Assembly (NCBI GenBank): GCA_016213105.1
Contig: JACRBN010000005.1
Coordinates: 186,001 to 250,000, forward strand
Origin: Chloroflexota bacterium
GTDB taxonomy: Bacteria > Chloroflexota > Anaerolineae > Anaerolineales > Villigracilaceae
DNA: 64,000 nt
Direction of reading: 5' to 3'
Part shown: positions 1 to 64,000 of the stretch, piece after piece
How positions within the stretch are numbered: the stretch's first letter is position 1
Layout: each line of letters opens with the position of its first letter
The notes under the pieces: model-generated
Databases searched by the model: none
Seen by the model: the letters and a program-made list of their open reading frames with translations, nothing else
What the model was told of the DNA's origin: nothing
Position numbers and translations under genes: made by a program

Positions 1-447
1 ACACTGTCCCTGCTCGCCTGCTACGAGACCCCGCCGACTCAGCCGGACTGGGAACTGCTTTTGCCAGAAACTTCAGCATCCATTCAACTGATCAGCAATG
101 AAAGCAGTAAGAACGCGGCTGGGCATAAACTCTGTTTGTGCATTCAGGCGCGGCCCGCCTGGAGTCGTCAGCGCCTCAATTCATCCGCCGAGGAGTGGGC
201 CTGTGACCTCTTGCGCGAGACAGCCATGCTTCTCGGTGACTGGATGATGAAGCCAGACTGGCAGCGACCGCACCGCTGGCTTGAGTCGCGCCTCGATAGC
301 GCCAGTCGCCTGCGCGGACCGCTCCTCTATACCCTCGCTGGTTGCCAACTGGGAATCATCGGTGAATATTTCAACCCCGCCGGTGGACTGGAAGGGGCCT
401 TCCTTTCGGGGCGCCACCTGGCCGACTTGCTCAAGGAGACAACATGA
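1..447 (+). CDS. Amine-oxidase/renalase-like flavoprotein, C-terminal part (5' end outside window)
   Basis: The frame is open from base 1 to the stop at 445-447, so only the last ~148 codons are seen. The C-terminal stretch, a Gly-rich block followed by EGAFLSGRHLADLL, resembles the closing FAD-binding segment of flavin amine oxidases of the renalase/protoporphyrinogen-oxidase type, where the GAFLSG-like turn contacts the flavin. The upstream HRWLESRL stretch fits the conserved HRW segment of renalase-like proteins. The N-terminal Rossmann motif lies outside the window, so substrate and start cannot be judged. The stop overlaps the start of ribA by 4 bases, implying co-transcription. Family assignment rests only on the C-terminal motif. 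Confidence 0.6.
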   Translation, partial: TLSLLACYETPPTQPDWELLLPETSASIQLISNESSKNAAGHKLCLCIQARPAWSRQRLNSSAEEWACDLLRETAMLLGDWMMKPDWQRPHRWLESRLDSASRLRGPLLYTLAGCQLGIIGEYFNPAGGLEGAFLSGRHLADLLKETT

Positions 448-1190
448 AAAAACAAGTTTCACAAAAATTGCTCGACCTGGTCGAAAAAGACAAAGAACAT
501 AGTTGTGCGGGCTACGGTCCTGACCACGTCTGTGTCCGCGCGGCCGGCGTTGCAGACCTGCCGACCGAGTTCGGCCACTTCAACATCGTCGCTTTTTGGA
601 ACAATCGTGACGAGAAGGATCATATTGCGATTGTGCATGGTGAAGTGGTCGGTCTGGAAAATGTCCCCGTACGCCTGCATTCTGAATGCCTGACCGGCGA
701 TGCGCTCGGCTCACTGCGCTGTGACTGCCGTGACCAACTGAAGGTCTCGCTGCAACGCATTGCCGAGGAACCTTTGGGGATTGTGCTCTATCTGCGTCAG
801 GAGGGACGCGGTATCGGCCTGCTCAATAAAATTCGCGCCTACCAATTGCAAGATGGCGGACTCGATACCGTTGAGGCTAATCTCGCGCTTGGTTTTCGTG
901 ACGACGAACGCGACTTCGCCGTGGCCGCGCACATGTTGCACTCATTGGGGATTAAGAGCGTGCGCCTGATGACCAATAACCCCAAGAAAGTGGACGAACT
1001 CCGCCAATACCAAATCAATGTGGTCGAACGTTTGCCGCACATCATTCCGCCCAACGAACATAACCGTTTCTATCTCGAGACCAAATCGCGCCGCTCGGGC
1101 CATTGGATTGATTTCGAGGGCCATCCGCACCTGCCGGAGCAGGCCGATGGTGTCCAGGTGGCCGGAATGGCCTCCACAGACGCTGAATAA
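444..1190 (+). CDS. ribA: GTP cyclohydrolase II
   Basis: Catalyses the first committed step of riboflavin synthesis: GTP to 2,5-diamino-6-ribosylamino-pyrimidinone 5'-phosphate, formate and pyrophosphate, in the cytoplasm. The zinc-binding cysteines are visible as C82, C93 and C95, with the same 11/2 spacing as the family. RQEGRGIGLLNKIRAYQLQ (118-136) and the TNNPKKVDEL segment (178-187) are family signatures. At 248 aa it is longer than the ~200-aa stand-alone RibA, with an N-terminal extension of about 30 residues and a C-terminal tail. It is not fused to the RibB (DHBP synthase) domain. The start ATG overlaps the preceding stop. No FMN riboswitch is evident, and no other rib genes are in the window. 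Confidence 0.95.
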   Translation: MKKQVSQKLLDLVEKDKEHSCAGYGPDHVCVRAAGVADLPTEFGHFNIVAFWNNRDEKDHIAIVHGEVVGLENVPVRLHSECLTGDALGSLRCDCRDQLKVSLQRIAEEPLGIVLYLRQEGRGIGLLNKIRAYQLQDGGLDTVEANLALGFRDDERDFAVAAHMLHSLGIKSVRLMTNNPKKVDELRQYQINVVERLPHIIPPNEHNRFYLETKSRRSGHWIDFEGHPHLPEQADGVQVAGMASTDAE

Positions 1191-1223
1191 TGGTCAGACA
1201 CTTTCCCTGTGAGTGAGGAGAAT

Positions 1224-1988
1224 ATGAAAGATCAATTGCGACGGATTGCTGTCATCGTGACCATCCTGGCCACCCTGGTGGTCAACGGGCTGGCAAACAC
1301 CCTGCCTCTTAACGGACTGAACACCGGTCAGATTTCCGACCGCTTCAATGTCTATTTCGTCCCGGCGGGGTACGTGTTTTCCATCTGGGGCTTGATCTAC
1401 CTCGCATTGATAGCCTTTGCCGTTTTCCAAGCCTTACCTTCCCAACGAGAGAATCCCCGCCTGCGCGCCACGGGCTGGTGGATTTCCCTGGGCGGTCTGG
1501 CCAACAGTGTCTGGATTTTCTTTTGGCACTATGAGCAGTTCCCGCTGACGCTGATCGCCATGCTGGTCTTGCTTGGCACGCTGATCGTCACTTACCTGCG
1601 CCTGGGCATCGGACGAACCACGGCCCCCGCGGCTGAGACCTGGTTTGCGCGCCTGCCCTTCAGCATCTATCTCGGCTGGATCACGGTCGCAACCGTGGCC
1701 AATGTCACTTCCTTGCTGGACTACCTGAACTGGAACGGGTTCGGAATTGCCCCCGAAACCTGGATGGGCATTGTGCTGGCGACCGTGCTGGTGATTGCGG
1801 TGCTGATGAATTTCACCCGCCGCGACATCGCTTACACGGCGGTGATTCTGTGGGCGCTGGCTGGGATTTCAGTTAGGCACGCCGCCGTTCCATCGGTAGC
1901 CATCCCCACCTGGATTACCTTTGGGTTGGTTGCGCTGACTCTCATTGCAGCGTTTTTCCTGCGACGGACAGAAAAGACTGTCAGATAA
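1224..1988 (+). CDS. TspO/MBR-like tryptophan-rich membrane protein
   Basis: An integral membrane protein of about 254 aa, rich in Trp and with roughly eight hydrophobic segments. The FVPAGYVFSIWGLIYLAL stretch near residues 45-62 matches the conserved first-helix region of tryptophan-rich sensory (TspO/MBR-like) proteins. The family binds tetrapyrroles or other hydrophobic ligands, but the ligand here is unknown. This is a long variant, since classical TspO has five helices in ~160 aa. I place the start at ATG 1224 because GAGGAG lies just upstream at 1215-1220. An in-frame GTG at 1209 would add five residues and lacks a good ribosome site. It follows ribA by 33 bases. Confidence 0.75.
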   Translation: MKDQLRRIAVIVTILATLVVNGLANTLPLNGLNTGQISDRFNVYFVPAGYVFSIWGLIYLALIAFAVFQALPSQRENPRLRATGWWISLGGLANSVWIFFWHYEQFPLTLIAMLVLLGTLIVTYLRLGIGRTTAPAAETWFARLPFSIYLGWITVATVANVTSLLDYLNWNGFGIAPETWMGIVLATVLVIAVLMNFTRRDIAYTAVILWALAGISVRHAAVPSVAIPTWITFGLVALTLIAAFFLRRTEKTVR

Positions 1989-2011
1989 AACCATTTGAGA
2001 AAGAAGGATAA

Positions 2012-2353
2012 ATGAACCTTTTGATGGTCTTGAAAATTATCGCCGCCCTGTTGACGGCGGCAACCGGCCTGTTGGCGCTCATCAAACCAGACGCGACCTA
2101 TGGCTTTATCGGCTTGAACGCCAATGGCGTGCGCGGGGTCTCGGAGATACGCTCAATTTTCGGCGGAATGTTCATCGCGCTGGGGATTGTGCCACTATTT
2201 CTGGGCCCGGTAGCCTATCAAATACTGGGCATTACCTACCTGGCGATTGCCGCGGCGCGGGCATTCTCGATTTTGTTTGACAAATCCTATGCTCAATCGA
2301 ATCTCATCAGCCTGGTCATTGAAATTTTGCTGGGCGTAATCCTGATCATCTAG
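2012..2353 (+). CDS. Small membrane protein, DUF4345-like
   Basis: A 113-residue protein with four predicted helices (about 4-24, 50-65, 68-88, 98-113). The RG..EIRS..GG arrangement (R41 G42, E45-R47, G51 G52) is typical of DUF4345-type small membrane proteins, whose biochemical role is unknown. AGAAGGA lies just upstream of the ATG. It sits between the TspO-like and DegV genes with short gaps, so it is probably part of the same transcript. The family call rests on this one motif and the helix layout. Confidence 0.6.
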   Translation: MNLLMVLKIIAALLTAATGLLALIKPDATYGFIGLNANGVRGVSEIRSIFGGMFIALGIVPLFLGPVAYQILGITYLAIAAARAFSILFDKSYAQSNLISLVIEILLGVILII

Positions 2354-2364
2354 CGAGGTGTGAA

Positions 2365-3210
2365 TTGCCTGTTCGCATTGTGACCGACAGCACCTGTGAT
2401 TTGCCCGCCGAGACGATTGCCCGTTACGGCATTTCGGTTGTTCCGCTGTACATCAACGTGGGCAACCAGGGCTTTTTAGATGGCATTGACATGAAGCGTG
2501 ACGAGTTTTACACGCGGCTGCCCACGTTCTCAACCCACCCCACCACGGCTGTCCCCTCGCCGCAAAAATTCCGTGCCATCTACGATATGCTGGCCGATGA
2601 AGGCGCTAGCGAGATTTTGTCCATTCACATCTCGATTTCTCTGAGCGCAACGGTAGATGTGGCGCGCACGGCTGCCCAAGAAACCTCCTCGACGACCGTC
2701 ACCGTCTTCGATTCGCAGCAGTTGAGCCTGGGAACTGGTTTCCTGGTGGAGACAGCGGCGAAAATGGCGGCTGCGGGCAGTTCGGTGGCTGAGATTCTCG
2801 CCGCCCTCAACGATCAAACCCAACGCAGTTACGTTTTCGCCGCGCTGGATACGCTGGAATTCTTGAAACGCAGCGGGCGCATGAACAAATACATGGCTGG
2901 TTTTGCCACGCTGCTGCAGATCAAACCGATTTTGACGATGCACAACGGCAAACCTGGTACGGAGCGCGTGCGCACGCGTGACCGTGCCATCCAACGCCTG
3001 GTGAAACTGCTGGCCGAGCTTGGCCCGCTGGAGCGTGTCGCCGTCGTACATACGCACGCCTTGCCGGAACGGATCGCTGAACTGTCCACCCTGGCGGCGG
3101 GTTTGCTCCCACAAGGGGAGATACTGGCCGAAGATATTACCCCTGTGATTGGGGCGCATATCGGCCCGGGCGCAGTCGGGTTTGCCGCCATTGCGGCTTC
3201 GAAAAAATAA
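2365..3210 (+). CDS. DegV family fatty-acid-binding protein
   Basis: A 281-residue cytoplasmic DegV protein. The family binds a fatty acid between two domains and, as FakB, presents it to the kinase FakA for phosphorylation. The opening beta strand VRIVTDSTCDLP (3-14) and the HPTTAVPSP segment (58-66) are the family's hallmarks, and length is normal. The start is a TTG at 2365, preceded by GAGGTG. No ATG is available close to the N-terminal TDSTCDLP motif, so TTG is well supported. No FakA-like kinase gene lies in this window. It follows the DUF4345-like gene by 11 bases. Confidence 0.9.
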   Translation: MPVRIVTDSTCDLPAETIARYGISVVPLYINVGNQGFLDGIDMKRDEFYTRLPTFSTHPTTAVPSPQKFRAIYDMLADEGASEILSIHISISLSATVDVARTAAQETSSTTVTVFDSQQLSLGTGFLVETAAKMAAAGSSVAEILAALNDQTQRSYVFAALDTLEFLKRSGRMNKYMAGFATLLQIKPILTMHNGKPGTERVRTRDRAIQRLVKLLAELGPLERVAVVHTHALPERIAELSTLAAGLLPQGEILAEDITPVIGAHIGPGAVGFAAIAASKK

Positions 3211-3225
3211 AGAAAGGAAATACCT

Positions 3226-3387
3226 ATGAAAGTTGCCAAGCTGATTGCTTTGGCTGGCCATGACTGGCATCCTTGCAGATCAGCGGCGGTGACTGGAAAC
3301 ACTTCTGCTACGGAAAACGATCCATCTGATATAGTCACAACCAATGAAAGGAGTTTGAAATGGGTACAAAAGGTCGTCAAATTGTAG
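3226..3387 (+). pseudogene. Possible remnant of a short lipoprotein gene
   Basis: A 53-codon ORF with a good ribosome site (AGAAAGGAAA) 7 bases before its ATG. It starts MKVAKLIALA like a signal peptide, but the hydrophobic stretch is broken (HDWHPC) and the rest is low-complexity. A +1 shift near base 3256 would continue the hydrophobic run (MTGILAD), so this may be a frameshifted lipoprotein. The ORF runs 28 bases into the next gene. I see no domain. It may also be non-coding. Confidence 0.25.
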
Positions 3388-3860
3388 GAATGGATGTGGA
3401 TGAATTGTTAGGCCTTCTCAATCAAGCTTTTGCCGATGAGTGGCTCGCCTATTACCAGTACTGGTTGGGAGCTAAAATCGTCAAGGGGCCCATGAAAGAT
3501 GCGGTTGCATCTGAACTGCTCTTGCATGCCACTGAAGAACTGGCTCATGCTGATATGCTGGCGCTGCGCATCATTCAATTGGGCGGGATACCGCTCCTCA
3601 GCCCTGATGAATGGTTAAAGCATACCCATTGTGGATACGATGCACCCACCGATCCATTTGTCAAACAAGTTCTGATGCAAAACATTAAAGGGGAGCAATG
3701 TGCAATCGATGTATACCAGAAACTGCTTCAAATTGTTAAGGACAAAGATCCGGTAACCTACAACATTGTTCTGACTATTCTCCAGCAGGAAGTTGAGCAC
3801 GAAGAAGATTTACAATCTCTTGATGAGGATCTGGATTCCTTGATGATGCGTAAAAGATAA
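3360..3860 (+). CDS. Ferritin-like diiron protein (bacterioferritin/DPSL type)
   Basis: A 166-residue four-helix-bundle protein. The metal-ligand pattern of ferritin-like proteins is visible: E27 (ADEWLAYYQY), E60 and H63 (EELAHAD), E112 (GEQCAIDVYQ), and E144/H147 (EVEHEED). The predicted role is iron oxidation or storage, or peroxide protection, in the cytoplasm. The C-terminal spacing resembles bacterioferritin-like or Dps-like proteins more than classical ferritin, and no heme-ligating Met is apparent. AAAGGAG precedes the ATG. It appears monocistronic, with a hairpin just downstream. Confidence 0.85.
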   Translation: MGTKGRQIVGMDVDELLGLLNQAFADEWLAYYQYWLGAKIVKGPMKDAVASELLLHATEELAHADMLALRIIQLGGIPLLSPDEWLKHTHCGYDAPTDPFVKQVLMQNIKGEQCAIDVYQKLLQIVKDKDPVTYNIVLTILQQEVEHEEDLQSLDEDLDSLMMRKR

Positions 3861-3866
3861 ACTAAA

Positions 3867-3900
3867 ACCTGCCGGGTGTACTCAGTACCTCACGGCAGGT
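3867..3900 (+). terminator. Hairpin after the ferritin-like gene
   Basis: Arms ACCTGCCG (3867-3874) and CGGCAGGT (3893-3900) pair perfectly, with a small inner GTAC-TCA-GTAC hairpin in the loop. It lies 7 bases past the stop codon, as expected for a terminator, but has no T-run, so termination is uncertain. Confidence 0.45.
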
Positions 3901-4104
3901 AAATATAAATTGGTTCTCTGAGAATTTCCGCGGTAAGACCCCAAAATGCGGCACTCTTCACCCCGTCAGCCCATCGGGGCAGGCAGGAAAATTCTAGAGA
4001 CCCACTTATGCCCGAAATTATGGATCAATTGTCAGTGGTAAACTTTAAAGACGAATATAAAATCATGGTCATAGAACAAGCTTTACTGACCACAGGAGCA
4101 AAGG

Positions 4105-5352
4105 ATGTCAAAACAAAGAGTTGTTGTCACTGGCATGGGAGCAATCTCTTCCCTTGGAGGGGTGGATGAGTTCTGGAAAGGACTGCTGGCAGGGCGCTCT
4201 GGTATTCGGCACATTAGCCGCTTCGATGCTTCTTCAATGAAAACACAAGTGGCTGGTGAAGTGGATTTTGACCCTGCCCAATACAACCTGGCTGCCAAGA
4301 ATGCACGACGGATGTCCCGCGCATCTCAAATGGCGCTGGCAGCTGCTTCGCTGGCACTCGCCGATTCAAACCTGACCGTGGATGTCATTCAAGCGCAAAG
4401 CGAACGAAGCGGGGTGGTTCTGGGAACTGCCAATGCAGGTTTTGAAGTATTGTTGCAAACAGTCCTCGATCATCGTCTTCAGGGCAGCCGGATCAATCCA
4501 ACCGCGTTGATTAACGGTTTACCCAACATGCCAAGCCATTACGTCAGTTCATATACCGGTGCTGCGGGGCCATTCCACACGGTCTCTGCCACATGTGCGA
4601 GCGGCACGCAATCCATTGGTCTGGCGTTGGATCAGATCCGCGCAGGGCGGGCAGATCTTATGCTTGCCGGTGGCGTGGATACGCTCATCCATCCCGATGT
4701 GATGCAGGCATTCGAAGCCATGACCGTTTTGGCGTCCAAATATGGCCAGGAACCTGCCCGCACAGCCCGACCGTTTGACGCCGAACGGGATGGTTTCGTT
4801 ATGGGTGAAGGCTGCGGCATCCTCGTGCTGGAAAGTTTGGAACACGCCCTAAACAGATCTGCTCGTATCTATGCTGAAGTTCTCGGGTCTGCCACCTCTT
4901 CAGATGCCGGTCACAGCGCAGCGCCTGATTCAGAAGGAAAGGGTGCAGCCAATGCGATGCAATGGGCATTGGAAGATGCGGGGTGTTTGCCGGAACAGGT
5001 TGATTACATCAACGCCCACGGCACTGGGACAGTTGTCAACGATGTTATGGAAACAAAAGCCATAAAACGCGTTTTTGGCGAACGGGCTTATCAAATCCCC
5101 ATTAGTTCAACAAAGTCCATGATCGGTCATTGTATGGGAGGCTCAGGCGCGCTGGAGGCAATTGCATGTGTGAAGTCACTGGTAGAGGGAGTTTTACACC
5201 CAACGATCAATCTCGAAACCCCCGATCCTGAGTGCGACCTTGATTATGTCCCCCAGAAAGCGCGTCAAACCAACCTGCGTGTCGTTCTCTCGAACAGCTT
5301 TGGTCTTGGCGGGCAAAATGCCTGTCTCGTTTTGGGAAAATACGCAGGATAG
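4105..5352 (+). CDS. fabF: Beta-ketoacyl-ACP synthase II (FabF/KS type)
   Basis: Condensing enzyme of fatty-acid elongation that adds a two-carbon unit from malonyl-ACP to acyl-ACP. The Cys-His-His triad is complete: C164 (SATCASG), H305 (NAHGTGT) and H342 (MIGHCMGG), with the conserved K337. The 415-aa length is normal for FabF. An AGGAGCAAAGG ribosome site precedes the ATG. The gene stands alone, without acpP, fabD or fabG next to it. It sits in the lower-GC, insertion-rich part of the window, so it may be an accessory paralogue rather than the main FabF. No product can be assigned from context. Confidence 0.9.
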   Translation: MSKQRVVVTGMGAISSLGGVDEFWKGLLAGRSGIRHISRFDASSMKTQVAGEVDFDPAQYNLAAKNARRMSRASQMALAAASLALADSNLTVDVIQAQSERSGVVLGTANAGFEVLLQTVLDHRLQGSRINPTALINGLPNMPSHYVSSYTGAAGPFHTVSATCASGTQSIGLALDQIRAGRADLMLAGGVDTLIHPDVMQAFEAMTVLASKYGQEPARTARPFDAERDGFVMGEGCGILVLESLEHALNRSARIYAEVLGSATSSDAGHSAAPDSEGKGAANAMQWALEDAGCLPEQVDYINAHGTGTVVNDVMETKAIKRVFGERAYQIPISSTKSMIGHCMGGSGALEAIACVKSLVEGVLHPTINLETPDPECDLDYVPQKARQTNLRVVLSNSFGLGGQNACLVLGKYAG

Positions 5353-5357
5353 AACAA

Positions 5358-5661
5358 GTGGTTCTCATAACCGAATTAGCAACCGCGAATTTGCTCATCA
5401 CAATTCATTACGGAAAACTCACAGCGGCGGATAATGTCGAAGCAACGGCGATCAAGTTGGGAAAAGATGGGGCGTTGGGAATCTTGCAGAGTCAAAAAAT
5501 CCAGGTGAAAAGTATTCCAGTAAAAGTGATCGATACCGTCGGCGCAGCTGGCGCTATCCTTTCGGTTCATGAGCCGCTGGGATGGGAAGCACGAAGCCAT
5601 TATGGAACGCGGCGGCCCGAAAGACGTGCGCACGATTCTCCACGAAGGCAGAATGGAAATG
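5358..5661 (+). pseudogene. PfkB-like kinase fragment plus unassigned coding remnant
   Basis: The frame from 5358 gives a piece resembling the C-terminal ATP-site region of PfkB sugar kinases: LGKDGALGI followed by PVKVIDTVGAAGA, where the family has a DTxGAGD motif. The catalytic GAGD is replaced and both ends are missing, so it cannot be active. From about 5564 a different frame (RWDGKHEAIMERGG..., ending GRMEM) looks protein-like but I do not recognise it. Its stop TGA is supplied by the IS3 end. The ATG at about 5653 could be the original hsdM start (see 6870). This stretch reads as eroded, rearranged coding DNA. Confidence 0.45.
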
Positions 5662-5670
5662 TGACCTGCT

Positions 5671-6507
5671 TTAGTTTTTGTGTCCAGATGGAATGAGAGT
5701 CTGAGCGGGTTGAATTTGGGTAAGACATTGGGTGGCGAAGTTCGTGGGGGTCTTATAGCCCAACGAACTGTGAGGACGCAGTGTATTATAGTGCACTCGC
5801 CAATCTTCGATCACAACTTGGGCGTCCAGCAGGGATGAAAACCATTCGCGCTGCAAACATTCGTCACGGAACTTGTCATGGAAACTTTCGATAAAGCCGT
5901 TTTTCCAAGGCTGTCCTGGTGGAATAAAAGCGGGACCAACATTCTTTTCCGCCAACCAGGTTTGCACAGCCTCGGCGGTAAATTCGCTGCCATTATCGGA
6001 GCGGAGGAAAACGGGCGCACTACGTTTTTTCATGATCTCATCCAGAAATGCGATGACGTCTTTGGCAAGAATGGAAGTCGCAACCAGAATGTCGTGACAT
6101 TCTCGAGTAAACTCATCCAAAACACTCAAGGTCTTGAAGGGACGCCCATCTGCCAAACGGTCAAATAGGATATCGTACGTCCAGACATGATTGGGGTACT
6201 CGGCTTGTTGCGGTCGCGGAGTAGTGGTTTGATCCTTTTTGCGCGGTTTACGCGTGCGTTGTGCCCCAATTTTGAAGTTGTAGCGCTTCCAAAGCCGCCA
6301 GCAACGCCCAAAACCGATGCCGCTTTCAATCGCCACGCGGCGGTAGCCATAACGTGGATTGGCTCGGGCGGCAGTACGCATCTTTTCCAAAAACTGGATA
6401 TCCTGGGCGGGACGACGCAACACATACCTGCACACCGCACGGGAGATCCCGGTGTATCGACAGGCAGCTCGCTGGGAGAGTCCTTTGGTTTCTACTTGCT
6501 TGATCAT
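5671..6507 (-). CDS. IS3-family transposase OrfB (DDE integrase core)
   Basis: The catalytic half of the IS3 transposase, 278 aa from its own ATG. The rve-type core has D112 (TYDILFDR), D171 (LRSDNGSEF) and E207 (KNGFIESFHD). The 35-residue D-to-E spacing is the D,D(35)E signature. An N-terminal HTH_21-type region (RYGYRRVAIE) is present. It is most likely made as an OrfA-OrfB fusion by -1 frameshifting at the A8 run. The -1 frame upstream is open and reads KSLTTAERHAMIKQ into OrfB. All catalytic residues are present, so it may be active. Confidence 0.92.
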   Translation of the reverse strand: MIKQVETKGLSQRAACRYTGISRAVCRYVLRRPAQDIQFLEKMRTAARANPRYGYRRVAIESGIGFGRCWRLWKRYNFKIGAQRTRKPRKKDQTTTPRPQQAEYPNHVWTYDILFDRLADGRPFKTLSVLDEFTRECHDILVATSILAKDVIAFLDEIMKKRSAPVFLRSDNGSEFTAEAVQTWLAEKNVGPAFIPPGQPWKNGFIESFHDKFRDECLQREWFSSLLDAQVVIEDWRVHYNTLRPHSSLGYKTPTNFATQCLTQIQPAQTLIPSGHKN

Positions 6508-6527
6508 TGCATGTCGCTCCGCTGTTG

Positions 6528-6800
6528 TCAGGCTTTTTTTTGGAGAAACTCGCGAATGGCATCATTCGCCAGCAGTGCCTCGGCTAGCAAGCGTTTCAAT
6601 TTTGCGTTCTCGACCTCCAGCGCTTTCAGCCGTTTGGCATCCTCCACTTGTAAGCCGCCGTACTTGCGTTGCCAACGATAGTACGTGGCAGGGCTGATTT
6701 GCTCTTCACGGCATAAGTCCTCCACCTCTTTGCCTTTCGCCATTTCTTCCTCAGCTTTTCGCAAAAGCTTTACGATCTGTTTGGGCCTTCTTCGGTTCAT
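6528..6800 (-). CDS. IS3-family OrfA (HTH DNA-binding protein)
   Basis: A 90-aa protein with the Tnp_1-type helix-turn-helix (EEQISPATYYRWQRKYGGL) followed by a leucine-zipper-like coiled coil (LKALEVENAKLKRLLAEALL). This is the DNA-binding and dimerisation half of the IS3 transposase. Its last codons cross the run of eight A (6534-6541), giving QKKA-stop in frame 0 and OrfB in the -1 frame. Confidence 0.9.
   Translation of the reverse strand: MNRRRPKQIVKLLRKAEEEMAKGKEVEDLCREEQISPATYYRWQRKYGGLQVEDAKRLKALEVENAKLKRLLAEALLANDAIREFLQKKA
6534..6541 (-). promoter_or_regulatory. Programmed -1 frameshift site of the IS3 element
   Basis: Eight consecutive A on the coding strand, two codons before the OrfA stop. 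Slippage by -1 joins OrfA to the OrfB frame, which is open across the junction. This is the usual IS3 arrangement, and no downstream pseudoknot was analysed. Confidence 0.7.
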
Positions 6801-6869
6801 CAGAGTTTCGCTCCTTTTTGGGGTGCTCGACTCTCATTTTACTTGGTCACATTTTCCAGAGCAGGTCAC

Positions 6870-7523
6870 GACCAACTTTGGAAAAGCGCGGACGATCTGC
6901 GCGCGAACTCGGATTTGAAATCGAGTGAGTATTCAACACCTGTAATGGGGTTGATTTTCCTTAAGTTTGCCGACAACAAGTATCGCAAGCACGAAGATGA
7001 AATTTAGGCGGAATATCAGAAATTGAAGGGGACTCGCCGCGAGAAACCGTTGCATGAAATTGCCATTGAAAAGTGCGGATTTTATTTACCAGAACATGCC
7101 CGTTATAAATACCTGTTGAATTTGCCCGAAGAGAAGAACGTGGACAAGGCTTTGAAGGAAGCGATGTCTTCTATTGAAGAATATAAGGCGGAGTTGGCAG
7201 GAGTTTTGCCACAGGATGAATACTTCAAACTCACCCGCACTGACAAGACCATCCCGAGCCGTTTGCTGCGGAATTTTTCAAATATTCCCGATGACGCGGA
7301 CGGGGATCTGTTCGGGCAGATCTATGGATACTTCCTGAGTAACTTTGCTTTGGCAGAGGGACAGGGCGGCGGTGAATTCTTTACGCCACGTTCGGTGGTG
7401 CGCTTGATGGTGGAAATCATCGAACCGCATAAGGGGACAGTGTTTGACCCCGCCTGTGGTTCGGGCGGAATGTTCGTGCAGTCGGCGACTTTTGTGGAAA
7501 ACCATCGTAAGGCGACGGGCGCA
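6870..7523 (+). pseudogene. hsdM: Type I restriction-modification methyltransferase HsdM, truncated and interrupted
   Basis: The frame resuming right after the IS3 end reads DQLWKSADDLRANSD..., the N-terminal helical domain of HsdM (N6-adenine methyltransferase subunit of type I systems). An in-frame TAG at 7005-7007 breaks it. The frame continues to FFTPRSVVRLMVE and FDPACGSGGMF, the SAM-binding motif I region of class I DNA methyltransferases. The coding similarity ends near 7523, where a 101-bp dispersed repeat begins. The catalytic NPPF/NPPY motif and C-terminus are absent, so it is dead. Across the IS, ATG GAA ATG at 5653-5661 is in frame with it, suggesting the original start. No hsdS or hsdR was found. 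Confidence 0.85.
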
Positions 7524-7624
7524 GGATTGAAACGCGGAGAGTTAGGATGGGACAGCGGGTAGGGAGTTAAGCCTGTGACTTAAAACGTGGTACGTGAAAC
7601 TTCGCACCTCCGTCCCATCGCCTT
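7524..7624 (+). repeat. 101-bp dispersed repeat, copy 1
   Basis: Matches 29852-29952 over 101 bases with about seven differences by eye. Its ends contain a short inverted repeat (GATGGGAC near the left, GTCCCATC at the right). It overprints the 3' end of the hsdM remnant. The strand is arbitrary. Confidence 0.85.
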
Positions 7625-7803
7625 GGGGGAGAAGTAATGCATTTGAAGGAGTATGGGGGATATCCAGGGAGGGAGCATGCAAGCAGGGTTGTGAGGGCCT
7701 CCCGAACCGGGCACCCTCTATGCCGATAATTGTGATCGCTAATTGTTGTTCCCATAAAGACGTAGCTGTGTTTTGTAATCCGTGTTCAAAAATTTGACAT
7801 CAG

Positions 7804-7857
7804 CATTCTGTGCAAATATGCAATTTGATTGCGCTTTTGTACAGAATGCATTATACT
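7804..7857 (+). promoter_or_regulatory. Promoter with palindrome upstream of the AAA/DUF4143 gene
   Basis: TTGCGC (7829-7834), 17-bp spacer, TATACT (7852-7857). A perfect inverted pair CATTCTGT (7804-7811) / ACAGAATG (7841-7848) brackets and overlaps it, as expected for a repressor operator. The start codon is at 7899. A further TTGACA lies at 7794-7799. Operator function is inference. Confidence 0.5.
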
Positions 7858-7898
7858 AAAGATGCAGATGAGCAATATCCTGCAACTGGAGTGCGCTT

Positions 7899-9050
7899 AT
7901 GATCGAAAGAACTCTGACGAGCAAGCTAATTGCATTAGCGAGGAAATTCCAGGTTATTACCCTAACCGGGCCGCGCCAGTCTGGGAAAACCACTCTCGTC
8001 CGGGCCGCCTTTCCAACCTTGCCGTATGTCTCCTTGGAAGAGCCGGATATTCGCCAGATTGCGCTGACCGATGCACGCGGGTTCTTCGCGAATTTTCCTG
8101 CTGGCGCGATTCTTGATGAGGTCCAAAACACCCCCGACCTTTTTTCCTACATACAAAAGCTTGTTGATGATAACCGTCAGATTCGATTCGTTTTGACCGG
8201 TTCATCGAACTTTCTCTTGATGGAAAAAATTAGTCAGACACTGGCAGGACGCACTGCGGTTCTGCATTTGCTGCCGTTTTCCTTCGATGAATTGAAACCA
8301 GATTCAGAGCAGTACGAAACCCTGATATTTAAAGGTCAATATCCACGCATTTACGATCGCGACATTGCTCCGACCGATTTTTACCCAGCCTACATCCAAA
8401 CTTACGTTGAAAAAGATGTTCGCCTGATGAAAAATATCGGAGATATCAATGCTTTTATTCAATTCACCCGTCTATGCGCCGGGCGCGTCGGGCAACTGCT
8501 TAACTATGCTAGCCTGGCAAGTGACGCTGGAATCAGCCCAAACACAGCCAAAGCCTGGCTTTCTATTTTGGAGAGTTCCTATATCCTATATCGTCTGCAA
8601 CCCTATCATCGTAACTTTAATAAACGACTGGTCAAATCACCCAAACTCTATTTTTACGATACTGGCGTCGCTTGTTCACTACTTGGCATTCGTGAGGCAA
8701 GTCAGATTAACTTACACTATATGAAAGGTGCACTTTTTGAGAATCTGATCATTAACGAGTTTATTAAACGCTGCTTCCATCGTGGAGAGAATCGCCTGCC
8801 GTATTTTTGGCAGGACAATCATGGGAAAGAGATAGATTGTCTGTTGGTGAACGGCGAAAAAATCACGCCGGTTGAGATCAAATCCGGCAAAACAATGTCA
8901 ACCAGCTACTTTGATAACCTTCAATATTGGCAACAGCTGACGGCTGATTCGGAAGCTCAAGGCTATGTGGTCTATGGAGGAGAACAGTCAATAAAAAACA
9001 GATTTGGCGCATTGATCAGTTGGCGGCAGGTGGAGAATGTTCCAGATTGA
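7899..9050 (+). CDS. AAA ATPase with DUF4143 C-terminal domain
   Basis: A 383-aa protein of the AAA_14/DUF4143 family, which is widespread, often mobile and mostly uncharacterised. Walker A is GPRQSGKTT (24-32) and Walker B AILDEVQ (70-76), followed by the sensor-like VLTGSSNFLL. The C-terminal DUF4143 part ends with a PD-(D/E)XK-like signature, EIDCLLVNGE...VEIKSGKT around residues 309-330. That suggests a nuclease-type fold, though cleavage is unproven for the family. It appears full length. It sits beside the broken hsdM and repeats, on its own promoter and before a strong terminator, so it behaves like an independent cargo gene. Defence or toxin-antitoxin-like roles are speculative. Confidence 0.88.
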   Translation: MIERTLTSKLIALARKFQVITLTGPRQSGKTTLVRAAFPTLPYVSLEEPDIRQIALTDARGFFANFPAGAILDEVQNTPDLFSYIQKLVDDNRQIRFVLTGSSNFLLMEKISQTLAGRTAVLHLLPFSFDELKPDSEQYETLIFKGQYPRIYDRDIAPTDFYPAYIQTYVEKDVRLMKNIGDINAFIQFTRLCAGRVGQLLNYASLASDAGISPNTAKAWLSILESSYILYRLQPYHRNFNKRLVKSPKLYFYDTGVACSLLGIREASQINLHYMKGALFENLIINEFIKRCFHRGENRLPYFWQDNHGKEIDCLLVNGEKITPVEIKSGKTMSTSYFDNLQYWQQLTADSEAQGYVVYGGEQSIKNRFGALISWRQVENVPD

Positions 9051-9610
9051 CAAGTTGCTTTGGAGTATTACCCCCCGCTCCGCCCGCGCTCGACAGTTTC
9101 GATCAACTTCACCGAAAACCACTAAAAAGAAAGTGTCTCTGGTTTCTCTTCCATCTGGGTTACAGTCTTACCACGATCATCCCAATGGGGTACATATCTG
9201 GTATACGGGTATAAGTTTAGAAAACGAGCGTAGGCGGCAACGTAGGCGGCGGAGAATTCTCTCCGCCGCTTTTGATTTGTGTGCTTGCCCAGCTCTCTTC
9301 TGTTGAGAGGTAACCCAACTTGTCAGTGCCCGCCTTTCACCGTATCCTCAAGCTATCACTAACCATCGCAGATCTAGCGGGGAGTGAGGAGATCCAATCT
9401 GTACATTTGGCGTAGGCACTGCACGCTTCGCAGCCGTCCGAAGTTGATGCATAGCGCGATGTGATGAGCTGACAAGGCAATAGACTGCAAACTAAATCGC
9501 CACCCGCAATACAAAAAGCGGTCTTTGGACTGATCGTATACGGACGCTCAGGTTTCTGCTAATCCCCGATCTACCTCCAACATGAACACAAAAAAACAAG
9601 AACTGCTTGC
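9051..9610. other. Gene-free stretch between the ATPase and tetR
   Basis: About 560 bases without a convincing gene. The only structure I see is the terminator at 9246-9273. The short frames here have no recognisable motif. Confidence 0.6.
9246..9275 (+). terminator. Rho-independent terminator
   Basis: Perfect 10-bp stem GCGGCGGAGA (9246-9255) / TCTCCGCCGC (9260-9269) with ATTC loop, followed by TTTTGATTT. It lies about 195 bases after the DUF4143 gene and is the only good terminator there. Confidence 0.85.
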
Positions 9611-10195
9611 CTACGAGACCATGACCTTGAGCAGTTCTTTTAATTTTTTGCCCTGCAGATATTCCCTGGGGAATTGATTTTCCAGCATCAAATACGCAAA
9701 ACCATGCGCCAAACTCCACAGTTTAATGGCAATCACTTCCACGTTGCCAGAGGGCAGTTGACCTTTGCCCTGGCAAAATGTGATGATCTCTTCGAACAGG
9801 GCAATGCTTTTCTGGGAAACCTCTACGAAGTCCGGGTGGTCGCGTTCTTCTTCCAGCGCGCCTGAAAACATCAGTTTGAATTTGGAGGGATTATCCAACG
9901 CAAATTGCAGATATGCCCAAGCAATTTCAGAGATGATATTGGGGGATGAGCGTTTCGATTTTTCAAAAGTGTTTAGTAACACTTGATGCAGTTGTTCATG
10001 CCCGGCGGTTGAAATTGCGGCGAGTAGCGCTTGTTTATTGGAGAAATGATTATAGGGGGCGGCGTGGCTGACGCCTATCTTTTTGGCGACACTGCGCAGG
10101 CTCAATCCTTCCACCCCTTGTTCTGCAAGGATTGCCAGCCCGGCGGAGATCAGCGTTTCTTTTAAATTTCCATGATGATAGGTTTTCGCTTTCAT
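9611..10195 (-). CDS. TetR-family transcriptional regulator
   Basis: A 194-aa regulator. The N-terminal TetR helix-turn-helix is clear: TYHHGNLKETLISAG, then GLSLRSVAKKIGVSHAAPYNHFSNKQALLAA. The C-terminal ligand domain (WAYLQFALDNPSKFKLMFSG) is of the TetR_C type found in YHHG-type regulators. I choose ATG 10195 because a -10-like TAAAAT (10208-10203 on the minus strand) sits only 7 bases upstream. That implies a leaderless mRNA, with TTTACA 16 bp further up. It is divergent from the glycan operon, and two operator-like palindromes lie between them, so it probably represses both itself and that operon. The inducer is unknown. Confidence 0.9.
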   Translation of the reverse strand: MKAKTYHHGNLKETLISAGLAILAEQGVEGLSLRSVAKKIGVSHAAPYNHFSNKQALLAAISTAGHEQLHQVLLNTFEKSKRSSPNIISEIAWAYLQFALDNPSKFKLMFSGALEEERDHPDFVEVSQKSIALFEEIITFCQGKGQLPSGNVEVIAIKLWSLAHGFAYLMLENQFPREYLQGKKLKELLKVMVS

Positions 10196-10202
10196 GAAAA
10201 AA

Positions 10203-10262
10203 ATTTTACCACAAATGTTGACAGTGTAAACATCGGGACTTATAATATTGACACTGTCAACA
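10203..10262 (+). promoter_or_regulatory. Divergent promoter with two TetR-type operator palindromes
   Basis: Rightward promoter TTGACA (10218-10223), exactly 17 bp, TATAAT (10241-10246): perfect consensus. Site O1 GTTGACA-G-TGTAAAC (10217-10231) covers the -35. Site O2 ATTGACA-C-TGTCAAC (10247-10261) abuts the -10 and start point. Their centres are 30 bp apart, about three helical turns. TGTTGACAGTGT (10216-10227) and ACACTGTCAACA (10251-10262) are exact inverted repeats. Leftward, TTTACA and TAAAAT (10208-10203) could drive tetR. Binding by the adjacent TetR protein is inferred. Confidence 0.8.
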
Positions 10263-10290
10263 TCCATTTCATTTTCTCAAGCAGGAAACT

Positions 10291-11274
10291 ATGTCCGAAA
10301 GCATTGTCATGGGTTTGGATGGCGGAAATACCAGTTCCCGGGTTGTGCTGGCAAACTCCGATGGGAAGGTTCTCGGGTACGGCAAAGCCGGTCCCGCAAG
10401 CGTAGATGGAGTCAGTATCGAAACAGCGGCGCAGAATATTCGTGCAGCGGTGGACGCCGCATGGGAAAACGCCGGATTCGAGTCCCGCTCTGTCCGCGCA
10501 TCGTTTTTGGGCATGGCAGGCGTGGTCTCGGAGCAGGATAGAAATATGATCAGGAATATCGTTTCGGATTTGCAGGTATCTGATCCTGATCACATTGGCA
10601 TTGACCATGATATCCGCATCGCACTGACGGGCGGGCTGGGCAACCTGCCCGGAATCGCACTCATCGTCGGGACGGGCTGCTCCTGCTACGGGCGTAATCA
10701 GTCGGGGGAGTCTGTTCGGGTTGGCGGTTGGGGTCATTTGCTGGATGATGGTGGCAGTGGTTATTTTCTTGGTCTGGAAGCGTTAAAAGCGATCGTCCGT
10801 TCTGCAGATGGAAGAACAGGTACAACATCCCTGATGCCTGTTATCCTGGAGCATTTTGGAATTAGCGATGTTCAGGAAATCATGCGTCAGGTTTATGTGA
10901 AACACGCCAAAAAAACCGACATTGCCGCTTTGGCTCCATTGGTTTTGGTTGAAGCGCAAAAGGGGGATGAGTGCGCCGATCAAATCCTTTTGGCAGGATT
11001 TCAGGAGCTGGCAACGCTGGTCAAAGTGGCAGATGAACGGCTCCAACTGGACGAGAAGCGGCTGACCGTTACCGGGGGCTTGGCTCACTCTGTCAGTTTT
11101 TTCAAGGATGGGTTGTATCGCGCCATCCGCTCACAAATTCCCGATATTCAGATTCAGGAACCGATTCTGCCGCCCGTTCTCGGCGCAGTCTTGCTCGCGC
11201 TGGAGATGATTGACCCGCGCCCATCGGCTGAATTCATCCCCATACTCCTGCAGAGTGGTCAACACATCAAGTAA
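10291..11274 (+). CDS. BadF/BadG/GlcNAc-kinase family sugar kinase
   Basis: A 327-aa ASKHA-fold kinase. The phosphate-1 motif VMGLDGGNTSSRVVL (6-20), a GTGCSCYG segment (family phosphate-2-like, near 129-136) and the GGWGHLLDDGGSGY..G motif match the N-acetylglucosamine-kinase-like BadF/BadG family. The predicted reaction is ATP-dependent phosphorylation of an (amino)sugar, probably released by the downstream glycosidases. BcrAD/BadF reductase activators carry cysteine ligands for an Fe-S cluster, which I do not see in the expected place. It is first in the operon, with an AGGAAA ribosome site and the strong regulated promoter 30-70 bases upstream. The exact sugar is unknown; GlcNAc or mannosamine are reasonable guesses. 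Confidence 0.8.
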   Translation: MSESIVMGLDGGNTSSRVVLANSDGKVLGYGKAGPASVDGVSIETAAQNIRAAVDAAWENAGFESRSVRASFLGMAGVVSEQDRNMIRNIVSDLQVSDPDHIGIDHDIRIALTGGLGNLPGIALIVGTGCSCYGRNQSGESVRVGGWGHLLDDGGSGYFLGLEALKAIVRSADGRTGTTSLMPVILEHFGISDVQEIMRQVYVKHAKKTDIAALAPLVLVEAQKGDECADQILLAGFQELATLVKVADERLQLDEKRLTVTGGLAHSVSFFKDGLYRAIRSQIPDIQIQEPILPPVLGAVLLALEMIDPRPSAEFIPILLQSGQHIK

Positions 11275-11290
11275 AAACGGAAGTGAAGAA

Positions 11291-13138
11291 ATGCCTGACA
11301 ACCAGTGGCGAAAAACACCGCAAACCTTAATGCCATCCATACATCCAGGTTCCATTGGGAATGCGTATGATATTTATCCCACGCACAATATTGGAATGGG
11401 GAAAATTTCCATCGGCTACGACGCGCTCGTAGAGTCGCTTCAAGCGAATCCAGTGATCGTAGTGGATGGATTTCCCGGTGTGCTTTGGGAGAATTTCCGC
11501 GCCTTGTTTTCTGATGCCTTACAACGGGCTGGACTGCGCGCAAACTTTGTAGATGTTGGGCTGGCAATGCTTCAGCCAGAAAAAATTAACGGGGTCATTG
11601 AACAGTTCACGGGTGGGGATGATCCGCTTTTCGGGTTTCGTTTCCGCGGAGAACTCGGTCAATTCTTTGACCCGCAGATTCTCCAGTCGCTGAAACCTGA
11701 TCCTGCTTTTTCGATCAACATCCTCTACGGCTGCGGCGCGGCGCTGGCGGGCTGGCAGGGTGCGTTAGTGTATCTGGATGTGCCGAAAAATGAAATCCAG
11801 TTTCGCGCGCGGGCTTTGTCGGTGAAAAATTTGGGCGCAGCAGAAGCGTTGCCGCCCGGCATGGCGTACAAACGCAGTTATTTCGTTGACTGGGTGGTGG
11901 CGAACAAACACAAGGCAAAGTTACTCCCTGCCATGGATTGGATGGTGGACGAACAAAACCCCGACATGCCCGCGATCGTTTCAGGCGCCGACCTGCGCCG
12001 TGGGCTGGCGCAGCTTGCAGGGAGTTGTTTCCGCGTGCGCCCATGGTTCGAGCCGGGACCGTGGGGCGGGCAGTGGATAAAGGAGAAGATTCCGACGCTG
12101 GCGCAGGATGTCCCCAACTATGCCTGGTCTTTTGAGTTGATCGCGCCAGAAAACGGACTGGTCTTTGAATCGGATGGCCACCTGCTGGAAGTATCTTTCG
12201 ATAGCCTGATGTTCCAGGAATACCGGGCGGTGCTGGGCGAAGCGGCGGAGAAATTCAAGTACGAATTCCCGATCCGTTATGATTTTTTGGACACGGTGGA
12301 TGGCGGCAATCTTTCGGTGCAGGTTCACCCACGCCCGGAGTATATTCGTAAAAATTTTGGCGAGACGTTTACGCAGGACGAGTGCTATTACATTTTGGAT
12401 TGCGTGCCAGGGGCAAAGGTCAATTTAGGGTTTCAGGAGGGAATCGCGGTAGATGACTTCAAACAGGTTTTGCGGGACTCCGCCGAGAAGGCAATCCATG
12501 TTGAGATGGAAAAATATGTTCAGGGGTTGCCTGTCCAAAAACATGACCTGTTCCTGATTCCAAATGGCACAATTCATGGTTCAGGAGCTGGGACGATGGT
12601 GCTGGAAATTTCTGCCACGCCCTATATTTTTACCTTCAAAATGTACGACTGGCTAAGGCTTGGGCTGGACAGCAACCCACGCACGCTGAACATCGAGCGG
12701 GCATTTGCCAACTTGTATTTTGATCGCCAGGGCGGGCGGATTCAAAGTGAGTTCGTCTCGAAGCCCGCTACCTTGTTTGAAGAATCGCAAAATGGGGACT
12801 ATCAGCGCGTGGTTCATTTACCCACCCACGTAGCCCATTTCTATGATGTGCATCGGCTGGAGTTCAACGGCTCAATGGTTGTTCAGACCGAAAACTCGTG
12901 CCATGTGTTGAGTCTCGTCGAAGGGGAAGCGGTGATTCTTGAAACGGCGGACAACCAGCGGGTGGAGTTCCACTATGCGGAAACATTCGTTGTCCCGGCG
13001 GCAGCCAAATCCTACCGGCTGGTCAGCCCTACGGGAAAAGACATCATGGTGGTCAAGACTTATATCAAACCACTGGAGCAGTGGATCCCCGGCGTTACAG
13101 CGGAACAACTGGTTGGGAGGCAGCCCCGAAATGCGTAA
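11291..13138 (+). CDS. Long class I mannose-6-phosphate isomerase
   Basis: A 615-aa protein. The C-terminal half is a type I phosphomannose isomerase, a zinc cupin that interconverts mannose-6-P and fructose-6-P. SVQVHPRPEY near residue 343 and IPNGTIHGSG near 422 carry the metal-ligand histidines, followed by the conserved MVLEIS..PYIFTFKMYDW stretch. The first ~300 residues are extra compared with the ~390-aa enzyme and resemble a nucleoside-kinase-like domain (VIVVDGFPGVLWENF). No convincing P-loop is seen there, so it may be regulatory or structural. Start ATG 11291 follows GAAGTGAAG. An upstream in-frame GTG would run into the kinase gene. It connects mannosidase products to glycolysis and overlaps the next gene by 8 bases. 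Confidence 0.85.
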   Translation: MPDNQWRKTPQTLMPSIHPGSIGNAYDIYPTHNIGMGKISIGYDALVESLQANPVIVVDGFPGVLWENFRALFSDALQRAGLRANFVDVGLAMLQPEKINGVIEQFTGGDDPLFGFRFRGELGQFFDPQILQSLKPDPAFSINILYGCGAALAGWQGALVYLDVPKNEIQFRARALSVKNLGAAEALPPGMAYKRSYFVDWVVANKHKAKLLPAMDWMVDEQNPDMPAIVSGADLRRGLAQLAGSCFRVRPWFEPGPWGGQWIKEKIPTLAQDVPNYAWSFELIAPENGLVFESDGHLLEVSFDSLMFQEYRAVLGEAAEKFKYEFPIRYDFLDTVDGGNLSVQVHPRPEYIRKNFGETFTQDECYYILDCVPGAKVNLGFQEGIAVDDFKQVLRDSAEKAIHVEMEKYVQGLPVQKHDLFLIPNGTIHGSGAGTMVLEISATPYIFTFKMYDWLRLGLDSNPRTLNIERAFANLYFDRQGGRIQSEFVSKPATLFEESQNGDYQRVVHLPTHVAHFYDVHRLEFNGSMVVQTENSCHVLSLVEGEAVILETADNQRVEFHYAETFVVPAAAKSYRLVSPTGKDIMVVKTYIKPLEQWIPGVTAEQLVGRQPRNA

Positions 13139-15710
13139 ATGGAAAGTGTATCTGTTGCACCACACCCACTTTGATATTGGGTACACCCACACCCAGGAAG
13201 ATGTTTTTAAAATTCAAATGCGCAATCTGGAAGAAGCGCTGGCGTTGGTTGAGCAAAACAAACACAGAACAGAATCTGCGCGCTTCCGCTGGAGTCCGGA
13301 GGTCACTTTCAATGTGATGAAGTGGCTGGGGCGGGCAAGTCAACCGGAGATAGAGCGCTTCGTGGAAATGGTGCGCGATGGCTATATTGGGTTGGATGGG
13401 TTTTATGCTGGAATGCTCACCGGGCTTTGCAGACCCGAAGAACTGGCACAGGTGTTTGCGCAAAAGAATCAATTGGAAAGGCTGACCGGTGTTGCGATCG
13501 ATTCAGCGATGATCACGGATATCCCCGGTTGGAATTGGGGACTGGTCACGGCGCTGGCAGAAAGCGGGATCAAGTATCTGTCATCAGGACCTAATGGCGG
13601 GGATAGGATCGGGTACACGCTGACAGACTGGGGCGATAAGCCGTTCTACTGGGTTTCGCCTTCGGGGAAGGAGCGTGTTTTGCTGTGGGTTCATGGCAAG
13701 GGGTATGCGTGGTTCCACACCGACTTTGATTACGAAAAGAAAATAAAAAATAAATTGACGCCAGGGCGCATTCGCCGCTACCTGCGCGCGCTGGAACGCT
13801 CAGGCTACCCATATGATTCCATCATCATCCGCTACACCATCGGCGCGGATAATGGTCCTGCGGATAAACAGTTGAGCCAGATCGTGGAAGATTGGAACGC
13901 CAGCATTGACGATATCAAATTGGTGATTTCAACCACTTCAAAAGCGATGGCGGAATTTGAAGCGGATCACGGTAAGCAAATCCCAGAATATCGCGGCGAT
14001 TTCACGCCCTATTGGGAGGATGGCGCATTTTCAACCTCCCGTGAGACCGCCATTGCGCGTGAAGCCAGCGAACATCTGACCCAGGCGCAGACACTTGCGG
14101 TGCTGACAGGCGCGCAAACAGATCGCGAACTGGAAAGCCGAGCTTGGGAAAATGTTTTGTTGTTCAATGAGCATACCTGGGGCGCGCACAACTCCATCAG
14201 CCGCCCAGACCATCCATTTGCGCAAAGCCAGTGGGTATGGAAACGTGAGCGCGCCATCAGAGCAGATGTAGATGTGCGCGGGTTATTGAAAGCGGCAGCA
14301 AGCGGTGATATCGAGGCGGCGCGTTTTTATGTGGACGAACTTTCACCCGCTACACAACTTGTTTCTGAAGATCAGCAGGTCACTGTTTACAACACGCACA
14401 GTTGGAGTGTCTCGCGCGTGGTGGAAGTGAACAACCTCCGCGACCGTGTGCTGGATTCTGACGATACACCTATGCCTTCGCAAAGATTGTCGAACGGCAG
14501 GCTCGCATTCTACGCCAAAGATCTGCCGCCGATGGGCAGCCGCCAGTATCGCTTTGTAGATGGCGCTCCTGCGCAGGGTGAGAACGGCTGTCGGGTGGAA
14601 AATTTTCAGTTGAGCAGCGATCAGGTAACAGTCAAGATAGATGCACAGACGGGTGCGATCCAAAGTTTCATCTGCGCTGGCGTGGAATATGTCAACCAAA
14701 ACAGCGCGGACAGATTCAACGGCTACGTGCTGGTTCCGGGCAAGATGCCCCTGCTCGCACAGCGCGAACATTCTGCTGATGGCGTGAAAATTGAGATCCT
14801 TGATTCAGGTCCACTGCGTTGTACCATTCGCGTCAGCCGAAAAGTGGCGCGGACACTTGCCTACACCAGCGAAATCAGCCTGGACGCTTTTTCCAACGAA
14901 GTGCGCATCAACAATGTTTTGGATCGTCCGGTGTCGCGTTGGAAAGAGGGGATTCATTTCTCCTACCCCTTCAACCTGCCGCAGGGCGCGGTGCGCTATG
15001 ACTGTGCGTGGGGAACTGTAAAATTGGATGCTGACCAACTCGCGGGTGCAAATCGTAATTTCATCACTGCGTCACGCTGGGTGGATGTATCGGATGAACG
15101 AGCGGGGATGTGCTGTACCCTGCTCGACGCGCCGATATTCAAAAGTGGACCGCTCACGCGCGATCCGTGGCGTTGGGGTCCGCCGAAACTGTGCGGTTGG
15201 TTAACCGATACAACTTGCAACGGTACGATCTATTCTTATGTCATGAATAATTACTGGCAGACCAATTACAAAGCCGACCAGCCTGGGAAAACTTTATTCC
15301 GCTATGTATTTAGACCACACGGCAAGTTCTCTCCAGTAGAGAATTATCGCGCGGCATTAGAGCATGCTCAGCCGCCGCTTTTGACATTTGGCGGCAAAAC
15401 AACGGTCACAAAAATTCCCATGCCCGTGCACGAAGATGTTGTGATTAGTTCAATGGATATTTCCGAAGGTAAATTGCAGATGCGGTTCTTCAATGCCGGA
15501 GACACTGACTTGGAAACGGCGCTCGTCTTTGAAAATACTGAATTGCAGTCTTCTCAACTACAGATCGTTAGCGCCGGAAAAAGTGAAAACCTGGTTGGAA
15601 ATCAGTTGAAATTGGCGGCATCAGAAACGCTGCTGGTTGCCATTTCGCATCAGGAGCTATCGTCAAAGATGAGGATCGATGAGACGAATCATCTCGGTGA
15701 AGAATGCTGA
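13131..15710 (+). CDS. GH38-like alpha-mannosidase (divergent)
   Basis: An 859-aa protein. The N-terminus LHHTHFDIGYTHTQ carries the HxHxD zinc-binding triad of family 38 (H11, H13, D15). TDIPGWNWGL near residue 129 occupies the place of the catalytic nucleophile segment. The C-terminal part looks like the beta-rich domains of GH38 enzymes. The HTHFDIG variant, instead of HTHWDREW, places it in a divergent GH38/DUF5054-like branch, so mannose specificity is not certain. No signal peptide is seen, which suggests an intracellular enzyme acting on imported oligosaccharides. The start ATG 13131 overlaps the isomerase stop and has GGGAGG upstream. Confidence 0.8.
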   Translation: MRKWKVYLLHHTHFDIGYTHTQEDVFKIQMRNLEEALALVEQNKHRTESARFRWSPEVTFNVMKWLGRASQPEIERFVEMVRDGYIGLDGFYAGMLTGLCRPEELAQVFAQKNQLERLTGVAIDSAMITDIPGWNWGLVTALAESGIKYLSSGPNGGDRIGYTLTDWGDKPFYWVSPSGKERVLLWVHGKGYAWFHTDFDYEKKIKNKLTPGRIRRYLRALERSGYPYDSIIIRYTIGADNGPADKQLSQIVEDWNASIDDIKLVISTTSKAMAEFEADHGKQIPEYRGDFTPYWEDGAFSTSRETAIAREASEHLTQAQTLAVLTGAQTDRELESRAWENVLLFNEHTWGAHNSISRPDHPFAQSQWVWKRERAIRADVDVRGLLKAAASGDIEAARFYVDELSPATQLVSEDQQVTVYNTHSWSVSRVVEVNNLRDRVLDSDDTPMPSQRLSNGRLAFYAKDLPPMGSRQYRFVDGAPAQGENGCRVENFQLSSDQVTVKIDAQTGAIQSFICAGVEYVNQNSADRFNGYVLVPGKMPLLAQREHSADGVKIEILDSGPLRCTIRVSRKVARTLAYTSEISLDAFSNEVRINNVLDRPVSRWKEGIHFSYPFNLPQGAVRYDCAWGTVKLDADQLAGANRNFITASRWVDVSDERAGMCCTLLDAPIFKSGPLTRDPWRWGPPKLCGWLTDTTCNGTIYSYVMNNYWQTNYKADQPGKTLFRYVFRPHGKFSPVENYRAALEHAQPPLLTFGGKTTVTKIPMPVHEDVVISSMDISEGKLQMRFFNAGDTDLETALVFENTELQSSQLQIVSAGKSENLVGNQLKLAASETLLVAISHQELSSKMRIDETNHLGEEC

Positions 15711-15712
15711 AT

Positions 15713-15875
15713 TTTAAAGATAGGGCGAGGTCCATAACCGCATCCATGACCCTTGGGGAAAAGGTGTCCCAGATGGAGTATGAAACCAGTCCAAGCTTGG
15801 CGTTGAGTGGGCTGGAGTTGCGGCGGTGTTCTCCCCATTGATTCGGTCTGGCAACCATGTTCTATACGACTTTGG
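15713..15875 (+). pseudogene. Remnant of a GH3 beta-glycosidase N-terminus
   Basis: Between two intact glycosidase genes. One frame reads FKDRARSITASMTLGEKVSQMEYE, close to the first helix of GH3 enzymes (SRMTLEEKVSQM). A frame change then gives VEWAGVAAVFSP, like the following GVA.VFPQAI segment. The order fits GH3, but about 20 residues between the two are missing, and stops follow. No start signal or downstream GH3 sequence remains. Confidence 0.5.
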
Positions 15876-15911
15876 AGTTTCGCCATTCAGTCTGAATAAG
15901 GAAATCATTTT

Positions 15912-18773
15912 ATGAAGATCACCCTTCTGAAAACAAATCATGTGAAAAATCCGTTGGGATTTGCGCTTGATAAACCAGTTTTTTCATGGATTGTCGAGGA
16001 TACTCAAAATAAAAAGCAAATATCTGTACAAGTAGTGATTTCAAAGGATGACGGGTTCACTCATATCCTTTTCGATAGCGGCAAGGTGGCTGGTTCTAAG
16101 ATCAATGGCGTTGCTTATTGCCCAACCATAAACTTAGCGCCAAGGGCACGATATTTCTGGAAAGTCAGGGTTTGGGGGGAAACTGAAAGCGCAGAAAGTG
16201 AAACCGGCTGGTTTGAGACCGCCAAAATGGACGAACCTTGGCAGGCGCAGTGGATCACGCCTGAATTTCCAGACAACCAGATCCATCCATATCTGTTCAA
16301 GGACTTCGTGATCCCTGCAAAAGTGATTTCAGCGCGAGCCTATATCTGCGGGTTGGGACTGTACCATTTTGAGTTAAATGGTCAAAAAGTCGGCGACGAG
16401 CATTTGACACCGTACCTGAACGCTTATGACCAGTGGATCCAGTACCAGACCTACGATATCACTGAACAGTTGAAAACGGGTTCCAATCTCATCGTGGTGA
16501 TGCTCGGCGACGGCTGGTACAAGGGACGCTACGGTTTGCAGGATTATCCCAACGAGCCAAAGCCTTACGGCGAGCAGTTCGCGCTGATTTGCGAGTTGCA
16601 CATTGAACTTGAAAATGGCAGGCGGCTGGTGCTCGTCACGGACAAAACCTGGAGCGCCGCGCCCGCCCCGGTGCTTGCCAGCGATATCTATGACGGCGAA
16701 ACCTATGATGCGCGCATCGCCAAGCCAAATGGAAAAGGTAAATTCTCTGGCGTGAAAAACATCGCGCTGGATACCAAGAAACTGCAAGCCCGGCGCTCTT
16801 TGCCGGTAAAAGTCAACGAAAAGATTAAGCCCATTGCCCTGATCCAGACCCCGGCGGGGGAGACCGTGCTCGATATGGGGCAAAACATGACCGGGTGGCT
16901 CCGCTTCAAGACCAGCGCCCCATCCGGGACGCGTATCCATCTGCAATTTGGCGAAGTGTTGAACAACGGAAATTTCTATCGTGACAACCTGCGCACCGCC
17001 AAAGCGGAATATATCTACATCGCCGATGGGACTGAAACCGTTGCCGAGCCATATTTCACCTTTTTCGGGTTCCGTTATGTCAAAGTTTCAGGCTGGGTGG
17101 GCAACCTGAACCCGGACGATTTCACCGGCTGTGTGGTGTACTCGCAAATGGACATCACCGGGCAGATCGAAACATCCAACGCGAAGGTCAATCAATTGTT
17201 CAGGAATGCGCTCTGGGGGCAGAAGGGTAACTTCCTCGACGTGCCCACCGACTGCCCGCAGCGCGACGAGCGCCTTGGCTGGACGGGCGACGCGCAGATG
17301 TTTTCCGGCACCGCCTGTTTCAACATGGATTCGGCGGCGTTCTTTGCCAAGTTCGGGTATGACATGGGCAGGGAGCAGGCGAAATTCGGCGGCATGGTTC
17401 CGTGGGTGGTTCCCACGGTGAGCATGACCGGCGGCGGTTCCAGCGCCTGGGGGGACGCTGCCGCCATCATCCCGTGGAATGTGTACGAGTTTTACGGCGA
17501 TAGGTCCATTTTGGAACAGCAATTCGAGAGCATGTGCGCCTGGGTGAAATACATCCGGAAAGCCGATGACGCAGCAGGCGGCAAACGCCTGTGGACAACC
17601 GGTTTTCACTTTGGCGACTGGCTGGCGCTCGATGGGAACGATCCCAACTCTGCGGCGGGCGGCACCCCTGAAGATTTCATTTCATCCGCCTATTATTTTT
17701 ACTCGACGCGGCTGGTAGCGCGCGCGGCGGTGGTGCTGGGGAAGAACGAACAGGCAGCCCGCTACGGGGCGCTTGCCGAAGAGATCAGAGCCGCCATCCA
17801 GAAGGAATATTTCACCGCCACTGGGCGGTTGGCAATCGGTACGCAGACTGGACTGGTGCTGGCGTTGTTCATGGAACTGGCTCCCGAAGCATTCCGCGCG
17901 CGGGTCATCGCTGACCTGATCGCCCGCCTGCGGAAGGATAAAGTCCACCTGCGGACGGGGTTTGTCGGCACACCCTACCTGTGCCGCGCGCTGTCGAACA
18001 ACGGCGCAAATGAACTGGCGTACCAACTCCTGCTGAACGAAGATTACCCATCCTGGCTGTATGCGGTCAACCTGGGCGCAACCACCATCTGGGAGCGCTG
18101 GAATTCGCTCCAGCCGGATGGCTCGTTCAGTTCGGTTGAGATGAATTCTTTCAATCATTACGCCTACGGCTCCATCGTCGAGTGGATGTACCGCGATATG
18201 TGCGGTCTGAACCCATCATCCGGCGATGACTCGATGCCAGGGTTCCGCCGCGCGCGCATCGCGCCCAAACCCGATAAATCCATGCAGTGGGCGAAGGCAA
18301 GTTACCGCTCCGCCGCCGGTCTGTTCGAGAGCGGCTGGAAAATCGGGGATGATGGCAGGTTGTCATTCGAGTTCAGCATCCCGTTCAATGTTGAAGTGCA
18401 GGTGATTTTGCCGGACGCGAAGGTGGGGGAGATTGTTATCAATGGGCAAAAATCCAAACAGGGTATCCAGCAAGGCACGGAAGTGGTTTTGCAACTGGAC
18501 TCCGGTCACTACCAGGTCGAATATTCGCCCACCCGAAGTTATATCGAAACGCTCAGCACCTACGTGCCAGCCGTGAAAATTCTCCAGAATAAAATGGCAA
18601 AACGCGCCTTGGTGCGTTTCATCCCGATCATCGCGGTGATCACCGATGAAATGGTTGCCGCGATTGGCAATGACAGCATCCGTGATCTTGCTGCCACGCC
18701 CTATCTGAAATTGAGCGAAAAGCAGTTGTATGAAGTGGATCGGGTGTTGAGCAAGTTCCCCATCAAAAAATAA
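15912..18773 (+). CDS. GH78 alpha-L-rhamnosidase
   Basis: A 953-aa inverting glycosidase that removes terminal alpha-L-rhamnose. Domain order: N-terminal beta-sandwich with FSWIVE and ARYFWKVRVWGE, a carbohydrate-binding-like domain with the ISARAYICGLGLYHFELNG motif, then the (alpha/alpha)6 barrel. The barrel has the family signature DCPQRDERLGWTGD (about 446-459) and TTIWERWNS (about 724-732), carrying the acidic catalytic residues. There is no signal peptide, so it is probably cytoplasmic. The last ~70 residues form an extra helical module shared with the next gene's product (see 18555). It lies in the glycan operon, 26 bases before the GH2 gene. Confidence 0.93.
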   Translation: MKITLLKTNHVKNPLGFALDKPVFSWIVEDTQNKKQISVQVVISKDDGFTHILFDSGKVAGSKINGVAYCPTINLAPRARYFWKVRVWGETESAESETGWFETAKMDEPWQAQWITPEFPDNQIHPYLFKDFVIPAKVISARAYICGLGLYHFELNGQKVGDEHLTPYLNAYDQWIQYQTYDITEQLKTGSNLIVVMLGDGWYKGRYGLQDYPNEPKPYGEQFALICELHIELENGRRLVLVTDKTWSAAPAPVLASDIYDGETYDARIAKPNGKGKFSGVKNIALDTKKLQARRSLPVKVNEKIKPIALIQTPAGETVLDMGQNMTGWLRFKTSAPSGTRIHLQFGEVLNNGNFYRDNLRTAKAEYIYIADGTETVAEPYFTFFGFRYVKVSGWVGNLNPDDFTGCVVYSQMDITGQIETSNAKVNQLFRNALWGQKGNFLDVPTDCPQRDERLGWTGDAQMFSGTACFNMDSAAFFAKFGYDMGREQAKFGGMVPWVVPTVSMTGGGSSAWGDAAAIIPWNVYEFYGDRSILEQQFESMCAWVKYIRKADDAAGGKRLWTTGFHFGDWLALDGNDPNSAAGGTPEDFISSAYYFYSTRLVARAAVVLGKNEQAARYGALAEEIRAAIQKEYFTATGRLAIGTQTGLVLALFMELAPEAFRARVIADLIARLRKDKVHLRTGFVGTPYLCRALSNNGANELAYQLLLNEDYPSWLYAVNLGATTIWERWNSLQPDGSFSSVEMNSFNHYAYGSIVEWMYRDMCGLNPSSGDDSMPGFRRARIAPKPDKSMQWAKASYRSAAGLFESGWKIGDDGRLSFEFSIPFNVEVQVILPDAKVGEIVINGQKSKQGIQQGTEVVLQLDSGHYQVEYSPTRSYIETLSTYVPAVKILQNKMAKRALVRFIPIIAVITDEMVAAIGNDSIRDLAATPYLKLSEKQLYEVDRVLSKFPIKK
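18555..18765 (+). other. Helical C-terminal module shared with the GH2 protein, copy 1
   Basis: Encodes STYVPA, ILQNKMAKR, FIPIIAVITDEMVAAI, SIRDLA and KLSEKQLYEVDRVLSKF. It aligns along its length with the module in the next protein. The pattern (residual-helix, FIP core, SIR.L, L..KL..ID..L) suggests a small helical bundle. A similar helical module is, from memory, found at the C-terminus of other bacterial polysaccharide enzymes. Confidence 0.75.
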
Positions 18774-18799
18774 GATTTCGGAACCGCAAAAGGAACCTT

Positions 18800-21700
18800 A
18801 TGCCTGTCACTCCAAAGTTCATTGACCGAAACGATTTTTCAACCGAAACCGGTTCACTGAGACCTGGCGAGTCCGATTTTCGGAACGAGATCTGCCTGAA
18901 CGGGCGCTGGGATTTCCAGCCAGTGAGCCTGCCAGATGGTTTTGTGACGGGTGAAACCATCCCCGAACTGCCGCTGCCCCAGGATGGTCAATGGGAGAGC
19001 GTGAAACTGAAGGTGCCATCCCCCTGGAACATCAACGGCTTTGTGGATGCCGATGGTATTCCCGGCGGCGATTTTGTCTGCTATCCTAGTTATCCCGAGC
19101 GCTGGAAACAGGTCAAGATGGGCTGGATGAGACGCACGCTCCATGTGCCGGAAGATTGGGAAGGGCAGTACATCCTGCTCCACTTCGAAGCGGTGTGCGG
19201 TCACTGCCAGGTTTACATTGATGGGCAAAAGGTGGGCGAGCATTTTGACAACAGTATGCAGCGGCAATATCCGTTGGATGCGTTCGTCACCCCCGGAAAA
19301 AACCACGAGTTATGGGTGGGCGTTCGCGCGCCGGAACTTTTCAGCGTAAACAGCGATTCCGGTAAATTTACCTACCCAACCGGCTCTTTTTTCAACATGA
19401 ATACCGCCGGCATCTGGCAGGATGTTTATTTGCTGGCTGTTCCCAAAGTGCATGTCAAAGATGTTTTTGTGCAACCAGATCTGTCTGCCGATCAACTAAG
19501 GGTTCAGGTGACGATCGAAAACCGCAGCGAGCAACCAGCCAGTTTAACCGTCGATGGCGTTGTCAAAGCGCTTAAACCGTTCTCGTTTCCGGATGATGGT
19601 ATTCAGGTTCTGCCTCATCATGACCTGGAAGATGTCCCTGTCCTTGAATTTCCCAGCGGGCACATAGATATTGCCCCGAATGCAGAAGCCGTCATCACAC
19701 TCAAAGCAACTGTATCTGGAAGACTTCGCCAATGGGATACGGAAAATCCCAACCTGTACGCGGCGCTTGTCACACTGGCGCAGGATGGAAAAACAACCGA
19801 CTGCAGATATACCCGCTTCGGCTGGCGGGAGTTCAGGATCAAGAATGGTGATTTTTACCTGAATGACTGCAAGATCCAGGTCAAAGCCGACTCATGGCAC
19901 TTTATGGGCATTCCGCAACTGACGCGGCGGTACGCTTTTGCGTGGTATAAGGCGCTTAAAGATGCCGGTGGGAATGGGGTTCGTCTCCACGCCATGCCCT
20001 ATCCCACTTTTTACCTGGAAGTTGCCGACGAGATGGGGATATGCGTCCTGGATGAAAGCGCCATCTGGGCAAGCCACACCGCATTCAACTTCGATGAGCC
20101 GGTCACCTGGGAGCGTTTTTCTGCGCACGTGGCGCGCCTGGTGCGGCGGGATCGCAACTACCCATCGGTGATGGGCTGGAGCGTGGAAAATGAAGTGTGG
20201 ATGGCGCTTGAACAGCCGTTCCAATCCCAGGAAAACATCGCGCGGGTGGGGGAGCATATCTGCAAACTGATGGACATCGTTCGGGAACTTGACCCCACGC
20301 GGGACTGGATCAGCGCGGACGGCTCCCGCGATTGGGATGGGCGCTTCCCCACCAGCGTTCTCCATTACGAGAACAAGGACAACTACAATGGGATAAAGAG
20401 CAAAGCCGGGAAACCCGTCGGTGTGGGCGAATGTACCATCGGATATTATGGCACGCCGAAACATGCCGCGGCGTTTGGCGGTGACCTGGCTTACCGGAGC
20501 ATCGCAGACCGGATGAATGGGGTTGCCATCGAGTCTTATGGTCAATTGAAAGCCCAACTGCTGGCAGGTTTTAGTTACCTGAGCGTGTTCAACCTTGCTT
20601 GGTACAGTTTGAAACCCTTACCGCTCGGGCACGCCTACCCCGAAAATGCCCCAACGCTTGCGGATGGCATTTACTTTGGCGAGTATCAAGAAGGGAAACC
20701 GGGCGTACAGCCTGAGCGGCTGGGTCCGTATTGCACCACGCTCAACCCCGGATACGAATCCAACCTGCCGCTGTATATCCCGTGGTCTATGTATGATGCC
20801 ATCAAGGAAACATATTCTTCTGATGCTCCGTCACCTCATGAAGCGGAACGCGAATCCCCGCCGCAAAAACCATTGCCAGTGATCGAACAGTCGGAGCCGG
20901 TGATTTTCTTTGGTAAAACGGACGGCGTTCACTATCAAGGCTTGAAAGCCGGCGGGATTCAGTTCAGTGACAAAGGCGCTGGAATTATCTACGCAGACCT
21001 GGCAACGATATCCTTTATCCAAAAATGGCGCCTGCAAAGAAAAGTAAACGCGCTTAAAAAGCGTGGGGGCACGATCTTCTTATCTGGGATAACGCCCGCA
21101 TCTGAGCATTTGTTGGAAAAACTGCTCGGCGGGAAGATCGAGATCGTCGAGCGGGAAGCGTCTTCGTTGGTCTTTGCCGGGGAGTACGCCAATACAGACC
21201 CGCTGGTGGATCATTTCTGTTTGCAAGAATTGTATTTCTCTGAAGATGAAGATGCGGTCATCCAGCGGTACGGCATTCGCAGTGATGGCAAAGCGCTGCT
21301 GAAATCTTGCAGTTGCGACTGGCGCATGTGGAATTATCGTAACGAGACATCGAAAACCGCCGCGCTCTATAGGAGCGAAAAAGAAATGCCCCCCGCCGAC
21401 GCGCTGGTAAAGGTCACCCTGGGCAAAGCAAGCGTGTTCCTATGCACGATCGAGATGCGGGAAAATCGTTCCACATCCGAGCGGAACAGGAAAAACCTGT
21501 GGAAAAAACTCATGCAAGCCACAGGCGCTCGAACAGACGCCAACGCTGGAAAGGATGCGGCTTTCAGCACCTATACACCCGCTGGGCAAATTCTCAAAAA
21601 CCCGCAGGCAAAAGCCACTGTGCGGCGTTTTATTCCCATGATTGACATGCTGACGGATGACATGATCGCCGAGATCAGCGCGTTCAGTATCCGCGAACTT

Positions 21701-22357
21701 GTCAAAATGTATGGCAGGTTGCTGATGTTGAGCAGTAAAAAACTGGATCAAATTGACCAGGCGCTCAGTGAAATCGTTCTGGAGGAGGGGAATCCCATAA
21801 ATACCGTTGTGCTGGAAAGGAATCAGATTACCCGGGTGCTGGCTGCCGGATTTTTTGCGGGGAGTGACCCCGTCAGCATGTTGGATGAAGACTTTTTGGG
21901 CGGGGAAAGCAGCGCGGCTCCCGCACCGGGAGATCAAATTGTCCGGGGTAACTTTTCCACCCAGTGGCAGGTTGCAACATTCAGCGCGGATGGATTTCAC
22001 TTCAACGAAATGACGTTTCAAGATTCAAAAGAGTATTCCGCGAGTTATATGAGTTTTTATCTCACCAGCCCCCGGCGGCTGGATAACCTGCTGATCGAGC
22101 CCAACGTTCCCCAACTCTATTTGAATGTGGAAACGGGCTGCGGTCTGCGGGTCTGGCTCAACGGGAAAGAAATTTTCACCAGTGGGCAGATTCCGGAAAA
22201 ACCGGTCAATATGAAGGTTCCGTTGCTGCTCCAAAAAGGAAATAACCATGTCTTGATGAAACTCGTAAATGCCAACACGGATTATTCTGTAAAAGTGTTT
22301 TTATCATCATCCCATGCTGATTTTGTTAAACTACTCACTGGAGCGGTTGAGCGGTAA
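18800..22357 (+). CDS. GH2-family-type glycosidase, multidomain
   Basis: A 1185-aa protein. The N-terminus (LNGRWDFQP..., KVPSPWNINGF, MRRTLHVPEDW) is the jelly-roll sugar-binding domain of GH2. The TIM barrel follows, with acid/base Glu in WSVENEVWM (about 460-468) and a probable nucleophile Glu in PVGVGECTIGY near 541. After ~residue 680 comes a long extra region without a recognised family, then the ~70-aa helical module shared with the rhamnosidase (about 922-995), then a beta-sandwich-like C-terminal domain (LYLNVETGCGLRVWLNGKEIF). No signal peptide is seen. It could be a beta-galactosidase, beta-glucuronidase or beta-mannosidase, and the sequence alone does not decide. Located between the rhamnosidase and the transporter. 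Confidence 0.82.
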   Translation: MPVTPKFIDRNDFSTETGSLRPGESDFRNEICLNGRWDFQPVSLPDGFVTGETIPELPLPQDGQWESVKLKVPSPWNINGFVDADGIPGGDFVCYPSYPERWKQVKMGWMRRTLHVPEDWEGQYILLHFEAVCGHCQVYIDGQKVGEHFDNSMQRQYPLDAFVTPGKNHELWVGVRAPELFSVNSDSGKFTYPTGSFFNMNTAGIWQDVYLLAVPKVHVKDVFVQPDLSADQLRVQVTIENRSEQPASLTVDGVVKALKPFSFPDDGIQVLPHHDLEDVPVLEFPSGHIDIAPNAEAVITLKATVSGRLRQWDTENPNLYAALVTLAQDGKTTDCRYTRFGWREFRIKNGDFYLNDCKIQVKADSWHFMGIPQLTRRYAFAWYKALKDAGGNGVRLHAMPYPTFYLEVADEMGICVLDESAIWASHTAFNFDEPVTWERFSAHVARLVRRDRNYPSVMGWSVENEVWMALEQPFQSQENIARVGEHICKLMDIVRELDPTRDWISADGSRDWDGRFPTSVLHYENKDNYNGIKSKAGKPVGVGECTIGYYGTPKHAAAFGGDLAYRSIADRMNGVAIESYGQLKAQLLAGFSYLSVFNLAWYSLKPLPLGHAYPENAPTLADGIYFGEYQEGKPGVQPERLGPYCTTLNPGYESNLPLYIPWSMYDAIKETYSSDAPSPHEAERESPPQKPLPVIEQSEPVIFFGKTDGVHYQGLKAGGIQFSDKGAGIIYADLATISFIQKWRLQRKVNALKKRGGTIFLSGITPASEHLLEKLLGGKIEIVEREASSLVFAGEYANTDPLVDHFCLQELYFSEDEDAVIQRYGIRSDGKALLKSCSCDWRMWNYRNETSKTAALYRSEKEMPPADALVKVTLGKASVFLCTIEMRENRSTSERNRKNLWKKLMQATGARTDANAGKDAAFSTYTPAGQILKNPQAKATVRRFIPMIDMLTDDMIAEISAFSIRELVKMYGRLLMLSSKKLDQIDQALSEIVLEEGNPINTVVLERNQITRVLAAGFFAGSDPVSMLDEDFLGGESSAAPAPGDQIVRGNFSTQWQVATFSADGFHFNEMTFQDSKEYSASYMSFYLTSPRRLDNLLIEPNVPQLYLNVETGCGLRVWLNGKEIFTSGQIPEKPVNMKVPLLLQKGNNHVLMKLVNANTDYSVKVFLSSSHADFVKLLTGAVER
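21562..21780 (+). other. Helical module shared with the rhamnosidase, copy 2
   Basis: Encodes STYTPA, ILKNPQAKA, FIPMIDMLTDDMIAEI, SIRELV and LSSKKLDQIDQALSEI, aligning with the module at 18555-18765. Here it is internal, followed by another domain, whereas in the rhamnosidase it is terminal. Confidence 0.75.
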
Positions 22358-22414
22358 AAAGGCAAATAATAAAACGATCAGCGACTTCCAAAAACTTCAA
22401 AAAGGAAAACCGCA

Positions 22415-23800
22415 ATGAATGAGACAAAACAATACTACAACCTGAAAAGAAAGATCCTGATGAATCTGATCTCCGCCGGAACGGCTTTGTTGACGGTGAT
22501 TGTGACCAGTTCGTTCATGAAGTTCTATACGGATATGGTTGGTTTGAGTCCTGCGATTTATGGTGTGATCTTCCTGATCTTTAGCATCTGGAACGGCATC
22601 AACGATCCCATCATCGGCTACTGGGCGGATAAGCGCCCCTTCCTGACCGGGCGCGGGAAATACACCCCCCTGATCCGTTGGTCTGTGCCGATTATCGGCT
22701 TCTCGGTCATCGCCCTGCTCTTTGCATCTCCCAACTGGAATGAGATGGTGACCGCCGTTTATCTTTTGATCCTTCTGGTGATCTACGAGGGCGCCAATAC
22801 ATTATTGGGCGTCAGTTTCATGGCGTTTACGGTCAACACCTTTCTGAGCACGACGGAACGCACCCAGGTGCAGGTGATCGCCAGTTACGTCAACCAGATT
22901 CCCGTTTTCCTGGGCGGCATGATCCCCGTCTGGTTCCTGACGGGCGAATACAGCCGCGAGACCGTGATCGCGATCTTTTCCGGGGCGTTCCTGTTCGGGC
23001 TTTTGCTGATCTGGATCGGCTCACGCTTCATCCGCGAAGACGAAAAATTTTATGAGCGTCTGGAAGTCACCCAGGGATTGAAGGAATTGTTCACGCTTGG
23101 AAAAGACCTTTTCAAGGATAAGACCTTTGCCATTTTTATCTTCGCCTTCCTCTTCATCCAGGCTGGCACCGGGAATTATTTCTCCGGCTATCTATATTAC
23201 ATGGACAATGTGCTGGAAGTTTCCGGTCTGCAAGCCACGATCCCCGATGTGCTGACCGGCGTCGGGCAGATGATCCTTTTTCCCTTCATCATCATGATGG
23301 TGAAAAAATACGGTTCCCGTGACACCTTGTGGAAAGGGTTTCTGATCGCATTCGTGGGACACCTTGTGTTGACCTTGCCGATTAACTACTGGATCGCCGC
23401 CGGGACGTACATCGTCATCCTGCTTGGCTACGGGTTTGGTTCTGCCATCAACCCAGCGATCACCGGTTTGGTTGTGGATCACGTTGAGCTTAAAACTGGT
23501 AAACGTCAACCGGGCGTGGTGAGAGGCATCATTGCCATCTTGATGCTGCCTGCCACCAGCATGCAGCCATTGATCTTGAGCGCCTTGCTCAGCGCAACAG
23601 GATACATCGGTGGAACCAAACACCAGACCGCCGAAGTGGTAAGTGCAATTCGATACGGAACCGGTCTCATCCCTGCCTTGATCCTGATCGTTGGCATCAT
23701 CCTGTTAGCCCTGGTGCCGCTCAATCACAAACGCGAATTGGAGATTCAATCTGCCATCGAAGAAAAGCATGGCAAGCGGCTGGGTGTCGAAAATTTATAG
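22415..23800 (+). CDS. GPH-family sugar:cation symporter (MelB type)
   Basis: A 461-aa, 12-helix transporter of the glycoside-pentoside-hexuronide family. The diagnostic helix 1-2 region is present: FMKFYTDMVGLSPAIYGVIFLIFSIWNGINDPIIGYWADK, with the N-D-P motif that couples cation and sugar. RGKYTPLIRW matches the following RPF/RGKYRPW-type loop. It predicts uptake of an oligosaccharide or glycoside with Na+ or H+. It sits between intracellular glycosidases and appears to be the only importer of the locus, so transported substrates are probably short (di- to tetrasaccharides). AAAGGAAA precedes the ATG. Confidence 0.92.
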   Translation: MNETKQYYNLKRKILMNLISAGTALLTVIVTSSFMKFYTDMVGLSPAIYGVIFLIFSIWNGINDPIIGYWADKRPFLTGRGKYTPLIRWSVPIIGFSVIALLFASPNWNEMVTAVYLLILLVIYEGANTLLGVSFMAFTVNTFLSTTERTQVQVIASYVNQIPVFLGGMIPVWFLTGEYSRETVIAIFSGAFLFGLLLIWIGSRFIREDEKFYERLEVTQGLKELFTLGKDLFKDKTFAIFIFAFLFIQAGTGNYFSGYLYYMDNVLEVSGLQATIPDVLTGVGQMILFPFIIMMVKKYGSRDTLWKGFLIAFVGHLVLTLPINYWIAAGTYIVILLGYGFGSAINPAITGLVVDHVELKTGKRQPGVVRGIIAILMLPATSMQPLILSALLSATGYIGGTKHQTAEVVSAIRYGTGLIPALILIVGIILLALVPLNHKRELEIQSAIEEKHGKRLGVENL

Positions 23801-23819
23801 CCCATCACGAAGAAGAATC

Positions 23820-26768
23820 ATGCAAACCATACATGTCATTTCACACACCCACTGGGATCGAGAGTGGTACCAAACCTTCCAGCAGTTTCGACTGCGGCTT
23901 GTTCATCTCGTGGATAAACTGCTCGATATTCTTGACACAGACCCTGACTACAAATACTTCATGCTCGACGGGCAAACCATTGTGCTGGATGATTACCTGC
24001 TCATGCGCCCCGAAATGAAAGACATTCTGCGCGGGCATATCCAGAGCGGGCGCATCTTGATCGGACCCTGGCACATCCTGCCGGATATGTTCCTGGTCAG
24101 CCCCGAAGCGCACATCCGCAATTTGCTACAAGGCGAGCGCACATCCCGTCAGTGGGGAGAAAAAATGCCCATCGGCTACATACCCGATTCGTTCGGTCAC
24201 ATCGGGCAAATGCCGCAAATCCTGAGCGGATTTAGAATCTACAACGCCTGTCTCTGGCGCGGACTGGACGACCAACCCGCCGAGTTTTGGTGGCAAGCCC
24301 CCGACGGTTCGCGCGTCCTCATGCTTTACCTGCGCGACTCATACAGCAACGGCGCAAATCTCAACGCGCAGAACACAGTCATGTTCACCGAACAGATTCA
24401 GCAGGCGGGTAACTCTCTTGCTCCCTATTCCGCCGCTTCAAACCTGCTGGTGATGTATGGCACGGATCACATGGAGCCGTCACCCGCAACGTCCAAAGCG
24501 ATTTGCGCTGCAAATAAAAACTTGCAGGATTGCCGCGTTCTTCATTCGACCATCCCAAACTATCTTGCGGCTGTTCAATCGGATATCGGAAATCGAAAAT
24601 CTGAAATTCCAATCATCAGCGGCGAACTGCGCTCATCGAAACGCTCTCCCCTGCTGCCGGGCGTGCTGTCCACCCGAATGTGGATCAAACAGCGCAACCA
24701 TGCCAGCCAGACCTTGCTCGAAAAGTGGGCGGAGCCGTTCGGCGTGTTTGCAGAAAATTTCATTCGGACAGAAGCAAGCCTGGCGTCGCCCGAAGCGATT
24801 GCGTCGAACCGCATCCGCAACGTCGCGCCCATCCTCCGCCAGGCGTGGCGGCTATTGATGGAAAACCATCCGCACGACTCCATCTGCGGCTGTTCCATTG
24901 ATCAGGTTCACGCTGAGATGAAACCGCGCTTCGACCAGGTTGACCAGATCGCCGACGAACTCAGCCTGCAATCCCTGCAAGCGCTTGCCCGCGCTGTGGA
25001 TACCCGCGCCGATGGCTTTTTCTCGTCCATTGTGCTGTTCAACCCGCCGGGCAATCCGCGCCGCGACATTGTTGAAGTTGCGCTCAACGTCCCCGAAGAC
25101 ATCCCCGCCTTTGAACTGCTCGACGCCGACAACACCGTCATCCCGCACGAATTCATCGGCTCCAGCAGTGACAAACTCGCCAATCTCCTGCTGCGCAAGA
25201 GCGACCTGCGCGACACCATCGGCGCAATCAATGAAGGGCGCGTGGCGGGCGCGGCAATCACCAGCGTCAAGGTCACGCGCTCAGGTTCCACTGTCAGCAT
25301 CGAAGCGGTTCTCGACAACACGGCTCAACCCAACCTCCGCGAATGGCAACAGGCAGAAGCGGACATCGCCAAATTCGAAGCCGATGCCACCGTTACACAT
25401 TTTCATGTGCTGGCGCATACGCCCAAAGCGTCGAGCATCCGCTTTGTCACCCCCGAAATCCCCGCGCTTGGCTGGCACGCGCTCTGGGTGCGCGCCCTGC
25501 CAGCGCCCGCGTCTACTGCCGCAACGGTCAACCCGCTGCTCAAACCGTTCCTGCCGCTGGCTTTGCGCGTCGCCGAAACTGAACTTGGCGCAAAACTGCT
25601 CGCCAAATTGGATTCCAGCGACGAGACCAAATCTCCCTTCGCCATCGAGAATGAATTTTTCCGTGTGGAAGCCGCCACCGATGGCACGTTGACCGTCACC
25701 GACAAACGCACCAACACGGTTTTTTCTGGATTGAATCGCTTTGTAGATGGCGGCGACTCTGGCGACGAATACAACTACTCCCCGCCCGCCGCCGATTCTT
25801 TCTCTGCCCCGAAGCCTGCCACCGTCAAAGTGACTCGTCACCGGCTGGTAGCGACTCTCGAAATAACGACCACGCTCAACGTCCCGGCGCAGTTGTCCCC
25901 CGACAGGAAATCCCGCTCGAAAAAACGGGTCAACCTTCCCATCACCAGCCGCATCTCGCTCGCCCCCGGCGTCCCGCGCATTGACATCCATACTGAAGTG
26001 GACAACACCGCCAAAGATCACCGCCTGCGCGTGCATTTCCCCGCGCCTTTTTCTGTGGACAACGCCCAGCACGACGGTCACTTCGAAGTGGTCAGCCGTC
26101 CGCTCGGCGTGCCGCAGAGCACCCAAAAATGGGTGGAACAACCCCGCCCCGAAACGCACCAGAACGCTTTTACCACCGTCTCCAATGGCAGCATCGGCTT
26201 GACCATCGCCAATCGCGGCTTACCCGAAGTGGAAGCACTCAAAAACTGCACATACACCGAAATCGCCATCACGCTCCTGCGCTGTGTTGGCTGGCTCTCG
26301 CGCGATGATATGCCCACCCGCCAGGGACATGCTGGTCCCGGCTTTGAAACGCCCACCGCGCAAATGCTCGGCAAGTGGAGTTTCGATTATTCCATCATCC
26401 CGCACGCGGGCGGCTGGCAGGAATCGTACCAACAGGCATATGCCTTCCAGACAGAACTGCGCGCTGTCGAAACGGGCATCCACCCAGGCAAAATCCCTGC
26501 GCAGGGGAGTTTCATCGCAACATCCCCCAACGAATTTATCATCAGCGCCATCAAGACCGCCGACAACGGTAAAGGCTGGCTCGTGCGCGGCTACAACATC
26601 TCAGCCGAAAAGATTCAGGTCAACCTGAAACCTTTCCGCCGCTTCGCCCGCGCCTCCCAGGTCAATCTGGCGGAAGAAGAGATCGCACCGCTGGAAGTGG
26701 CGGGTGGTGGAAGTGTAACCATTCCTGTTATCGGGCATCAAATTGCCAGCGTGATGTTTTCGGATTAG
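23820..26768 (+). CDS. GH38 alpha-mannosidase
   Basis: A 982-aa canonical GH38 enzyme that hydrolyses terminal alpha-mannose with retention. HTHWDREW (9-16) holds zinc ligands H11 and D13 and IPDSFGHIGQMPQ carries the nucleophile Asp near residue 123. NHPHDSICGCSIDQVH is another family signature. C-terminal beta domains follow (NRGLPEVEAL..., TLLRCVGWLSR). ATG 23820 is chosen because HTHWD must be close to the N-terminus; an earlier in-frame ATG at 23769 overlaps the transporter. No signal peptide. It is last in the glycan operon and is followed by a strong hairpin. A decayed piece of another GH38 gene lies at 29286. Confidence 0.95.
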   Translation: MQTIHVISHTHWDREWYQTFQQFRLRLVHLVDKLLDILDTDPDYKYFMLDGQTIVLDDYLLMRPEMKDILRGHIQSGRILIGPWHILPDMFLVSPEAHIRNLLQGERTSRQWGEKMPIGYIPDSFGHIGQMPQILSGFRIYNACLWRGLDDQPAEFWWQAPDGSRVLMLYLRDSYSNGANLNAQNTVMFTEQIQQAGNSLAPYSAASNLLVMYGTDHMEPSPATSKAICAANKNLQDCRVLHSTIPNYLAAVQSDIGNRKSEIPIISGELRSSKRSPLLPGVLSTRMWIKQRNHASQTLLEKWAEPFGVFAENFIRTEASLASPEAIASNRIRNVAPILRQAWRLLMENHPHDSICGCSIDQVHAEMKPRFDQVDQIADELSLQSLQALARAVDTRADGFFSSIVLFNPPGNPRRDIVEVALNVPEDIPAFELLDADNTVIPHEFIGSSSDKLANLLLRKSDLRDTIGAINEGRVAGAAITSVKVTRSGSTVSIEAVLDNTAQPNLREWQQAEADIAKFEADATVTHFHVLAHTPKASSIRFVTPEIPALGWHALWVRALPAPASTAATVNPLLKPFLPLALRVAETELGAKLLAKLDSSDETKSPFAIENEFFRVEAATDGTLTVTDKRTNTVFSGLNRFVDGGDSGDEYNYSPPAADSFSAPKPATVKVTRHRLVATLEITTTLNVPAQLSPDRKSRSKKRVNLPITSRISLAPGVPRIDIHTEVDNTAKDHRLRVHFPAPFSVDNAQHDGHFEVVSRPLGVPQSTQKWVEQPRPETHQNAFTTVSNGSIGLTIANRGLPEVEALKNCTYTEIAITLLRCVGWLSRDDMPTRQGHAGPGFETPTAQMLGKWSFDYSIIPHAGGWQESYQQAYAFQTELRAVETGIHPGKIPAQGSFIATSPNEFIISAIKTADNGKGWLVRGYNISAEKIQVNLKPFRRFARASQVNLAEEEIAPLEVAGGGSVTIPVIGHQIASVMFSD

Positions 26769-26795
26769 CAACACAGCAGTGCATGGCATCTAGAA

Positions 26796-26840
26796 AAAAA
26801 GCCAACAAGCGCTCCGAAACTGGGGCGCTTGTTGGCTTGC
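26796..26840 (+). terminator. Terminator at the end of the glycan operon
   Basis: GCCAACAAGCGC (26801-26812) pairs perfectly with GCGCTTGTTGGC (26825-26836). Three more pairs (one G-U) reduce the loop to 6 bases. Seven A before the left arm give a T-run on the minus strand, while the plus strand tail is only TTGCATATCT. It lies 30 bases after the GH38 stop. Confidence 0.75.
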
Positions 26841-26883
26841 ATATCTGTTCATTGACAGTTTCCCGAATCCGGAATATGTTTCA

Positions 26884-26919
26884 TTTATATTAAATATTCA
26901 TATATATAAAGCATACACT
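26884..26919 (+). promoter_or_regulatory. AT-rich palindromic promoter region of the marR operon
   Basis: TTTATAT (26884-26890) and ATATAAA (26904-26910) are exact inverted repeats. A -10-like TATAAA (26905-26910) or TACACT (26914-26919) lies within 25 bases of the ATG. MarR proteins usually bind such AT-rich palindromes in their own promoter, so autoregulation is plausible but unproven. Confidence 0.4.
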
Positions 26920-26928
26920 AGGAGCCTC

Positions 26929-27393
26929 ATGCCCACTCAAAATGATATGCTGGAAATAATGGAGAACTGGGCAAAACTCTATTTTTTCCAATCCCTGACC
27001 GATTTTTTCAATTACCTGAAGAATACCGAACTTTCCCTGCTCCAGGCATATGCGCTTGCCTATGTGTTTTTCAGGGGACCCCTGAAAATGTCCGACTTGT
27101 GCGAGCATATGATGGTCTCGCCCGCTGCCGCGAGTCAACTCATAGACCGGCTGGAGAAATTGGAGATGGTGGAGCGCACTTCAGAGCCCGGGGATCGGCG
27201 CGTGAGGAAAATCGTTGTGCTGGATAAGGGTAAGAATTTCGTGCAGGAGAATTTCCGCTTCAGCCAGCGCTGGATCTCCGAGATCCCGGCAGAGATTACA
27301 CCTGAGCAAACCACTCAGGTCACGGAAGTGCTTTCGATGTTCCTGCGAAGTTTGAATAAAAATAATCCCATCAACGAGGAGAAACAACCATGA
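26929..27393 (+). CDS. MarR-family transcriptional regulator
   Basis: A 154-aa winged-helix regulator. The core is visible as LKMSDLCEHMMVSPAAASQLIDRLEKLEMVERTSEPGDRRVRKIVVLDKGK: helix-turn-helix, then the wing with the DRR motif of MarR proteins. An AGGAG ribosome site precedes the ATG. It overlaps the next gene by 4 bases (ATGA), so it is the regulator of the reductase-hydrolase-membrane protein operon. The ligand is unknown; phenolics or oxidants are typical for the family. Confidence 0.9.
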   Translation: MPTQNDMLEIMENWAKLYFFQSLTDFFNYLKNTELSLLQAYALAYVFFRGPLKMSDLCEHMMVSPAAASQLIDRLEKLEMVERTSEPGDRRVRKIVVLDKGKNFVQENFRFSQRWISEIPAEITPEQTTQVTEVLSMFLRSLNKNNPINEEKQP

Positions 27394-28007
27394 AAGTAAC
27401 GATATTCGGCGCGACCGGCGGAACCGGCGCTGAACTTGTCAAACAGGCACTCGAAGGCGGGCACACCGTCGCCGCATTTGTGCGCAATCCGGGCACGCTG
27501 GCAGAACAGGATCGTCTCCAGATCGTCACCGGCGACATCCACAATCCCGCAGATGTTGAACAAGCCGTCCAGGGGCAGGAGGCGGTCATCTGCGCGTTGG
27601 GCGCGCGCGATTTGAAGAAAACGATGATCCGCACGGAGGGCACGCGCAGTATCATCAGCGCGATGAAAAAGGGCGGCGGCAGGCGCTTGATCGTTGTCTC
27701 TGCGATGGGCGTTGGGGAGAGTTGGGATTCCCTTTCGCTGGTCAACAAAGCCTTTTTTGCCATCCTGTTAAAAAGCACGCGCGAAGACCACGAAGCGCAG
27801 GAAGCCGCCGTCAAAGCCAGCGGGCTGGACTGGACGATCATCCGTCCCAGCGGGTTGGTGAACACACCCCGCACTGGCGTTTACAATGTGGGCGAAAATA
27901 TTCGCGCCAAAACATCCCAAATCCCCCGCGCCGATGTGGCGGATTTGATCCTGAACGAATTAGAGAAACGCGCTTTGATCGGCAAAGCCGTCACGATCAC
28001 CAATTGA
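27390..28007 (+). CDS. NAD(P)-binding SDR-type (NmrA/BVR-B-like) oxidoreductase
   Basis: A 205-aa atypical short-chain dehydrogenase. The dinucleotide motif GATGGTGAELVKQAL (7-21) is of the GxxGxxG type, and VAAFVRNPGTL follows as in biliverdin-reductase-B/flavin-reductase-like and NmrA-like proteins. LDWTIIRPSGLVN is the conserved C-terminal segment. Probably reduces a small quinone, flavin or carbonyl with NADPH, or senses NADPH. Translationally coupled to marR, which suggests a detoxification role. The catalytic substrate cannot be read from sequence. Confidence 0.85.
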   Translation: MKVTIFGATGGTGAELVKQALEGGHTVAAFVRNPGTLAEQDRLQIVTGDIHNPADVEQAVQGQEAVICALGARDLKKTMIRTEGTRSIISAMKKGGGRRLIVVSAMGVGESWDSLSLVNKAFFAILLKSTREDHEAQEAAVKASGLDWTIIRPSGLVNTPRTGVYNVGENIRAKTSQIPRADVADLILNELEKRALIGKAVTITN

Positions 28008-28033
28008 GAAATGCACAACAGGAAACATGATAA

Positions 28034-28786
28034 ATGTCCAACGTCTCGGCTAAAAAGATTGTTTTGAGTCTCATCGGGATCATCCTGTCTGGCATTCTCA
28101 TTTGGGGCATCCAATGGGCGACCTTTGCCCGTCCGCCCCTGCCACAAGCGGTTGCCGCCGCCCAAAGTGATGATCTTGTCACGGTTACAGATACACCCTG
28201 GTTAACTTTTACTCCAACGCAGGGTGCAGTCAAAACAGGCTTTATCTTCTACCCCGGCGGACGTATCAACCCTCTTGGATACTCCGACTTAATGCGCGCC
28301 ATCGCTGAAAAGGGTTATCTTGTTGTTGTCTCCACCATGCCCATCAACATGGCGATCTTCAATTCCAACATCGCCGATGAAATCATCGCCGCCCACCCGG
28401 AAGTTGATCATTGGGTCATTGGCGGTCATTCGGTGGGTGGGACAGCCGCCGCGATGTACACCTCCGCGCATCCCGAAAGGATTGCAGGGCTGGCGATCTG
28501 GTCCTCCTACCCGGCGGATAGTTCCGATCTCTCCAGTCTGAATATTCCCGCGCTTTTGATGTATGGCGGCAACGAAACCGACGTGACCGATGAAAGCGTG
28601 GGCACGCGCAAACACCTGCTCCCGCCGAATACGGTGTACATCAAAATCAAAGGCGGTGACCATCATCAATTCGGTTCCTATCGGCTGACCACGGAAGAGA
28701 ACATGGCAACGATCAGCCGTGAAGTCCAACACGAACAGATCCTGTCGGCGATGTTGCAATTGCTCCAATCTATTGATGACCAATAA
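28034..28786 (+). CDS. Membrane-anchored alpha/beta hydrolase
   Basis: A 250-aa protein with an N-terminal membrane segment (about 8-27) and an abhydrolase_5-type domain. The nucleophile elbow is GGHSVGG near residue 136, an acid is probably in YGGNETDVTD, and the His is in GGDHHQFGSY. An esterase or lipase acting at the membrane or outside is likely, with unknown substrate. It follows the reductase by 26 bases and is probably in the same MarR-controlled operon. Confidence 0.8.
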   Translation: MSNVSAKKIVLSLIGIILSGILIWGIQWATFARPPLPQAVAAAQSDDLVTVTDTPWLTFTPTQGAVKTGFIFYPGGRINPLGYSDLMRAIAEKGYLVVVSTMPINMAIFNSNIADEIIAAHPEVDHWVIGGHSVGGTAAAMYTSAHPERIAGLAIWSSYPADSSDLSSLNIPALLMYGGNETDVTDESVGTRKHLLPPNTVYIKIKGGDHHQFGSYRLTTEENMATISREVQHEQILSAMLQLLQSIDDQ

Positions 28787-28813
28787 TTTTTTCAAATAAA
28801 GAGGATGGAACAC

Positions 28814-29233
28814 ATGATTGTAAAAATAGTGATTTCTGTATTTATTTTGCTCGAATTTACGAATGTCCTGGCGCTATATTTTGCTCCCGGCTCAAAGTAT
28901 GCCAATGCCGTTGGCGTTTTTAACGCCTGGGAAAAATCGAAACAGTATCCCGAGATCCATGACTTCATCGAATACCTTGTCAACTGGGTGGCCGGGGCAA
29001 AATTAATTTTCCTGCTGCTGCTGATGGTTATCATTCACTTTGCGGATATTGAAGTTCAATACATGAGTCTGCTTGCGCTGGCGTTGGCAACAGCATCGTT
29101 CTACTGGCGTTTATTCCCGATGATCAGGAGAATGGATCGGAACGTGGAAATCGAACCGCGACATTATTCAACCGTGTTAGGGGTTATGATTTTCGTGTTT
29201 ATTGTTTTCTTCTTGATTGCTATGACCAGATAA
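28814..29233 (+). CDS. Hypothetical membrane protein with four helices
   Basis: About 139 aa with four hydrophobic segments (near 2-20, 55-72, 77-95, 117-137). I do not recognise a family. The start is placed at ATG 28814, because GAGG at 28801-28804 is correctly spaced for it; an in-frame ATG at 28805 directly abuts that GAGG. It is the last gene of the marR operon, so it may support the same response. Confidence 0.65.
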   Translation: MIVKIVISVFILLEFTNVLALYFAPGSKYANAVGVFNAWEKSKQYPEIHDFIEYLVNWVAGAKLIFLLLLMVIIHFADIEVQYMSLLALALATASFYWRLFPMIRRMDRNVEIEPRHYSTVLGVMIFVFIVFFLIAMTR

Positions 29234-29285
29234 AACTTCCGCAGGAGTAGTAAAAGAATTTGTGCAAGTTCGCTACAATTCACTG

Positions 29286-29483
29286 ATCAATGTGGGATCT
29301 TCCCGCGCCGAGACGCACCAGAGCGCCTTTGCCACCATCTCCAACGGCAGCATCGGTTTGACCATTGCCAATCGCGGCTTGCCCGAAGTGGAAGTGATAA
29401 GACTTCCAAAGTCTGGAGAAAATTCTGGCCAAACCGAAATCGCCATCACGCCTGCGCTGTGTCGGCTGGCTCGCGCGCGGATA
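29286..29483 (+). pseudogene. Fragment of a second GH38 alpha-mannosidase
   Basis: Encodes ETHQSAFATISNGSIGLTIA and NRGLPEVE, then TEIAIT. It is clearly homologous to the beta-domain of the intact enzyme at 26150-26310 (ETHQNAF..., NRGLPEVE, TEIAIT), but has a different insert (VIRLPKSGENSGQ) and a frameshift after CATCACGC. The insert differs too much for a simple local duplication, so this is the debris of a separate GH38 gene. It ends where an inverted-repeat element begins. Confidence 0.8.
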
Positions 29484-29745
29484 TAACCCACATTTCGCAC
29501 CTAAAAAACTTGGCTTTTTGAATTTGTTTTCCCACTTTGTCGTAAAAAACGCCCATATTCTTACGACTTTCTCCCACTCAGGCCGAGGGCAAGTGGACGT
29601 GAAAGTAAACTCACGAAAGTCGAGGGCTGGCTTTGCCCTCCCCACATAGGAAAAAGGCGGCTGCCCATGATTCTCAAGGCGATCCCAGCACTCAACCAGG
29701 GAAAATTCCCAAAACCCGCCACTCACAGGTGCGGAATGTGGGTTA
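29484..29745. repeat. MITE-like element bounded by an 18-bp inverted repeat
   Basis: AACCCACATTTCGCACCT (29485-29502) and AGGTGCGGAATGTGGGTT (29727-29744) are inverted repeats with one mismatch, flanked by T and A. The interior has no gene but holds a second, smaller inverted pair (CGTAA...TTACG). Size and structure fit a non-autonomous element. The left end cuts the GH38 remnant. Confidence 0.55.
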
Positions 29746-29800
29746 CAGGTGTCACATCTGTAACTCACACGGAAAGTAGCAAGCTTTCCAATTAGCGTCT

Positions 29801-29825
29801 CGTCCCCATCGCCTTGCCTCTATTC
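29801..29825 (+). repeat. Partial third copy of the 101-bp repeat (tail only)
   Basis: CCCATCGCCTTGCCTCT at about 29805-29822 matches the right end, and the bases just beyond it, of copy 2. Confidence 0.4.
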
Positions 29826-29851
29826 AGACCCCGCAAAGAGCGCGGGGCGCG

Positions 29852-29952
29852 GGGATGAAACGCGGAGAGTTGGTATGGGACAGCGGGTAGGGAGTTAAGC
29901 CTGTGACTTGAAACGTGGTACGTAAAACTTCGCATCTCCGTCCCATCGCCTT
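29852..29952 (+). repeat. 101-bp dispersed repeat, copy 2
   Basis: About 93 percent identical by eye to 7524-7624. On the minus strand both copies encode a spurious conserved tail ending in VPRFKSQA. Together with its flanks it fills the gap upstream of the aminotransferase gene. Confidence 0.85.
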
Positions 29953-30010
29953 GCCTCTACGCGTCCCCCGAGTGTTTGTCGAGGGGGATTCAGAGGATGG
30001 AGGTGGAGAA

Positions 30011-30071
30011 AAACACAAACTTCCCGTATACGCGGGAAGTTTGTGTTTAACTCGTATCTGTCTTGTATAAT
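30011..30071 (+). promoter_or_regulatory. Strong hairpin and -10 element before the aminotransferase
   Basis: AAACACAAACTTCCCG (30011-30026) pairs perfectly with CGGGAAGTTTGTGTTT (30033-30048) around a 6-base loop. TATAAT follows at 30066-30071, only 7 bases before ATG 30079, so the mRNA is probably leaderless. The hairpin sits where a -35 box or an operator would be; it could also end upstream transcription. Confidence 0.6.
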
Positions 30072-30078
30072 TCCAGCC

Positions 30079-31242
30079 ATGACCAATCTTAAATCATATT
30101 TTTATCTTGACCCTGCCGTCACCTTCCTCAACCACGGATCCTTTGGAGCCACACCACGCCCTGTTTTCGAGGCCTATCAAAACTGGCAACTGCGCCTGGA
30201 GACCCAGCCTGTCAAATTCCTGGGGCGCGATCTTGACGGATTTTTAAATGAATCGCGTCAGGAGTTGGGTAGATACCTGAATGCTGATGCAGAGGACCTG
30301 GTTTATATTCCCAATGCCACGCATGGTGTGAACATCATAGCTCGTTCGCTCAAGCTCGAATCAGGCGATGAGATTCTAACCACCGACCACGAATATGGCG
30401 CTTGTGATTACACCTGGGAGTTCATTTCTGAGAAGACGGGAGCGAGCTACATTCACCAGTCCATTCCCCTGCCTGTTCATTCAGAAGAAGAGATCATTGA
30501 GTACTTCTGGAAGGGGGTGACCCCGCATACACGTGTGATCTATTTGAGCCATATCACTTCTCCCACCGCTTTGCGCCTGCCTGTTGAACAAATCTGCAGG
30601 CGCGCCAAAACGGCGGGTATCCTGATGGTCATCGATGCTGCACATGCGCCAGGTCAGATTCCCGTGGACCTGCAGGCGTTGGACGCAGATTTTGTCTTCG
30701 GCAATTGTCATAAGTGGATGCTCAATGCCAAAGGCTCCGCCTTCCTCTATGTCCGCAGGGAACTCCAACACATGATCGCCCCATTGATCGTCAGCTGGGG
30801 CTCTCATCCTACGCCTGAGACGACGACAGGCTCAACATTCATTGACTTGTTACAATGGACGGGGACAAAGGATCCCACCGCTGCCTTGACAGTTCCCACG
30901 GCCATCCAATTCATGCGGGATCATGATTGGGAGCGGGTGCGTCAGGAATGTCATGTGTTGCTTCAAACTGCTATTTCCCGGGTTTGCGATCTAACGGGAT
31001 TACCCCCCTTGTATCCTCTAGACTCTGAACTTTATAGCCAGATGGGAATTGCCCCGCTTCCTCCCTCCCGCCTGGCGTTGCTCAAGAGCCGCCTATATGA
31101 TGAATATAAGGTTGAGGTCCCTCTGACGCAGTGGCATGACAGGCAATTTGTCCGTATCTCAGTACAGGGATACAATAGTCAGGAGGATATTGAGAAACTC
31201 GTCAAGGTGCTGGCGATTCTTCTGCCTCAGGTTGCCCTATAA
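30079..31242 (+). CDS. Class V aminotransferase (isopenicillin-N-epimerase-like)
   Basis: A 387-aa PLP enzyme. FLNHGSFGATP (N-terminal substrate loop), NATHGVN, VIDAAHAPGQIPVDLQALDADFVFGNCHKWM with the PLP-lysine in CHKW, and the C-terminal VRISVQGYNS are typical of the CefD/isopenicillin-N-epimerase-like group of class V aminotransferases. In bacteria without beta-lactam synthesis these proteins are usually cysteine-desulfurase-like or of unknown substrate. Start ATG 30079 is supported by the -10 box 7 bases upstream; there is no ribosome site. Directly downstream lies the 3' part of a homologous, higher-GC gene (31313-31834). Confidence 0.88.
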   Translation: MTNLKSYFYLDPAVTFLNHGSFGATPRPVFEAYQNWQLRLETQPVKFLGRDLDGFLNESRQELGRYLNADAEDLVYIPNATHGVNIIARSLKLESGDEILTTDHEYGACDYTWEFISEKTGASYIHQSIPLPVHSEEEIIEYFWKGVTPHTRVIYLSHITSPTALRLPVEQICRRAKTAGILMVIDAAHAPGQIPVDLQALDADFVFGNCHKWMLNAKGSAFLYVRRELQHMIAPLIVSWGSHPTPETTTGSTFIDLLQWTGTKDPTAALTVPTAIQFMRDHDWERVRQECHVLLQTAISRVCDLTGLPPLYPLDSELYSQMGIAPLPPSRLALLKSRLYDEYKVEVPLTQWHDRQFVRISVQGYNSQEDIEKLVKVLAILLPQVAL

Positions 31243-31312
31243 GGCCGTCGTGTTGACATGTCACCAACGATAAATCGCGTTACTAAAGTATATTTTCTGT
31301 GTCGTTTCTGCA

Positions 31313-31834
31313 CATTACCATAAATGGCTGTGCGCTCCCAAGGGCGCGGGATTTTTGTACGCCCGCCCCGAGGTCCAGCCTTTGCTCAAACCGTTGGTGG
31401 TTTCGTGGGGCTACGAATCCGAGGCGCCCAGCGGCTCGCAGTTCATCGACCACCACGAGTGGTGGGGCACGCGCGACCTGGCTGCCTTCCTGAGCGTGCC
31501 CGTCGCGATTGAGTTTCAGCGCCAGCATCACTGGGAGGAGGTCCAGTCCGCCTGCCATGACCTGGCCGTGGAGTCCCAGCAGCGCCTGTGCGCCCTGACG
31601 GGACTCGCCCTCCTGCATTCCGACGCCGAAGCCTGGTTCCGTCAAATGTTCACCGCCCCCCTGCCAGCGGATACCGACAACGCCGCCCTCAAGGCGCGCC
31701 TGTACGACGAGTTCCGCATCGAGGCGCCGCTGGTGGCCTGGAATGGTCACAAGCTCATCCGCGTCTCGATCCAGGCCTATAACTCCCGCCGCGACGTGGA
31801 TCGCCTGCTGGCCGCCCTGCAAAGTTGCCTGTGA
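31313..31834 (+). pseudogene. 3' half of a second class V aminotransferase
   Basis: The frame begins at ...HYHKWLCAPKGAGFLYARPE and runs to a normal C-terminus (IRVSIQAYNSRRDVDRLLAALQ). It contains the PLP-lysine region but lacks the first ~210 residues. Sequence similarity to the neighbour's C-terminal half is strong, but GC content is visibly higher, matching the core region to the right. The break coincides with the equivalent CHKW position of the intact homologue, so the two genes meet at a homologous point. Confidence 0.85.
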
Positions 31835-31938
31835 CCTTTTCCGTCTGTTTTGCAACACTCATGATGGAGCATGTTTTGGCCTGCAAACGGGTTTATACTT
31901 CCCACGACAACCTGTCCCACCCACCCCTGGAGGTTTGA

Positions 31939-32640
31939 ATGAAGTTCGTTCGTCCCATATCGCTTTTCATGCTGCTGGCCGTGCTGCTTTCAGCCTGCGG
32001 AAAAGCGCCCGTCTCGGCCAACCAGCCCGCGGAAATGTTCCTGACGGAGGGAGTCAATACCCTGGTCGCCTCGTATTTCGAAACCCAGACCGCCGCCGCC
32101 CCCGCTCCGACGGCCACCGTTCCCACCAGCACCCCCTTTCCCACGCCCACCTTCCAACCGCTGCTGCCCACGACACCGCTCGTAACACCCACCTACACCT
32201 TCATCTATTACACGGCCACTTCGGGGACGATCACCGTCACCGTGACGGGCACCCAGTACACGCCCACGGTCGATCCCAAGTCGCTGGCCTACGGCTGCAA
32301 CAACCTGGCCTTCCTCGCCGACGTGAACTATCCCAGCGGGACAGTCGTCGCGCCCAAGTCGAACATCACCAAGACCTGGAAGGTGCAAAACACGGGTACC
32401 TGCAACTGGATGTACGTCTACCGCCTGACCCAGATCGGCGGCACCGACTTCGACGCCCCCTCGGTCAACCTGGGCAAAGTGGTCACGGTCAACGACTGGG
32501 CCGAGGTGTCGATTAACCTCGACATTCCCAGGAAGGCGGGCACCTATTCCGCGTACTGGCGCATGGAGGATGGCGACGGTCACCTGTTCGGCTCCACGCT
32601 GGGCATCACAATCGTTGTGCAGGAAGGCGCCTACCCCTAG
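31939..32640 (+). CDS. Lipoprotein with NBR1-type Ig-like domain
   Basis: A 233-aa exported lipoprotein. Signal peptide 1-20 ends in the lipobox LLSAC, so Cys20 or so is acylated. A Thr/Pro/Ala-rich linker (about 50-80) spaces the domain from the membrane. The C-terminal ~115 residues are the NBR1-Ig-like domain: YPSGTVVAPKSNITKTWKVQNTGTCNW, then LGITIVVQ. This domain is frequent in surface proteins of Anaerolineae and probably mediates protein or polymer binding. No enzyme motif. Confidence 0.85.
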   Translation: MKFVRPISLFMLLAVLLSACGKAPVSANQPAEMFLTEGVNTLVASYFETQTAAAPAPTATVPTSTPFPTPTFQPLLPTTPLVTPTYTFIYYTATSGTITVTVTGTQYTPTVDPKSLAYGCNNLAFLADVNYPSGTVVAPKSNITKTWKVQNTGTCNWMYVYRLTQIGGTDFDAPSVNLGKVVTVNDWAEVSINLDIPRKAGTYSAYWRMEDGDGHLFGSTLGITIVVQEGAYP

Positions 32641-32660
32641 CGCCATTACCAGATGAAGTT

Positions 32661-32708
32661 GTAGCGCAATTTGTTAAATTGCGCCTGGTAAATTGGCAAT
32701 TTGCCCTA
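32661..32708. repeat. GCGCAA-type palindromic repeat
   Basis: GCGCAATTT-GTT-AAATTGCGC (32664-32684) is a perfect hairpin. The segment starting GTAGCGCAA and ending TTTGCCCTAC resembles the palindrome at 34081-34107. It contains no gene and lies downstream of the lipoprotein stop. Confidence 0.6.
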
Positions 32709-32755
32709 CATCCTTAACTTGTCGAGATACAAGCGCCTATCCGAATCATCGAAGT

Positions 32756-33022
32756 GCAGACTTTTGCAACTTAAAAAAATAATCGAGCAATAAATTTCAG
32801 CCGATGCTACGCCCTGAGCGGAGCGAGGCGTGGTGGTCGAGTAGGTCGGCGCTCTTCCGACCGTATCGAGACCCAGCCGAGCGCAGTCGAAGGGCAGGTG
32901 AGCAAGGAATTGATGTTTTCTGCTTACCCACCCTTCGACTACGCCGCACAACTTGCGTGCGGCTCCGCTCAGGGCGTAGGTACTTTTTTGCTAGATTTAT
33001 TTGTAAAACTGCAATAGTCTGC
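32756..33022. repeat. MITE-like palindromic element, copy 1
   Basis: About 267 bp. Both ends start GCAGACT(T/A)TTGCA on opposite strands, followed by related AT-rich sequence (AATCGAGCAA versus AATCTAGCAA). The inner arms are CTACGCCCTGAGCGGAG and its complement, and GTCGAAGGGC and its complement. The same inner and outer parts recur at 38093-38486, and inner parts at 44532 and 49571. There is no ORF of interest inside. It fills most of the 415-base gap before the CAP-LysM gene. Confidence 0.75.
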
Positions 33023-33055
33023 TTTCGCATGACGGACTCAAATAACGAGGCACCT

Positions 33056-34084
33056 ATGTGGAAGCGCACGACCCTGTTCCTGTCGGGGCTGATCCTGCTG
33101 GCCGCGTTGCTGCGTCCCATGCAGGCCGTCTCGGCAGGCCGCTGGCTGGAGCCGACCGCGTCAGAGTTGATCGTCGAGGTCAACAACCTGCGGCTGGCCA
33201 ATGGGCTGGCGCCGCTGAACACGCATCCCATTTTGACGCAGGTCGCCCAAAGCCAGGCGGATGCCCTGCTGGCCAGTGAAGGCGCGGTCGGGCACAACCG
33301 TCCCAACGGCATCAGCCTGACCCAGCAGCTGCTCATCCTGGGCTACCCGCTTTCGGGCGACCTGTCGCTCGGAGGTTATCGCTCGGAGAATTTTGTCTTC
33401 GGCTACGGCATGACCCCGCAGGATGCGGTCGGGGCCTGGCAGGGGGACGATCCGCACCTCAATACCATGCTGTCCCCCAATCGCAGTGACATCGGCGCGG
33501 GTGTGGCCATCGCCGCGGACGGCACGGTCTATTACGTTATCGATACCGCCCTGCAAACCGCCAGCGGTCAGCCCCAGGAGGATTACAAAATCTACCTGCC
33601 GGGTGGGGGCGCCTCCCCCGTCGACCCCGAGGATGCGCTCAACCAGTACATCGTGCCCATCACCGTTGGCACGGCGCGCCCAAACGGCGACGTGTATCAC
33701 AAGGTGCAGTTCGGGCAGACGCTGTGGGGCATCGCCATCGAGTACCACACCAAGATCGAAGAGATCCGCCGCCTGAACAACCTGGGCGAGGACAATACCA
33801 TCTATCCCAACCAGTTCCTGCTGGTGATGCGCGGCGCCACCCAGCCTGCGCCCGCCGCCACGTCGACCTCCCTTTCCGCGCTGGCGGATGATCCCTTCCC
33901 GGGCACCCAGCTCCCTCCCAGGAGGGCGCCCACGTTGACGCCCACGGGTACTCCCATCCCGCAGCCAGAAGCGCCGCCTGCACCGGGCGGGCCTTCGCTG
34001 GGGATGATCGTCCTCATCATGGCCCTGCTCATCATCGTCGGCGGTGGAACGGCGGCCTGGTTCATCCGCGAGCCTGCCCAGTAG
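33056..34084 (+). CDS. CAP-domain protein with LysM and C-terminal membrane anchor
   Basis: A 342-aa exported protein. Signal peptide about 1-27; CAP/SCP domain about 33-170 (ELIVEVNNLRLANGLAPL, AVGHNRPNG, GAGVAI...VYYVIDTA); LysM-like motif about 220-265 (YHKVQFGQTLWGIAIEYHTKIEEIRRLNNL), predicted to hold peptidoglycan or chitin-like glycans; Pro/Thr linker; final transmembrane helix (about 314-334). CAP proteins are extracellular and often of unknown activity. ATG 33056 gives the signal peptide; the open frame upstream only reads through the repeat. Its stop codon lies inside the palindrome at 34081. Confidence 0.85.
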   Translation: MWKRTTLFLSGLILLAALLRPMQAVSAGRWLEPTASELIVEVNNLRLANGLAPLNTHPILTQVAQSQADALLASEGAVGHNRPNGISLTQQLLILGYPLSGDLSLGGYRSENFVFGYGMTPQDAVGAWQGDDPHLNTMLSPNRSDIGAGVAIAADGTVYYVIDTALQTASGQPQEDYKIYLPGGGASPVDPEDALNQYIVPITVGTARPNGDVYHKVQFGQTLWGIAIEYHTKIEEIRRLNNLGEDNTIYPNQFLLVMRGATQPAPAATSTSLSALADDPFPGTQLPPRRAPTLTPTGTPIPQPEAPPAPGGPSLGMIVLIMALLIIVGGGTAAWFIREPAQ

Positions 34085-34107
34085 CGCAAATTGCCAATTT
34101 GCGCTAC
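34081..34107. repeat. Perfect palindrome overlapping the CAP-LysM stop codon
   Basis: Arms GTAGCGCAAATTG and CAATTTGCGCTAC with a single central base. TAG of the left arm is the stop codon of the upstream gene. It may act as a terminator, though no T-run follows. Related to 32661-32708. Confidence 0.7.
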
Positions 34108-34119
34108 GACCCATAAAGG

Positions 34120-34125
34120 TATAAT
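34120..34125 (+). promoter_or_regulatory. -10 element upstream of the patatin gene
   Basis: A perfect TATAAT, 55 bases before the patatin start and just after the palindrome. No clear -35 is seen. Confidence 0.4.
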
Positions 34126-34180
34126 CCCCCTGACCAGCGCCGTCTAACAGACGGCGCAGCTTATGAATGGAAGTGAAATC

Positions 34181-35059
34181 ATGGATATTTCTGTAGCATT
34201 GGGCGGCGGCGGCGCCAAGGGAAATTCCCACATCGGCGTTCTGCGCCGCCTCGAAAAGGAAGGCTATCACATCCGCGCAGTGGCGGGCACCAGCTTCGGC
34301 GGGATTGTTGGGTCGTTGTATGCGGCAGGTTACACCCCCGACCAGATCGAGGAAAGCTTCCTCAAGATCGACCAGACCAAACTGTACGGCCGCCGTCACC
34401 ACGAAGGGCCTTCCCTGTTGGGGCTGGCGGGCGTCAGCCAGTGGCTCGATGAGGTTATTGGCGAGCGCACCTTCAGCGATATGAAACTGCCGTTTGCCGT
34501 GACGGCCGTGGATTTGAAATGCGGCTGTGAAGTCATCCTTTCAGAGGGTTCTGTCAAGGATGCCCTTTTGTCCACGATTGCCCTGCCTGGCATCTTTCCG
34601 CCCTTCCTGATCAATGATTGGGAACTGGTGGATGGCGGCGTTCTCAACCCCGTGCCGGTTTCCGTGGCGCGCATCCTGGCCCCCAACCTGCCCGTGGTGG
34701 CGGTGGTGCTGACTGCGCCCATGGGTCAGCCTGCCCGCGCCTGGGGCATGTCCATGCCCAGCATGGTTCCGCGCGTGATCGTCGACCGCATCAGCCGCCT
34801 GAACCTGGCCCAGGCCATGGATATCTTCATGCGTTCGCTGGATGTCGGCAACCGCGCCATGGCCGAGTACCGCCTGGCGGTGGATGCGCCTGAAGTGTTG
34901 GTCCGTCCCGATGTCTCGAACATCGAACTGCTCGACCGCGTCGACCCGCGCGAGGTGGCCCTGCTGGGCGAGCAGGCGCTCGAAGCCGTCCTGCCTGATT
35001 TGAAACGCGCCGTGGCCTGGCCTGCCCGCCTGGGCCGTTGGATTGGAGCAAAAGCATGA
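34181..35059 (+). CDS. Patatin-like phospholipase (RssA/YchK type)
   Basis: A 292-aa bacterial patatin, a lipid acyl hydrolase. The oxyanion loop is GGGGAKGNSH, the nucleophile Ser is in GTSFGG, and the catalytic Asp in VDGGVLNPVP, so the Ser-Asp dyad is complete. ATG 34181 has GGAAGTG upstream; an in-frame ATG at 34163 has none. No signal peptide. It forms a tight cluster with the next two genes (4-base and 17-base overlaps). Confidence 0.9.
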   Translation: MDISVALGGGGAKGNSHIGVLRRLEKEGYHIRAVAGTSFGGIVGSLYAAGYTPDQIEESFLKIDQTKLYGRRHHEGPSLLGLAGVSQWLDEVIGERTFSDMKLPFAVTAVDLKCGCEVILSEGSVKDALLSTIALPGIFPPFLINDWELVDGGVLNPVPVSVARILAPNLPVVAVVLTAPMGQPARAWGMSMPSMVPRVIVDRISRLNLAQAMDIFMRSLDVGNRAMAEYRLAVDAPEVLVRPDVSNIELLDRVDPREVALLGEQALEAVLPDLKRAVAWPARLGRWIGAKA

Positions 35060-35283
35060 AACGCGATTTGCGTGATTACGCCAAAAGAACCGAATTTCAG
35101 CTCGCCATGGGCGCCATTGTCTTGTTCCTGCTGGTCGGCATGGGCCTGATCTGGCTCATCTACGGCAGCGGCGCCGCCTCGCTGGGCATGTTGTGCATGG
35201 GCGCCGGCCTGGCAACCGTGGTCATCATTTACCTGGTCTTCATCGGCATCGAATGGATTTTAAAAAGTGCGCGTCCCAAATGA
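35056..35283 (+). CDS. Small two-helix membrane protein
   Basis: 75 aa: charged N-terminus, then two transmembrane helices (about 17-38 and 43-67). No family recognised. Its ATGA start overlaps the patatin stop, which supports it being a real gene, coupled to its neighbours. Confidence 0.65.
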   Translation: MKRDLRDYAKRTEFQLAMGAIVLFLLVGMGLIWLIYGSGAASLGMLCMGAGLATVVIIYLVFIGIEWILKSARPK

Positions 35284-35926
35284 TTCCCAACTGACCCAGT
35301 TCCAGGGCTGGACCCTGCGCCTGCGTCACGCCTCCGAGCTGCCCGCGCGCCTGATGCTCATGCTCCACGGCTGGACGGGCGACGAAAACTCGATGTGGGT
35401 CTTCGGCCGCGACCTGCCGCCGAATTATTTGCTCCTGGCCCCGCGCGCCCCCCACGCCGCCCCGCCGGGCGGATACTCCTGGCGGCCCTACGTCGAGGGC
35501 ACCTACGGACAACCCAGCGCCGGGATGATGCGTCCCTCCGCCGAAGCCCTGATCCGCCTGGTGGACGAGTACAGCGCCTCCGCGGGGGTGGACGCCGCCC
35601 AGTTCGACGTGATGGGCTTCAGCCAGGGCGCGGCCATGACCAACCTGCTGGCCCTTCTGTATCCGCAGCGCATCCGCAGGGTGGGCGTGCTGGCAGGCTT
35701 CGTCCCAGGCGGGCTGGACGAACTGGCGGCCGCCCGTCCACTCGCCGGCAAGCCCTTCTTCGTCGCCCACGGCACCCAGGATGAACTGGTGCCCATCGAA
35801 CGGGCGCGGCAGTCCATCGCCCTGCTCGAAATGGCGGGCGCGCAGGTCACGTATTGTGAGGCCGAGGTCGGCCACAAGGTCAGCGCCGACTGCATGCGCG
35901 CCTTGAAGAAATTCTTCCAGGAGTAG
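35267..35926 (+). CDS. Carboxylesterase/phospholipase (abhydrolase_2)
   Basis: A 219-aa serine hydrolase of the YpfH/lysophospholipase family. MLHGWTGDENSM is the oxyanion strand, GFSQGA the nucleophile elbow, GTQDELVP the acid, and EVGHKVSADC the histidine, so the triad is complete. GTG start at 35267, overlapping the small membrane gene by 17 bases. With the patatin gene it suggests a membrane-lipid turnover cluster. Confidence 0.88.
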   Translation: MRVPNDSQLTQFQGWTLRLRHASELPARLMLMLHGWTGDENSMWVFGRDLPPNYLLLAPRAPHAAPPGGYSWRPYVEGTYGQPSAGMMRPSAEALIRLVDEYSASAGVDAAQFDVMGFSQGAAMTNLLALLYPQRIRRVGVLAGFVPGGLDELAAARPLAGKPFFVAHGTQDELVPIERARQSIALLEMAGAQVTYCEAEVGHKVSADCMRALKKFFQE

Positions 35927-36120
35927 GGTATGGAGTCCGGAAGCTCTGCTTCTGGACAAGATGAGCGTCATTTCATCTGAACGTTGACGCTCGTTTTGTT
36001 TACGGGTATCCTTGACCGAAATTTACCAGGAATCCAACACAAAATTTTCGAATTGTGGACTTCAGTTCGCAATTCCAGCAGACTGAAGTCTGCATTCCGT
36101 TTTTCCAAAAGGAAAGAAAC
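35927..36120. repeat. Intergenic gap with short inverted repeats
   Basis: Holds GACTTCAGT and AGACTGAAGTCTG-type elements (about 36058-36095), related to the palindrome at 38066. No gene. Confidence 0.4.
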
Positions 36121-37242
36121 ATGAGACGACCCGTTTCCCGTCGTGACTTTCTCAAACTGACCGGCCTGGGCCTGGGCGCCATGGCGTTCCGCCCGCCGAG
36201 CATCGGCTACATGGATCGGCTGTACGCGCCCAAGCGCCTGCCGCAATTCCCAACCAGCCCGATCATCGGACGCATGTTGGGCATGACCGAGGTGCGCGGC
36301 GCCCCGGCCAGCGATGCCCCCGCGGTGGCCACCCTGTACGACGACAACCTGATCGAATGGGGCAGGGAAGTGGTGGGGCGGGCCGTGGGCCTGACCAACC
36401 AGCGCTTCCTCCAGATCGCGCAGGGCTACATCTGGTCCTCCCGCATCCAGCCCACGCGCAACCTGCCGAACACGCCCCTGGCCGCCATGCCGCCCGGCGC
36501 GCCCGGCTTCTGGGCCGAGGTGACCGTGCCCTACATTGACCTGACCCTCGACGGGCCGGCCGCCTCTCCGTGGATCCAAAGCCTGATCCAATACCAATTC
36601 CCGCCGCGTCTGTATTACGGGCAGGTGGTCTGGATCGACCAGATCCGCCAGAATAACGGCTTCACCGAATACCGTTGGAATGAAGGCCCGACCCACGGAT
36701 ATGGCTTCGGCGATATTTTCTGGGGCGACGGTGCAGGCCTGAAGATTCTGACCGAGGAGGACGTGGCCCCCATCAGCCCGGGCGTGGACCCCGCGCAGAA
36801 GCGCATCGTGGCCGACCTGACCTACCAGACCCTGACCTGTTACGAGGGCAGCAGCGAGGTTTTCTTCTGCCGCATTTCGAGCGGGGCCGTGTTCGACTTC
36901 CAGGGCAACCCCACCACAGCCTATGAGACCCCGACCGGCGACTTGAACACGCATTGGAAGATCATTTCCCTGAATATGAGCGGGGGCGGTTCCGCCTCCG
37001 GCTATTCCACCCCGGCCGTGCCGTGGGATACCGTCATCTCCGGCGAGGGGATCGCCATCCACGGCGCGTTCTGGCATAACGACTTTGGCGAGAAACGTTC
37101 GCACGGCTGCATCAACGTCAAACCCGAGGAGGCCAAGTGGATCTTCCGCTGGACGACCCCCTACATCTCCCTGGCCCAAAGCGAACAACGCATGACCTGG
37201 CCCGACCACGGCACGACTGTCACTGTCACTAAAAAGGTTTAG
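36121..37242 (+). CDS. Tat-exported L,D-transpeptidase (YkuD domain)
   Basis: A 373-aa protein that cross-links peptidoglycan (3-3 links) or attaches proteins. The N-terminus MRRPVSRRDFLKLTGLGLG is a twin-arginine signal. The C-terminal YkuD domain has AIHGAFWHNDFG and RSHGCINV, with the catalytic Cys in SHGC and its His. ATG 36121 is chosen because it starts the Tat signal and follows AAAGGAAAG. The middle region (about 50-240) is not assigned, though such Chloroflexi proteins often have SH3-like or other wall-binding segments here. Monocistronic. Confidence 0.9.
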   Translation: MRRPVSRRDFLKLTGLGLGAMAFRPPSIGYMDRLYAPKRLPQFPTSPIIGRMLGMTEVRGAPASDAPAVATLYDDNLIEWGREVVGRAVGLTNQRFLQIAQGYIWSSRIQPTRNLPNTPLAAMPPGAPGFWAEVTVPYIDLTLDGPAASPWIQSLIQYQFPPRLYYGQVVWIDQIRQNNGFTEYRWNEGPTHGYGFGDIFWGDGAGLKILTEEDVAPISPGVDPAQKRIVADLTYQTLTCYEGSSEVFFCRISSGAVFDFQGNPTTAYETPTGDLNTHWKIISLNMSGGGSASGYSTPAVPWDTVISGEGIAIHGAFWHNDFGEKRSHGCINVKPEEAKWIFRWTTPYISLAQSEQRMTWPDHGTTVTVTKKV

Positions 37243-37323
37243 TTGCATCCAATGGATGGGCTCTCGCGGCCGTTTTTTGACCGCCACCCCCGGTAAAATT
37301 TCGATTACGAGGTAGTTTTTTTC

Positions 37324-38043
37324 ATGGAAATTTCCCAGATCACCATCGGGCTGGCCTTCCTGGCTGGCCTGGCTTCCTTCCTCTCGCCATGTGTGTTCTC
37401 GCTGGTGCCCGCTTATATCGGCTATCTCGGCGGGCGCGCGGCGGGCGGAGAAGCATCCGCCTCCAACCGCTGGATCACATTTTCGCATGGCGTGGCGTTC
37501 GTGTTGGGCTTTAGCGTTGTCTTCGTCGTGTTCGGCCTGCTGGCCTCCGTCATCGGCCTGCTCTTCGATCTCGGCCTGTGGCTGGCGCGCATCGGCGGGC
37601 TCGTCGTGATCGTTTTCGGCCTGCACATGATCGGCGTGTTCCGCATCCCCTTTCTGGAATACGACACGCGCGTCACCACCGCGCCTGACCGCAAGCTCGG
37701 CTACCTCTCGTCCGCGCTGATGGGTGTCTTCTTCTCGGCGGGCTGGTCGCCCTGTGTAGGTCCCGTGCTCGGCGCGATCCTGACCCTGGCGGCGAACGGC
37801 GGCTCCCTGATTTTGGGTGCCACCCTGCTTTCTGCATACTCGGCGGGGCTGGCCATTCCCTTCCTCGTGGCGGCATTGGGCATTGGCTGGGTGTCCGTCA
37901 TCCTGCGCAGGTACAGCAAGGTCATGCGGTACGTGGAGATCGGCATGGGCGTGATCCTGGTAATTGTCGGCATCCTGTTGTTTACGGGCGCCTTCTCGTT
38001 GATCGCGCAGACCACCCCCGTCTGGTTCGACTTTGGGATTTAG
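37324..38043 (+). CDS. CcdA/DsbD-type transmembrane thiol-disulfide carrier
   Basis: A 239-aa six-helix protein of the CcdA family that passes electrons from cytoplasmic thioredoxin to extracellular thiol proteins, for example in cytochrome c maturation. The paired membrane cysteines are in LSPCVFSLVPAYIGYLGG (helix 1) and AGWSPCVGPVLGAIL (helix 4), the two conserved SPC motifs. No partner reductase is adjacent, but the next gene to the right has a glutaredoxin-like CxxC. Confidence 0.9.
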   Translation: MEISQITIGLAFLAGLASFLSPCVFSLVPAYIGYLGGRAAGGEASASNRWITFSHGVAFVLGFSVVFVVFGLLASVIGLLFDLGLWLARIGGLVVIVFGLHMIGVFRIPFLEYDTRVTTAPDRKLGYLSSALMGVFFSAGWSPCVGPVLGAILTLAANGGSLILGATLLSAYSAGLAIPFLVAALGIGWVSVILRRYSKVMRYVEIGMGVILVIVGILLFTGAFSLIAQTTPVWFDFGI

Positions 38044-38065
38044 TATTCATCCTGAAATTCCCGGA

Positions 38066-38085
38066 GTGCGGACTTCAGTCCGCAC
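38066..38085 (+). terminator. Palindromic hairpin after ccdA-like gene
   Basis: GTGCGGACT-TC-AGTCCGCAC, perfect, 23 bases after the stop. No T-run. It may be a dispersed palindrome rather than a true terminator. Confidence 0.4.
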
Positions 38086-38092
38086 ATCGTGA

Positions 38093-38486
38093 GCAGACTA
38101 TTGCAAATTAAAAATTAAATCTAGCAATAGAGCTCTTGCGAAAGTCCCAGAGCGCTAACCACGGAGGCACTGAGGCACAGAGTTTTTAATTGGTTTTCTC
38201 AGTGTTTCCGTGTCTCCGTGCTTCAAAAGGTTTTTCACACGTTTCTCTTGTCACTTATGCAAGAGGTCTAATAAAGTAACTTCGCCCTGCCTGCACCGTG
38301 CGCAGGCACGCGTGAGCGGAGCGAGGCGATAGCCGAGCGCAGTCGAAGGGCAGGTGGGTAGAAATTACCGTTTTCTGGTTACCCACCCTTCGACTACGCC
38401 GCGCCAAGCGCGCGCGGCTCCGCTCAGGGCGTAGAATCGGCTGAAATTTTGTTGCTCGATTAATTTGGAAAAGTACAAAAGTCTAT
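38093..38486. repeat. MITE-like palindromic element, copy 2, with a nested insertion
   Basis: Ends GCAGACTATTGCAA (38093) and AAAGTCTAT (38478-38486); outer AT-rich arms with ATCTAGCAA and TTGCTCGATT; inner arms GCAGTCGAAGGGC and GCTCCGCTCAGGGCGTAG. These match copy 1 at 32756-33022. It is ~130 bp longer because of the insertion at 38130-38268. It fills most of the 586-base gap between the ccdA-like and glutaredoxin-DUF2085 genes. Confidence 0.75.
38130..38268. repeat. Second palindromic element nested in copy 2
   Basis: Bounded by GAGCTCTTGC and GCAAGAGGTC (9 of 10 paired) and internally palindromic (ACCACGGAGGCAC... against ...GTGTCTCCGTGCT). It interrupts sequence that is continuous in copy 1. 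TA occurs at both junctions. Confidence 0.65.
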
Positions 38487-38629
38487 ATCTCTCTACCGTA
38501 CATTTCAAAATCGGGACGCAGAAAACGCAGATTTTTTAATCAGCAAAGATCAGCGTTTTCAGCGTCCAAAAAGCGTTTTGTACGATAGAGAAGTCTGCAT
38601 TCCGAACATATCGGTATCTGGAGCCAACT

Positions 38630-39640
38630 TTGCTGACCGTCACCCTGTACACCCGCGAAAACTGCCATTTGTGCGATGAAGTCCGCGCCGAACTGGAAGC
38701 CCTGCAGGAAAAATTTCCGCACCGCCTCGTCGTGGTGGACATCGATTCGGACGCCTCGCTGTCCGAGAAATATGGCGGGATCATCCCCGTGGTGGAGGTG
38801 GGACCGTATAGCCTGAAGGCACCCATCACTCCCCAGTCGCTGGCGATGACCCTGGGCGCCGCCTCCGACCGCCGCGGCCAGTTGCAGCGGGTCGATCCCG
38901 ACGAGTATGAGCGGCGTCTTCGCCGCGGTCACGAGTTCACGAGGGGCGACCGCATCTCGTTCTGGCTCTCGAAGCATTACCTGTTGTTGATCAACCTGTT
39001 CGTCCTGCTGTACGTCGGCCTGCCGATCCTCGCCCCCGTGTTAATGAAGGCGGGCGCGACCCTGCCTGCCAAAGCCTTGTATGCGATGTACAGTCCGCTG
39101 TGTCACCAGTTCGGCTTCCGCTCCTTCTTCCTGTTCGGAGAGCAGCCCTACTATCCGCTGGCCGAGGCGGGGCTGAGCGGGGTGACAACCTTCGAGGAAG
39201 CCACGGGCATTCAGGGGTTGGATGACCCGATGAACATCACCCGTTTCGATGCGCGCAAATTCGTGGGCAACGAGACGATGGGATATAAGGTGGCCCTGTG
39301 CGAGCGGGATGTCGCCATCTACGGCGGGATGCTGCTCTTCGGTCTGCTCTTCGGCCTGACGGGACGCCGCCTGCCGCCCCTGCACTGGTCCCTGTGGCTG
39401 ATCCTGGGCATGGGGCCGATCGGCCTGGACGGTTTTTCGCAATTGTTCAGCCAATTCAATTGGGCCTGGTTGAACATGCTCCTGCCGTATCGGGAGAGCA
39501 CGCCCTTCCTGCGTGCGCTGACCGGCGCGATGTTCGGCATTTCCACGGCCTGGTTTGCCTATCCGTACATCGAGGAATCGATGCGCGAGACGCGCCAGTT
39601 TTTCGTGAAGAAATTCGCGGTTTCGCAGACACCCCAATAA
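38630..39640 (+). CDS. Glutaredoxin-like domain fused to DUF2085 membrane domain
   Basis: A 336-aa two-domain protein. The first ~80 residues (LTVTLYTRENCHLCDEVRAEL... IPVVEVG) are a glutaredoxin/DUF836-like fold with the redox pair C13xxC16. A linker follows, then a membrane part from ~115 with about four or five helices. Its CHQFGFRSFFLFGEQ and CERDVAIYGGMLLFGL segments are the DUF2085 signature, including conserved Cys and His. The start is TTG 38630, placing the beta strand at the N-terminus. Function is unknown; a membrane-linked redox or metal role is plausible. It overlaps the next gene by one base. Confidence 0.85.
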   Translation: MLTVTLYTRENCHLCDEVRAELEALQEKFPHRLVVVDIDSDASLSEKYGGIIPVVEVGPYSLKAPITPQSLAMTLGAASDRRGQLQRVDPDEYERRLRRGHEFTRGDRISFWLSKHYLLLINLFVLLYVGLPILAPVLMKAGATLPAKALYAMYSPLCHQFGFRSFFLFGEQPYYPLAEAGLSGVTTFEEATGIQGLDDPMNITRFDARKFVGNETMGYKVALCERDVAIYGGMLLFGLLFGLTGRRLPPLHWSLWLILGMGPIGLDGFSQLFSQFNWAWLNMLLPYRESTPFLRALTGAMFGISTAWFAYPYIEESMRETRQFFVKKFAVSQTPQ

Positions 39641-40422
39641 TGCCTTTCATCGAAAAAAACGGACTCCGTTATTACACCTTCGATCTCTTCCCGCGCGCGG
39701 TCCTGCACGGCGTGATCACGCGCCGCGGCGGGACGAGTCCCGCGCCCTGGGAGTCGCTCAACGTGGGCGGGACGGTGGGCGATGACAAACAGCGCGTGCG
39801 CGCCAACCGTCAGCGCAGTTTCGACGCGTTTGGGCGCGACCTGTCCTCCATCTTCGACGTCTGGCAGGTGCACAGCGCGGACGTGGTCTGCGCCGAGAAA
39901 CCCATCGACCCCGACACCGACCTGACCCAGGCCGACATCATCCTCACCGACCGTCCCGAAGTCACGCTCTACATGCGCTTCGCGGACTGCGTTCCGCTGC
40001 TCTTTCACGATCCCGTCAAGCAGGTCATTGGCATCGCCCACGCGGGCTGGATGGGCACCATGAAGGGAGTGGCGCGGGCGGCGGTCGAGGCCATGCAGTC
40101 CCGTTATGGCTGCAAGCCCGAAAACATCCTGGCCGCGGTCGGGCCGTCGATCGGTCCCGACCACTACGAGGTCGGCGCAGACGTGATCGTGAAAACGCGC
40201 GAAGCCTTCGGGGCGGAGGCCGAGCGCCTGATCGAATCCCGCGACGGCCGCACCTACCTCGACCTGTGGACGGCGAACTACGTCCAGTTGCGGCAGTCGG
40301 GTGTGGAGCAGGTCGAAGTGGCGGGTCTGTGTACGGCCTGTCATCTCGAAGACTGGTTCTCGCACCGCGCCGAAAAGGGGAAAACGGGCCGCTTCGGCGC
40401 TTTGATGGCCCTGAGAAGCTGA
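39640..40422 (+). CDS. pgeF: Laccase-domain protein, peptidoglycan editing factor/purine nucleoside phosphorylase type
   Basis: A 260-aa YfiH/YlmD-family protein. The zinc site is recognisable in QVHSADVV (His), FADCVPLLFHD (Cys) and GIAHAGWMGTMKGV (His), plus GLCTACHLEDWFSHRAEKGKTGRFGAL at the end. Members show nucleoside phosphorylase/adenosine deaminase activity, and in E. coli remove aberrant muropeptide building blocks. The start overlaps the upstream stop by one base (TAATG). It is followed by yggS after 115 bases. Confidence 0.88.
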   Translation: MPFIEKNGLRYYTFDLFPRAVLHGVITRRGGTSPAPWESLNVGGTVGDDKQRVRANRQRSFDAFGRDLSSIFDVWQVHSADVVCAEKPIDPDTDLTQADIILTDRPEVTLYMRFADCVPLLFHDPVKQVIGIAHAGWMGTMKGVARAAVEAMQSRYGCKPENILAAVGPSIGPDHYEVGADVIVKTREAFGAEAERLIESRDGRTYLDLWTANYVQLRQSGVEQVEVAGLCTACHLEDWFSHRAEKGKTGRFGALMALRS

Positions 40423-40524
40423 TCCCGTGGGGCGGATTGGCAATCCGCCTGTTGGCAGGTGAAATCGCGGGATGCCTGTCCTTTTCTGCGTATGCAATCG
40501 AGCAACTTTTTGGTTAACGCGGGG

Positions 40525-40530
40525 TAAAAT
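40525..40530 (+). promoter_or_regulatory. -10 element giving a probable leaderless yggS mRNA
   Basis: TAAAAT ends 7 bases before ATG 40538, with no ribosome-binding site between. The -35 is weak (TTGGTT at 40510 is too close). Confidence 0.45.
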
Positions 40531-40537
40531 AAGCAAG

Positions 40538-41272
40538 ATGACCGAACTCGTCGACTCCATCCGTGAACGCTACGAGCAGACCCTGCAGCGCATTGCCGCC
40601 GCCGCCAGATCCGTGGGGCGCGACCCCTCTTCCGTCCGTCTGGTGGTCGTGACCAAGTCCCAGCCGCGCGAGGTGGTTGAGGCCGCCATCCAGGCGGGCG
40701 CAACAATTTTGGGGGAGAACTATCCCGAGGAAGCCGTCGAAAAAATACAATCCATCGCCGCGCAATCTGCGGTAGAATGGCACATGATCGGGCACGTTCA
40801 GAGCCGCAAGGCGCGTTTGGTGCCCGCGAACTTTAACTTGATGCAATCGCTGGACAGCTTGAAGCTGGCCGAACGACTGGATCGCTTCGCCGCCGAGGCG
40901 GGGCGGGTGCTGCCCGTCCTGCTGGAATTCAACGTGGGCGGTGAGGACTCGAAATCGGGCTGGCCCGCCGCGGATGAGTCCCGCTGGGACGCGCTGGCCG
41001 CCTCCCTGAACCCTGTGTTTGACCTGCCTCATCTGGAGGTGCGCGGCCTGATGGTCATGCCGCCCATCGGCGATACCGCGGAGGCTTCGCGCCCGTTTTT
41101 CCAGCACACCCGCCGCCTGCAATCCTTTCTGCGCGAACGCCTGCCGCAGGTGGATTGGTCGGAACTTTCGATGGGCACCAGCACAGACTTCGAGGTGGCG
41201 GTGCAGGAAGGCGCAACCCTGGCGCGGGTGGGAACGGCCATCGTCGGCCCGCGCAATTACAACAAATCATAA
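40538..41272 (+). CDS. yggS: YggS/ProSC family PLP homeostasis protein
   Basis: A 244-aa alanine-racemase-fold protein that binds PLP without known catalysis and balances intracellular vitamin B6. [11 protein letters not shown] contains the PLP-lysine; [42 protein letters not shown] and [26 protein letters not shown] are family signatures. Together with the following yggT and DUF167 genes it forms the widely conserved YggS-YggT-YggU order. ATG 40538 fits the family N-terminus; an upstream in-frame ATG at 40472 does not. Confidence 0.94.
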
Positions 41273-41329
41273 GCTGACCTGGCTCAGTACTTACTCGCAG
41301 GATCGGCAAAACAAATACAAGGAGTTTTA

Positions 41330-41578
41330 ATGTCCGGACTGGCACGCGCAATCGACCTGGTGGCCAACCTTTTCATGTGGATCGTGATCGCGAATGTTCT
41401 TCTTTCTTATTTTCTCCCGCCCTATCATTCCGTCCGCCAGGCGCTCGACCAGATCGTGGAACCTTTCCTTGCACCCATCCGCCGCCTTATGCCGAATACG
41501 GGCATGATCGACTTCAGTCCGATGGTCTTGATTCTTTTGATCCAGGTTTTATCCCGCATCCTCATTTCTCTATTTTGA
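41330..41578 (+). CDS. yggT: YggT family membrane protein
   Basis: 82 aa with two transmembrane helices (about 8-28 and 63-82) around the conserved YHSVRQALDQIVEPFLAPIRRLMP loop of YggT proteins, which are associated with the division gene neighbourhood in many bacteria; role unknown. AAGGAG precedes the ATG. Confidence 0.9.
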   Translation: MSGLARAIDLVANLFMWIVIANVLLSYFLPPYHSVRQALDQIVEPFLAPIRRLMPNTGMIDFSPMVLILLIQVLSRILISLF

Positions 41579-41595
41579 TTTGTTAAGAGGCAATC

Positions 41596-41907
41596 ATGAC
41601 CAAACGGAAGTTCCAATTGCACGATGGCAAGAAAGGGGCTGCGCTGGCGGTGCGGGTCACACCGCGCGCCAGCAAAACCAAGATCGTGGAGCTGCTCGAG
41701 GATGGCACCTTGAAGGTTCATCTTGCCGCTCCGCCCGTGGACGACGAGGCCAACCAGGAACTGCTCAAGTTCATGGCCGAAGTGTTGGGCGTGCCCAAGA
41801 CCAGGCTGGACATTGTGGCGGGGCTGGCAGGCCGCGACAAGCTCATCGCCGTCCTCGACATGGACGCCGACACTGCGCACAAGCGCATTCTGGCGTACCT
41901 GGGGTAG
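41596..41907 (+). CDS. DUF167 (YggU) family protein
   Basis: 103 aa. AVRVTPRASKTKI, LKVHLAAPPVDDEANQELLKFMAEVLGV and IVAGLAGRDKLIAV are the DUF167 pattern, a small alpha/beta fold of unknown function. Third gene of the yggS-yggT-yggU set, followed by a strong terminator. Confidence 0.92.
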   Translation: MTKRKFQLHDGKKGAALAVRVTPRASKTKIVELLEDGTLKVHLAAPPVDDEANQELLKFMAEVLGVPKTRLDIVAGLAGRDKLIAVLDMDADTAHKRILAYLG

Positions 41908-41910
41908 TCC

Positions 41911-41955
41911 AAACCAACAGGCCGACTCTGAGAAGAGTCGGCCTGTTGGTTTATT
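41911..41955 (+). terminator. Strong terminator between convergent genes
   Basis: A perfect 19-bp stem: AAACCAACAGGCCGACTCT (41911-41929) with its complement (41934-41952) around GAGA, followed by ATT. The A and T at the two ends make it usable in both directions. It separates the yggU gene from the convergent lytic transglycosylase. Confidence 0.9.
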
Positions 41956-41997
41956 CGGTCTGTTGGAATCCAACGCGGAAAGCCTCCCGCACTCTTT

Positions 41998-44418
41998 TTA
42001 TTGGACGGTGGAACTCCCATACAGCCTGCGGTAGATGACGTAGATCTCGTAGATGTTGCGGATGTACAGGCGCGTCTCTTCGAAGCGGACGATTTCGAGC
42101 AGCAGGTCGGGGTCGCCGCCCGAGAGTCCATACCAGACGCTGGCATTGCCAGGCCCGCCGTTGTAGGCCGCCAGCGCCGCGTATAGATTGCCGTCCAATT
42201 GATCGCGGTTGGCGGCCAGGTAATGCGTCCCAAAACGGACGCTCACGTTGGGGCGGTACAGGTCGCTTTGGATGTACTCGATGGGCCAGCCCAACTGGTT
42301 GGCGATTTGCGCGCCCGTGGCGGGGATGACCTGCATCAGGCCATGCGCTCCCGCTGAGGAACTCACGAAGCCCTCGAATAAACTTTCCTGGCGCACCACG
42401 CTAAAGATGAACAATGGATCGAAGCCCTCGGCCTGGGCATCCGGGATGATCAGGTCGGAGTAGTACAGGCCATAGCGCAGGTGGCTGAAATAGGGCGGCG
42501 CCATCATGGACTCGGTATGATCGTCCAGGCCGGCCAGGGTCAACACCTGTCGCGCCGTGAAAATGGCCGAGCGGTACAGTCCCAGGTCGAGCAGGTAATT
42601 GGCCAGGCGGTAACTGTTGGCGGCGTCGCCGCTGACACTCTCGCGCAGGCTTTCGAATTCCAGGCGGGCATCCTCGTACAATCCCAGATTCCAAAACGCG
42701 GCGCCGCGGATGATGCGTTCATCGGAGGCCAGGGGGCCCAGGCCCTTCAGGTCGGTGTCGGCGGGCAGATTGAAGGTCAGCCTCATCCAGGTGTCGGCGA
42801 CCGAGCGCTCGGCGGCCAGGTCAACGGTCAGTTGCGTGCTGGCGGGCGGCGAAAAGGGCGTGGGATTGGTCAGCAGGTCGCGGGCGCGTTCGCTGTAGTA
42901 TCCGCCCGGGTCCAGGCTTTGGGCCAACTGCCAGGCCTGTTGCATGGCCTCGGTATTGCCCAATTGCTGCTGCGCCTTGCCGATCCACAGATGGGCGCGG
43001 GCGCGGTCCTCCACTTTGATGGCGGATTCCAGGCTGTACGTGAAGGCTCCCATGGCCACCTCGAAATTGCTCTGGCGGTAACGCGCGATGCCCATCATGA
43101 AAAACGCGGTGGAAGCCAGTTCACTGCCCGGATACTGGTTTGCCACCCGCTCCCAAATCGCAGCCGCCTCGTCCAGGCGGTTGTCGCGTTCAAGGATGCG
43201 GGCGGCGCTCATCAGGTAGTCGGGCGCGCTCTCGGATTCGGGAAAGATGGTGGCGAACTCGGTCAGGGTCGCGGCGGCCTGGTCGTAGAAGCCCAGCTCG
43301 GCCCATTGCAGATAGGCCTTCTCGGCCCAGGCTTCGGTCCACTGCGGATGGGTGGAGTAATCTGTGATGAAGATCGAGAATTCAGCCACGGCTTCCTCAG
43401 ATTTGCCCATCTCGCGCAGGGTCAGGGCGCGGTAATAATGCGCCGTGCCGTCGTTGATGGGATTGGCGGTCAGGTAGCGGTCGAGGGCTTGCAGGGCCAC
43501 ATCATATTGTCCCGCGAAGTAATCAACCAGCCCGCGGTCGAGGTCGCTGACCTCCACACCTGCATTGACCAGTTCCACCAGACTCAGATAGGAATAATAG
43601 GAAAGAGGATAGCTTTCCACGGCCAGGCGGAAGCGGGCGTGCGCATCCTCGCTTTGACCGAGGGCGCGGTACGCCAGCCCGGAGAGATACGCCACCTGGG
43701 CGCGCAGGTAGTCGTTGGAGGTGCGGGCCGCAATGCCGTCATAAAGCGCCAGGGCTTCCTCATTCTCGCCGAGGCTGGCGCGGGTCTGCGCCACCTTGAG
43801 ATCGACGAAGATGCCGTCGTCAAGGCGCGGAGCCTGGAGGGCGGCGAGGTAGGCGGCCAGGGCAGCCGTGTGATCGCCTGTGGCGGTCAGCGCATCGCCG
43901 CGTAACTCTTGCGTGTAGGCATCCAGGACACCGGGGCGCAGGGTGAGGTAGACCTGCCAGGCGGAGGCGGCTTCCGTGAAGCGATCCATCTCGTTGTATA
44001 CCAGCCCTTGCAGGAAGTAGGATTCGGGGTAGACGCTGGAATTGGTATATTCGTTTTGGATTGTTTGCAGCACAGCCAGGGTGTCGGAATAGCGGCCGTC
44101 GGTGTACAGGGTGCGGGCCTCGCCCCATTTGGCGGCGGCGCGCACGGCGGGATCGGAGGAATCCTGGTAGGCGGTCTGGTACAGCCCCAGGGCCAGGTCA
44201 TAGTCGCCGTTGAACAGCGAGCGGTCGCCGCTGGACACGCGGATGACGGGCGCGGGCGTGGGGGTGATGGTTGGGATCGGCGAGGGCGTGATGGTGGGGG
44301 TGAGGCTGGGGGTGACTGTCTCGGTGGGAGACAGGGCGGGCAAGCCCGAGGGCAGGCTGCAGGCCGCGATGGCGGTGACAAGCAAAAGTCCCAGCACGAG
44401 GCGGAGGGTCCGTTTCAT
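41998..44418 (-). CDS. Lipoprotein lytic transglycosylase with TPR-like repeats
   Basis: An 806-aa lipoprotein. Signal peptide with lipobox TAIAACS (Cys near 20), then a TP-rich linker, then many TPR-like helical hairpins (about 60-620) as in Slt70. The C-terminal SLT domain has RQESLFEGFVSSSAGAHGLMQVIPATG (catalytic Glu in QES) and NLYAALAAYNGGPGN. It cleaves peptidoglycan with 1,6-anhydro ring formation outside the membrane. I start at 44418, because the upstream frame has no signal peptide. Convergent with the yggU gene. Confidence 0.92.
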   Translation of the reverse strand: MKRTLRLVLGLLLVTAIAACSLPSGLPALSPTETVTPSLTPTITPSPIPTITPTPAPVIRVSSGDRSLFNGDYDLALGLYQTAYQDSSDPAVRAAAKWGEARTLYTDGRYSDTLAVLQTIQNEYTNSSVYPESYFLQGLVYNEMDRFTEAASAWQVYLTLRPGVLDAYTQELRGDALTATGDHTAALAAYLAALQAPRLDDGIFVDLKVAQTRASLGENEEALALYDGIAARTSNDYLRAQVAYLSGLAYRALGQSEDAHARFRLAVESYPLSYYSYLSLVELVNAGVEVSDLDRGLVDYFAGQYDVALQALDRYLTANPINDGTAHYYRALTLREMGKSEEAVAEFSIFITDYSTHPQWTEAWAEKAYLQWAELGFYDQAAATLTEFATIFPESESAPDYLMSAARILERDNRLDEAAAIWERVANQYPGSELASTAFFMMGIARYRQSNFEVAMGAFTYSLESAIKVEDRARAHLWIGKAQQQLGNTEAMQQAWQLAQSLDPGGYYSERARDLLTNPTPFSPPASTQLTVDLAAERSVADTWMRLTFNLPADTDLKGLGPLASDERIIRGAAFWNLGLYEDARLEFESLRESVSGDAANSYRLANYLLDLGLYRSAIFTARQVLTLAGLDDHTESMMAPPYFSHLRYGLYYSDLIIPDAQAEGFDPLFIFSVVRQESLFEGFVSSSAGAHGLMQVIPATGAQIANQLGWPIEYIQSDLYRPNVSVRFGTHYLAANRDQLDGNLYAALAAYNGGPGNASVWYGLSGGDPDLLLEIVRFEETRLYIRNIYEIYVIYRRLYGSSTVQ

Positions 44419-44531
44419 GCTGGGACTTATACTGGTAAAGTGAGCGGGTGTCAACCGCCCCACCTTTGGGCAAACCCTTGCTTTGCGCAAAGAGATGGGA
44501 TTTTTGTCCCGCAGTTGCAGCGCGGGTACCT

Positions 44532-44578
44532 GCCCTTCGACTACGCCGCGCAAAGAACACGCGGCTCCGCTCAGGGCG
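44532..44578. repeat. Half-copy of the GCCCTTCGAC...CTCAGGGC palindromic repeat
   Basis: GCCCTTCGACTACGCCGCG, a short spacer, then GCGGCTCCGCTCAGGGC. It matches the inner right arm of the MITE-like elements at 32756 and 38093. It lies between the ABC permease and transglycosylase genes. Confidence 0.65.
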
Positions 44579-44590
44579 GAGTCTTGAAAC

Positions 44591-45535
44591 TTACGTGTAT
44601 TCGCCCACTTTTTCCAGCATCTTGTACGGGTCGAAGGCATCGCGCAGACCGTCGCCGATGTAGTTGACCGAGATGATGCTCAGGAAAATCATGATGCCTG
44701 GGAAGACCGCCAGCCAGGGATAGCGGATGAAGTGTTCCTGCGCATCGCTGAGCAGGTTGCCCCAGGAGGGCGTAGGCGGCTGGATGCCGAAGCCGAGGAA
44801 GCTCAATCCCGCCTCCTGGATGATGGCATACCCGAGCTGCAGGGTGGCCTCGACGATGATCGGGCCGACGCTGTTGGGCAGGATGTGCCCGAGGATGATG
44901 CGGGCGTCCGAGGCGCCCAGCGCGCGCGCCGCGTTGACGTAGTCCATCTCACGCAGGGTCAGGAAGGCGGCCCGCACCAGGCGGGCAAAGGTCATCCACG
45001 AGAGGATGCCGATCACGAAGCTGATGGTGAAGACGCTGTTGCGCTGAAAGAGCGGAAATTCCACTTCGCGCAGGATGGCCGCCAGCAGGATCAGCACCAG
45101 GAAGGGCGGCAGGGACAGGAAGGCGTCTGTGATGCGCATCAGGATGGCGTCCAGCTTGCCGCCGTAATAGCCCGCAATCGCGCCGATGGGCACGCCGATG
45201 ATCAGAGCGATGCCCACGGCGATCCCGCCCACCGCCAGTGAGATGCGCCCACCGTACAGGATGCGCGTCAGCAGATCGGTGCCGAGCGCGTCGGTGCCGA
45301 ACCAGTGCGCGGCGGAGGGGGCTTCGAAGCGTTCGGACAGGCTGGAGGCTTCGGGGTCATACGGTGAGACGAAGGCAAAGACGGTCAGCGCGATGAGCAG
45401 GCCAAAAACGATCAAGCCTCCGATGGCGCCCTTGTGGCGCAGGAAGCGCCGCCAGACATTGCCGAACAGATTGACCTGCGACTCGAGCGGATGCGGGAAT
45501 TCGGGGGTGCCCTTGATGGCGGCGAGGTCAGCCAT
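44591..45535 (-). CDS. Oligopeptide-type ABC transporter permease, DppC/OppC-like
   Basis: A 314-aa inner-membrane permease. HWFGTDALGTDLLTRILYGGRISLAVG and DYVNAARALGASDARIILGHILPN are the OppC N-terminal and EAA-loop signatures. Six or so helices. The start is ATG 45535, two bases past the stop of the upstream permease gene. It pairs with the DppB-like protein. The ATPase genes are not in the window. Confidence 0.92.
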   Translation of the reverse strand: MADLAAIKGTPEFPHPLESQVNLFGNVWRRFLRHKGAIGGLIVFGLLIALTVFAFVSPYDPEASSLSERFEAPSAAHWFGTDALGTDLLTRILYGGRISLAVGGIAVGIALIIGVPIGAIAGYYGGKLDAILMRITDAFLSLPPFLVLILLAAILREVEFPLFQRNSVFTISFVIGILSWMTFARLVRAAFLTLREMDYVNAARALGASDARIILGHILPNSVGPIIVEATLQLGYAIIQEAGLSFLGFGIQPPTPSWGNLLSDAQEHFIRYPWLAVFPGIMIFLSIISVNYIGDGLRDAFDPYKMLEKVGEYT

Positions 45536-45537
45536 GA

Positions 45538-46581
45538 TTACTCCGAGTACCGCACGCGCGGGTCGAGCATGGCGTACAGCACGTCCGCCAGCAGGTTGGA
45601 CAGGATGATGAAGGCCGCGCCGATGATCAGCACCGCCATCAGCAGGGGATAATCGCGCTCCACGGCAGACTGGTAGTACAGGCGTCCCATCCCAGGCCAG
45701 GAGAAGATCGTCTCCACCAGCACCGCGCCGGTGAAGATGTAGGGCAGGTCGAGCGCCACCAGCGTGACGATGGGGATGAGCGCGTTGCGCAGGGCGTGTA
45801 TGTACACGACACGATTTTGTGAGGCGCCCTTGGCGCGCGCCGTGCGCAGGTAATCGAGCGGCAGTATTTCGAGCATGCTCGAGCGGATGAAGCGCGAATA
45901 CCAAGCCACCCAGCCCAAGGCCCCCGTCAGCACGGGCAGGATCAGATGGCTGATGCGGTCCGGGAGGGAGAATTCGCCTTCGAGCGAGCTCATCTGGCCG
46001 GGCGGCAGCAGCGGCTCGCCCGTGAAGGGATTCTTCAGCCAGACGTAGAAGATGATGATCAGCAACAATCCCAGCCAGAACTCGGGGATGGCCTGTCCCG
46101 CAAAGGAGAAGGTGGTGGCGATGAAGTCGAACAGCGAATATTGTCGCACCGCCGAGAGGATGCCGATGGGGATGGCGATCAGCAGGGCCAGCAGCATGGT
46201 AATGGACATCAGGTAGATGGTGTTGGGAAAACGCTGGCCGATCTCATCGAGCACGGGTTGGCGGGTGCGGTACGAAAAGCCAAAGTCCCCGCGCAGGATG
46301 CCCAGGCGGCTGCCGGGCGCATCGGCCACAGAGTCGCCGTCCGTGTCCACCCGTGTCCAGTCGTTGCCAACCAGCCAGTAGACGTATTGCAGCGGGAGCG
46401 GTTTGTCCAGCCCAAATTGGCGCTTGAGCAGTTCAGCCTGTTCGGGGCGCAGGCGGCGTCCCTGTCCATACGCGGAGAGGGGTCCGCCTGGCGCCAAGTT
46501 GACCAGCCCAAACAGGATGATGCTCAACAGGAAAAGCAGGAAAACAGTTTGTACGAGACGGCGGGCTATGTAGGTGGTCAC
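45538..46581 (-). CDS. Oligopeptide-type ABC transporter permease, DppB/OppB-like
   Basis: A 347-aa permease: YIARRLVQTVFLLFLLSIILFGL (helix 1), GLDKPLPLQYVYWL, and the EAA loop DYLRTARAKGASQNRVVYIHALRNALIPI. An insert at about 75-95 (VDTDGDSVADAPGS) reads like a short calcium-binding-type loop facing outside. Start: GTG 46581 has AAGGA 6 bases upstream; a TTG at 46587 would add two residues but abuts the ribosome site. It follows the binding protein after a long hairpin. Confidence 0.92.
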   Translation of the reverse strand: MTTYIARRLVQTVFLLFLLSIILFGLVNLAPGGPLSAYGQGRRLRPEQAELLKRQFGLDKPLPLQYVYWLVGNDWTRVDTDGDSVADAPGSRLGILRGDFGFSYRTRQPVLDEIGQRFPNTIYLMSITMLLALLIAIPIGILSAVRQYSLFDFIATTFSFAGQAIPEFWLGLLLIIIFYVWLKNPFTGEPLLPPGQMSSLEGEFSLPDRISHLILPVLTGALGWVAWYSRFIRSSMLEILPLDYLRTARAKGASQNRVVYIHALRNALIPIVTLVALDLPYIFTGAVLVETIFSWPGMGRLYYQSAVERDYPLLMAVLIIGAAFIILSNLLADVLYAMLDPRVRYSE

Positions 46582-46600
46582 TTCCAATCCTTAAGTGGAA

Positions 46601-46631
46601 AGTGACAGTCACTTTGGAAGTGACTGTCACT
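46601..46631 (-). terminator. Intercistronic hairpin between binding protein and permeases
   Basis: AGTGACAGTCACT and AGTGACTGTCACT, perfect 13-bp arms with a 5-base loop. Such hairpins behind binding-protein genes usually stabilise their mRNA or partly terminate transcription, so more binding protein than permease is made. No T-run, so partial read-through is expected. Confidence 0.7.
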
Positions 46632-46639
46632 CGTTATTT

Positions 46640-48355
46640 CTATTTGAGCTTCCAATCCGCGATGTTCCAGGTCACCAGATCGTTGATCGAGGATTGCACG
46701 CCTTCGAGGCGGCTGGAGTAGGCGTCCGCGTTGGGGACGGTGAAGAGCAGGATGACGGGCGCTTCCTGGTCGAGGATGTCGGCCATCTTGCAGAAGGTTG
46801 CCTGGCGGCTGGCTTCGTCGAGGGTGTAGGCCTCGTCGATCAGCGCGTCGAGCTCCTCGTTCTTCCAGTGCGCCAGGTTCCAGCCGTAGCCGGGGGTGGC
46901 GGCTTCGATGGAATACAACTCCCACAGAAAATCGGTGGGATCGACGCCCGCGTAGCCGTCGTCCCAGAGGTCGACGTCGAAATTGCCGCTCAGTTCGATG
47001 CCGCCGCTTTCGGCGTCAGCCCACAGCACGCTTCCCTCGACCACGGTCAGCTCCATCTGGATGCCGACCTTGCCGAGCATTTCAGCGATCAATTGCTGGG
47101 TCAGTTCGAGCGGCTCGCCGTATTCCGCATAGGTAATGAACTCCATGCGCATTTCGTAGCCCTCTGCGGCGCTGGCGCAGCCGTGACATTCGCGCATGCC
47201 GTCGTTGTCCGTGTCGGTCCAGCCCGCTTCTTCGAGCAGGGCCTGGGCCGCTTCGGGGTCGTAGACCGGGCGTGGCACGTCGCAATTGTTGTACGGCGGG
47301 CGGAAGAATTCCGTCCATTGGGGATGGCCGAGGCCGAAGAAGATCTCGTTGTTGAGGGTGTCCACGTCGACCGCCATGCGGATGGCCTGCCTGACGCGCA
47401 CGTCCGAGAGGATCGGATGGGGCGCGGCTTTCGCGTCGACCGTTCCCTTTTCGGCTTGGTTCATGAACAGGCGCATCACGAAGCGGTCGGAAGGACTCAG
47501 GCTGACTTTGGCTTTGTCCGAATCCTTCAAATCGTTGATGGTATTGACGTTGATCCACATGTCGATGTCGGCGTCGCCCTGCTGGATCATGGTCTTGCGC
47601 ACCGAATCATCCGGGACGATCTGCACGGTCACCTTGTCGATCTCGGGCTTGCCCGCCGCGAAGTATTTTTCGTTTCTGACGAAGGTCATGTGGTCGCCTT
47701 CGATCCAGTCCTGTAGAATGAAGGGCCCGTCGCTCAAGGGCTGGCGGCCGCAATCCCAGGCTACGAAGCCCTGCGTCGCATCGCAGTAATGCGCGGGCCA
47801 GATGGCGATCTGCTCGCCGCCGAACTGGGTAAGGTAGCCCGGGTAAATGGCGGAGTAGTTGACGATGAAGGTGTATTGATCGACCTGCTCGACCGATTCA
47901 ATCGAGTCGATGCCCGGAATCCAGGAACCCGTCTCGGGATTTTGGATGGCCTCCCAGGTGAAGAGCACGTCATCGGCGGTGACGGGTTTTCCGTCCTGCC
48001 ACTGCACATCCTGGCGCAGCTTCCAGGTCACGGACATGCTGCCCGCTTCTTCGTCTACGGTCACGCCGCCATTTTCAAGGGTCGGCAGTTCCGCGGCCAG
48101 TTCGGGGAACACGACCCCGTTCGGGTCCACGTCGGTCATGCCGAGCAGCACCAGTTCCATCACCAGCGCATCGAAGCCCGTATCCGCCACCATTGGGTTG
48201 AAGGAAGGCGGGTCTTCGCTGATGACGATTTTGATGGCTTTCTCGTCGGTCGTATTGGTTGTTGGGGTGGATGAGGTGGTTTGACAGCCTAGCAGGCTGA
48301 GCATCGACACTGATATGAGGGTCAGTAGAGCGAGTGTTCGGTACATCGTGGACAT
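46640..48355 (-). CDS. Peptide/oligosaccharide ABC transporter substrate-binding lipoprotein
   Basis: A 571-aa SBP_bac_5-family protein. Signal peptide with lipobox LSLLGC (Cys near 24), then TTSSTPTT linker. EDPPSFNPMVAD, VTWKLRQDVQWQDGKPVTADDVLFTWEAI, DGPFILQDWIEGDHMTFVRNEKYF and DVRVRQAIRMAVD are the family motifs. It captures peptides, nickel complexes or glycans outside the cell and delivers them to the two permeases downstream. ATG 48355 has a perfect AGGAGG. An insert with DTDNDGMRECHGC near 380-395 looks like a metal-binding loop. Confidence 0.93.
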   Translation of the reverse strand: MSTMYRTLALLTLISVSMLSLLGCQTTSSTPTTNTTDEKAIKIVISEDPPSFNPMVADTGFDALVMELVLLGMTDVDPNGVVFPELAAELPTLENGGVTVDEEAGSMSVTWKLRQDVQWQDGKPVTADDVLFTWEAIQNPETGSWIPGIDSIESVEQVDQYTFIVNYSAIYPGYLTQFGGEQIAIWPAHYCDATQGFVAWDCGRQPLSDGPFILQDWIEGDHMTFVRNEKYFAAGKPEIDKVTVQIVPDDSVRKTMIQQGDADIDMWINVNTINDLKDSDKAKVSLSPSDRFVMRLFMNQAEKGTVDAKAAPHPILSDVRVRQAIRMAVDVDTLNNEIFFGLGHPQWTEFFRPPYNNCDVPRPVYDPEAAQALLEEAGWTDTDNDGMRECHGCASAAEGYEMRMEFITYAEYGEPLELTQQLIAEMLGKVGIQMELTVVEGSVLWADAESGGIELSGNFDVDLWDDGYAGVDPTDFLWELYSIEAATPGYGWNLAHWKNEELDALIDEAYTLDEASRQATFCKMADILDQEAPVILLFTVPNADAYSSRLEGVQSSINDLVTWNIADWKLK

Positions 48356-48533
48356 TCGTCCTCCTGTCAAGATAATGGGGAATAGCGAACGGGTCGTATT
48401 ATTGCACATAACCCCCTCGATGTTAAGGTTTTTGAGAAATGAATATCGAACTTGCAGTCCCTGGGAAGGTTAACATTTTGTCCGGCGAAGGCGCTGGGCA
48501 AATCAGTTACAATCATTTCGAAAGCGAGGCCTC

Positions 48534-49570
<1,037 letters not shown>

Positions 49571-49577
<7 letters not shown>

Positions 49578-49723
49578 GCGGAGTGAGGACATGCTCTTCG
49601 TCCGAGCGCAGTCGAAGGGCAGGTTGCTGGAATGAATACTGTCCCATAATACGTGCGCTTCGACTGCGGGCAAAGAACGCCCCTCCGCTCAGCGCGGACC
49701 CCTCGTCCGAACGCAGTCGAAGG
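49571..49723. repeat. Dispersed CCCTGAGCGGAG/GCAGTCGAAGGG repeat
   Basis: GCCCTGAGCGGAG then GAGCGCAGTCGAAGGGC, followed by diverged inverted versions (GCTTCGACTGCGGGC, CCCTCCGCTCAGCGCG, ACGCAGTCGAAGGG). Same family as 32756, 38093 and 44532. It supplies the stop codon of mtnA and was the target of the ISAs1 element. Confidence 0.7.
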
Positions 49724-49733
49724 GTGGGGTTGC

Positions 49734-50954
49734 TAGGGCAATCGCATCTAAATTCCAGAGGTGAGCACCTTAAGCAAGTAATCTTCCTTCCAACCGGCCT
49801 GCAGTTGTTTGGCGTGAATACCACCTTTGGCTGTTTTCTCCTGTTTGAGCAGGTTTAGAGCAATATGGCGAAGGACAGCCAGGTTTTCAGGGGCTTGATC
49901 TTTGCGGACGCGACTGTAGTCTTCATTCATGGCAACGTCCAGAACCCAGTGTAGTTCATTTTCAATCGACCAGTGTTTGCGAACCACATGCAGAATTCGT
50001 TCAGCATCACTGGATAAACTGGAGATATAGTACCGAACATACTTTGACTCTTTGTCTCCAATACTGCGTGTGCAAATGACCATGGCAATACTCAGCAGCC
50101 CGGCCCAGTTTTCCAAGCCGCGTATCAGGTTCAGATAGGCAGGATCGGACGTGCTCCAGCATTCACGCATATCCATTCTGCCGTGTCCTTTGCTCACCGT
50201 CTTTTTGTATTCAAAAGCAGCATATTTGAAATCTTGAGCTTGATCCACGGCAAATAGAACCGAAATATCTTCAAACAGGTGTCCCTGATTCTCTTTGACA
50301 CTCAGCACATAGTCCGCATTTGCTTCCACAATAGTTTTGGCAATGTTCGTTTGGGTTCCCATGGCGTCTATCGTCACGATACAGCCTGAAACATCCAGTA
50401 GTTTGAGTAATTCTGGGATTGCAGTGATTTCATTCGACTTTTCATCCACTTTGCGCTGTCCCAGGACAATTTCGTTTTCTGCCGCCCAGGCACTCACCAT
50501 GTAAATCGCTCGTTTTCCAAGTCGCTTATCATTGGAGCCACGCAAACACTTACCGTCTATGTTGATGACCTGCCCTTGAATGATGCCATTGACTGCTAAA
50601 ACCCATTCGTAAAATGCCAACTGAAATTGTTGAGCATCAATCCTGGAGAACACCCGTCCAAATGTATCGTGCGAAGGAATTCCATTGGGAAGTTCCAAAA
50701 ATGTCTTCAGCCAGGGCAACTTACTTTTGCCAAAAAGTTCGATGTCTACCCAACCTTCCGCCCCGCAAATGACTGCGCAAATCGCAATGACAATGATGTC
50801 GATCAACTTATGCTCTTTCGTTCGATCCTTGCGTGGATCGGTTACTTTGCTAAAATGTTCTTCGATCACCTTCAATGACTTCTTGGGCATGGCTACCTCC
50901 ATCTGATAGCCATTTTTACCTCAACTTAGTCCCATTTTAGATGCGATTGCCCTG
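49734..50954 (-). mobile_element. ISAs1-family insertion sequence with 10-bp target duplication
   Basis: A 1221-bp element. Terminal inverted repeat TAGGGCAATCGCATCTAAA (49734) / TTTAGATGCGATTGCCCTG (ending 50954), 18 of 19 matched. GTGGGGTTGC is directly repeated on both sides (49724-49733 and 50955-50964), a clean target-site duplication. It carries one transposase gene. Intact ends and duplication imply recent arrival. Confidence 0.92.
49748..50890 (-). CDS. ISAs1-family transposase
   Basis: A 380-aa DDE transposase. The N-terminal ISAs1 region ([36 protein letters not shown]) and the core with [20 protein letters not shown] and [38 protein letters not shown] (catalytic Glu region) are all present, so it is probably functional. 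ATG 50890 is chosen because GGAGG lies 5 bases upstream; a second ATG at 50902 precedes that ribosome site. Confidence 0.93.
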
Positions 50955-50972
50955 GTGGGGTTGCAGAATGTT

Positions 50973-51045
50973 TTGACAATCCACCCATCCCGTGTTAAAC
51001 TCAGCGCGCTCGTAAAACAGCGCACTCGCGAGAGTGCGCCTTTTT
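50973..51045 (+). promoter_or_regulatory. Promoter followed by a terminator hairpin, upstream of the PfkB gene
   Basis: TTGACA (50973-50978), 17 bp, TAAACT (50996-51001). About 18 bases later is GCGCACTC-GCGA-GAGTGCGC (51020-51039), then CTTTTTC: a textbook intrinsic terminator, before the start codon at 51068. It could be the old mtnA terminator, or an attenuator of the new transcript. Confidence 0.65.
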
Positions 51046-51067
51046 CTGCGTATATTCGGAGGCATCT

Positions 51068-53357
<2,290 letters not shown>

Positions 53358-53386
53358 ATCGGCAAGAGGAAAGTCGAATCGAAGAG

Positions 53387-53419
53387 GGCCGCGCATTTTT
53401 GCGCGGCCTTTTTGATTTT
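53387..53419 (+). terminator. Rho-independent terminator after ahcY
   Basis: GGCCGCGCA-TTTT-TGCGCGGCC (53387-53408), then TTTTTGATTTT. Textbook form. Confidence 0.9.
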
Positions 53420-53434
53420 GCCGGGGTGACAGGT

Positions 53435-53463
53435 TTGTATTTCCCTTCTGACCGCTATATAAT
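53435..53463 (+). promoter_or_regulatory. Promoter of the transglutaminase-like lipoprotein gene
   Basis: TTGTAT (53435-53440), 17 bp, perfect TATAAT (53458-53463). It gives a ~50-base leader before ATG 53521. Confidence 0.65.
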
Positions 53464-53520
53464 CTTCTTGAAGACTTGGAATAGCCGATCTTTTTCATAC
53501 ATTCGAAAGCGGGAGGGACC

Positions 53521-54618
53521 ATGCGCAAAATATGGATTTGGAAGTGGCTCGCGTTGCTGGGGGTGATTTCCCTGGCCTGTTTTCCGACCGGACAGGTTCT
53601 CACTGGGACGCCTGAACCGACGGAACAGATATTCAGTGTGGACAATATCCAGGTGGACTATATCTACACCACCAACCTCATCACGGTCATCTATCCATTA
53701 TACGGTTCGAAACTGGATGATTTCCTGATCGTTACCCTGACCAATGACAATGCGGTACCTGTGAAGGTGCTCGTGGAGAGCGAGATCAGCGGGTACAGCG
53801 ACAAGGCCATCGACACGGTGGAATTGCAGGCGGGGGAGACGCTCGAAGTGCGCCAGAATCCGCGCCTGCTCACGACGGTCATCGATGAATTGAACACGGA
53901 GGAGCCCGCCCGGATATCCATCCGTGTGGCGGCCCTGGTCGAGGGTATCGAGAAGCCATTGCTGGTGGAAACCGCTGAAACCGTGGTGTATGCCCGTCGG
54001 GATTTTCCCTGGTTGATCCCTGGTTTTACCCAGGCGGAAGTGTACCAGTTGCTGGCTTCCATGGTCACGCCCAATGACGCGTCCGTGGAGGAACTGCTGC
54101 GCCTGGCGGCCGATTACACCGATTCGGGCATCATCTGGGGTGGGTATGGCGATCAGGAAAACGATGAAGGTGGCGGGGTCTGGGATCGCCTGGAAGCCAT
54201 CTGGCAGGTGGAGGAACAGCACTACGGCCTGGTGTATGTCAACACGGCGGTCTCCTTCGCGCCGGGCGCCGTGCAGCGTATCCGTTTCCCCGCGGAGGTG
54301 CTGGAACAAAACGGCGGGAACTGCATCGAGCTGGCCCTGCTTTACGCCTCTGCCGCGGAAGCCCTCGATCTCGAATCCGCCATCATCCTCATTCCCGGCC
54401 ATGCCTACGTGGGCGTTCGTATTGATGAGGTCAATGCCAATTATTATTTTATCGAGACCACCCTGATCGGGCGCGCCAGTTTTGCCGAGGCGGTGGAAAG
54501 GGGCAACCAGGAGTTCGAAGATGCCCTGCCGCACATCGACGCAGGGGAGGAAAGTTTTGGCTGGGTTGAAATTTTGGACGCGCGCGAGGCGGGGATCTAT
54601 CCCCTGCCCTGGCGATAG
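53521..54618 (+). CDS. Lipoprotein with transglutaminase-like domain
   Basis: 365 aa. Signal peptide with lipobox VISLAC (Cys20), then a beta-rich domain (about 45-160). The C-terminal part has QNGGNCIELALLYASAAEAL, then IIPGHAYVGV and YYFIETTLIG, the Cys-His-Asp/Glu order of transglutaminase-like or papain-like proteins. It may process or cross-link envelope proteins or peptidoglycan; this is inference from the motif order. GGGAGGG precedes the ATG. Flanked by terminators, so monocistronic. Confidence 0.75.
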   Translation: MRKIWIWKWLALLGVISLACFPTGQVLTGTPEPTEQIFSVDNIQVDYIYTTNLITVIYPLYGSKLDDFLIVTLTNDNAVPVKVLVESEISGYSDKAIDTVELQAGETLEVRQNPRLLTTVIDELNTEEPARISIRVAALVEGIEKPLLVETAETVVYARRDFPWLIPGFTQAEVYQLLASMVTPNDASVEELLRLAADYTDSGIIWGGYGDQENDEGGGVWDRLEAIWQVEEQHYGLVYVNTAVSFAPGAVQRIRFPAEVLEQNGGNCIELALLYASAAEALDLESAIILIPGHAYVGVRIDEVNANYYFIETTLIGRASFAEAVERGNQEFEDALPHIDAGEESFGWVEILDAREAGIYPLPWR

Positions 54619-54666
54619 GGGCGCAGCGGTCGTCTCGCGCAACCCCGAAAATATTCAAGGCGGCCC

Positions 54667-54715
54667 ATATCAGAAATCCCGTTTTGTGATTTCTGATATA
54701 ATCCTTTTGCTTTTT
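54667..54715 (+). terminator. Hairpin with T-rich tail before the PNP gene
   Basis: ATATCAGAAATC (54667-54678) pairs perfectly with GATTTCTGATAT (54688-54699), followed by AATCCTTTTGCTTTTTT. It probably ends the lipoprotein transcript. The right arm also creates TATAAT (54697-54702), so an operator/promoter role is possible. Confidence 0.7.
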
Positions 54716-54762
54716 TGGCGGGGACGCAAGTCCTTTACAATAAAAAAATTCATAGGATCCTC

Positions 54763-55599
54763 ATGCAAACCTTCTTTCGATTGGAACACTTTGACGAAGT
54801 CGCGCAGGCGATTCGCGCCCGCACCTCCTATCAGCCCACCGTGGCGCTCATCCTCGGCTCAGGCCTGAACGGCCTGGCCGATTCCGTTCAAAAAGCGGAT
54901 GTCATCCCCTTTGGCGACCTGCCCCATTTCCCCGTGTCGACCGTCCACGGTCACGCCGGCCGATTGGTCATCGGCGAACTGGAGGGGCAGGTGGTATTTG
55001 TCATGCAGGGGCGCATCCACTTTTACGAGGGCTACACTATGAACCAGGTCACCCTGCCGATTCGCGTCATGCAGCGGCTGGGCATCGGAACCCTTATCGT
55101 AACCAACGCGGCGGGCGGGGTTAACCCCGAGTTCCTGCCCGGTGATGTGATGCTGATCAACGACAACCTCAACCTGATGGGCATGATGGGCGCCAATCCC
55201 CTGTTCGGACCCAACATCGATGAAATCGGCACGCGTTTTCCCGACATGAGCCAGGCCTACGACCGCGAATATCAGGAACTGTCCCGCCGCGTGGCGCGCG
55301 AAACCAACCTGACCCTGCGCGAAGGCATCTATGCCGGCCTGAGCGGGCCTTCCTTCGAATCGCCCGCCGACCTGCGCTTCCTGCGCCAGGCCGGCGCGGA
55401 CGCCGTCGGCATGTCCACGGTGCCCGAGGTGATCGTGGCCCGTCACGGCGGTATGCGTGTGCTGGGATTTTCGGGCATCAGCAACAAGGCCAACCTGGAT
55501 GGTTCGACCGTCACCACCCACGAAGAGGTGATCGAAGCCGGCAAGGTGATCACGCCCAAGATCGAGTCGCTTGTCCGCGGTGTTCTGCGCGGGATGTAA
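54763..55599 (+). CDS. Purine nucleoside phosphorylase (trimeric, class I)
   Basis: A 278-aa enzyme that splits purine nucleosides with phosphate into base and ribose-1-P. Visible: LILGSGLNGLA (phosphate loop), TVHGHAGRLVIG, VTNAAGGVNP, GPNIDEIGTRFPDMSQAYD, GLSGPSFESPADLRFL (purine-binding Glu) and GFSGISNKAN. The Asn in SNKA is the 6-oxopurine determinant, where methylthioadenosine phosphorylase has Asp, so inosine/guanosine is favoured. This means the MtnP step for mtnA is not supplied by this gene. ATG 54763 with AGGATCC. It follows the ahcY region and starts a run of seven same-strand genes. Confidence 0.92.
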   Translation: MQTFFRLEHFDEVAQAIRARTSYQPTVALILGSGLNGLADSVQKADVIPFGDLPHFPVSTVHGHAGRLVIGELEGQVVFVMQGRIHFYEGYTMNQVTLPIRVMQRLGIGTLIVTNAAGGVNPEFLPGDVMLINDNLNLMGMMGANPLFGPNIDEIGTRFPDMSQAYDREYQELSRRVARETNLTLREGIYAGLSGPSFESPADLRFLRQAGADAVGMSTVPEVIVARHGGMRVLGFSGISNKANLDGSTVTTHEEVIEAGKVITPKIESLVRGVLRGM

Positions 55600-55614
55600 G
55601 GTCAAGCCTGAAGG

Positions 55615-56292
55615 ATGACGAATTTAGTTCGCGCGCTGGACGCCTATCAAATAGCCATCTATCTCGTGCTGGCCATCGGGGGGCTTTTTGCGTTTCGCTG
55701 GCTGTGGAAATCCTGGCGCGAGTGGCAGATGTCTGTCTTTAAGCTGGAGCGCGAGTTTGCCATGCGGCGGCTGAGCCAGGCCCTGACGCTCAGTTCCCTG
55801 GTTGCGGTGCTGCTTTGCGCGGAATTCGTCGTCATTTCGTTCGTCATTCCCGGCCTGCCGGCGGATTTCTTCCTGCCCACGCCCACCATCGACCCGCTGG
55901 CCCAGCCAATCGGCACGCTTTCCCCCGACGCGATGACCCAGGCCGCAGTCGCGCCCCAGCCCGCGGTTTCCGCCAACATGCAGGGCTGCGTCCCCGACCA
56001 GATCATGATCACCTCTCCCAAGCCCGGCGCGGAAGTCAAGGGCAGGATCGAGGTGGTTGGCACGGTCAACATCGCGAATTTTGGTTTTTACAAGTACGAG
56101 GTGGCGCTGCGCGGCAGTGACACCTGGGCGACCATCCTGGCAGGCACCGAGGTGAAGATCAACGGACAACTCGGTCCCTGGGATACCGCCGCCCTGACGC
56201 CCGGCGACTATCAACTGCGCCTGGTGGTGACCGACAATCGGGGCGTCTCCCTGGCTCCCTGCATTATCCCTGTTCGAATACTGGCACCCTGA
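55615..56292 (+). CDS. Membrane-anchored protein with extracellular beta domain
   Basis: 225 aa, two transmembrane helices (about 12-32 and 58-84), a Pro/Thr linker and a C-terminal Ig-like segment (MITSPKPGAEVKGRIEVVGTVNIANFGFYKYEVALRG, DYQLRLVVTDNRG) resembling domains used in bacterial surface proteins. No enzyme motif. It follows the PNP gene by 15 bases. Confidence 0.65.
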   Translation: MTNLVRALDAYQIAIYLVLAIGGLFAFRWLWKSWREWQMSVFKLEREFAMRRLSQALTLSSLVAVLLCAEFVVISFVIPGLPADFFLPTPTIDPLAQPIGTLSPDAMTQAAVAPQPAVSANMQGCVPDQIMITSPKPGAEVKGRIEVVGTVNIANFGFYKYEVALRGSDTWATILAGTEVKINGQLGPWDTAALTPGDYQLRLVVTDNRGVSLAPCIIPVRILAP

Positions 56293-56295
56293 CCC

Positions 56296-56832
56296 ATGAA
56301 TGATATTCAAATCCGACCCACCGCACCGACCGACCTGTCCCGCCTGATGGGATTGGACCATTCCACCCGCAGCGAATTCGTCTGGCAACTGGAATTGCGC
56401 CGCGAACCAGGACAGGTGGCGGCGAACTTCCGCGAAGTGCGCCTGCCGCGCCCGATCCCATTGACCTATCCGTACGATCCATATTCCCTGGCCGACGAGT
56501 GGACGCGCAAATCCATGATGTTCACGGCTTTTCGCGGCCCCGACCTGATTGGCTATATGGCCCTGGTGGGGCGCGGGGCGGAGGTGACCTGGGTCACCGA
56601 CCTGGTGGTGACGGCATCGGCGCGCCGCCTGGGCGTTGGCAGTGCCCTGCTGATCACGGCCCAGGATTGGGCGTCGGAGCGGGGCGCGCGGCGTCTCATG
56701 CTCGAAATGCAGGCTAAAAATCTTCCCGCCATTCGTCTGGCCCAAAAACATGGCTACGAATTCTGCGGTTATAATGACCACTATTATTCGACCCAGGACG
56801 TTGCCCTGTTCTTTGTGAGGGCGTTGAAATAA
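56296..56832 (+). CDS. GNAT-family acetyltransferase
   Basis: 178 aa. The acetyl-CoA-binding motif A is LVVTASARRLGVGSALLITAQDWASERGARRLMLEMQ (R/Q-x-x-G-x-G/A), and the C-terminal strand/helix is LAQKHGYEFCGYNDHYY. A cytoplasmic N- or O-acetyltransferase with unknown substrate. The stop of the upstream gene and this start are 3 bases apart. Confidence 0.85.
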   Translation: MNDIQIRPTAPTDLSRLMGLDHSTRSEFVWQLELRREPGQVAANFREVRLPRPIPLTYPYDPYSLADEWTRKSMMFTAFRGPDLIGYMALVGRGAEVTWVTDLVVTASARRLGVGSALLITAQDWASERGARRLMLEMQAKNLPAIRLAQKHGYEFCGYNDHYYSTQDVALFFVRALK

Positions 56833-56851
56833 TTTCATTACCGGACAGTCC

Positions 56852-58774
56852 ATGATTAATGGTTGGCTAGACAATCTTCTGGCGGGGATCCAGGTTCTGA
56901 ATCAGATCCTGACAGCAGGGATCGCCATTACGGCGTTCTCCCTTTTCCTATACGCTTTATCATTTAATTTACGTGATCGGGTGGCGCGTTCGTTCGCCAT
57001 CATTCTGTTGTGCGTGGTGGGGGTGTTCACCGCCGAAGCCCTGCAAAATAATACCGTTCCCGACTGGGGCATCGAGCTGCTTTTGCGTTTGCAGTGGGTC
57101 GGCCTGGTCTTCCTGCCTGCGGCCTATTTGCACCTGTCCGACGCCGTGCTGGTGACGGCAGGACGGCCCTCGCGCGGCCGACGCCGTCTGGCGGTGCGCG
57201 GCATCTACGTGGTTTCGGCCTTTTTCCTGATCCTCCTGATGTTTGGATTTTTGCTTGGTCCGCTTGTCCCGGCAGGGAAACCTGCTCCGCATCTCACCCG
57301 CACGCTGTGGACCGAGGCTTTCACGGCCTATTACGTCGGCGCGATGGTCTGGGCCGGCTGGAATTTTTTGCGCGCCTATCAGCGCATGTTGACCCGCTCC
57401 GGGCGCCGCCGCATGTTGTACCTGATGGCGGGCGCCACCGCTCCCGCCCTGGGTTCGTATCCCTATCTGTTGTACGGTTACTCCCTGGCAGGGAGCGTGC
57501 CGCTCCTGTTTTGGAGCTCCGCGCTGGTCATCAACATCCTGGTGGCGGGACTGGTGATCGTCATGGCCTACGCCGTGGCCTTTTTCGGGGTCTCGTGGCC
57601 TGACCGTGTGGTCAAGAGCCGCCTGTTCAAGTGGATCATGCGCGGCCCCGTGACCGCCTCCACTGCGCTTGCCATGATGACTATCGTCAGGCGCGGCGGG
57701 GAAGTCTTCGGCGGGCTGTCCTATAACGCCTTTGTCCCGTTGGTCGTGGTTGTGACCGTGCTCCTGTTGGAACATCTCATTACATTGGTCGCGCCCTTGT
57801 GGGAGCGCTGGCTCTTCTACGGAGGGGATCGCGCCGAACTTGAGTTGCTCCAGAACGTGGAGGAACGCCTGCTCACCCAGGGCGACCTCCAGCAATTCCT
57901 GGAGGCGGTTCTAGCCGCCGTGCGCGATCATTTGCAGTCGCCCTCGGCCTTTGTCGCCGCGCTGGATGGTTCGGAACTGTCCCTGATCGTAGTGGCGGGC
58001 CGCCGCAGCCTGTTGGACCAGGAGGAGCTGCCCGAGGCCCTGAAGAAGATCGGAGGCGGCCTGAAATTACGGCAGGAATTTTCCTGGGGTAATTTCTGGG
58101 TGCTGCCCCTGCATCAACCCAAACGCGGCGACATGGATCACGACGAGACGCCGCCCCTGCTTGGCATCCTGGGCGTGGCATACCAGGACGGCGGAAAGAT
58201 GGAGGCGGAACAGCGCGATGCGCTTTGGATGCTGGCTGACCGCGCCGCGCTGGCGCTCGAAGACCGCCAATTGCAGCAGCGGGTCTTTCGTTCCCTGGAG
58301 GACCTCCAGCCGCAGGTCGAGATGATCCAGCGCCTGCGCGCCGCTGGGCGTTACGACAGCCGCGCCAATTTGTTGGCCGAAGACCCCCTGCCGCAAGAGG
58401 CCGACCTGGCCAACTGGGTCAAGGATGCGCTGACGCATTACTGGGGCGGGCCAAAGCTCACCACCAGTCCGCTTATGCGCCTGCAAGTGGTGCGCAACAT
58501 GGCCGAGGAGTACGATGGCAATGGGGCCAATGCGCTGCGCGCCCTCCTGCGCAAGGCTGTCGACCAGGTCAAACCCGAGGGAGATCGTCGTTTTACGTCC
58601 GAGTGGATTCTTTACAATATTTTGGAAATGAAGTTCATCGAAGGCCGCAAAGTCCGCGAAGTGGCTTCACGCCTGGCCATGTCCGAAGCTGACCTGTACC
58701 GAAAACAACGCGTCGCGGTCGAAGCCGTGGCGCGCGCCATCCTGGAGATGGAAACCCAAACGCAAGAGCAATAA
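56852..58774 (+). CDS. Multi-helix membrane sensor with GAF and C-terminal HTH-like domain
   Basis: A 640-aa protein. Residues ~15-290 form about eight membrane helices, like the 7TM sensor part of some histidine kinases. Next is a GAF-like region (about 325-485; FLEAVLAAVRDHLQSPSAFVAALDGSELSLIVVAGRR, then LADRAALALEDRQL). There is no histidine-kinase H-box or ATPase. The last ~60 residues (WILYNILEMKFIEGRKVREV, ASRLAMSEADLYRKQRVAVE) look like a sigma-region-4-type helix-turn-helix. It may be a membrane-bound, one-component transcription factor. Runs with the S1 protein gene 12 bases downstream. Confidence 0.7.
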   Translation: MINGWLDNLLAGIQVLNQILTAGIAITAFSLFLYALSFNLRDRVARSFAIILLCVVGVFTAEALQNNTVPDWGIELLLRLQWVGLVFLPAAYLHLSDAVLVTAGRPSRGRRRLAVRGIYVVSAFFLILLMFGFLLGPLVPAGKPAPHLTRTLWTEAFTAYYVGAMVWAGWNFLRAYQRMLTRSGRRRMLYLMAGATAPALGSYPYLLYGYSLAGSVPLLFWSSALVINILVAGLVIVMAYAVAFFGVSWPDRVVKSRLFKWIMRGPVTASTALAMMTIVRRGGEVFGGLSYNAFVPLVVVVTVLLLEHLITLVAPLWERWLFYGGDRAELELLQNVEERLLTQGDLQQFLEAVLAAVRDHLQSPSAFVAALDGSELSLIVVAGRRSLLDQEELPEALKKIGGGLKLRQEFSWGNFWVLPLHQPKRGDMDHDETPPLLGILGVAYQDGGKMEAEQRDALWMLADRAALALEDRQLQQRVFRSLEDLQPQVEMIQRLRAAGRYDSRANLLAEDPLPQEADLANWVKDALTHYWGGPKLTTSPLMRLQVVRNMAEEYDGNGANALRALLRKAVDQVKPEGDRRFTSEWILYNILEMKFIEGRKVREVASRLAMSEADLYRKQRVAVEAVARAILEMETQTQEQ

Positions 58775-58786
58775 GAAGGAGGCCCT

Positions 58787-59734
58787 ATGGCGGCCCAACA
58801 AAGAAATCATGAAGACCCAGGTCACACATCGGACGAAGGCTGGTGGGATTCCCTGCTGGCTGAGGAGGAGCGCTATGCGCCTCCACCGCCCGTCCGCCCG
58901 GTGGCGAGCAAGCAGGAACCCAAGGTCGAGGAACCTGCCAAACCGTCTGCCGATTGGGTGCAGGTCAAGGATCTGTATTCCCGCGATCAGATCGTCAGCT
59001 TGCAGGTGACGGGTCACAATCGCGGCGGGTTGCTCGTGGAGGGTGAAGGCCTCTACGGATTCGTGCCGTTCTCCCACCTGATCGAACTGGCAGGTAAGCC
59101 CGAAGCGTCCGACCGCGACACCCAGCTCGAAACCTACGTGGGCCGCACCTTGAAGCTCAAGGTCATCGAGTGCGTTCCCGAGGATGGGCGGGTAGTCTTT
59201 TCGGAGCGCGCCGCACTGGCTGAACCCGGCCAGCGCGCCATGCTGTTCAATGCCATCGTGCCTGGTCAGCGCGTGCATGGACAAGTGACGAACATCACCG
59301 ATTTCGGTGTGTTTGTCGACCTGGGCGGCGTGGAGGGACTCATTCACATCTCCGAGCTTTCCTGGGGACGGGTGATCCACCCGGGCCAGGTGGTGCAGCT
59401 CAACCAGAAGATCGAGGTGCAGGTGCTCGACCTGGCCCCCGAGCGCTGCCGTGTGGCGCTCAGCCTCAAACGGCTGTTCCCCAATCCCTGGCAGGACGCC
59501 GAGAAATCCTTCCCTGTCGGGGCGGTCATGCCCGCCACGATCACCAGCGTGGTCTCGTATGGCGCCTTCGCTCGCCTGGACGCCGGGGTGGAAGGCCTGG
59601 TCCACGCCTCTGAAATCGATCTTGCCGCCAGCCAAATGGTCAAGGACGTGCTCAAGGAAAACCAGCCTGTGTACGTGCGTATCCTGCACGTGGATGCCTC
59701 CCGCCAGCGCATGGGATTGAGTCTGCGCCTGTAG
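58787..59734 (+). CDS. S1 RNA-binding domain protein (three S1 repeats)
   Basis: 315 aa. After an acidic N-terminal tail come three S1 motifs (about 55-130, 157-230 and 240-315). The second is canonical: GQRVHGQVTNITDFGVFVDLGGVEGLIHISELSWGRVIHPGQVV; the third is AVMPATITSVVSYGAFARLDAGVEGLVHASEI. It resembles a short form of ribosomal protein S1, as in Gram-positives, and may support translation of mRNAs without a leader or with weak ribosome sites. AAGGAGG precedes the ATG. Confidence 0.88.
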   Translation: MAAQQRNHEDPGHTSDEGWWDSLLAEEERYAPPPPVRPVASKQEPKVEEPAKPSADWVQVKDLYSRDQIVSLQVTGHNRGGLLVEGEGLYGFVPFSHLIELAGKPEASDRDTQLETYVGRTLKLKVIECVPEDGRVVFSERAALAEPGQRAMLFNAIVPGQRVHGQVTNITDFGVFVDLGGVEGLIHISELSWGRVIHPGQVVQLNQKIEVQVLDLAPERCRVALSLKRLFPNPWQDAEKSFPVGAVMPATITSVVSYGAFARLDAGVEGLVHASEIDLAASQMVKDVLKENQPVYVRILHVDASRQRMGLSLRL

Positions 59735-59736
59735 CC

Positions 59737-61953
59737 ATGCCATCCCGCATCCCCCTGCCGCGCCGTTTTCAGAAGACAGAGCCGACCGAGCCGCCGACCA
59801 ACGATTGGCTCGATCGGTTGATGCGTTTTAATCAACGCTTCGGCCGCTATGCCCGCGACGCAGGCGGCCTGTTCCTGCTGGCGCTGGCCTTTGCCTCCCT
59901 GCTGGCCTTGATGGGCGCCACGGATGGGACGGTCATCAAGCTCTGGGCAAACCTGTTATCGGTGGGCCTGGGCTGGGGTGGTTACCTGGTCGTGCTGGCG
60001 ATTGGTGTGCTGGGCGTGGCCCTGCTGGCGCGCACCCTGCACACCTGGAAACTGGGCCGCATCCTCTGGCTCGAACTCGCCACCGCCCTGACCCTGGGCC
60101 TGTTTTCCGCCATGGGAGGCAATTCCGCCGATCGGGCGGCCCTTGGCCTGGATGGCGGCTGGGCGGGCTGGGGCATCACGCGCCTGCTGTGGGCCAACAC
60201 CGGCCCCACCGTCGGGACTTCGATCCTGGCTGGGCTGTGGTTGTTCTCGTTGGTCAGCGGCTTTGGCGTGTGGACGTACGTGGAGAACTGGCTGCGCCGC
60301 CTGGCAGGCGAGATTCCGCCCGAGGTGGTGGAAACATCCACGCCCGAACCTGAGCAGGAGGCACTCCCCGAGGCATCCTCTAAAAAACAGCCTCAGAAGA
60401 AAAAACCTGCGCCCCTGCCGCCCGAGTTCCGCACCTCCCTGCGCGCCCCCGAAAAGAAGGACGAGAAACCCGCCAATGCGCCGCCGCGCAGCGAGGTTCT
60501 CCCGCCCCTGCACATCCTGTTGGCCGATCAATCCGTCCGCGCGGACGAACGCACCATCAACCAGACCGCCGGGTTGATCATGAAAACCCTCTCCGAGTTT
60601 GGCATTCCCGCCACGGTTATCGGCTATCGCGTCGGCCCGTCGGTGACGCAATTTGCCGTCCAGCCGGGCTTCATCAAGAAGGGCAACAATCCCAGCGAAG
60701 AGGATGCCCAACTTATGAAGGTGCGCGTGGCGCAGATCGCCTCGCTGGAAAAGGATCTGACCCTGGCGCTCTCCGCCGAACGCCTGCGCATCGAGGCGCC
60801 CGTGCCCGGCAAACCCTACGTTGGCATCGAAGTCCCGAACGCGCGTTCCTCGGTGGTGCGCATGCGTCCCCTGCTCGAAAGCGAAAACTTCCACAAGGTC
60901 GGCGCTCCGCTCGCGATCACCTTTGGGCGGGATGTGTCGGGCGCGCCCCTGGTGGCCGACCTGTCCCGCATGCCGCACCTGCTCATTGCAGGCTCGACCG
61001 GTTCGGGCAAGTCGGTCTTCGTCACCGCCCTGGCGGCCTGCCTGGCGATGAACAATGCGCCCGAAGATTTGCGCATCGTGATGATCGACGCGAAGATGGT
61101 CGAACTCTTGCGCTTCAACGGCCTGCCGCACCTGTACGGCAAGGTGGAAACCAACGTCGAGCGCATCCTGGGCGTGCTGCGCTGGGTGGTGGTGGAAATG
61201 GAGCATCGCTACCGCCTGCTCGAAGCCAGCCATTCCCGCGATCTCGAATCCTACAATCGCAAACAGTCCCGCAAGGGCGGCGGAGCGACCCTGCCACGCA
61301 TCGTGGTCATTATCGATGAACTGGCCGACCTGATGATGTCCGCTCCGGACCAGACCGAGCACAACCTGGTGCGTCTGGCCCAGATGGCGCGCGCCACGGG
61401 CATCCACCTGGTGGTTGCCACCCAGCGTCCAAGCACCGACGTGGTGACCGGCCTCATCAAGGCCAACTTCCCCGCGCGCCTGGCCTTTGCCGTGGCCTCG
61501 GGCGTGGACAGCCGTGTGATCCTGGATGTGACCGGCGCCGAATCCCTGCTGGGACGCGGCGATATGCTCTTCCTCAATCCCGAGGTGGGCAGCCCGACGC
61601 GCGCCCAGGGTGTGCTCATCACCGACATGGAGATCGAGCGCATTGTGGCGCACTGGCAGAAGGTCAGCGAGATGCCGGTTGAGGATGTCCCGCCGTGGGA
61701 GAAACTGCTCACCGAACCCGACGAAGACGAAGACGGCGACCTGATCGAGAAAGCCACTTCGATTGTCCGCTCCACACAGCGGGCCTCGGCTTCCCTGCTC
61801 CAGCGGCGGCTGCGCATCGGGTATCCGCGCGCGGCGCGCCTGCTCGACCAGCTCGAAGATTTGGGCGTGGTCGGTCCCTCCCTGGGCGGCGGTCGGGAAC
61901 GCGATGTGCTGGTCAGCGAAACGGATGAGGATCTCGACAGTGGGGACAATTAA
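59737..61953 (+). CDS. ftsK: FtsK/SpoIIIE DNA translocase
   Basis: A 738-aa hexameric ATP-driven DNA pump that clears chromosome dimers at the division septum. Four N-terminal membrane helices (about 42-190), a Pro/Lys linker (~200-250), then the alpha/beta motor with Walker A GSTGSGKS (about 419-426), Walker B VVIIDELADL, and ATQRPSTDVVTGLIKANFPARLAF. The C-terminal gamma winged helix is SIVRSTQRASASLLQRRLRIGYPRAARLLDQLEDLGVVGP, which reads KOPS-like DNA motifs. It follows the S1 protein by 2 bases. Confidence 0.95.
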   Translation: MPSRIPLPRRFQKTEPTEPPTNDWLDRLMRFNQRFGRYARDAGGLFLLALAFASLLALMGATDGTVIKLWANLLSVGLGWGGYLVVLAIGVLGVALLARTLHTWKLGRILWLELATALTLGLFSAMGGNSADRAALGLDGGWAGWGITRLLWANTGPTVGTSILAGLWLFSLVSGFGVWTYVENWLRRLAGEIPPEVVETSTPEPEQEALPEASSKKQPQKKKPAPLPPEFRTSLRAPEKKDEKPANAPPRSEVLPPLHILLADQSVRADERTINQTAGLIMKTLSEFGIPATVIGYRVGPSVTQFAVQPGFIKKGNNPSEEDAQLMKVRVAQIASLEKDLTLALSAERLRIEAPVPGKPYVGIEVPNARSSVVRMRPLLESENFHKVGAPLAITFGRDVSGAPLVADLSRMPHLLIAGSTGSGKSVFVTALAACLAMNNAPEDLRIVMIDAKMVELLRFNGLPHLYGKVETNVERILGVLRWVVVEMEHRYRLLEASHSRDLESYNRKQSRKGGGATLPRIVVIIDELADLMMSAPDQTEHNLVRLAQMARATGIHLVVATQRPSTDVVTGLIKANFPARLAFAVASGVDSRVILDVTGAESLLGRGDMLFLNPEVGSPTRAQGVLITDMEIERIVAHWQKVSEMPVEDVPPWEKLLTEPDEDEDGDLIEKATSIVRSTQRASASLLQRRLRIGYPRAARLLDQLEDLGVVGPSLGGGRERDVLVSETDEDLDSGDN

Positions 61954-61963
61954 AGTCGAATAG

Positions 61964-61994
61964 GCCCGATTTTTTCGGGTATGATTACGTAATC
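61964..61994 (+). promoter_or_regulatory. Short hairpin and palindrome before the CDP-alcohol transferase gene
   Basis: CCCGA-TTTTT-TCGGG-type hairpin (about 61965-61979) and palindrome GATTACGTAATC (61983-61994). The first may end ftsK transcription; the second could be an operator. Confidence 0.35.
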
Positions 61995-62015
61995 TTTTCT
62001 GAAAGGAATGGAACG

Positions 62016-62651
62016 GTGGCAGATACACCCACTGCAAAATTGACATTTACTGATCGCCTGCGGGTGTGGTTCAAGTGGTTTTTGGACCCCGTGGGCAGTT
62101 TTTTCAACCGGCTTGGCATGACGCCCATCATGATGACCATTCTCGGCCTGGCGGGCAATGCGGTCGGCGCATACTTCCTGGCGCGCGGGCAGATGACCCT
62201 GGGCGGCTGGTTTGTGTTGTTGATGACCCCCATTGACGCATTGGATGGAACGATGGCGCGCCTGCGCGGCGAACCCAGCGATTGGGGCGCCTTCGTCGAC
62301 TCGGTCAGCGACCGTTACTCGGAACTCATCATCCTGGGCGGCCTGCTGTTTCACTTCCTGGAAATCGGAAACGAGATGGGCGCCATGTTGACCTTCGCCG
62401 CGGCGGCGGGATCCGTGCTGGTTTCCTACGTCAAGGCGCGGGCCGAATCCCTGCGCTTCGAGGCCAGGGGCGGCATTCTGACGCGTGTCGAACGGTACCT
62501 GGTGCTGGCTCCGCTGCTGGTGGTCAATCAGCCGCTGTGGGCGGTTGGCATCATCGCTGTCCTGGCGAATATCACGGCGCTTCAACGTATTGCGCTCGTC
62601 CGCCGCCAGGGACATGAACGCATGAAGCAGAATCGAGAGAGGAAGTCATGA
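62016..62651 (+). CDS. CDP-alcohol phosphatidyltransferase
   Basis: A 211-aa inner-membrane enzyme that joins CDP-diacylglycerol to an alcohol (glycerol-3-P, inositol-P or similar) to make phospholipid heads. The full signature D-x2-D-G-x2-A-R-x8-G-x3-D-x3-D is present, at D74, D77, G78, A81, R82, G91, D95 and D99. About six helices. GTG start at 62016 with AAAGG upstream. The alcohol substrate cannot be told from the motif; PgsA- and PIP-synthase-like proteins share it. Coupled to lgt by ATGA overlap. Confidence 0.9.
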   Translation: MADTPTAKLTFTDRLRVWFKWFLDPVGSFFNRLGMTPIMMTILGLAGNAVGAYFLARGQMTLGGWFVLLMTPIDALDGTMARLRGEPSDWGAFVDSVSDRYSELIILGGLLFHFLEIGNEMGAMLTFAAAAGSVLVSYVKARAESLRFEARGGILTRVERYLVLAPLLVVNQPLWAVGIIAVLANITALQRIALVRRQGHERMKQNRERKS

Positions 62652-63541
62652 TCGACGGTTTTCAATTGGGGCCGTTGTATGTCCGCTTTTACGGCATCAT
62701 CCTGATGTCGGGCGCGCTGGTCGGGGGCTGGCTGGCGACGCGCGAGGTCAAACGCCGTGGATATGATCCCGAGATCGTTTGGGACCTGTTGATTTATCTG
62801 ATCATCGGCGGCGTGATCGGGGCGCGCCTGTGGCACGTGTTCACCCCTTCGCCCAGCGCGCTAGTGTACGATCCCATCCTGGACAAAATGGTCAACCCGT
62901 ATTTTGCGGGCGGCACCGTCCGCTTCCTGGACATTCTTTCGATCTGGAAGGGCGGCCTGGGCATTCCGGGCGCGGTGATCGGCGGCGCGATTGCGCTCTA
63001 TATCTACTCCCGCCAGAACAAACTGGATTTTCTCGAATGGGCCGACATCGCCGCCCCCAGCCTGGCATTGGGACAGGCCGTTGGCCGCTTCGGCAACTTC
63101 TTCAACCAGGAGTTGTACGGCGCGCCGACCAACCTGCCGTGGAAGCTGTTTGTCGATCCGCAGCACCGCCTGCCCGGGTTCGCGAGCGTGGAATATTACC
63201 ATCCGTTGTTCGCGTATGAGGCCCTGCTCAATTTCGCCAACATGCTGCTGTTGATGTGGGTCACGCGCGAATATGCAGGCCGCACCAAAAAAGGCGACAT
63301 TCTGTTGATCTATCTGGTCTTCTATCCGCTGGTGCGTTTCTCGCTCGATTTCCTGCGCCTGGATGCCTCTATGGTGGGCGGGATCAACATCAACCAGACC
63401 ATCATGGGCGTGATCGCCCTGCTGGCCCTCGGGACTCTGATCTGGCGTCATCGCCCGGGCGCGCCCGAATCTGCTGCGGAGGTGTCGCCCGCCGCGACGT
63501 CCGCGCCAGTCGAGGGCGACTCCGCTGAAGAGGTGGAATGA
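62648..63541 (+). CDS. lgt: Prolipoprotein diacylglyceryl transferase
   Basis: 297 aa, seven helices. Transfers diacylglycerol from phosphatidylglycerol to the lipobox Cys of lipoproteins, the first step of lipoprotein maturation. YVRFYGIILMSGALVGGWLA, WKGGLGIPGAVIGG and the signature GQAVGRFGNFFNQELYG are clear. The family usually has HGGL where this has KGGL. The many lipoproteins in this window are its substrates. C-terminal tail (about 275-297) is Ala/Glu-rich and not conserved. Overlaps the phosphatidyltransferase gene by 4 bases. Confidence 0.95.
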   Translation: MIDGFQLGPLYVRFYGIILMSGALVGGWLATREVKRRGYDPEIVWDLLIYLIIGGVIGARLWHVFTPSPSALVYDPILDKMVNPYFAGGTVRFLDILSIWKGGLGIPGAVIGGAIALYIYSRQNKLDFLEWADIAAPSLALGQAVGRFGNFFNQELYGAPTNLPWKLFVDPQHRLPGFASVEYYHPLFAYEALLNFANMLLLMWVTREYAGRTKKGDILLIYLVFYPLVRFSLDFLRLDASMVGGININQTIMGVIALLALGTLIWRHRPGAPESAAEVSPAATSAPVEGDSAEEVE

Positions 63542-63694
63542 CCCGCCGTGAAGAAGCCTTCCAAAAAGACCCGCGGGGAATAAGATCCTCCCGGCCGTGT
63601 GATCGCATTTGCGCCGCCCCCAATATCGCGGATTTGGCAAGAGGACTGTTGTCTCATTGACAGGTTTCGGGCCTGCCTATATTCTGGATAAATC

Positions 63695-64000
63695 ATGATA
63701 GAGACCAATGACCTTAGCAAACAGTTCCATAATTTCTGGGCAGTCGAGGGCGTGACCGTCAAGGTGGAGCCTGGAAATATCCTGGCTCTGCTGGGTCAGA
63801 ATGGCGCAGGCAAAACCACCACGGTGCGCATGTTGACCTCCCTCTTGAAGCCGACGCGCGGGTGGGCGCGGGTGGCGGGCTACGACGTGGCCACCCACGG
63901 CAACGAGGTGCGCGCCTCCGTGGGCGTGTTGACGGAACAACACGGCCTGTACACGCGCATGAACGCCTACGAGTATCTTGAATTCTTTGGACAGGTCTAT
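63695..64000 (+). CDS. ABC transporter ATP-binding protein, N-terminal part (runs off the window)
   Basis: 102 codons are visible. Walker A is LLGQNGAGKTTTVRML (about residues 33-48), preceded by AVEGVTVKVEPGNI, and the Q-loop region is VGVLTEQHGLYTRMNAYEYLEFFG. This is the NatA/CcmA/drug-export type of ABC ATPase. ATG 63695 is the first start giving this fold. The permease would lie beyond the window. Starts 153 bases after lgt with no clear promoter seen. Confidence 0.9.
   Translation, partial: MIETNDLSKQFHNFWAVEGVTVKVEPGNILALLGQNGAGKTTTVRMLTSLLKPTRGWARVAGYDVATHGNEVRASVGVLTEQHGLYTRMNAYEYLEFFGQVY

Follow-up and report, generated by a model that had tools for sequence, protein, structure and literature searches.

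A predicted TetR-type switch with paired operators that carry the -35 boxes of divergent promoters beside a glycan operon in a Chloroflexota bacterium

Known TetR-type modules and the layout of the locus

The operators tetO1 and tetO2 are 19 bp long each and are separated by a gap of 11 bp. In the tetR-tetA module of Tn10 (class B), the repressor gene is divergent from its target, two operators lie in the short gap between the genes together with overlapping promoters, and one operator shuts both genes (PMC3037858, PMC3511530). The available portion of PMC3037858 describes the other operator as acting mainly on one gene and gives no sign of cooperativity. According to the accessible text of PMC3511530, TetR-family regulators of Streptomyces repressed a divergently oriented gene lying less than 200 bp away in 5/5 tested cases.

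The window analysed here, a stretch of 64,000 nucleotides, contains a locus that by its sequence is built like a Tn10-type module without being a member (Table 1). Divergent genes and two operators lying over both promoters were found, but the target is a glycan operon in place of an efflux pump, and the repressor scored 41.6 bits against the tetracycline repressor model NF010319, whose cut-off is 265. Unlike in Tn10, the operator half-site holds the -35 consensus and the repressor carries PF13305; the Tn10 tetO2 given in the accessible part of PMC11686294 is unrelated in sequence to the window operators.

The repressor itself contains both a TetR_N helix-turn-helix (HTH; PF00440, 44.6 bits) and a TetR-type C-terminal domain (PF13305, 51.4 bits), each scoring over its cut-off, and an all-helical TetR fold with a recognition helix at residues 45-50 was predicted (pLDDT 89). 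The nearest solved relative was 3on2, a regulator of Rhodococcus RHA1 (E 3.1e-36 with the family profile and 2.9e-23 alone), which was also the best solved structural match (Z 18.9, rmsd 2.5 Å, 181 residues aligned). The two proteins have SHAAP..HF in common in the HTH and are 26% identical in the structural alignment, with SKHF in 3on2 where the window protein has YNHF. QacR and CprB share the TetR fold too; they place two dimers on one longer site, whereas the window has two separate 19-bp palindromes.

The repressor was furthermore 44-52% identical to the TetR regulators of aldolase operons in the same bacterial family, for which no name in print was found in a literature search. Many of these share the operator pair, the spacing and the promoter geometry with the window; they differ from it by Ala or Ser at residue 49, C at base 3 of the half-site and a divergent class II aldolase gene. 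Of the 30 family-search loci for which an upstream region was available, 27 had an aldolase-like divergent frame (exceptions: the window, L037 and L043), the aldolase being identified by family search (PF00596) only for the gene of the paralogue described below and by likeness for the others.

Table 1. Positions of the predicted control elements, the repressor gene and the glycan operon in the window
Feature	Position	Strand	Remark
TetR-family repressor	9611-10195	-	194 aa, PF00440 + PF13305
Asn49 codon	10049-10051	-	recognition helix Y48-N49-H50
tetR promoter TTTACA-N16-TAAAAT	10203-10230	-	10/12, TG before -10; TTTACA 10230-10225, TAAAAT 10208-10203; start predicted ~10196
Operator O1, ATGTTGACAGTGTAAACAT	10215-10233		19-bp palindrome, centre 10224; covers -35 of both divergent promoters
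Operon promoter TTGACA-N17-TATAAT	10218-10246	+	12/12; TTGACA 10218-10223, TATAAT 10241-10246; predicted start ~10253
Operator O2, ATATTGACACTGTCAACAT	10245-10263		19-bp palindrome, centre 10254; covers predicted operon start point
BadF/BadG-type sugar kinase (N-acetylglucosamine-kinase-like; BadF/NagK-like)	10291-11274	+	first operon gene
Class I mannose-6-phosphate isomerase-like	11291-13138	+	weak matches, below curated cut-offs
GH38 alpha-mannosidase-like	13131-15710	+	
GH78 alpha-L-rhamnosidase	15912-18773	+	
GH2 glycoside hydrolase	18800-22357	+	
GPH/MFS_2 sugar:cation symporter	22415-23800	+	
GH38 alpha-mannosidase / mannosylglycerate-hydrolase-like	23820-26768	+	last operon gene
18-bp perfect hairpin, possible terminator	26799-26838		after last gene

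The gap between the ATG of tetR (10195) and that of the kinase gene (10291) was found to be 95 bp. A preliminary description of this region had claimed an exact consensus promoter, two palindromes 30 bp apart at its -35 box and its start point, and outer 12-mers forming inverted repeats, and this observation is real. The operon promoter matches the sigma-70 type (TTGACA, 16-18 bp, TATAAT) at every position and is the only 12/12 site with a 17-nt spacer in the window. In each palindrome 8/9 positions are paired around an odd centre, the two centres lie 30 bp apart with 11 bp between the arms, and 10215-10226 is the exact reverse complement of 10252-10263. O2 starts on the final AT of the operon -10 box (2-bp overlap); the region had been given as 10203-10262, which contains the sites except that O2 extends to 10263. 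Palindromes of this quality numbered 21 in the window against a mean of 8.65 in first-order Markov simulations. O1 and O2 were the only pair of palindromes 15-60 bp apart with at least 15/19 identical bases in the window, and no such pair was obtained in 100 simulated 64-kb sequences.

The preliminary description did not contain the divergent tetR promoter, the -35 box of which also lies within O1. Only 7 nt separate the end of its -10 box from the ATG, and the tetR transcript would be near leaderless, with its predicted start at the ATG. Among the loci compared, a -10-like hexamer (at least 4/6) was present 16-18 nt from the near operator in 41/74, against about 8/74 by our own estimate of chance at equal base composition, and in 28 of those 41 an ATG followed 4-9 nt past the hexamer.

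Operator and promoter geometry among relatives

Homologues of the repressor at E 1e-30 were present in 48 of 150 family genomes, and 123 non-duplicate homologous loci were collected from family, class and phylum searches; a scan of named genomes gave two weak alphaproteobacterial loci. The repressor of the window sits on a long branch, and its place in the tree is unsure. An operator core with at least 9/10 matches was found upstream in 77/123 loci, among which L087, L184, L188 and L211 look like chance matches. A strong operator was not found in 46/123 loci, which are mostly distant homologues and include L034 and L108, having little or no upstream DNA. The close homologues L037 (52%, G046) and L043 (51%, G056) were also without an upstream operator; these two are possibly co-transcribed or re-wired. 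The sites had earlier been assigned to the adjacent TetR protein, and the palindrome shared upstream by its homologues, together with the divergent gene across a 95-bp gap, argues for this assignment; binding of a dimer is thus far a prediction from sequence.

When 152 family genomes were searched for an operator pair, with every gap from 2 to 32 allowed, three genomes were returned, the own genome included, all with a gap of 17 nt, and the reversed control returned none. In 32/77 strong-operator loci a partner scoring at least 8 was present at a distance of 30 bp, the next distance being 33 bp (n = 5). The best second site lay at 30 bp in 43 loci, and an outward -10 box at a 17-bp spacer matched at least 5/6 positions in 43/43 of them, the whole promoter scoring 10-12/12; in this count a high operator score largely implies the -35 match, and the -10 match is independent of the scoring. 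Perfect 12/12 promoters were found in 10 of the 43 loci, the window among them.

This recurring layout bears on the idea that the TetR protein represses its own gene only, through O1, with O2 a relic and the operon controlled elsewhere or constitutive. Some Streptomyces TetR-family proteins more than 200 bp away do bind the intergenic region without controlling the neighbour, as the available text of PMC3511530 describes. In the window, however, the genes are 95 bp apart, O1 lies on the operon -35 box and O2 on the start point, and the layout with an outward promoter recurs in all 43 pair loci, which makes this idea hardly credible.

In this TetR clade the half-site includes TTKACA, and the -35 box is therefore part of the operator. 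Since the -10 box shares its last AT with O2, the 17-bp spacer of the promoter sets the distance of 30 bp. The reasoning that the promoter is perfect because it has to drive a big operon was not supported, as TTGACA belongs to the repressor half-site and relatives facing a class II aldolase gene also have 12/12 promoters.

Among the loci of genus g9 (L027, L029, L032, L035, L046, L048 and others), the divergent promoters overlap, each -35 box lying by the -10 box of the other promoter. In several of them TTGACA-17-TATAAT is directed toward tetR, and the second operator is just a half-site.

Cooperative binding had been raised as a possibility in the preliminary description. In one form of this idea, two dimers would sit on O1 and O2 as a dimer of dimers or face to face, with the 30 bp kept for their contact. 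The frequency of this distance among strong-operator loci is consistent with it, QacR and CprB bind cooperatively (available text of PMC4150764), and a DarR-DNA complex with dimer-of-dimers binding was among the structural neighbours. The promoter spacer, however, already accounts for the 30 bp, and this argues against a distance kept for protein contact. Pairs in distant homologues were found at 27, 28, 33, 41 and 48 bp (distances checked: 26, 27, 28, 33, 41 and 48), some of which, such as those of L052 and L102, look spurious; several g9 relatives keep merely a half-site as the second site; and in Tn10, TetR occupies the two operators independently of each other, as far as the accessible parts of PMC11686294 and PMC3037858 describe it. 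We therefore regard cooperativity as unlikely. In 10/17 listed cases of distant homologues the best promoter kept its -35 box in the near operator, and judged from these sequences a -35 box inside the operator is a more constant feature than the 30-bp distance.

Residue 49 of the recognition helix and base 3 of the half-site

The closest paralogue in the own genome (C28:58435, 48% identity to the repressor) has the operators ATCTTGACGATGTAAAGAT and ATCTTGACAGCGTCAAGAT, exactly 30 bp apart and of C-type, beside a class II aldolase gene. The promoter of this locus, TTGACG-17-TATAAT, points outward, and the aldolase strand further on also encodes a class III aminotransferase, an FGGY kinase and an MFS transporter. 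The main difference between the window operators and those of the paralogue was found at base 3 of the half-site.

Base 3 was excluded from the operator score, and each locus was assigned the base present in most of its half-sites. G at base 3 accompanied Arg or Asn at residue 49 in 16/16 rows, among them the window with Asn49 and G, and C accompanied Ala or Ser in 53/54 rows, the remaining one being undecided; with His the base was mixed. Column 49 was the sole aligned column without a misassigned row in a test of 70 rows, which omitted L185 and L188 (very long branches; the helix motif of L188 was misparsed) as well as L087 and L131 (undecided base). Single half-sites departed from the rule, with one G in the Ala-type L106 and A or T in L038, L045, L084 and L094.

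Kinship, as the tree indicates, accounts for much of this correlation, with only three independent switches. On the tree the residue class needs at least 3 changes when His rows are left out, and the base at least 5 when these rows and one misparsed row are counted; both pairs on well-supported branches agreed, being too few for a sign test to reach significance. The best contrast was L133 (Ser, C) amid its sisters L121, L128 and L130 (Arg, G). L111, an Arg-type locus of the same bacterial family, has weaker G-type sites that are also 30 bp apart, and in the own genome a distant TetR with a Tyr-Arg-Tyr helix has G in its TGTTTACA half-site. An extra genome search for independent switches (47 genomes, 8 matched) returned only genomes already matched.

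A plasmid set, comprising 20 of 152 matching records, was then compared with a prediction set beforehand. Its helix types were 4 Ala, 8 Arg, 4 Lys, 3 His and 1 Asn, and the loci with strong sites (at least 9/10) numbered 4 for Ala, 1 for Arg, 2 for Lys and 3 for His. The Arg type had G in 2/2 half-sites as predicted, a strong site being present in 1/8 Arg loci, and the Ala type had 6 C and 4 G half-sites, so that the prediction was borne out only in part. For Lys and His no prediction had been made; G was found in 4/4 Lys half-sites, and the His half-sites had mostly C with some G and T.

In CprB, F48, which precedes the His in Y47-F48-H49, contacts bases according to the available text of PMC4150764, and residue 49 was equated with it through the YxH motif; in an alignment it corresponds to residue 43 of TetR class A. 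One amino acid of the recognition helix thus appears, from the sequences compared, to set one letter of the operator. We give an even chance to the fuller proposal, in which the clade reads the -35 box through the TTGACA of its half-site and residue 49 (Arg/Asn versus Ala/Ser) sets one base, G versus C, 7 bp from the centre, letting duplicated repressors reach new operons, the present glycan operon being one example, without cross-talk while the strong promoter is kept. The layout is a known one (tetO-like), and what is new, as far as our literature searches tell, is the residue/base rule together with an operator in which the -35 box itself is read: the operator strings matched only texts on herpesvirus transcription and chromatin loops, and the sole 'tetr' match in the accessible text on rhamnose regulons (PMC3870299) was the name of an RT-PCR kit.

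The same data speak to whether another protein, for example the paralogue, occupies the palindromes, with the repressors cross-talking. The operators of the two loci differ mainly at base 3, and one half of O2 has A at this position, as such cross-talk would allow. The correlation with residue 49 nevertheless gives the G-type sites to the local protein, and the paralogue owns a C-type pair; occupation by another protein is accordingly very improbable.

Reach of the switch and the glycan operon

The core TTKACANTGTMAA was found in the own 5.39-Mb genome at O1 and O2 only. A genome search for a regulon, proposed in the preliminary description, thus ended at one locus, and the confinement of the core points to a local switch. 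When as many as 3 of 17 bases were allowed to mismatch, 42 places were matched against 35 for the reversed control, the operator pair of the paralogue at C28 being among them. Three further places had 2 mismatches; two of these fell within open frames, and the remaining one was upstream of a different TetR gene, a distant one. A large regulon was rejected on these counts, the core motif having no other site in the genome.

The operon had been described as a single unit of about 16.5 kb (10291-26768), which is plausible given seven genes on the same strand and a strong hairpin after the last of them (folding energy of the stretch -35.8 kcal/mol, z -7). A clear U-run downstream of the hairpin on the plus strand, as an intrinsic terminator needs, was missing. 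A run of seven A was observed on the 5' side, so that the hairpin would be a better terminator for the minus strand than for the plus strand. A second good promoter, TTGACA-17-TATGTT, was observed at 26852-26880; it precedes a MarR-type gene (26929) and suggests that this gene lies beyond the end of the glycan operon.

Within the operon, a 201-nt gap was observed at 15711-15911. It contains two frames (MTLGEKVSQM..., ...VLYDFGVSPF) that we take to resemble pieces of a GH3 glycosidase, and it is likely a decayed gene. The surroundings of the repressor at 5671-9050 were island-like, presumably with an IS3-like transposase, a type I DNA methyltransferase subunit-like fragment and an ATPase. The same-genus genome G014 has the paralogue and lacks the repressor of the window at E 1e-30.

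The operon kinase was matched at E 1e-40 in 3/152 family genomes, own genome included, and the other two matches had only 32-34% identity. The orthologue with 70% identity, L034 (1501-1881, G090), is cut by the contig end before its HTH and operator, and consequently a true orthologue covering the complete module was not among the loci. The operon kinase had no match in G090 at E 1e-40, and the L034 repressor may control something else.

Taken together, it is very probable that the control region is a local, autoregulated switch of TetR type, in which O1 shuts both genes, O2 shuts the operon and a glycan-derived ligand releases them. The repressor, which is related to the repressors of aldolase operons in its bacterial family, would bind O1 and O2 as a dimer. 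As TTGACA or TTTACA is contained in the half-site, each operator would carry a -35 box; a dimer on O1 would cover both -35 boxes and keep operon and tetR shut, and a dimer on O2 would cover the start point and block mainly or only the operon. From the genes of the operon, the ligand that frees the DNA of repressor is probably a breakdown product of a mannose- or rhamnose-containing glycan. Because the O1 region is common to both promoters, polymerase would use one promoter at a time, and the induced operon promoter may itself lower repressor synthesis. Asn49 in place of Ala or Ser, together with G in place of C, would keep the repressor off the operators of the paralogue.

This arrangement suggests a way for the same DNA to serve as both a perfect promoter and a repressor site, and duplication of such a repressor would bring along a ready-made strong, repressible promoter. 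If the one-residue/one-base rule is true, it would offer orthogonal repressor/promoter pairs for synthetic biology. By its position, a TetR-family protein is here placed over sugar and glycan breakdown.
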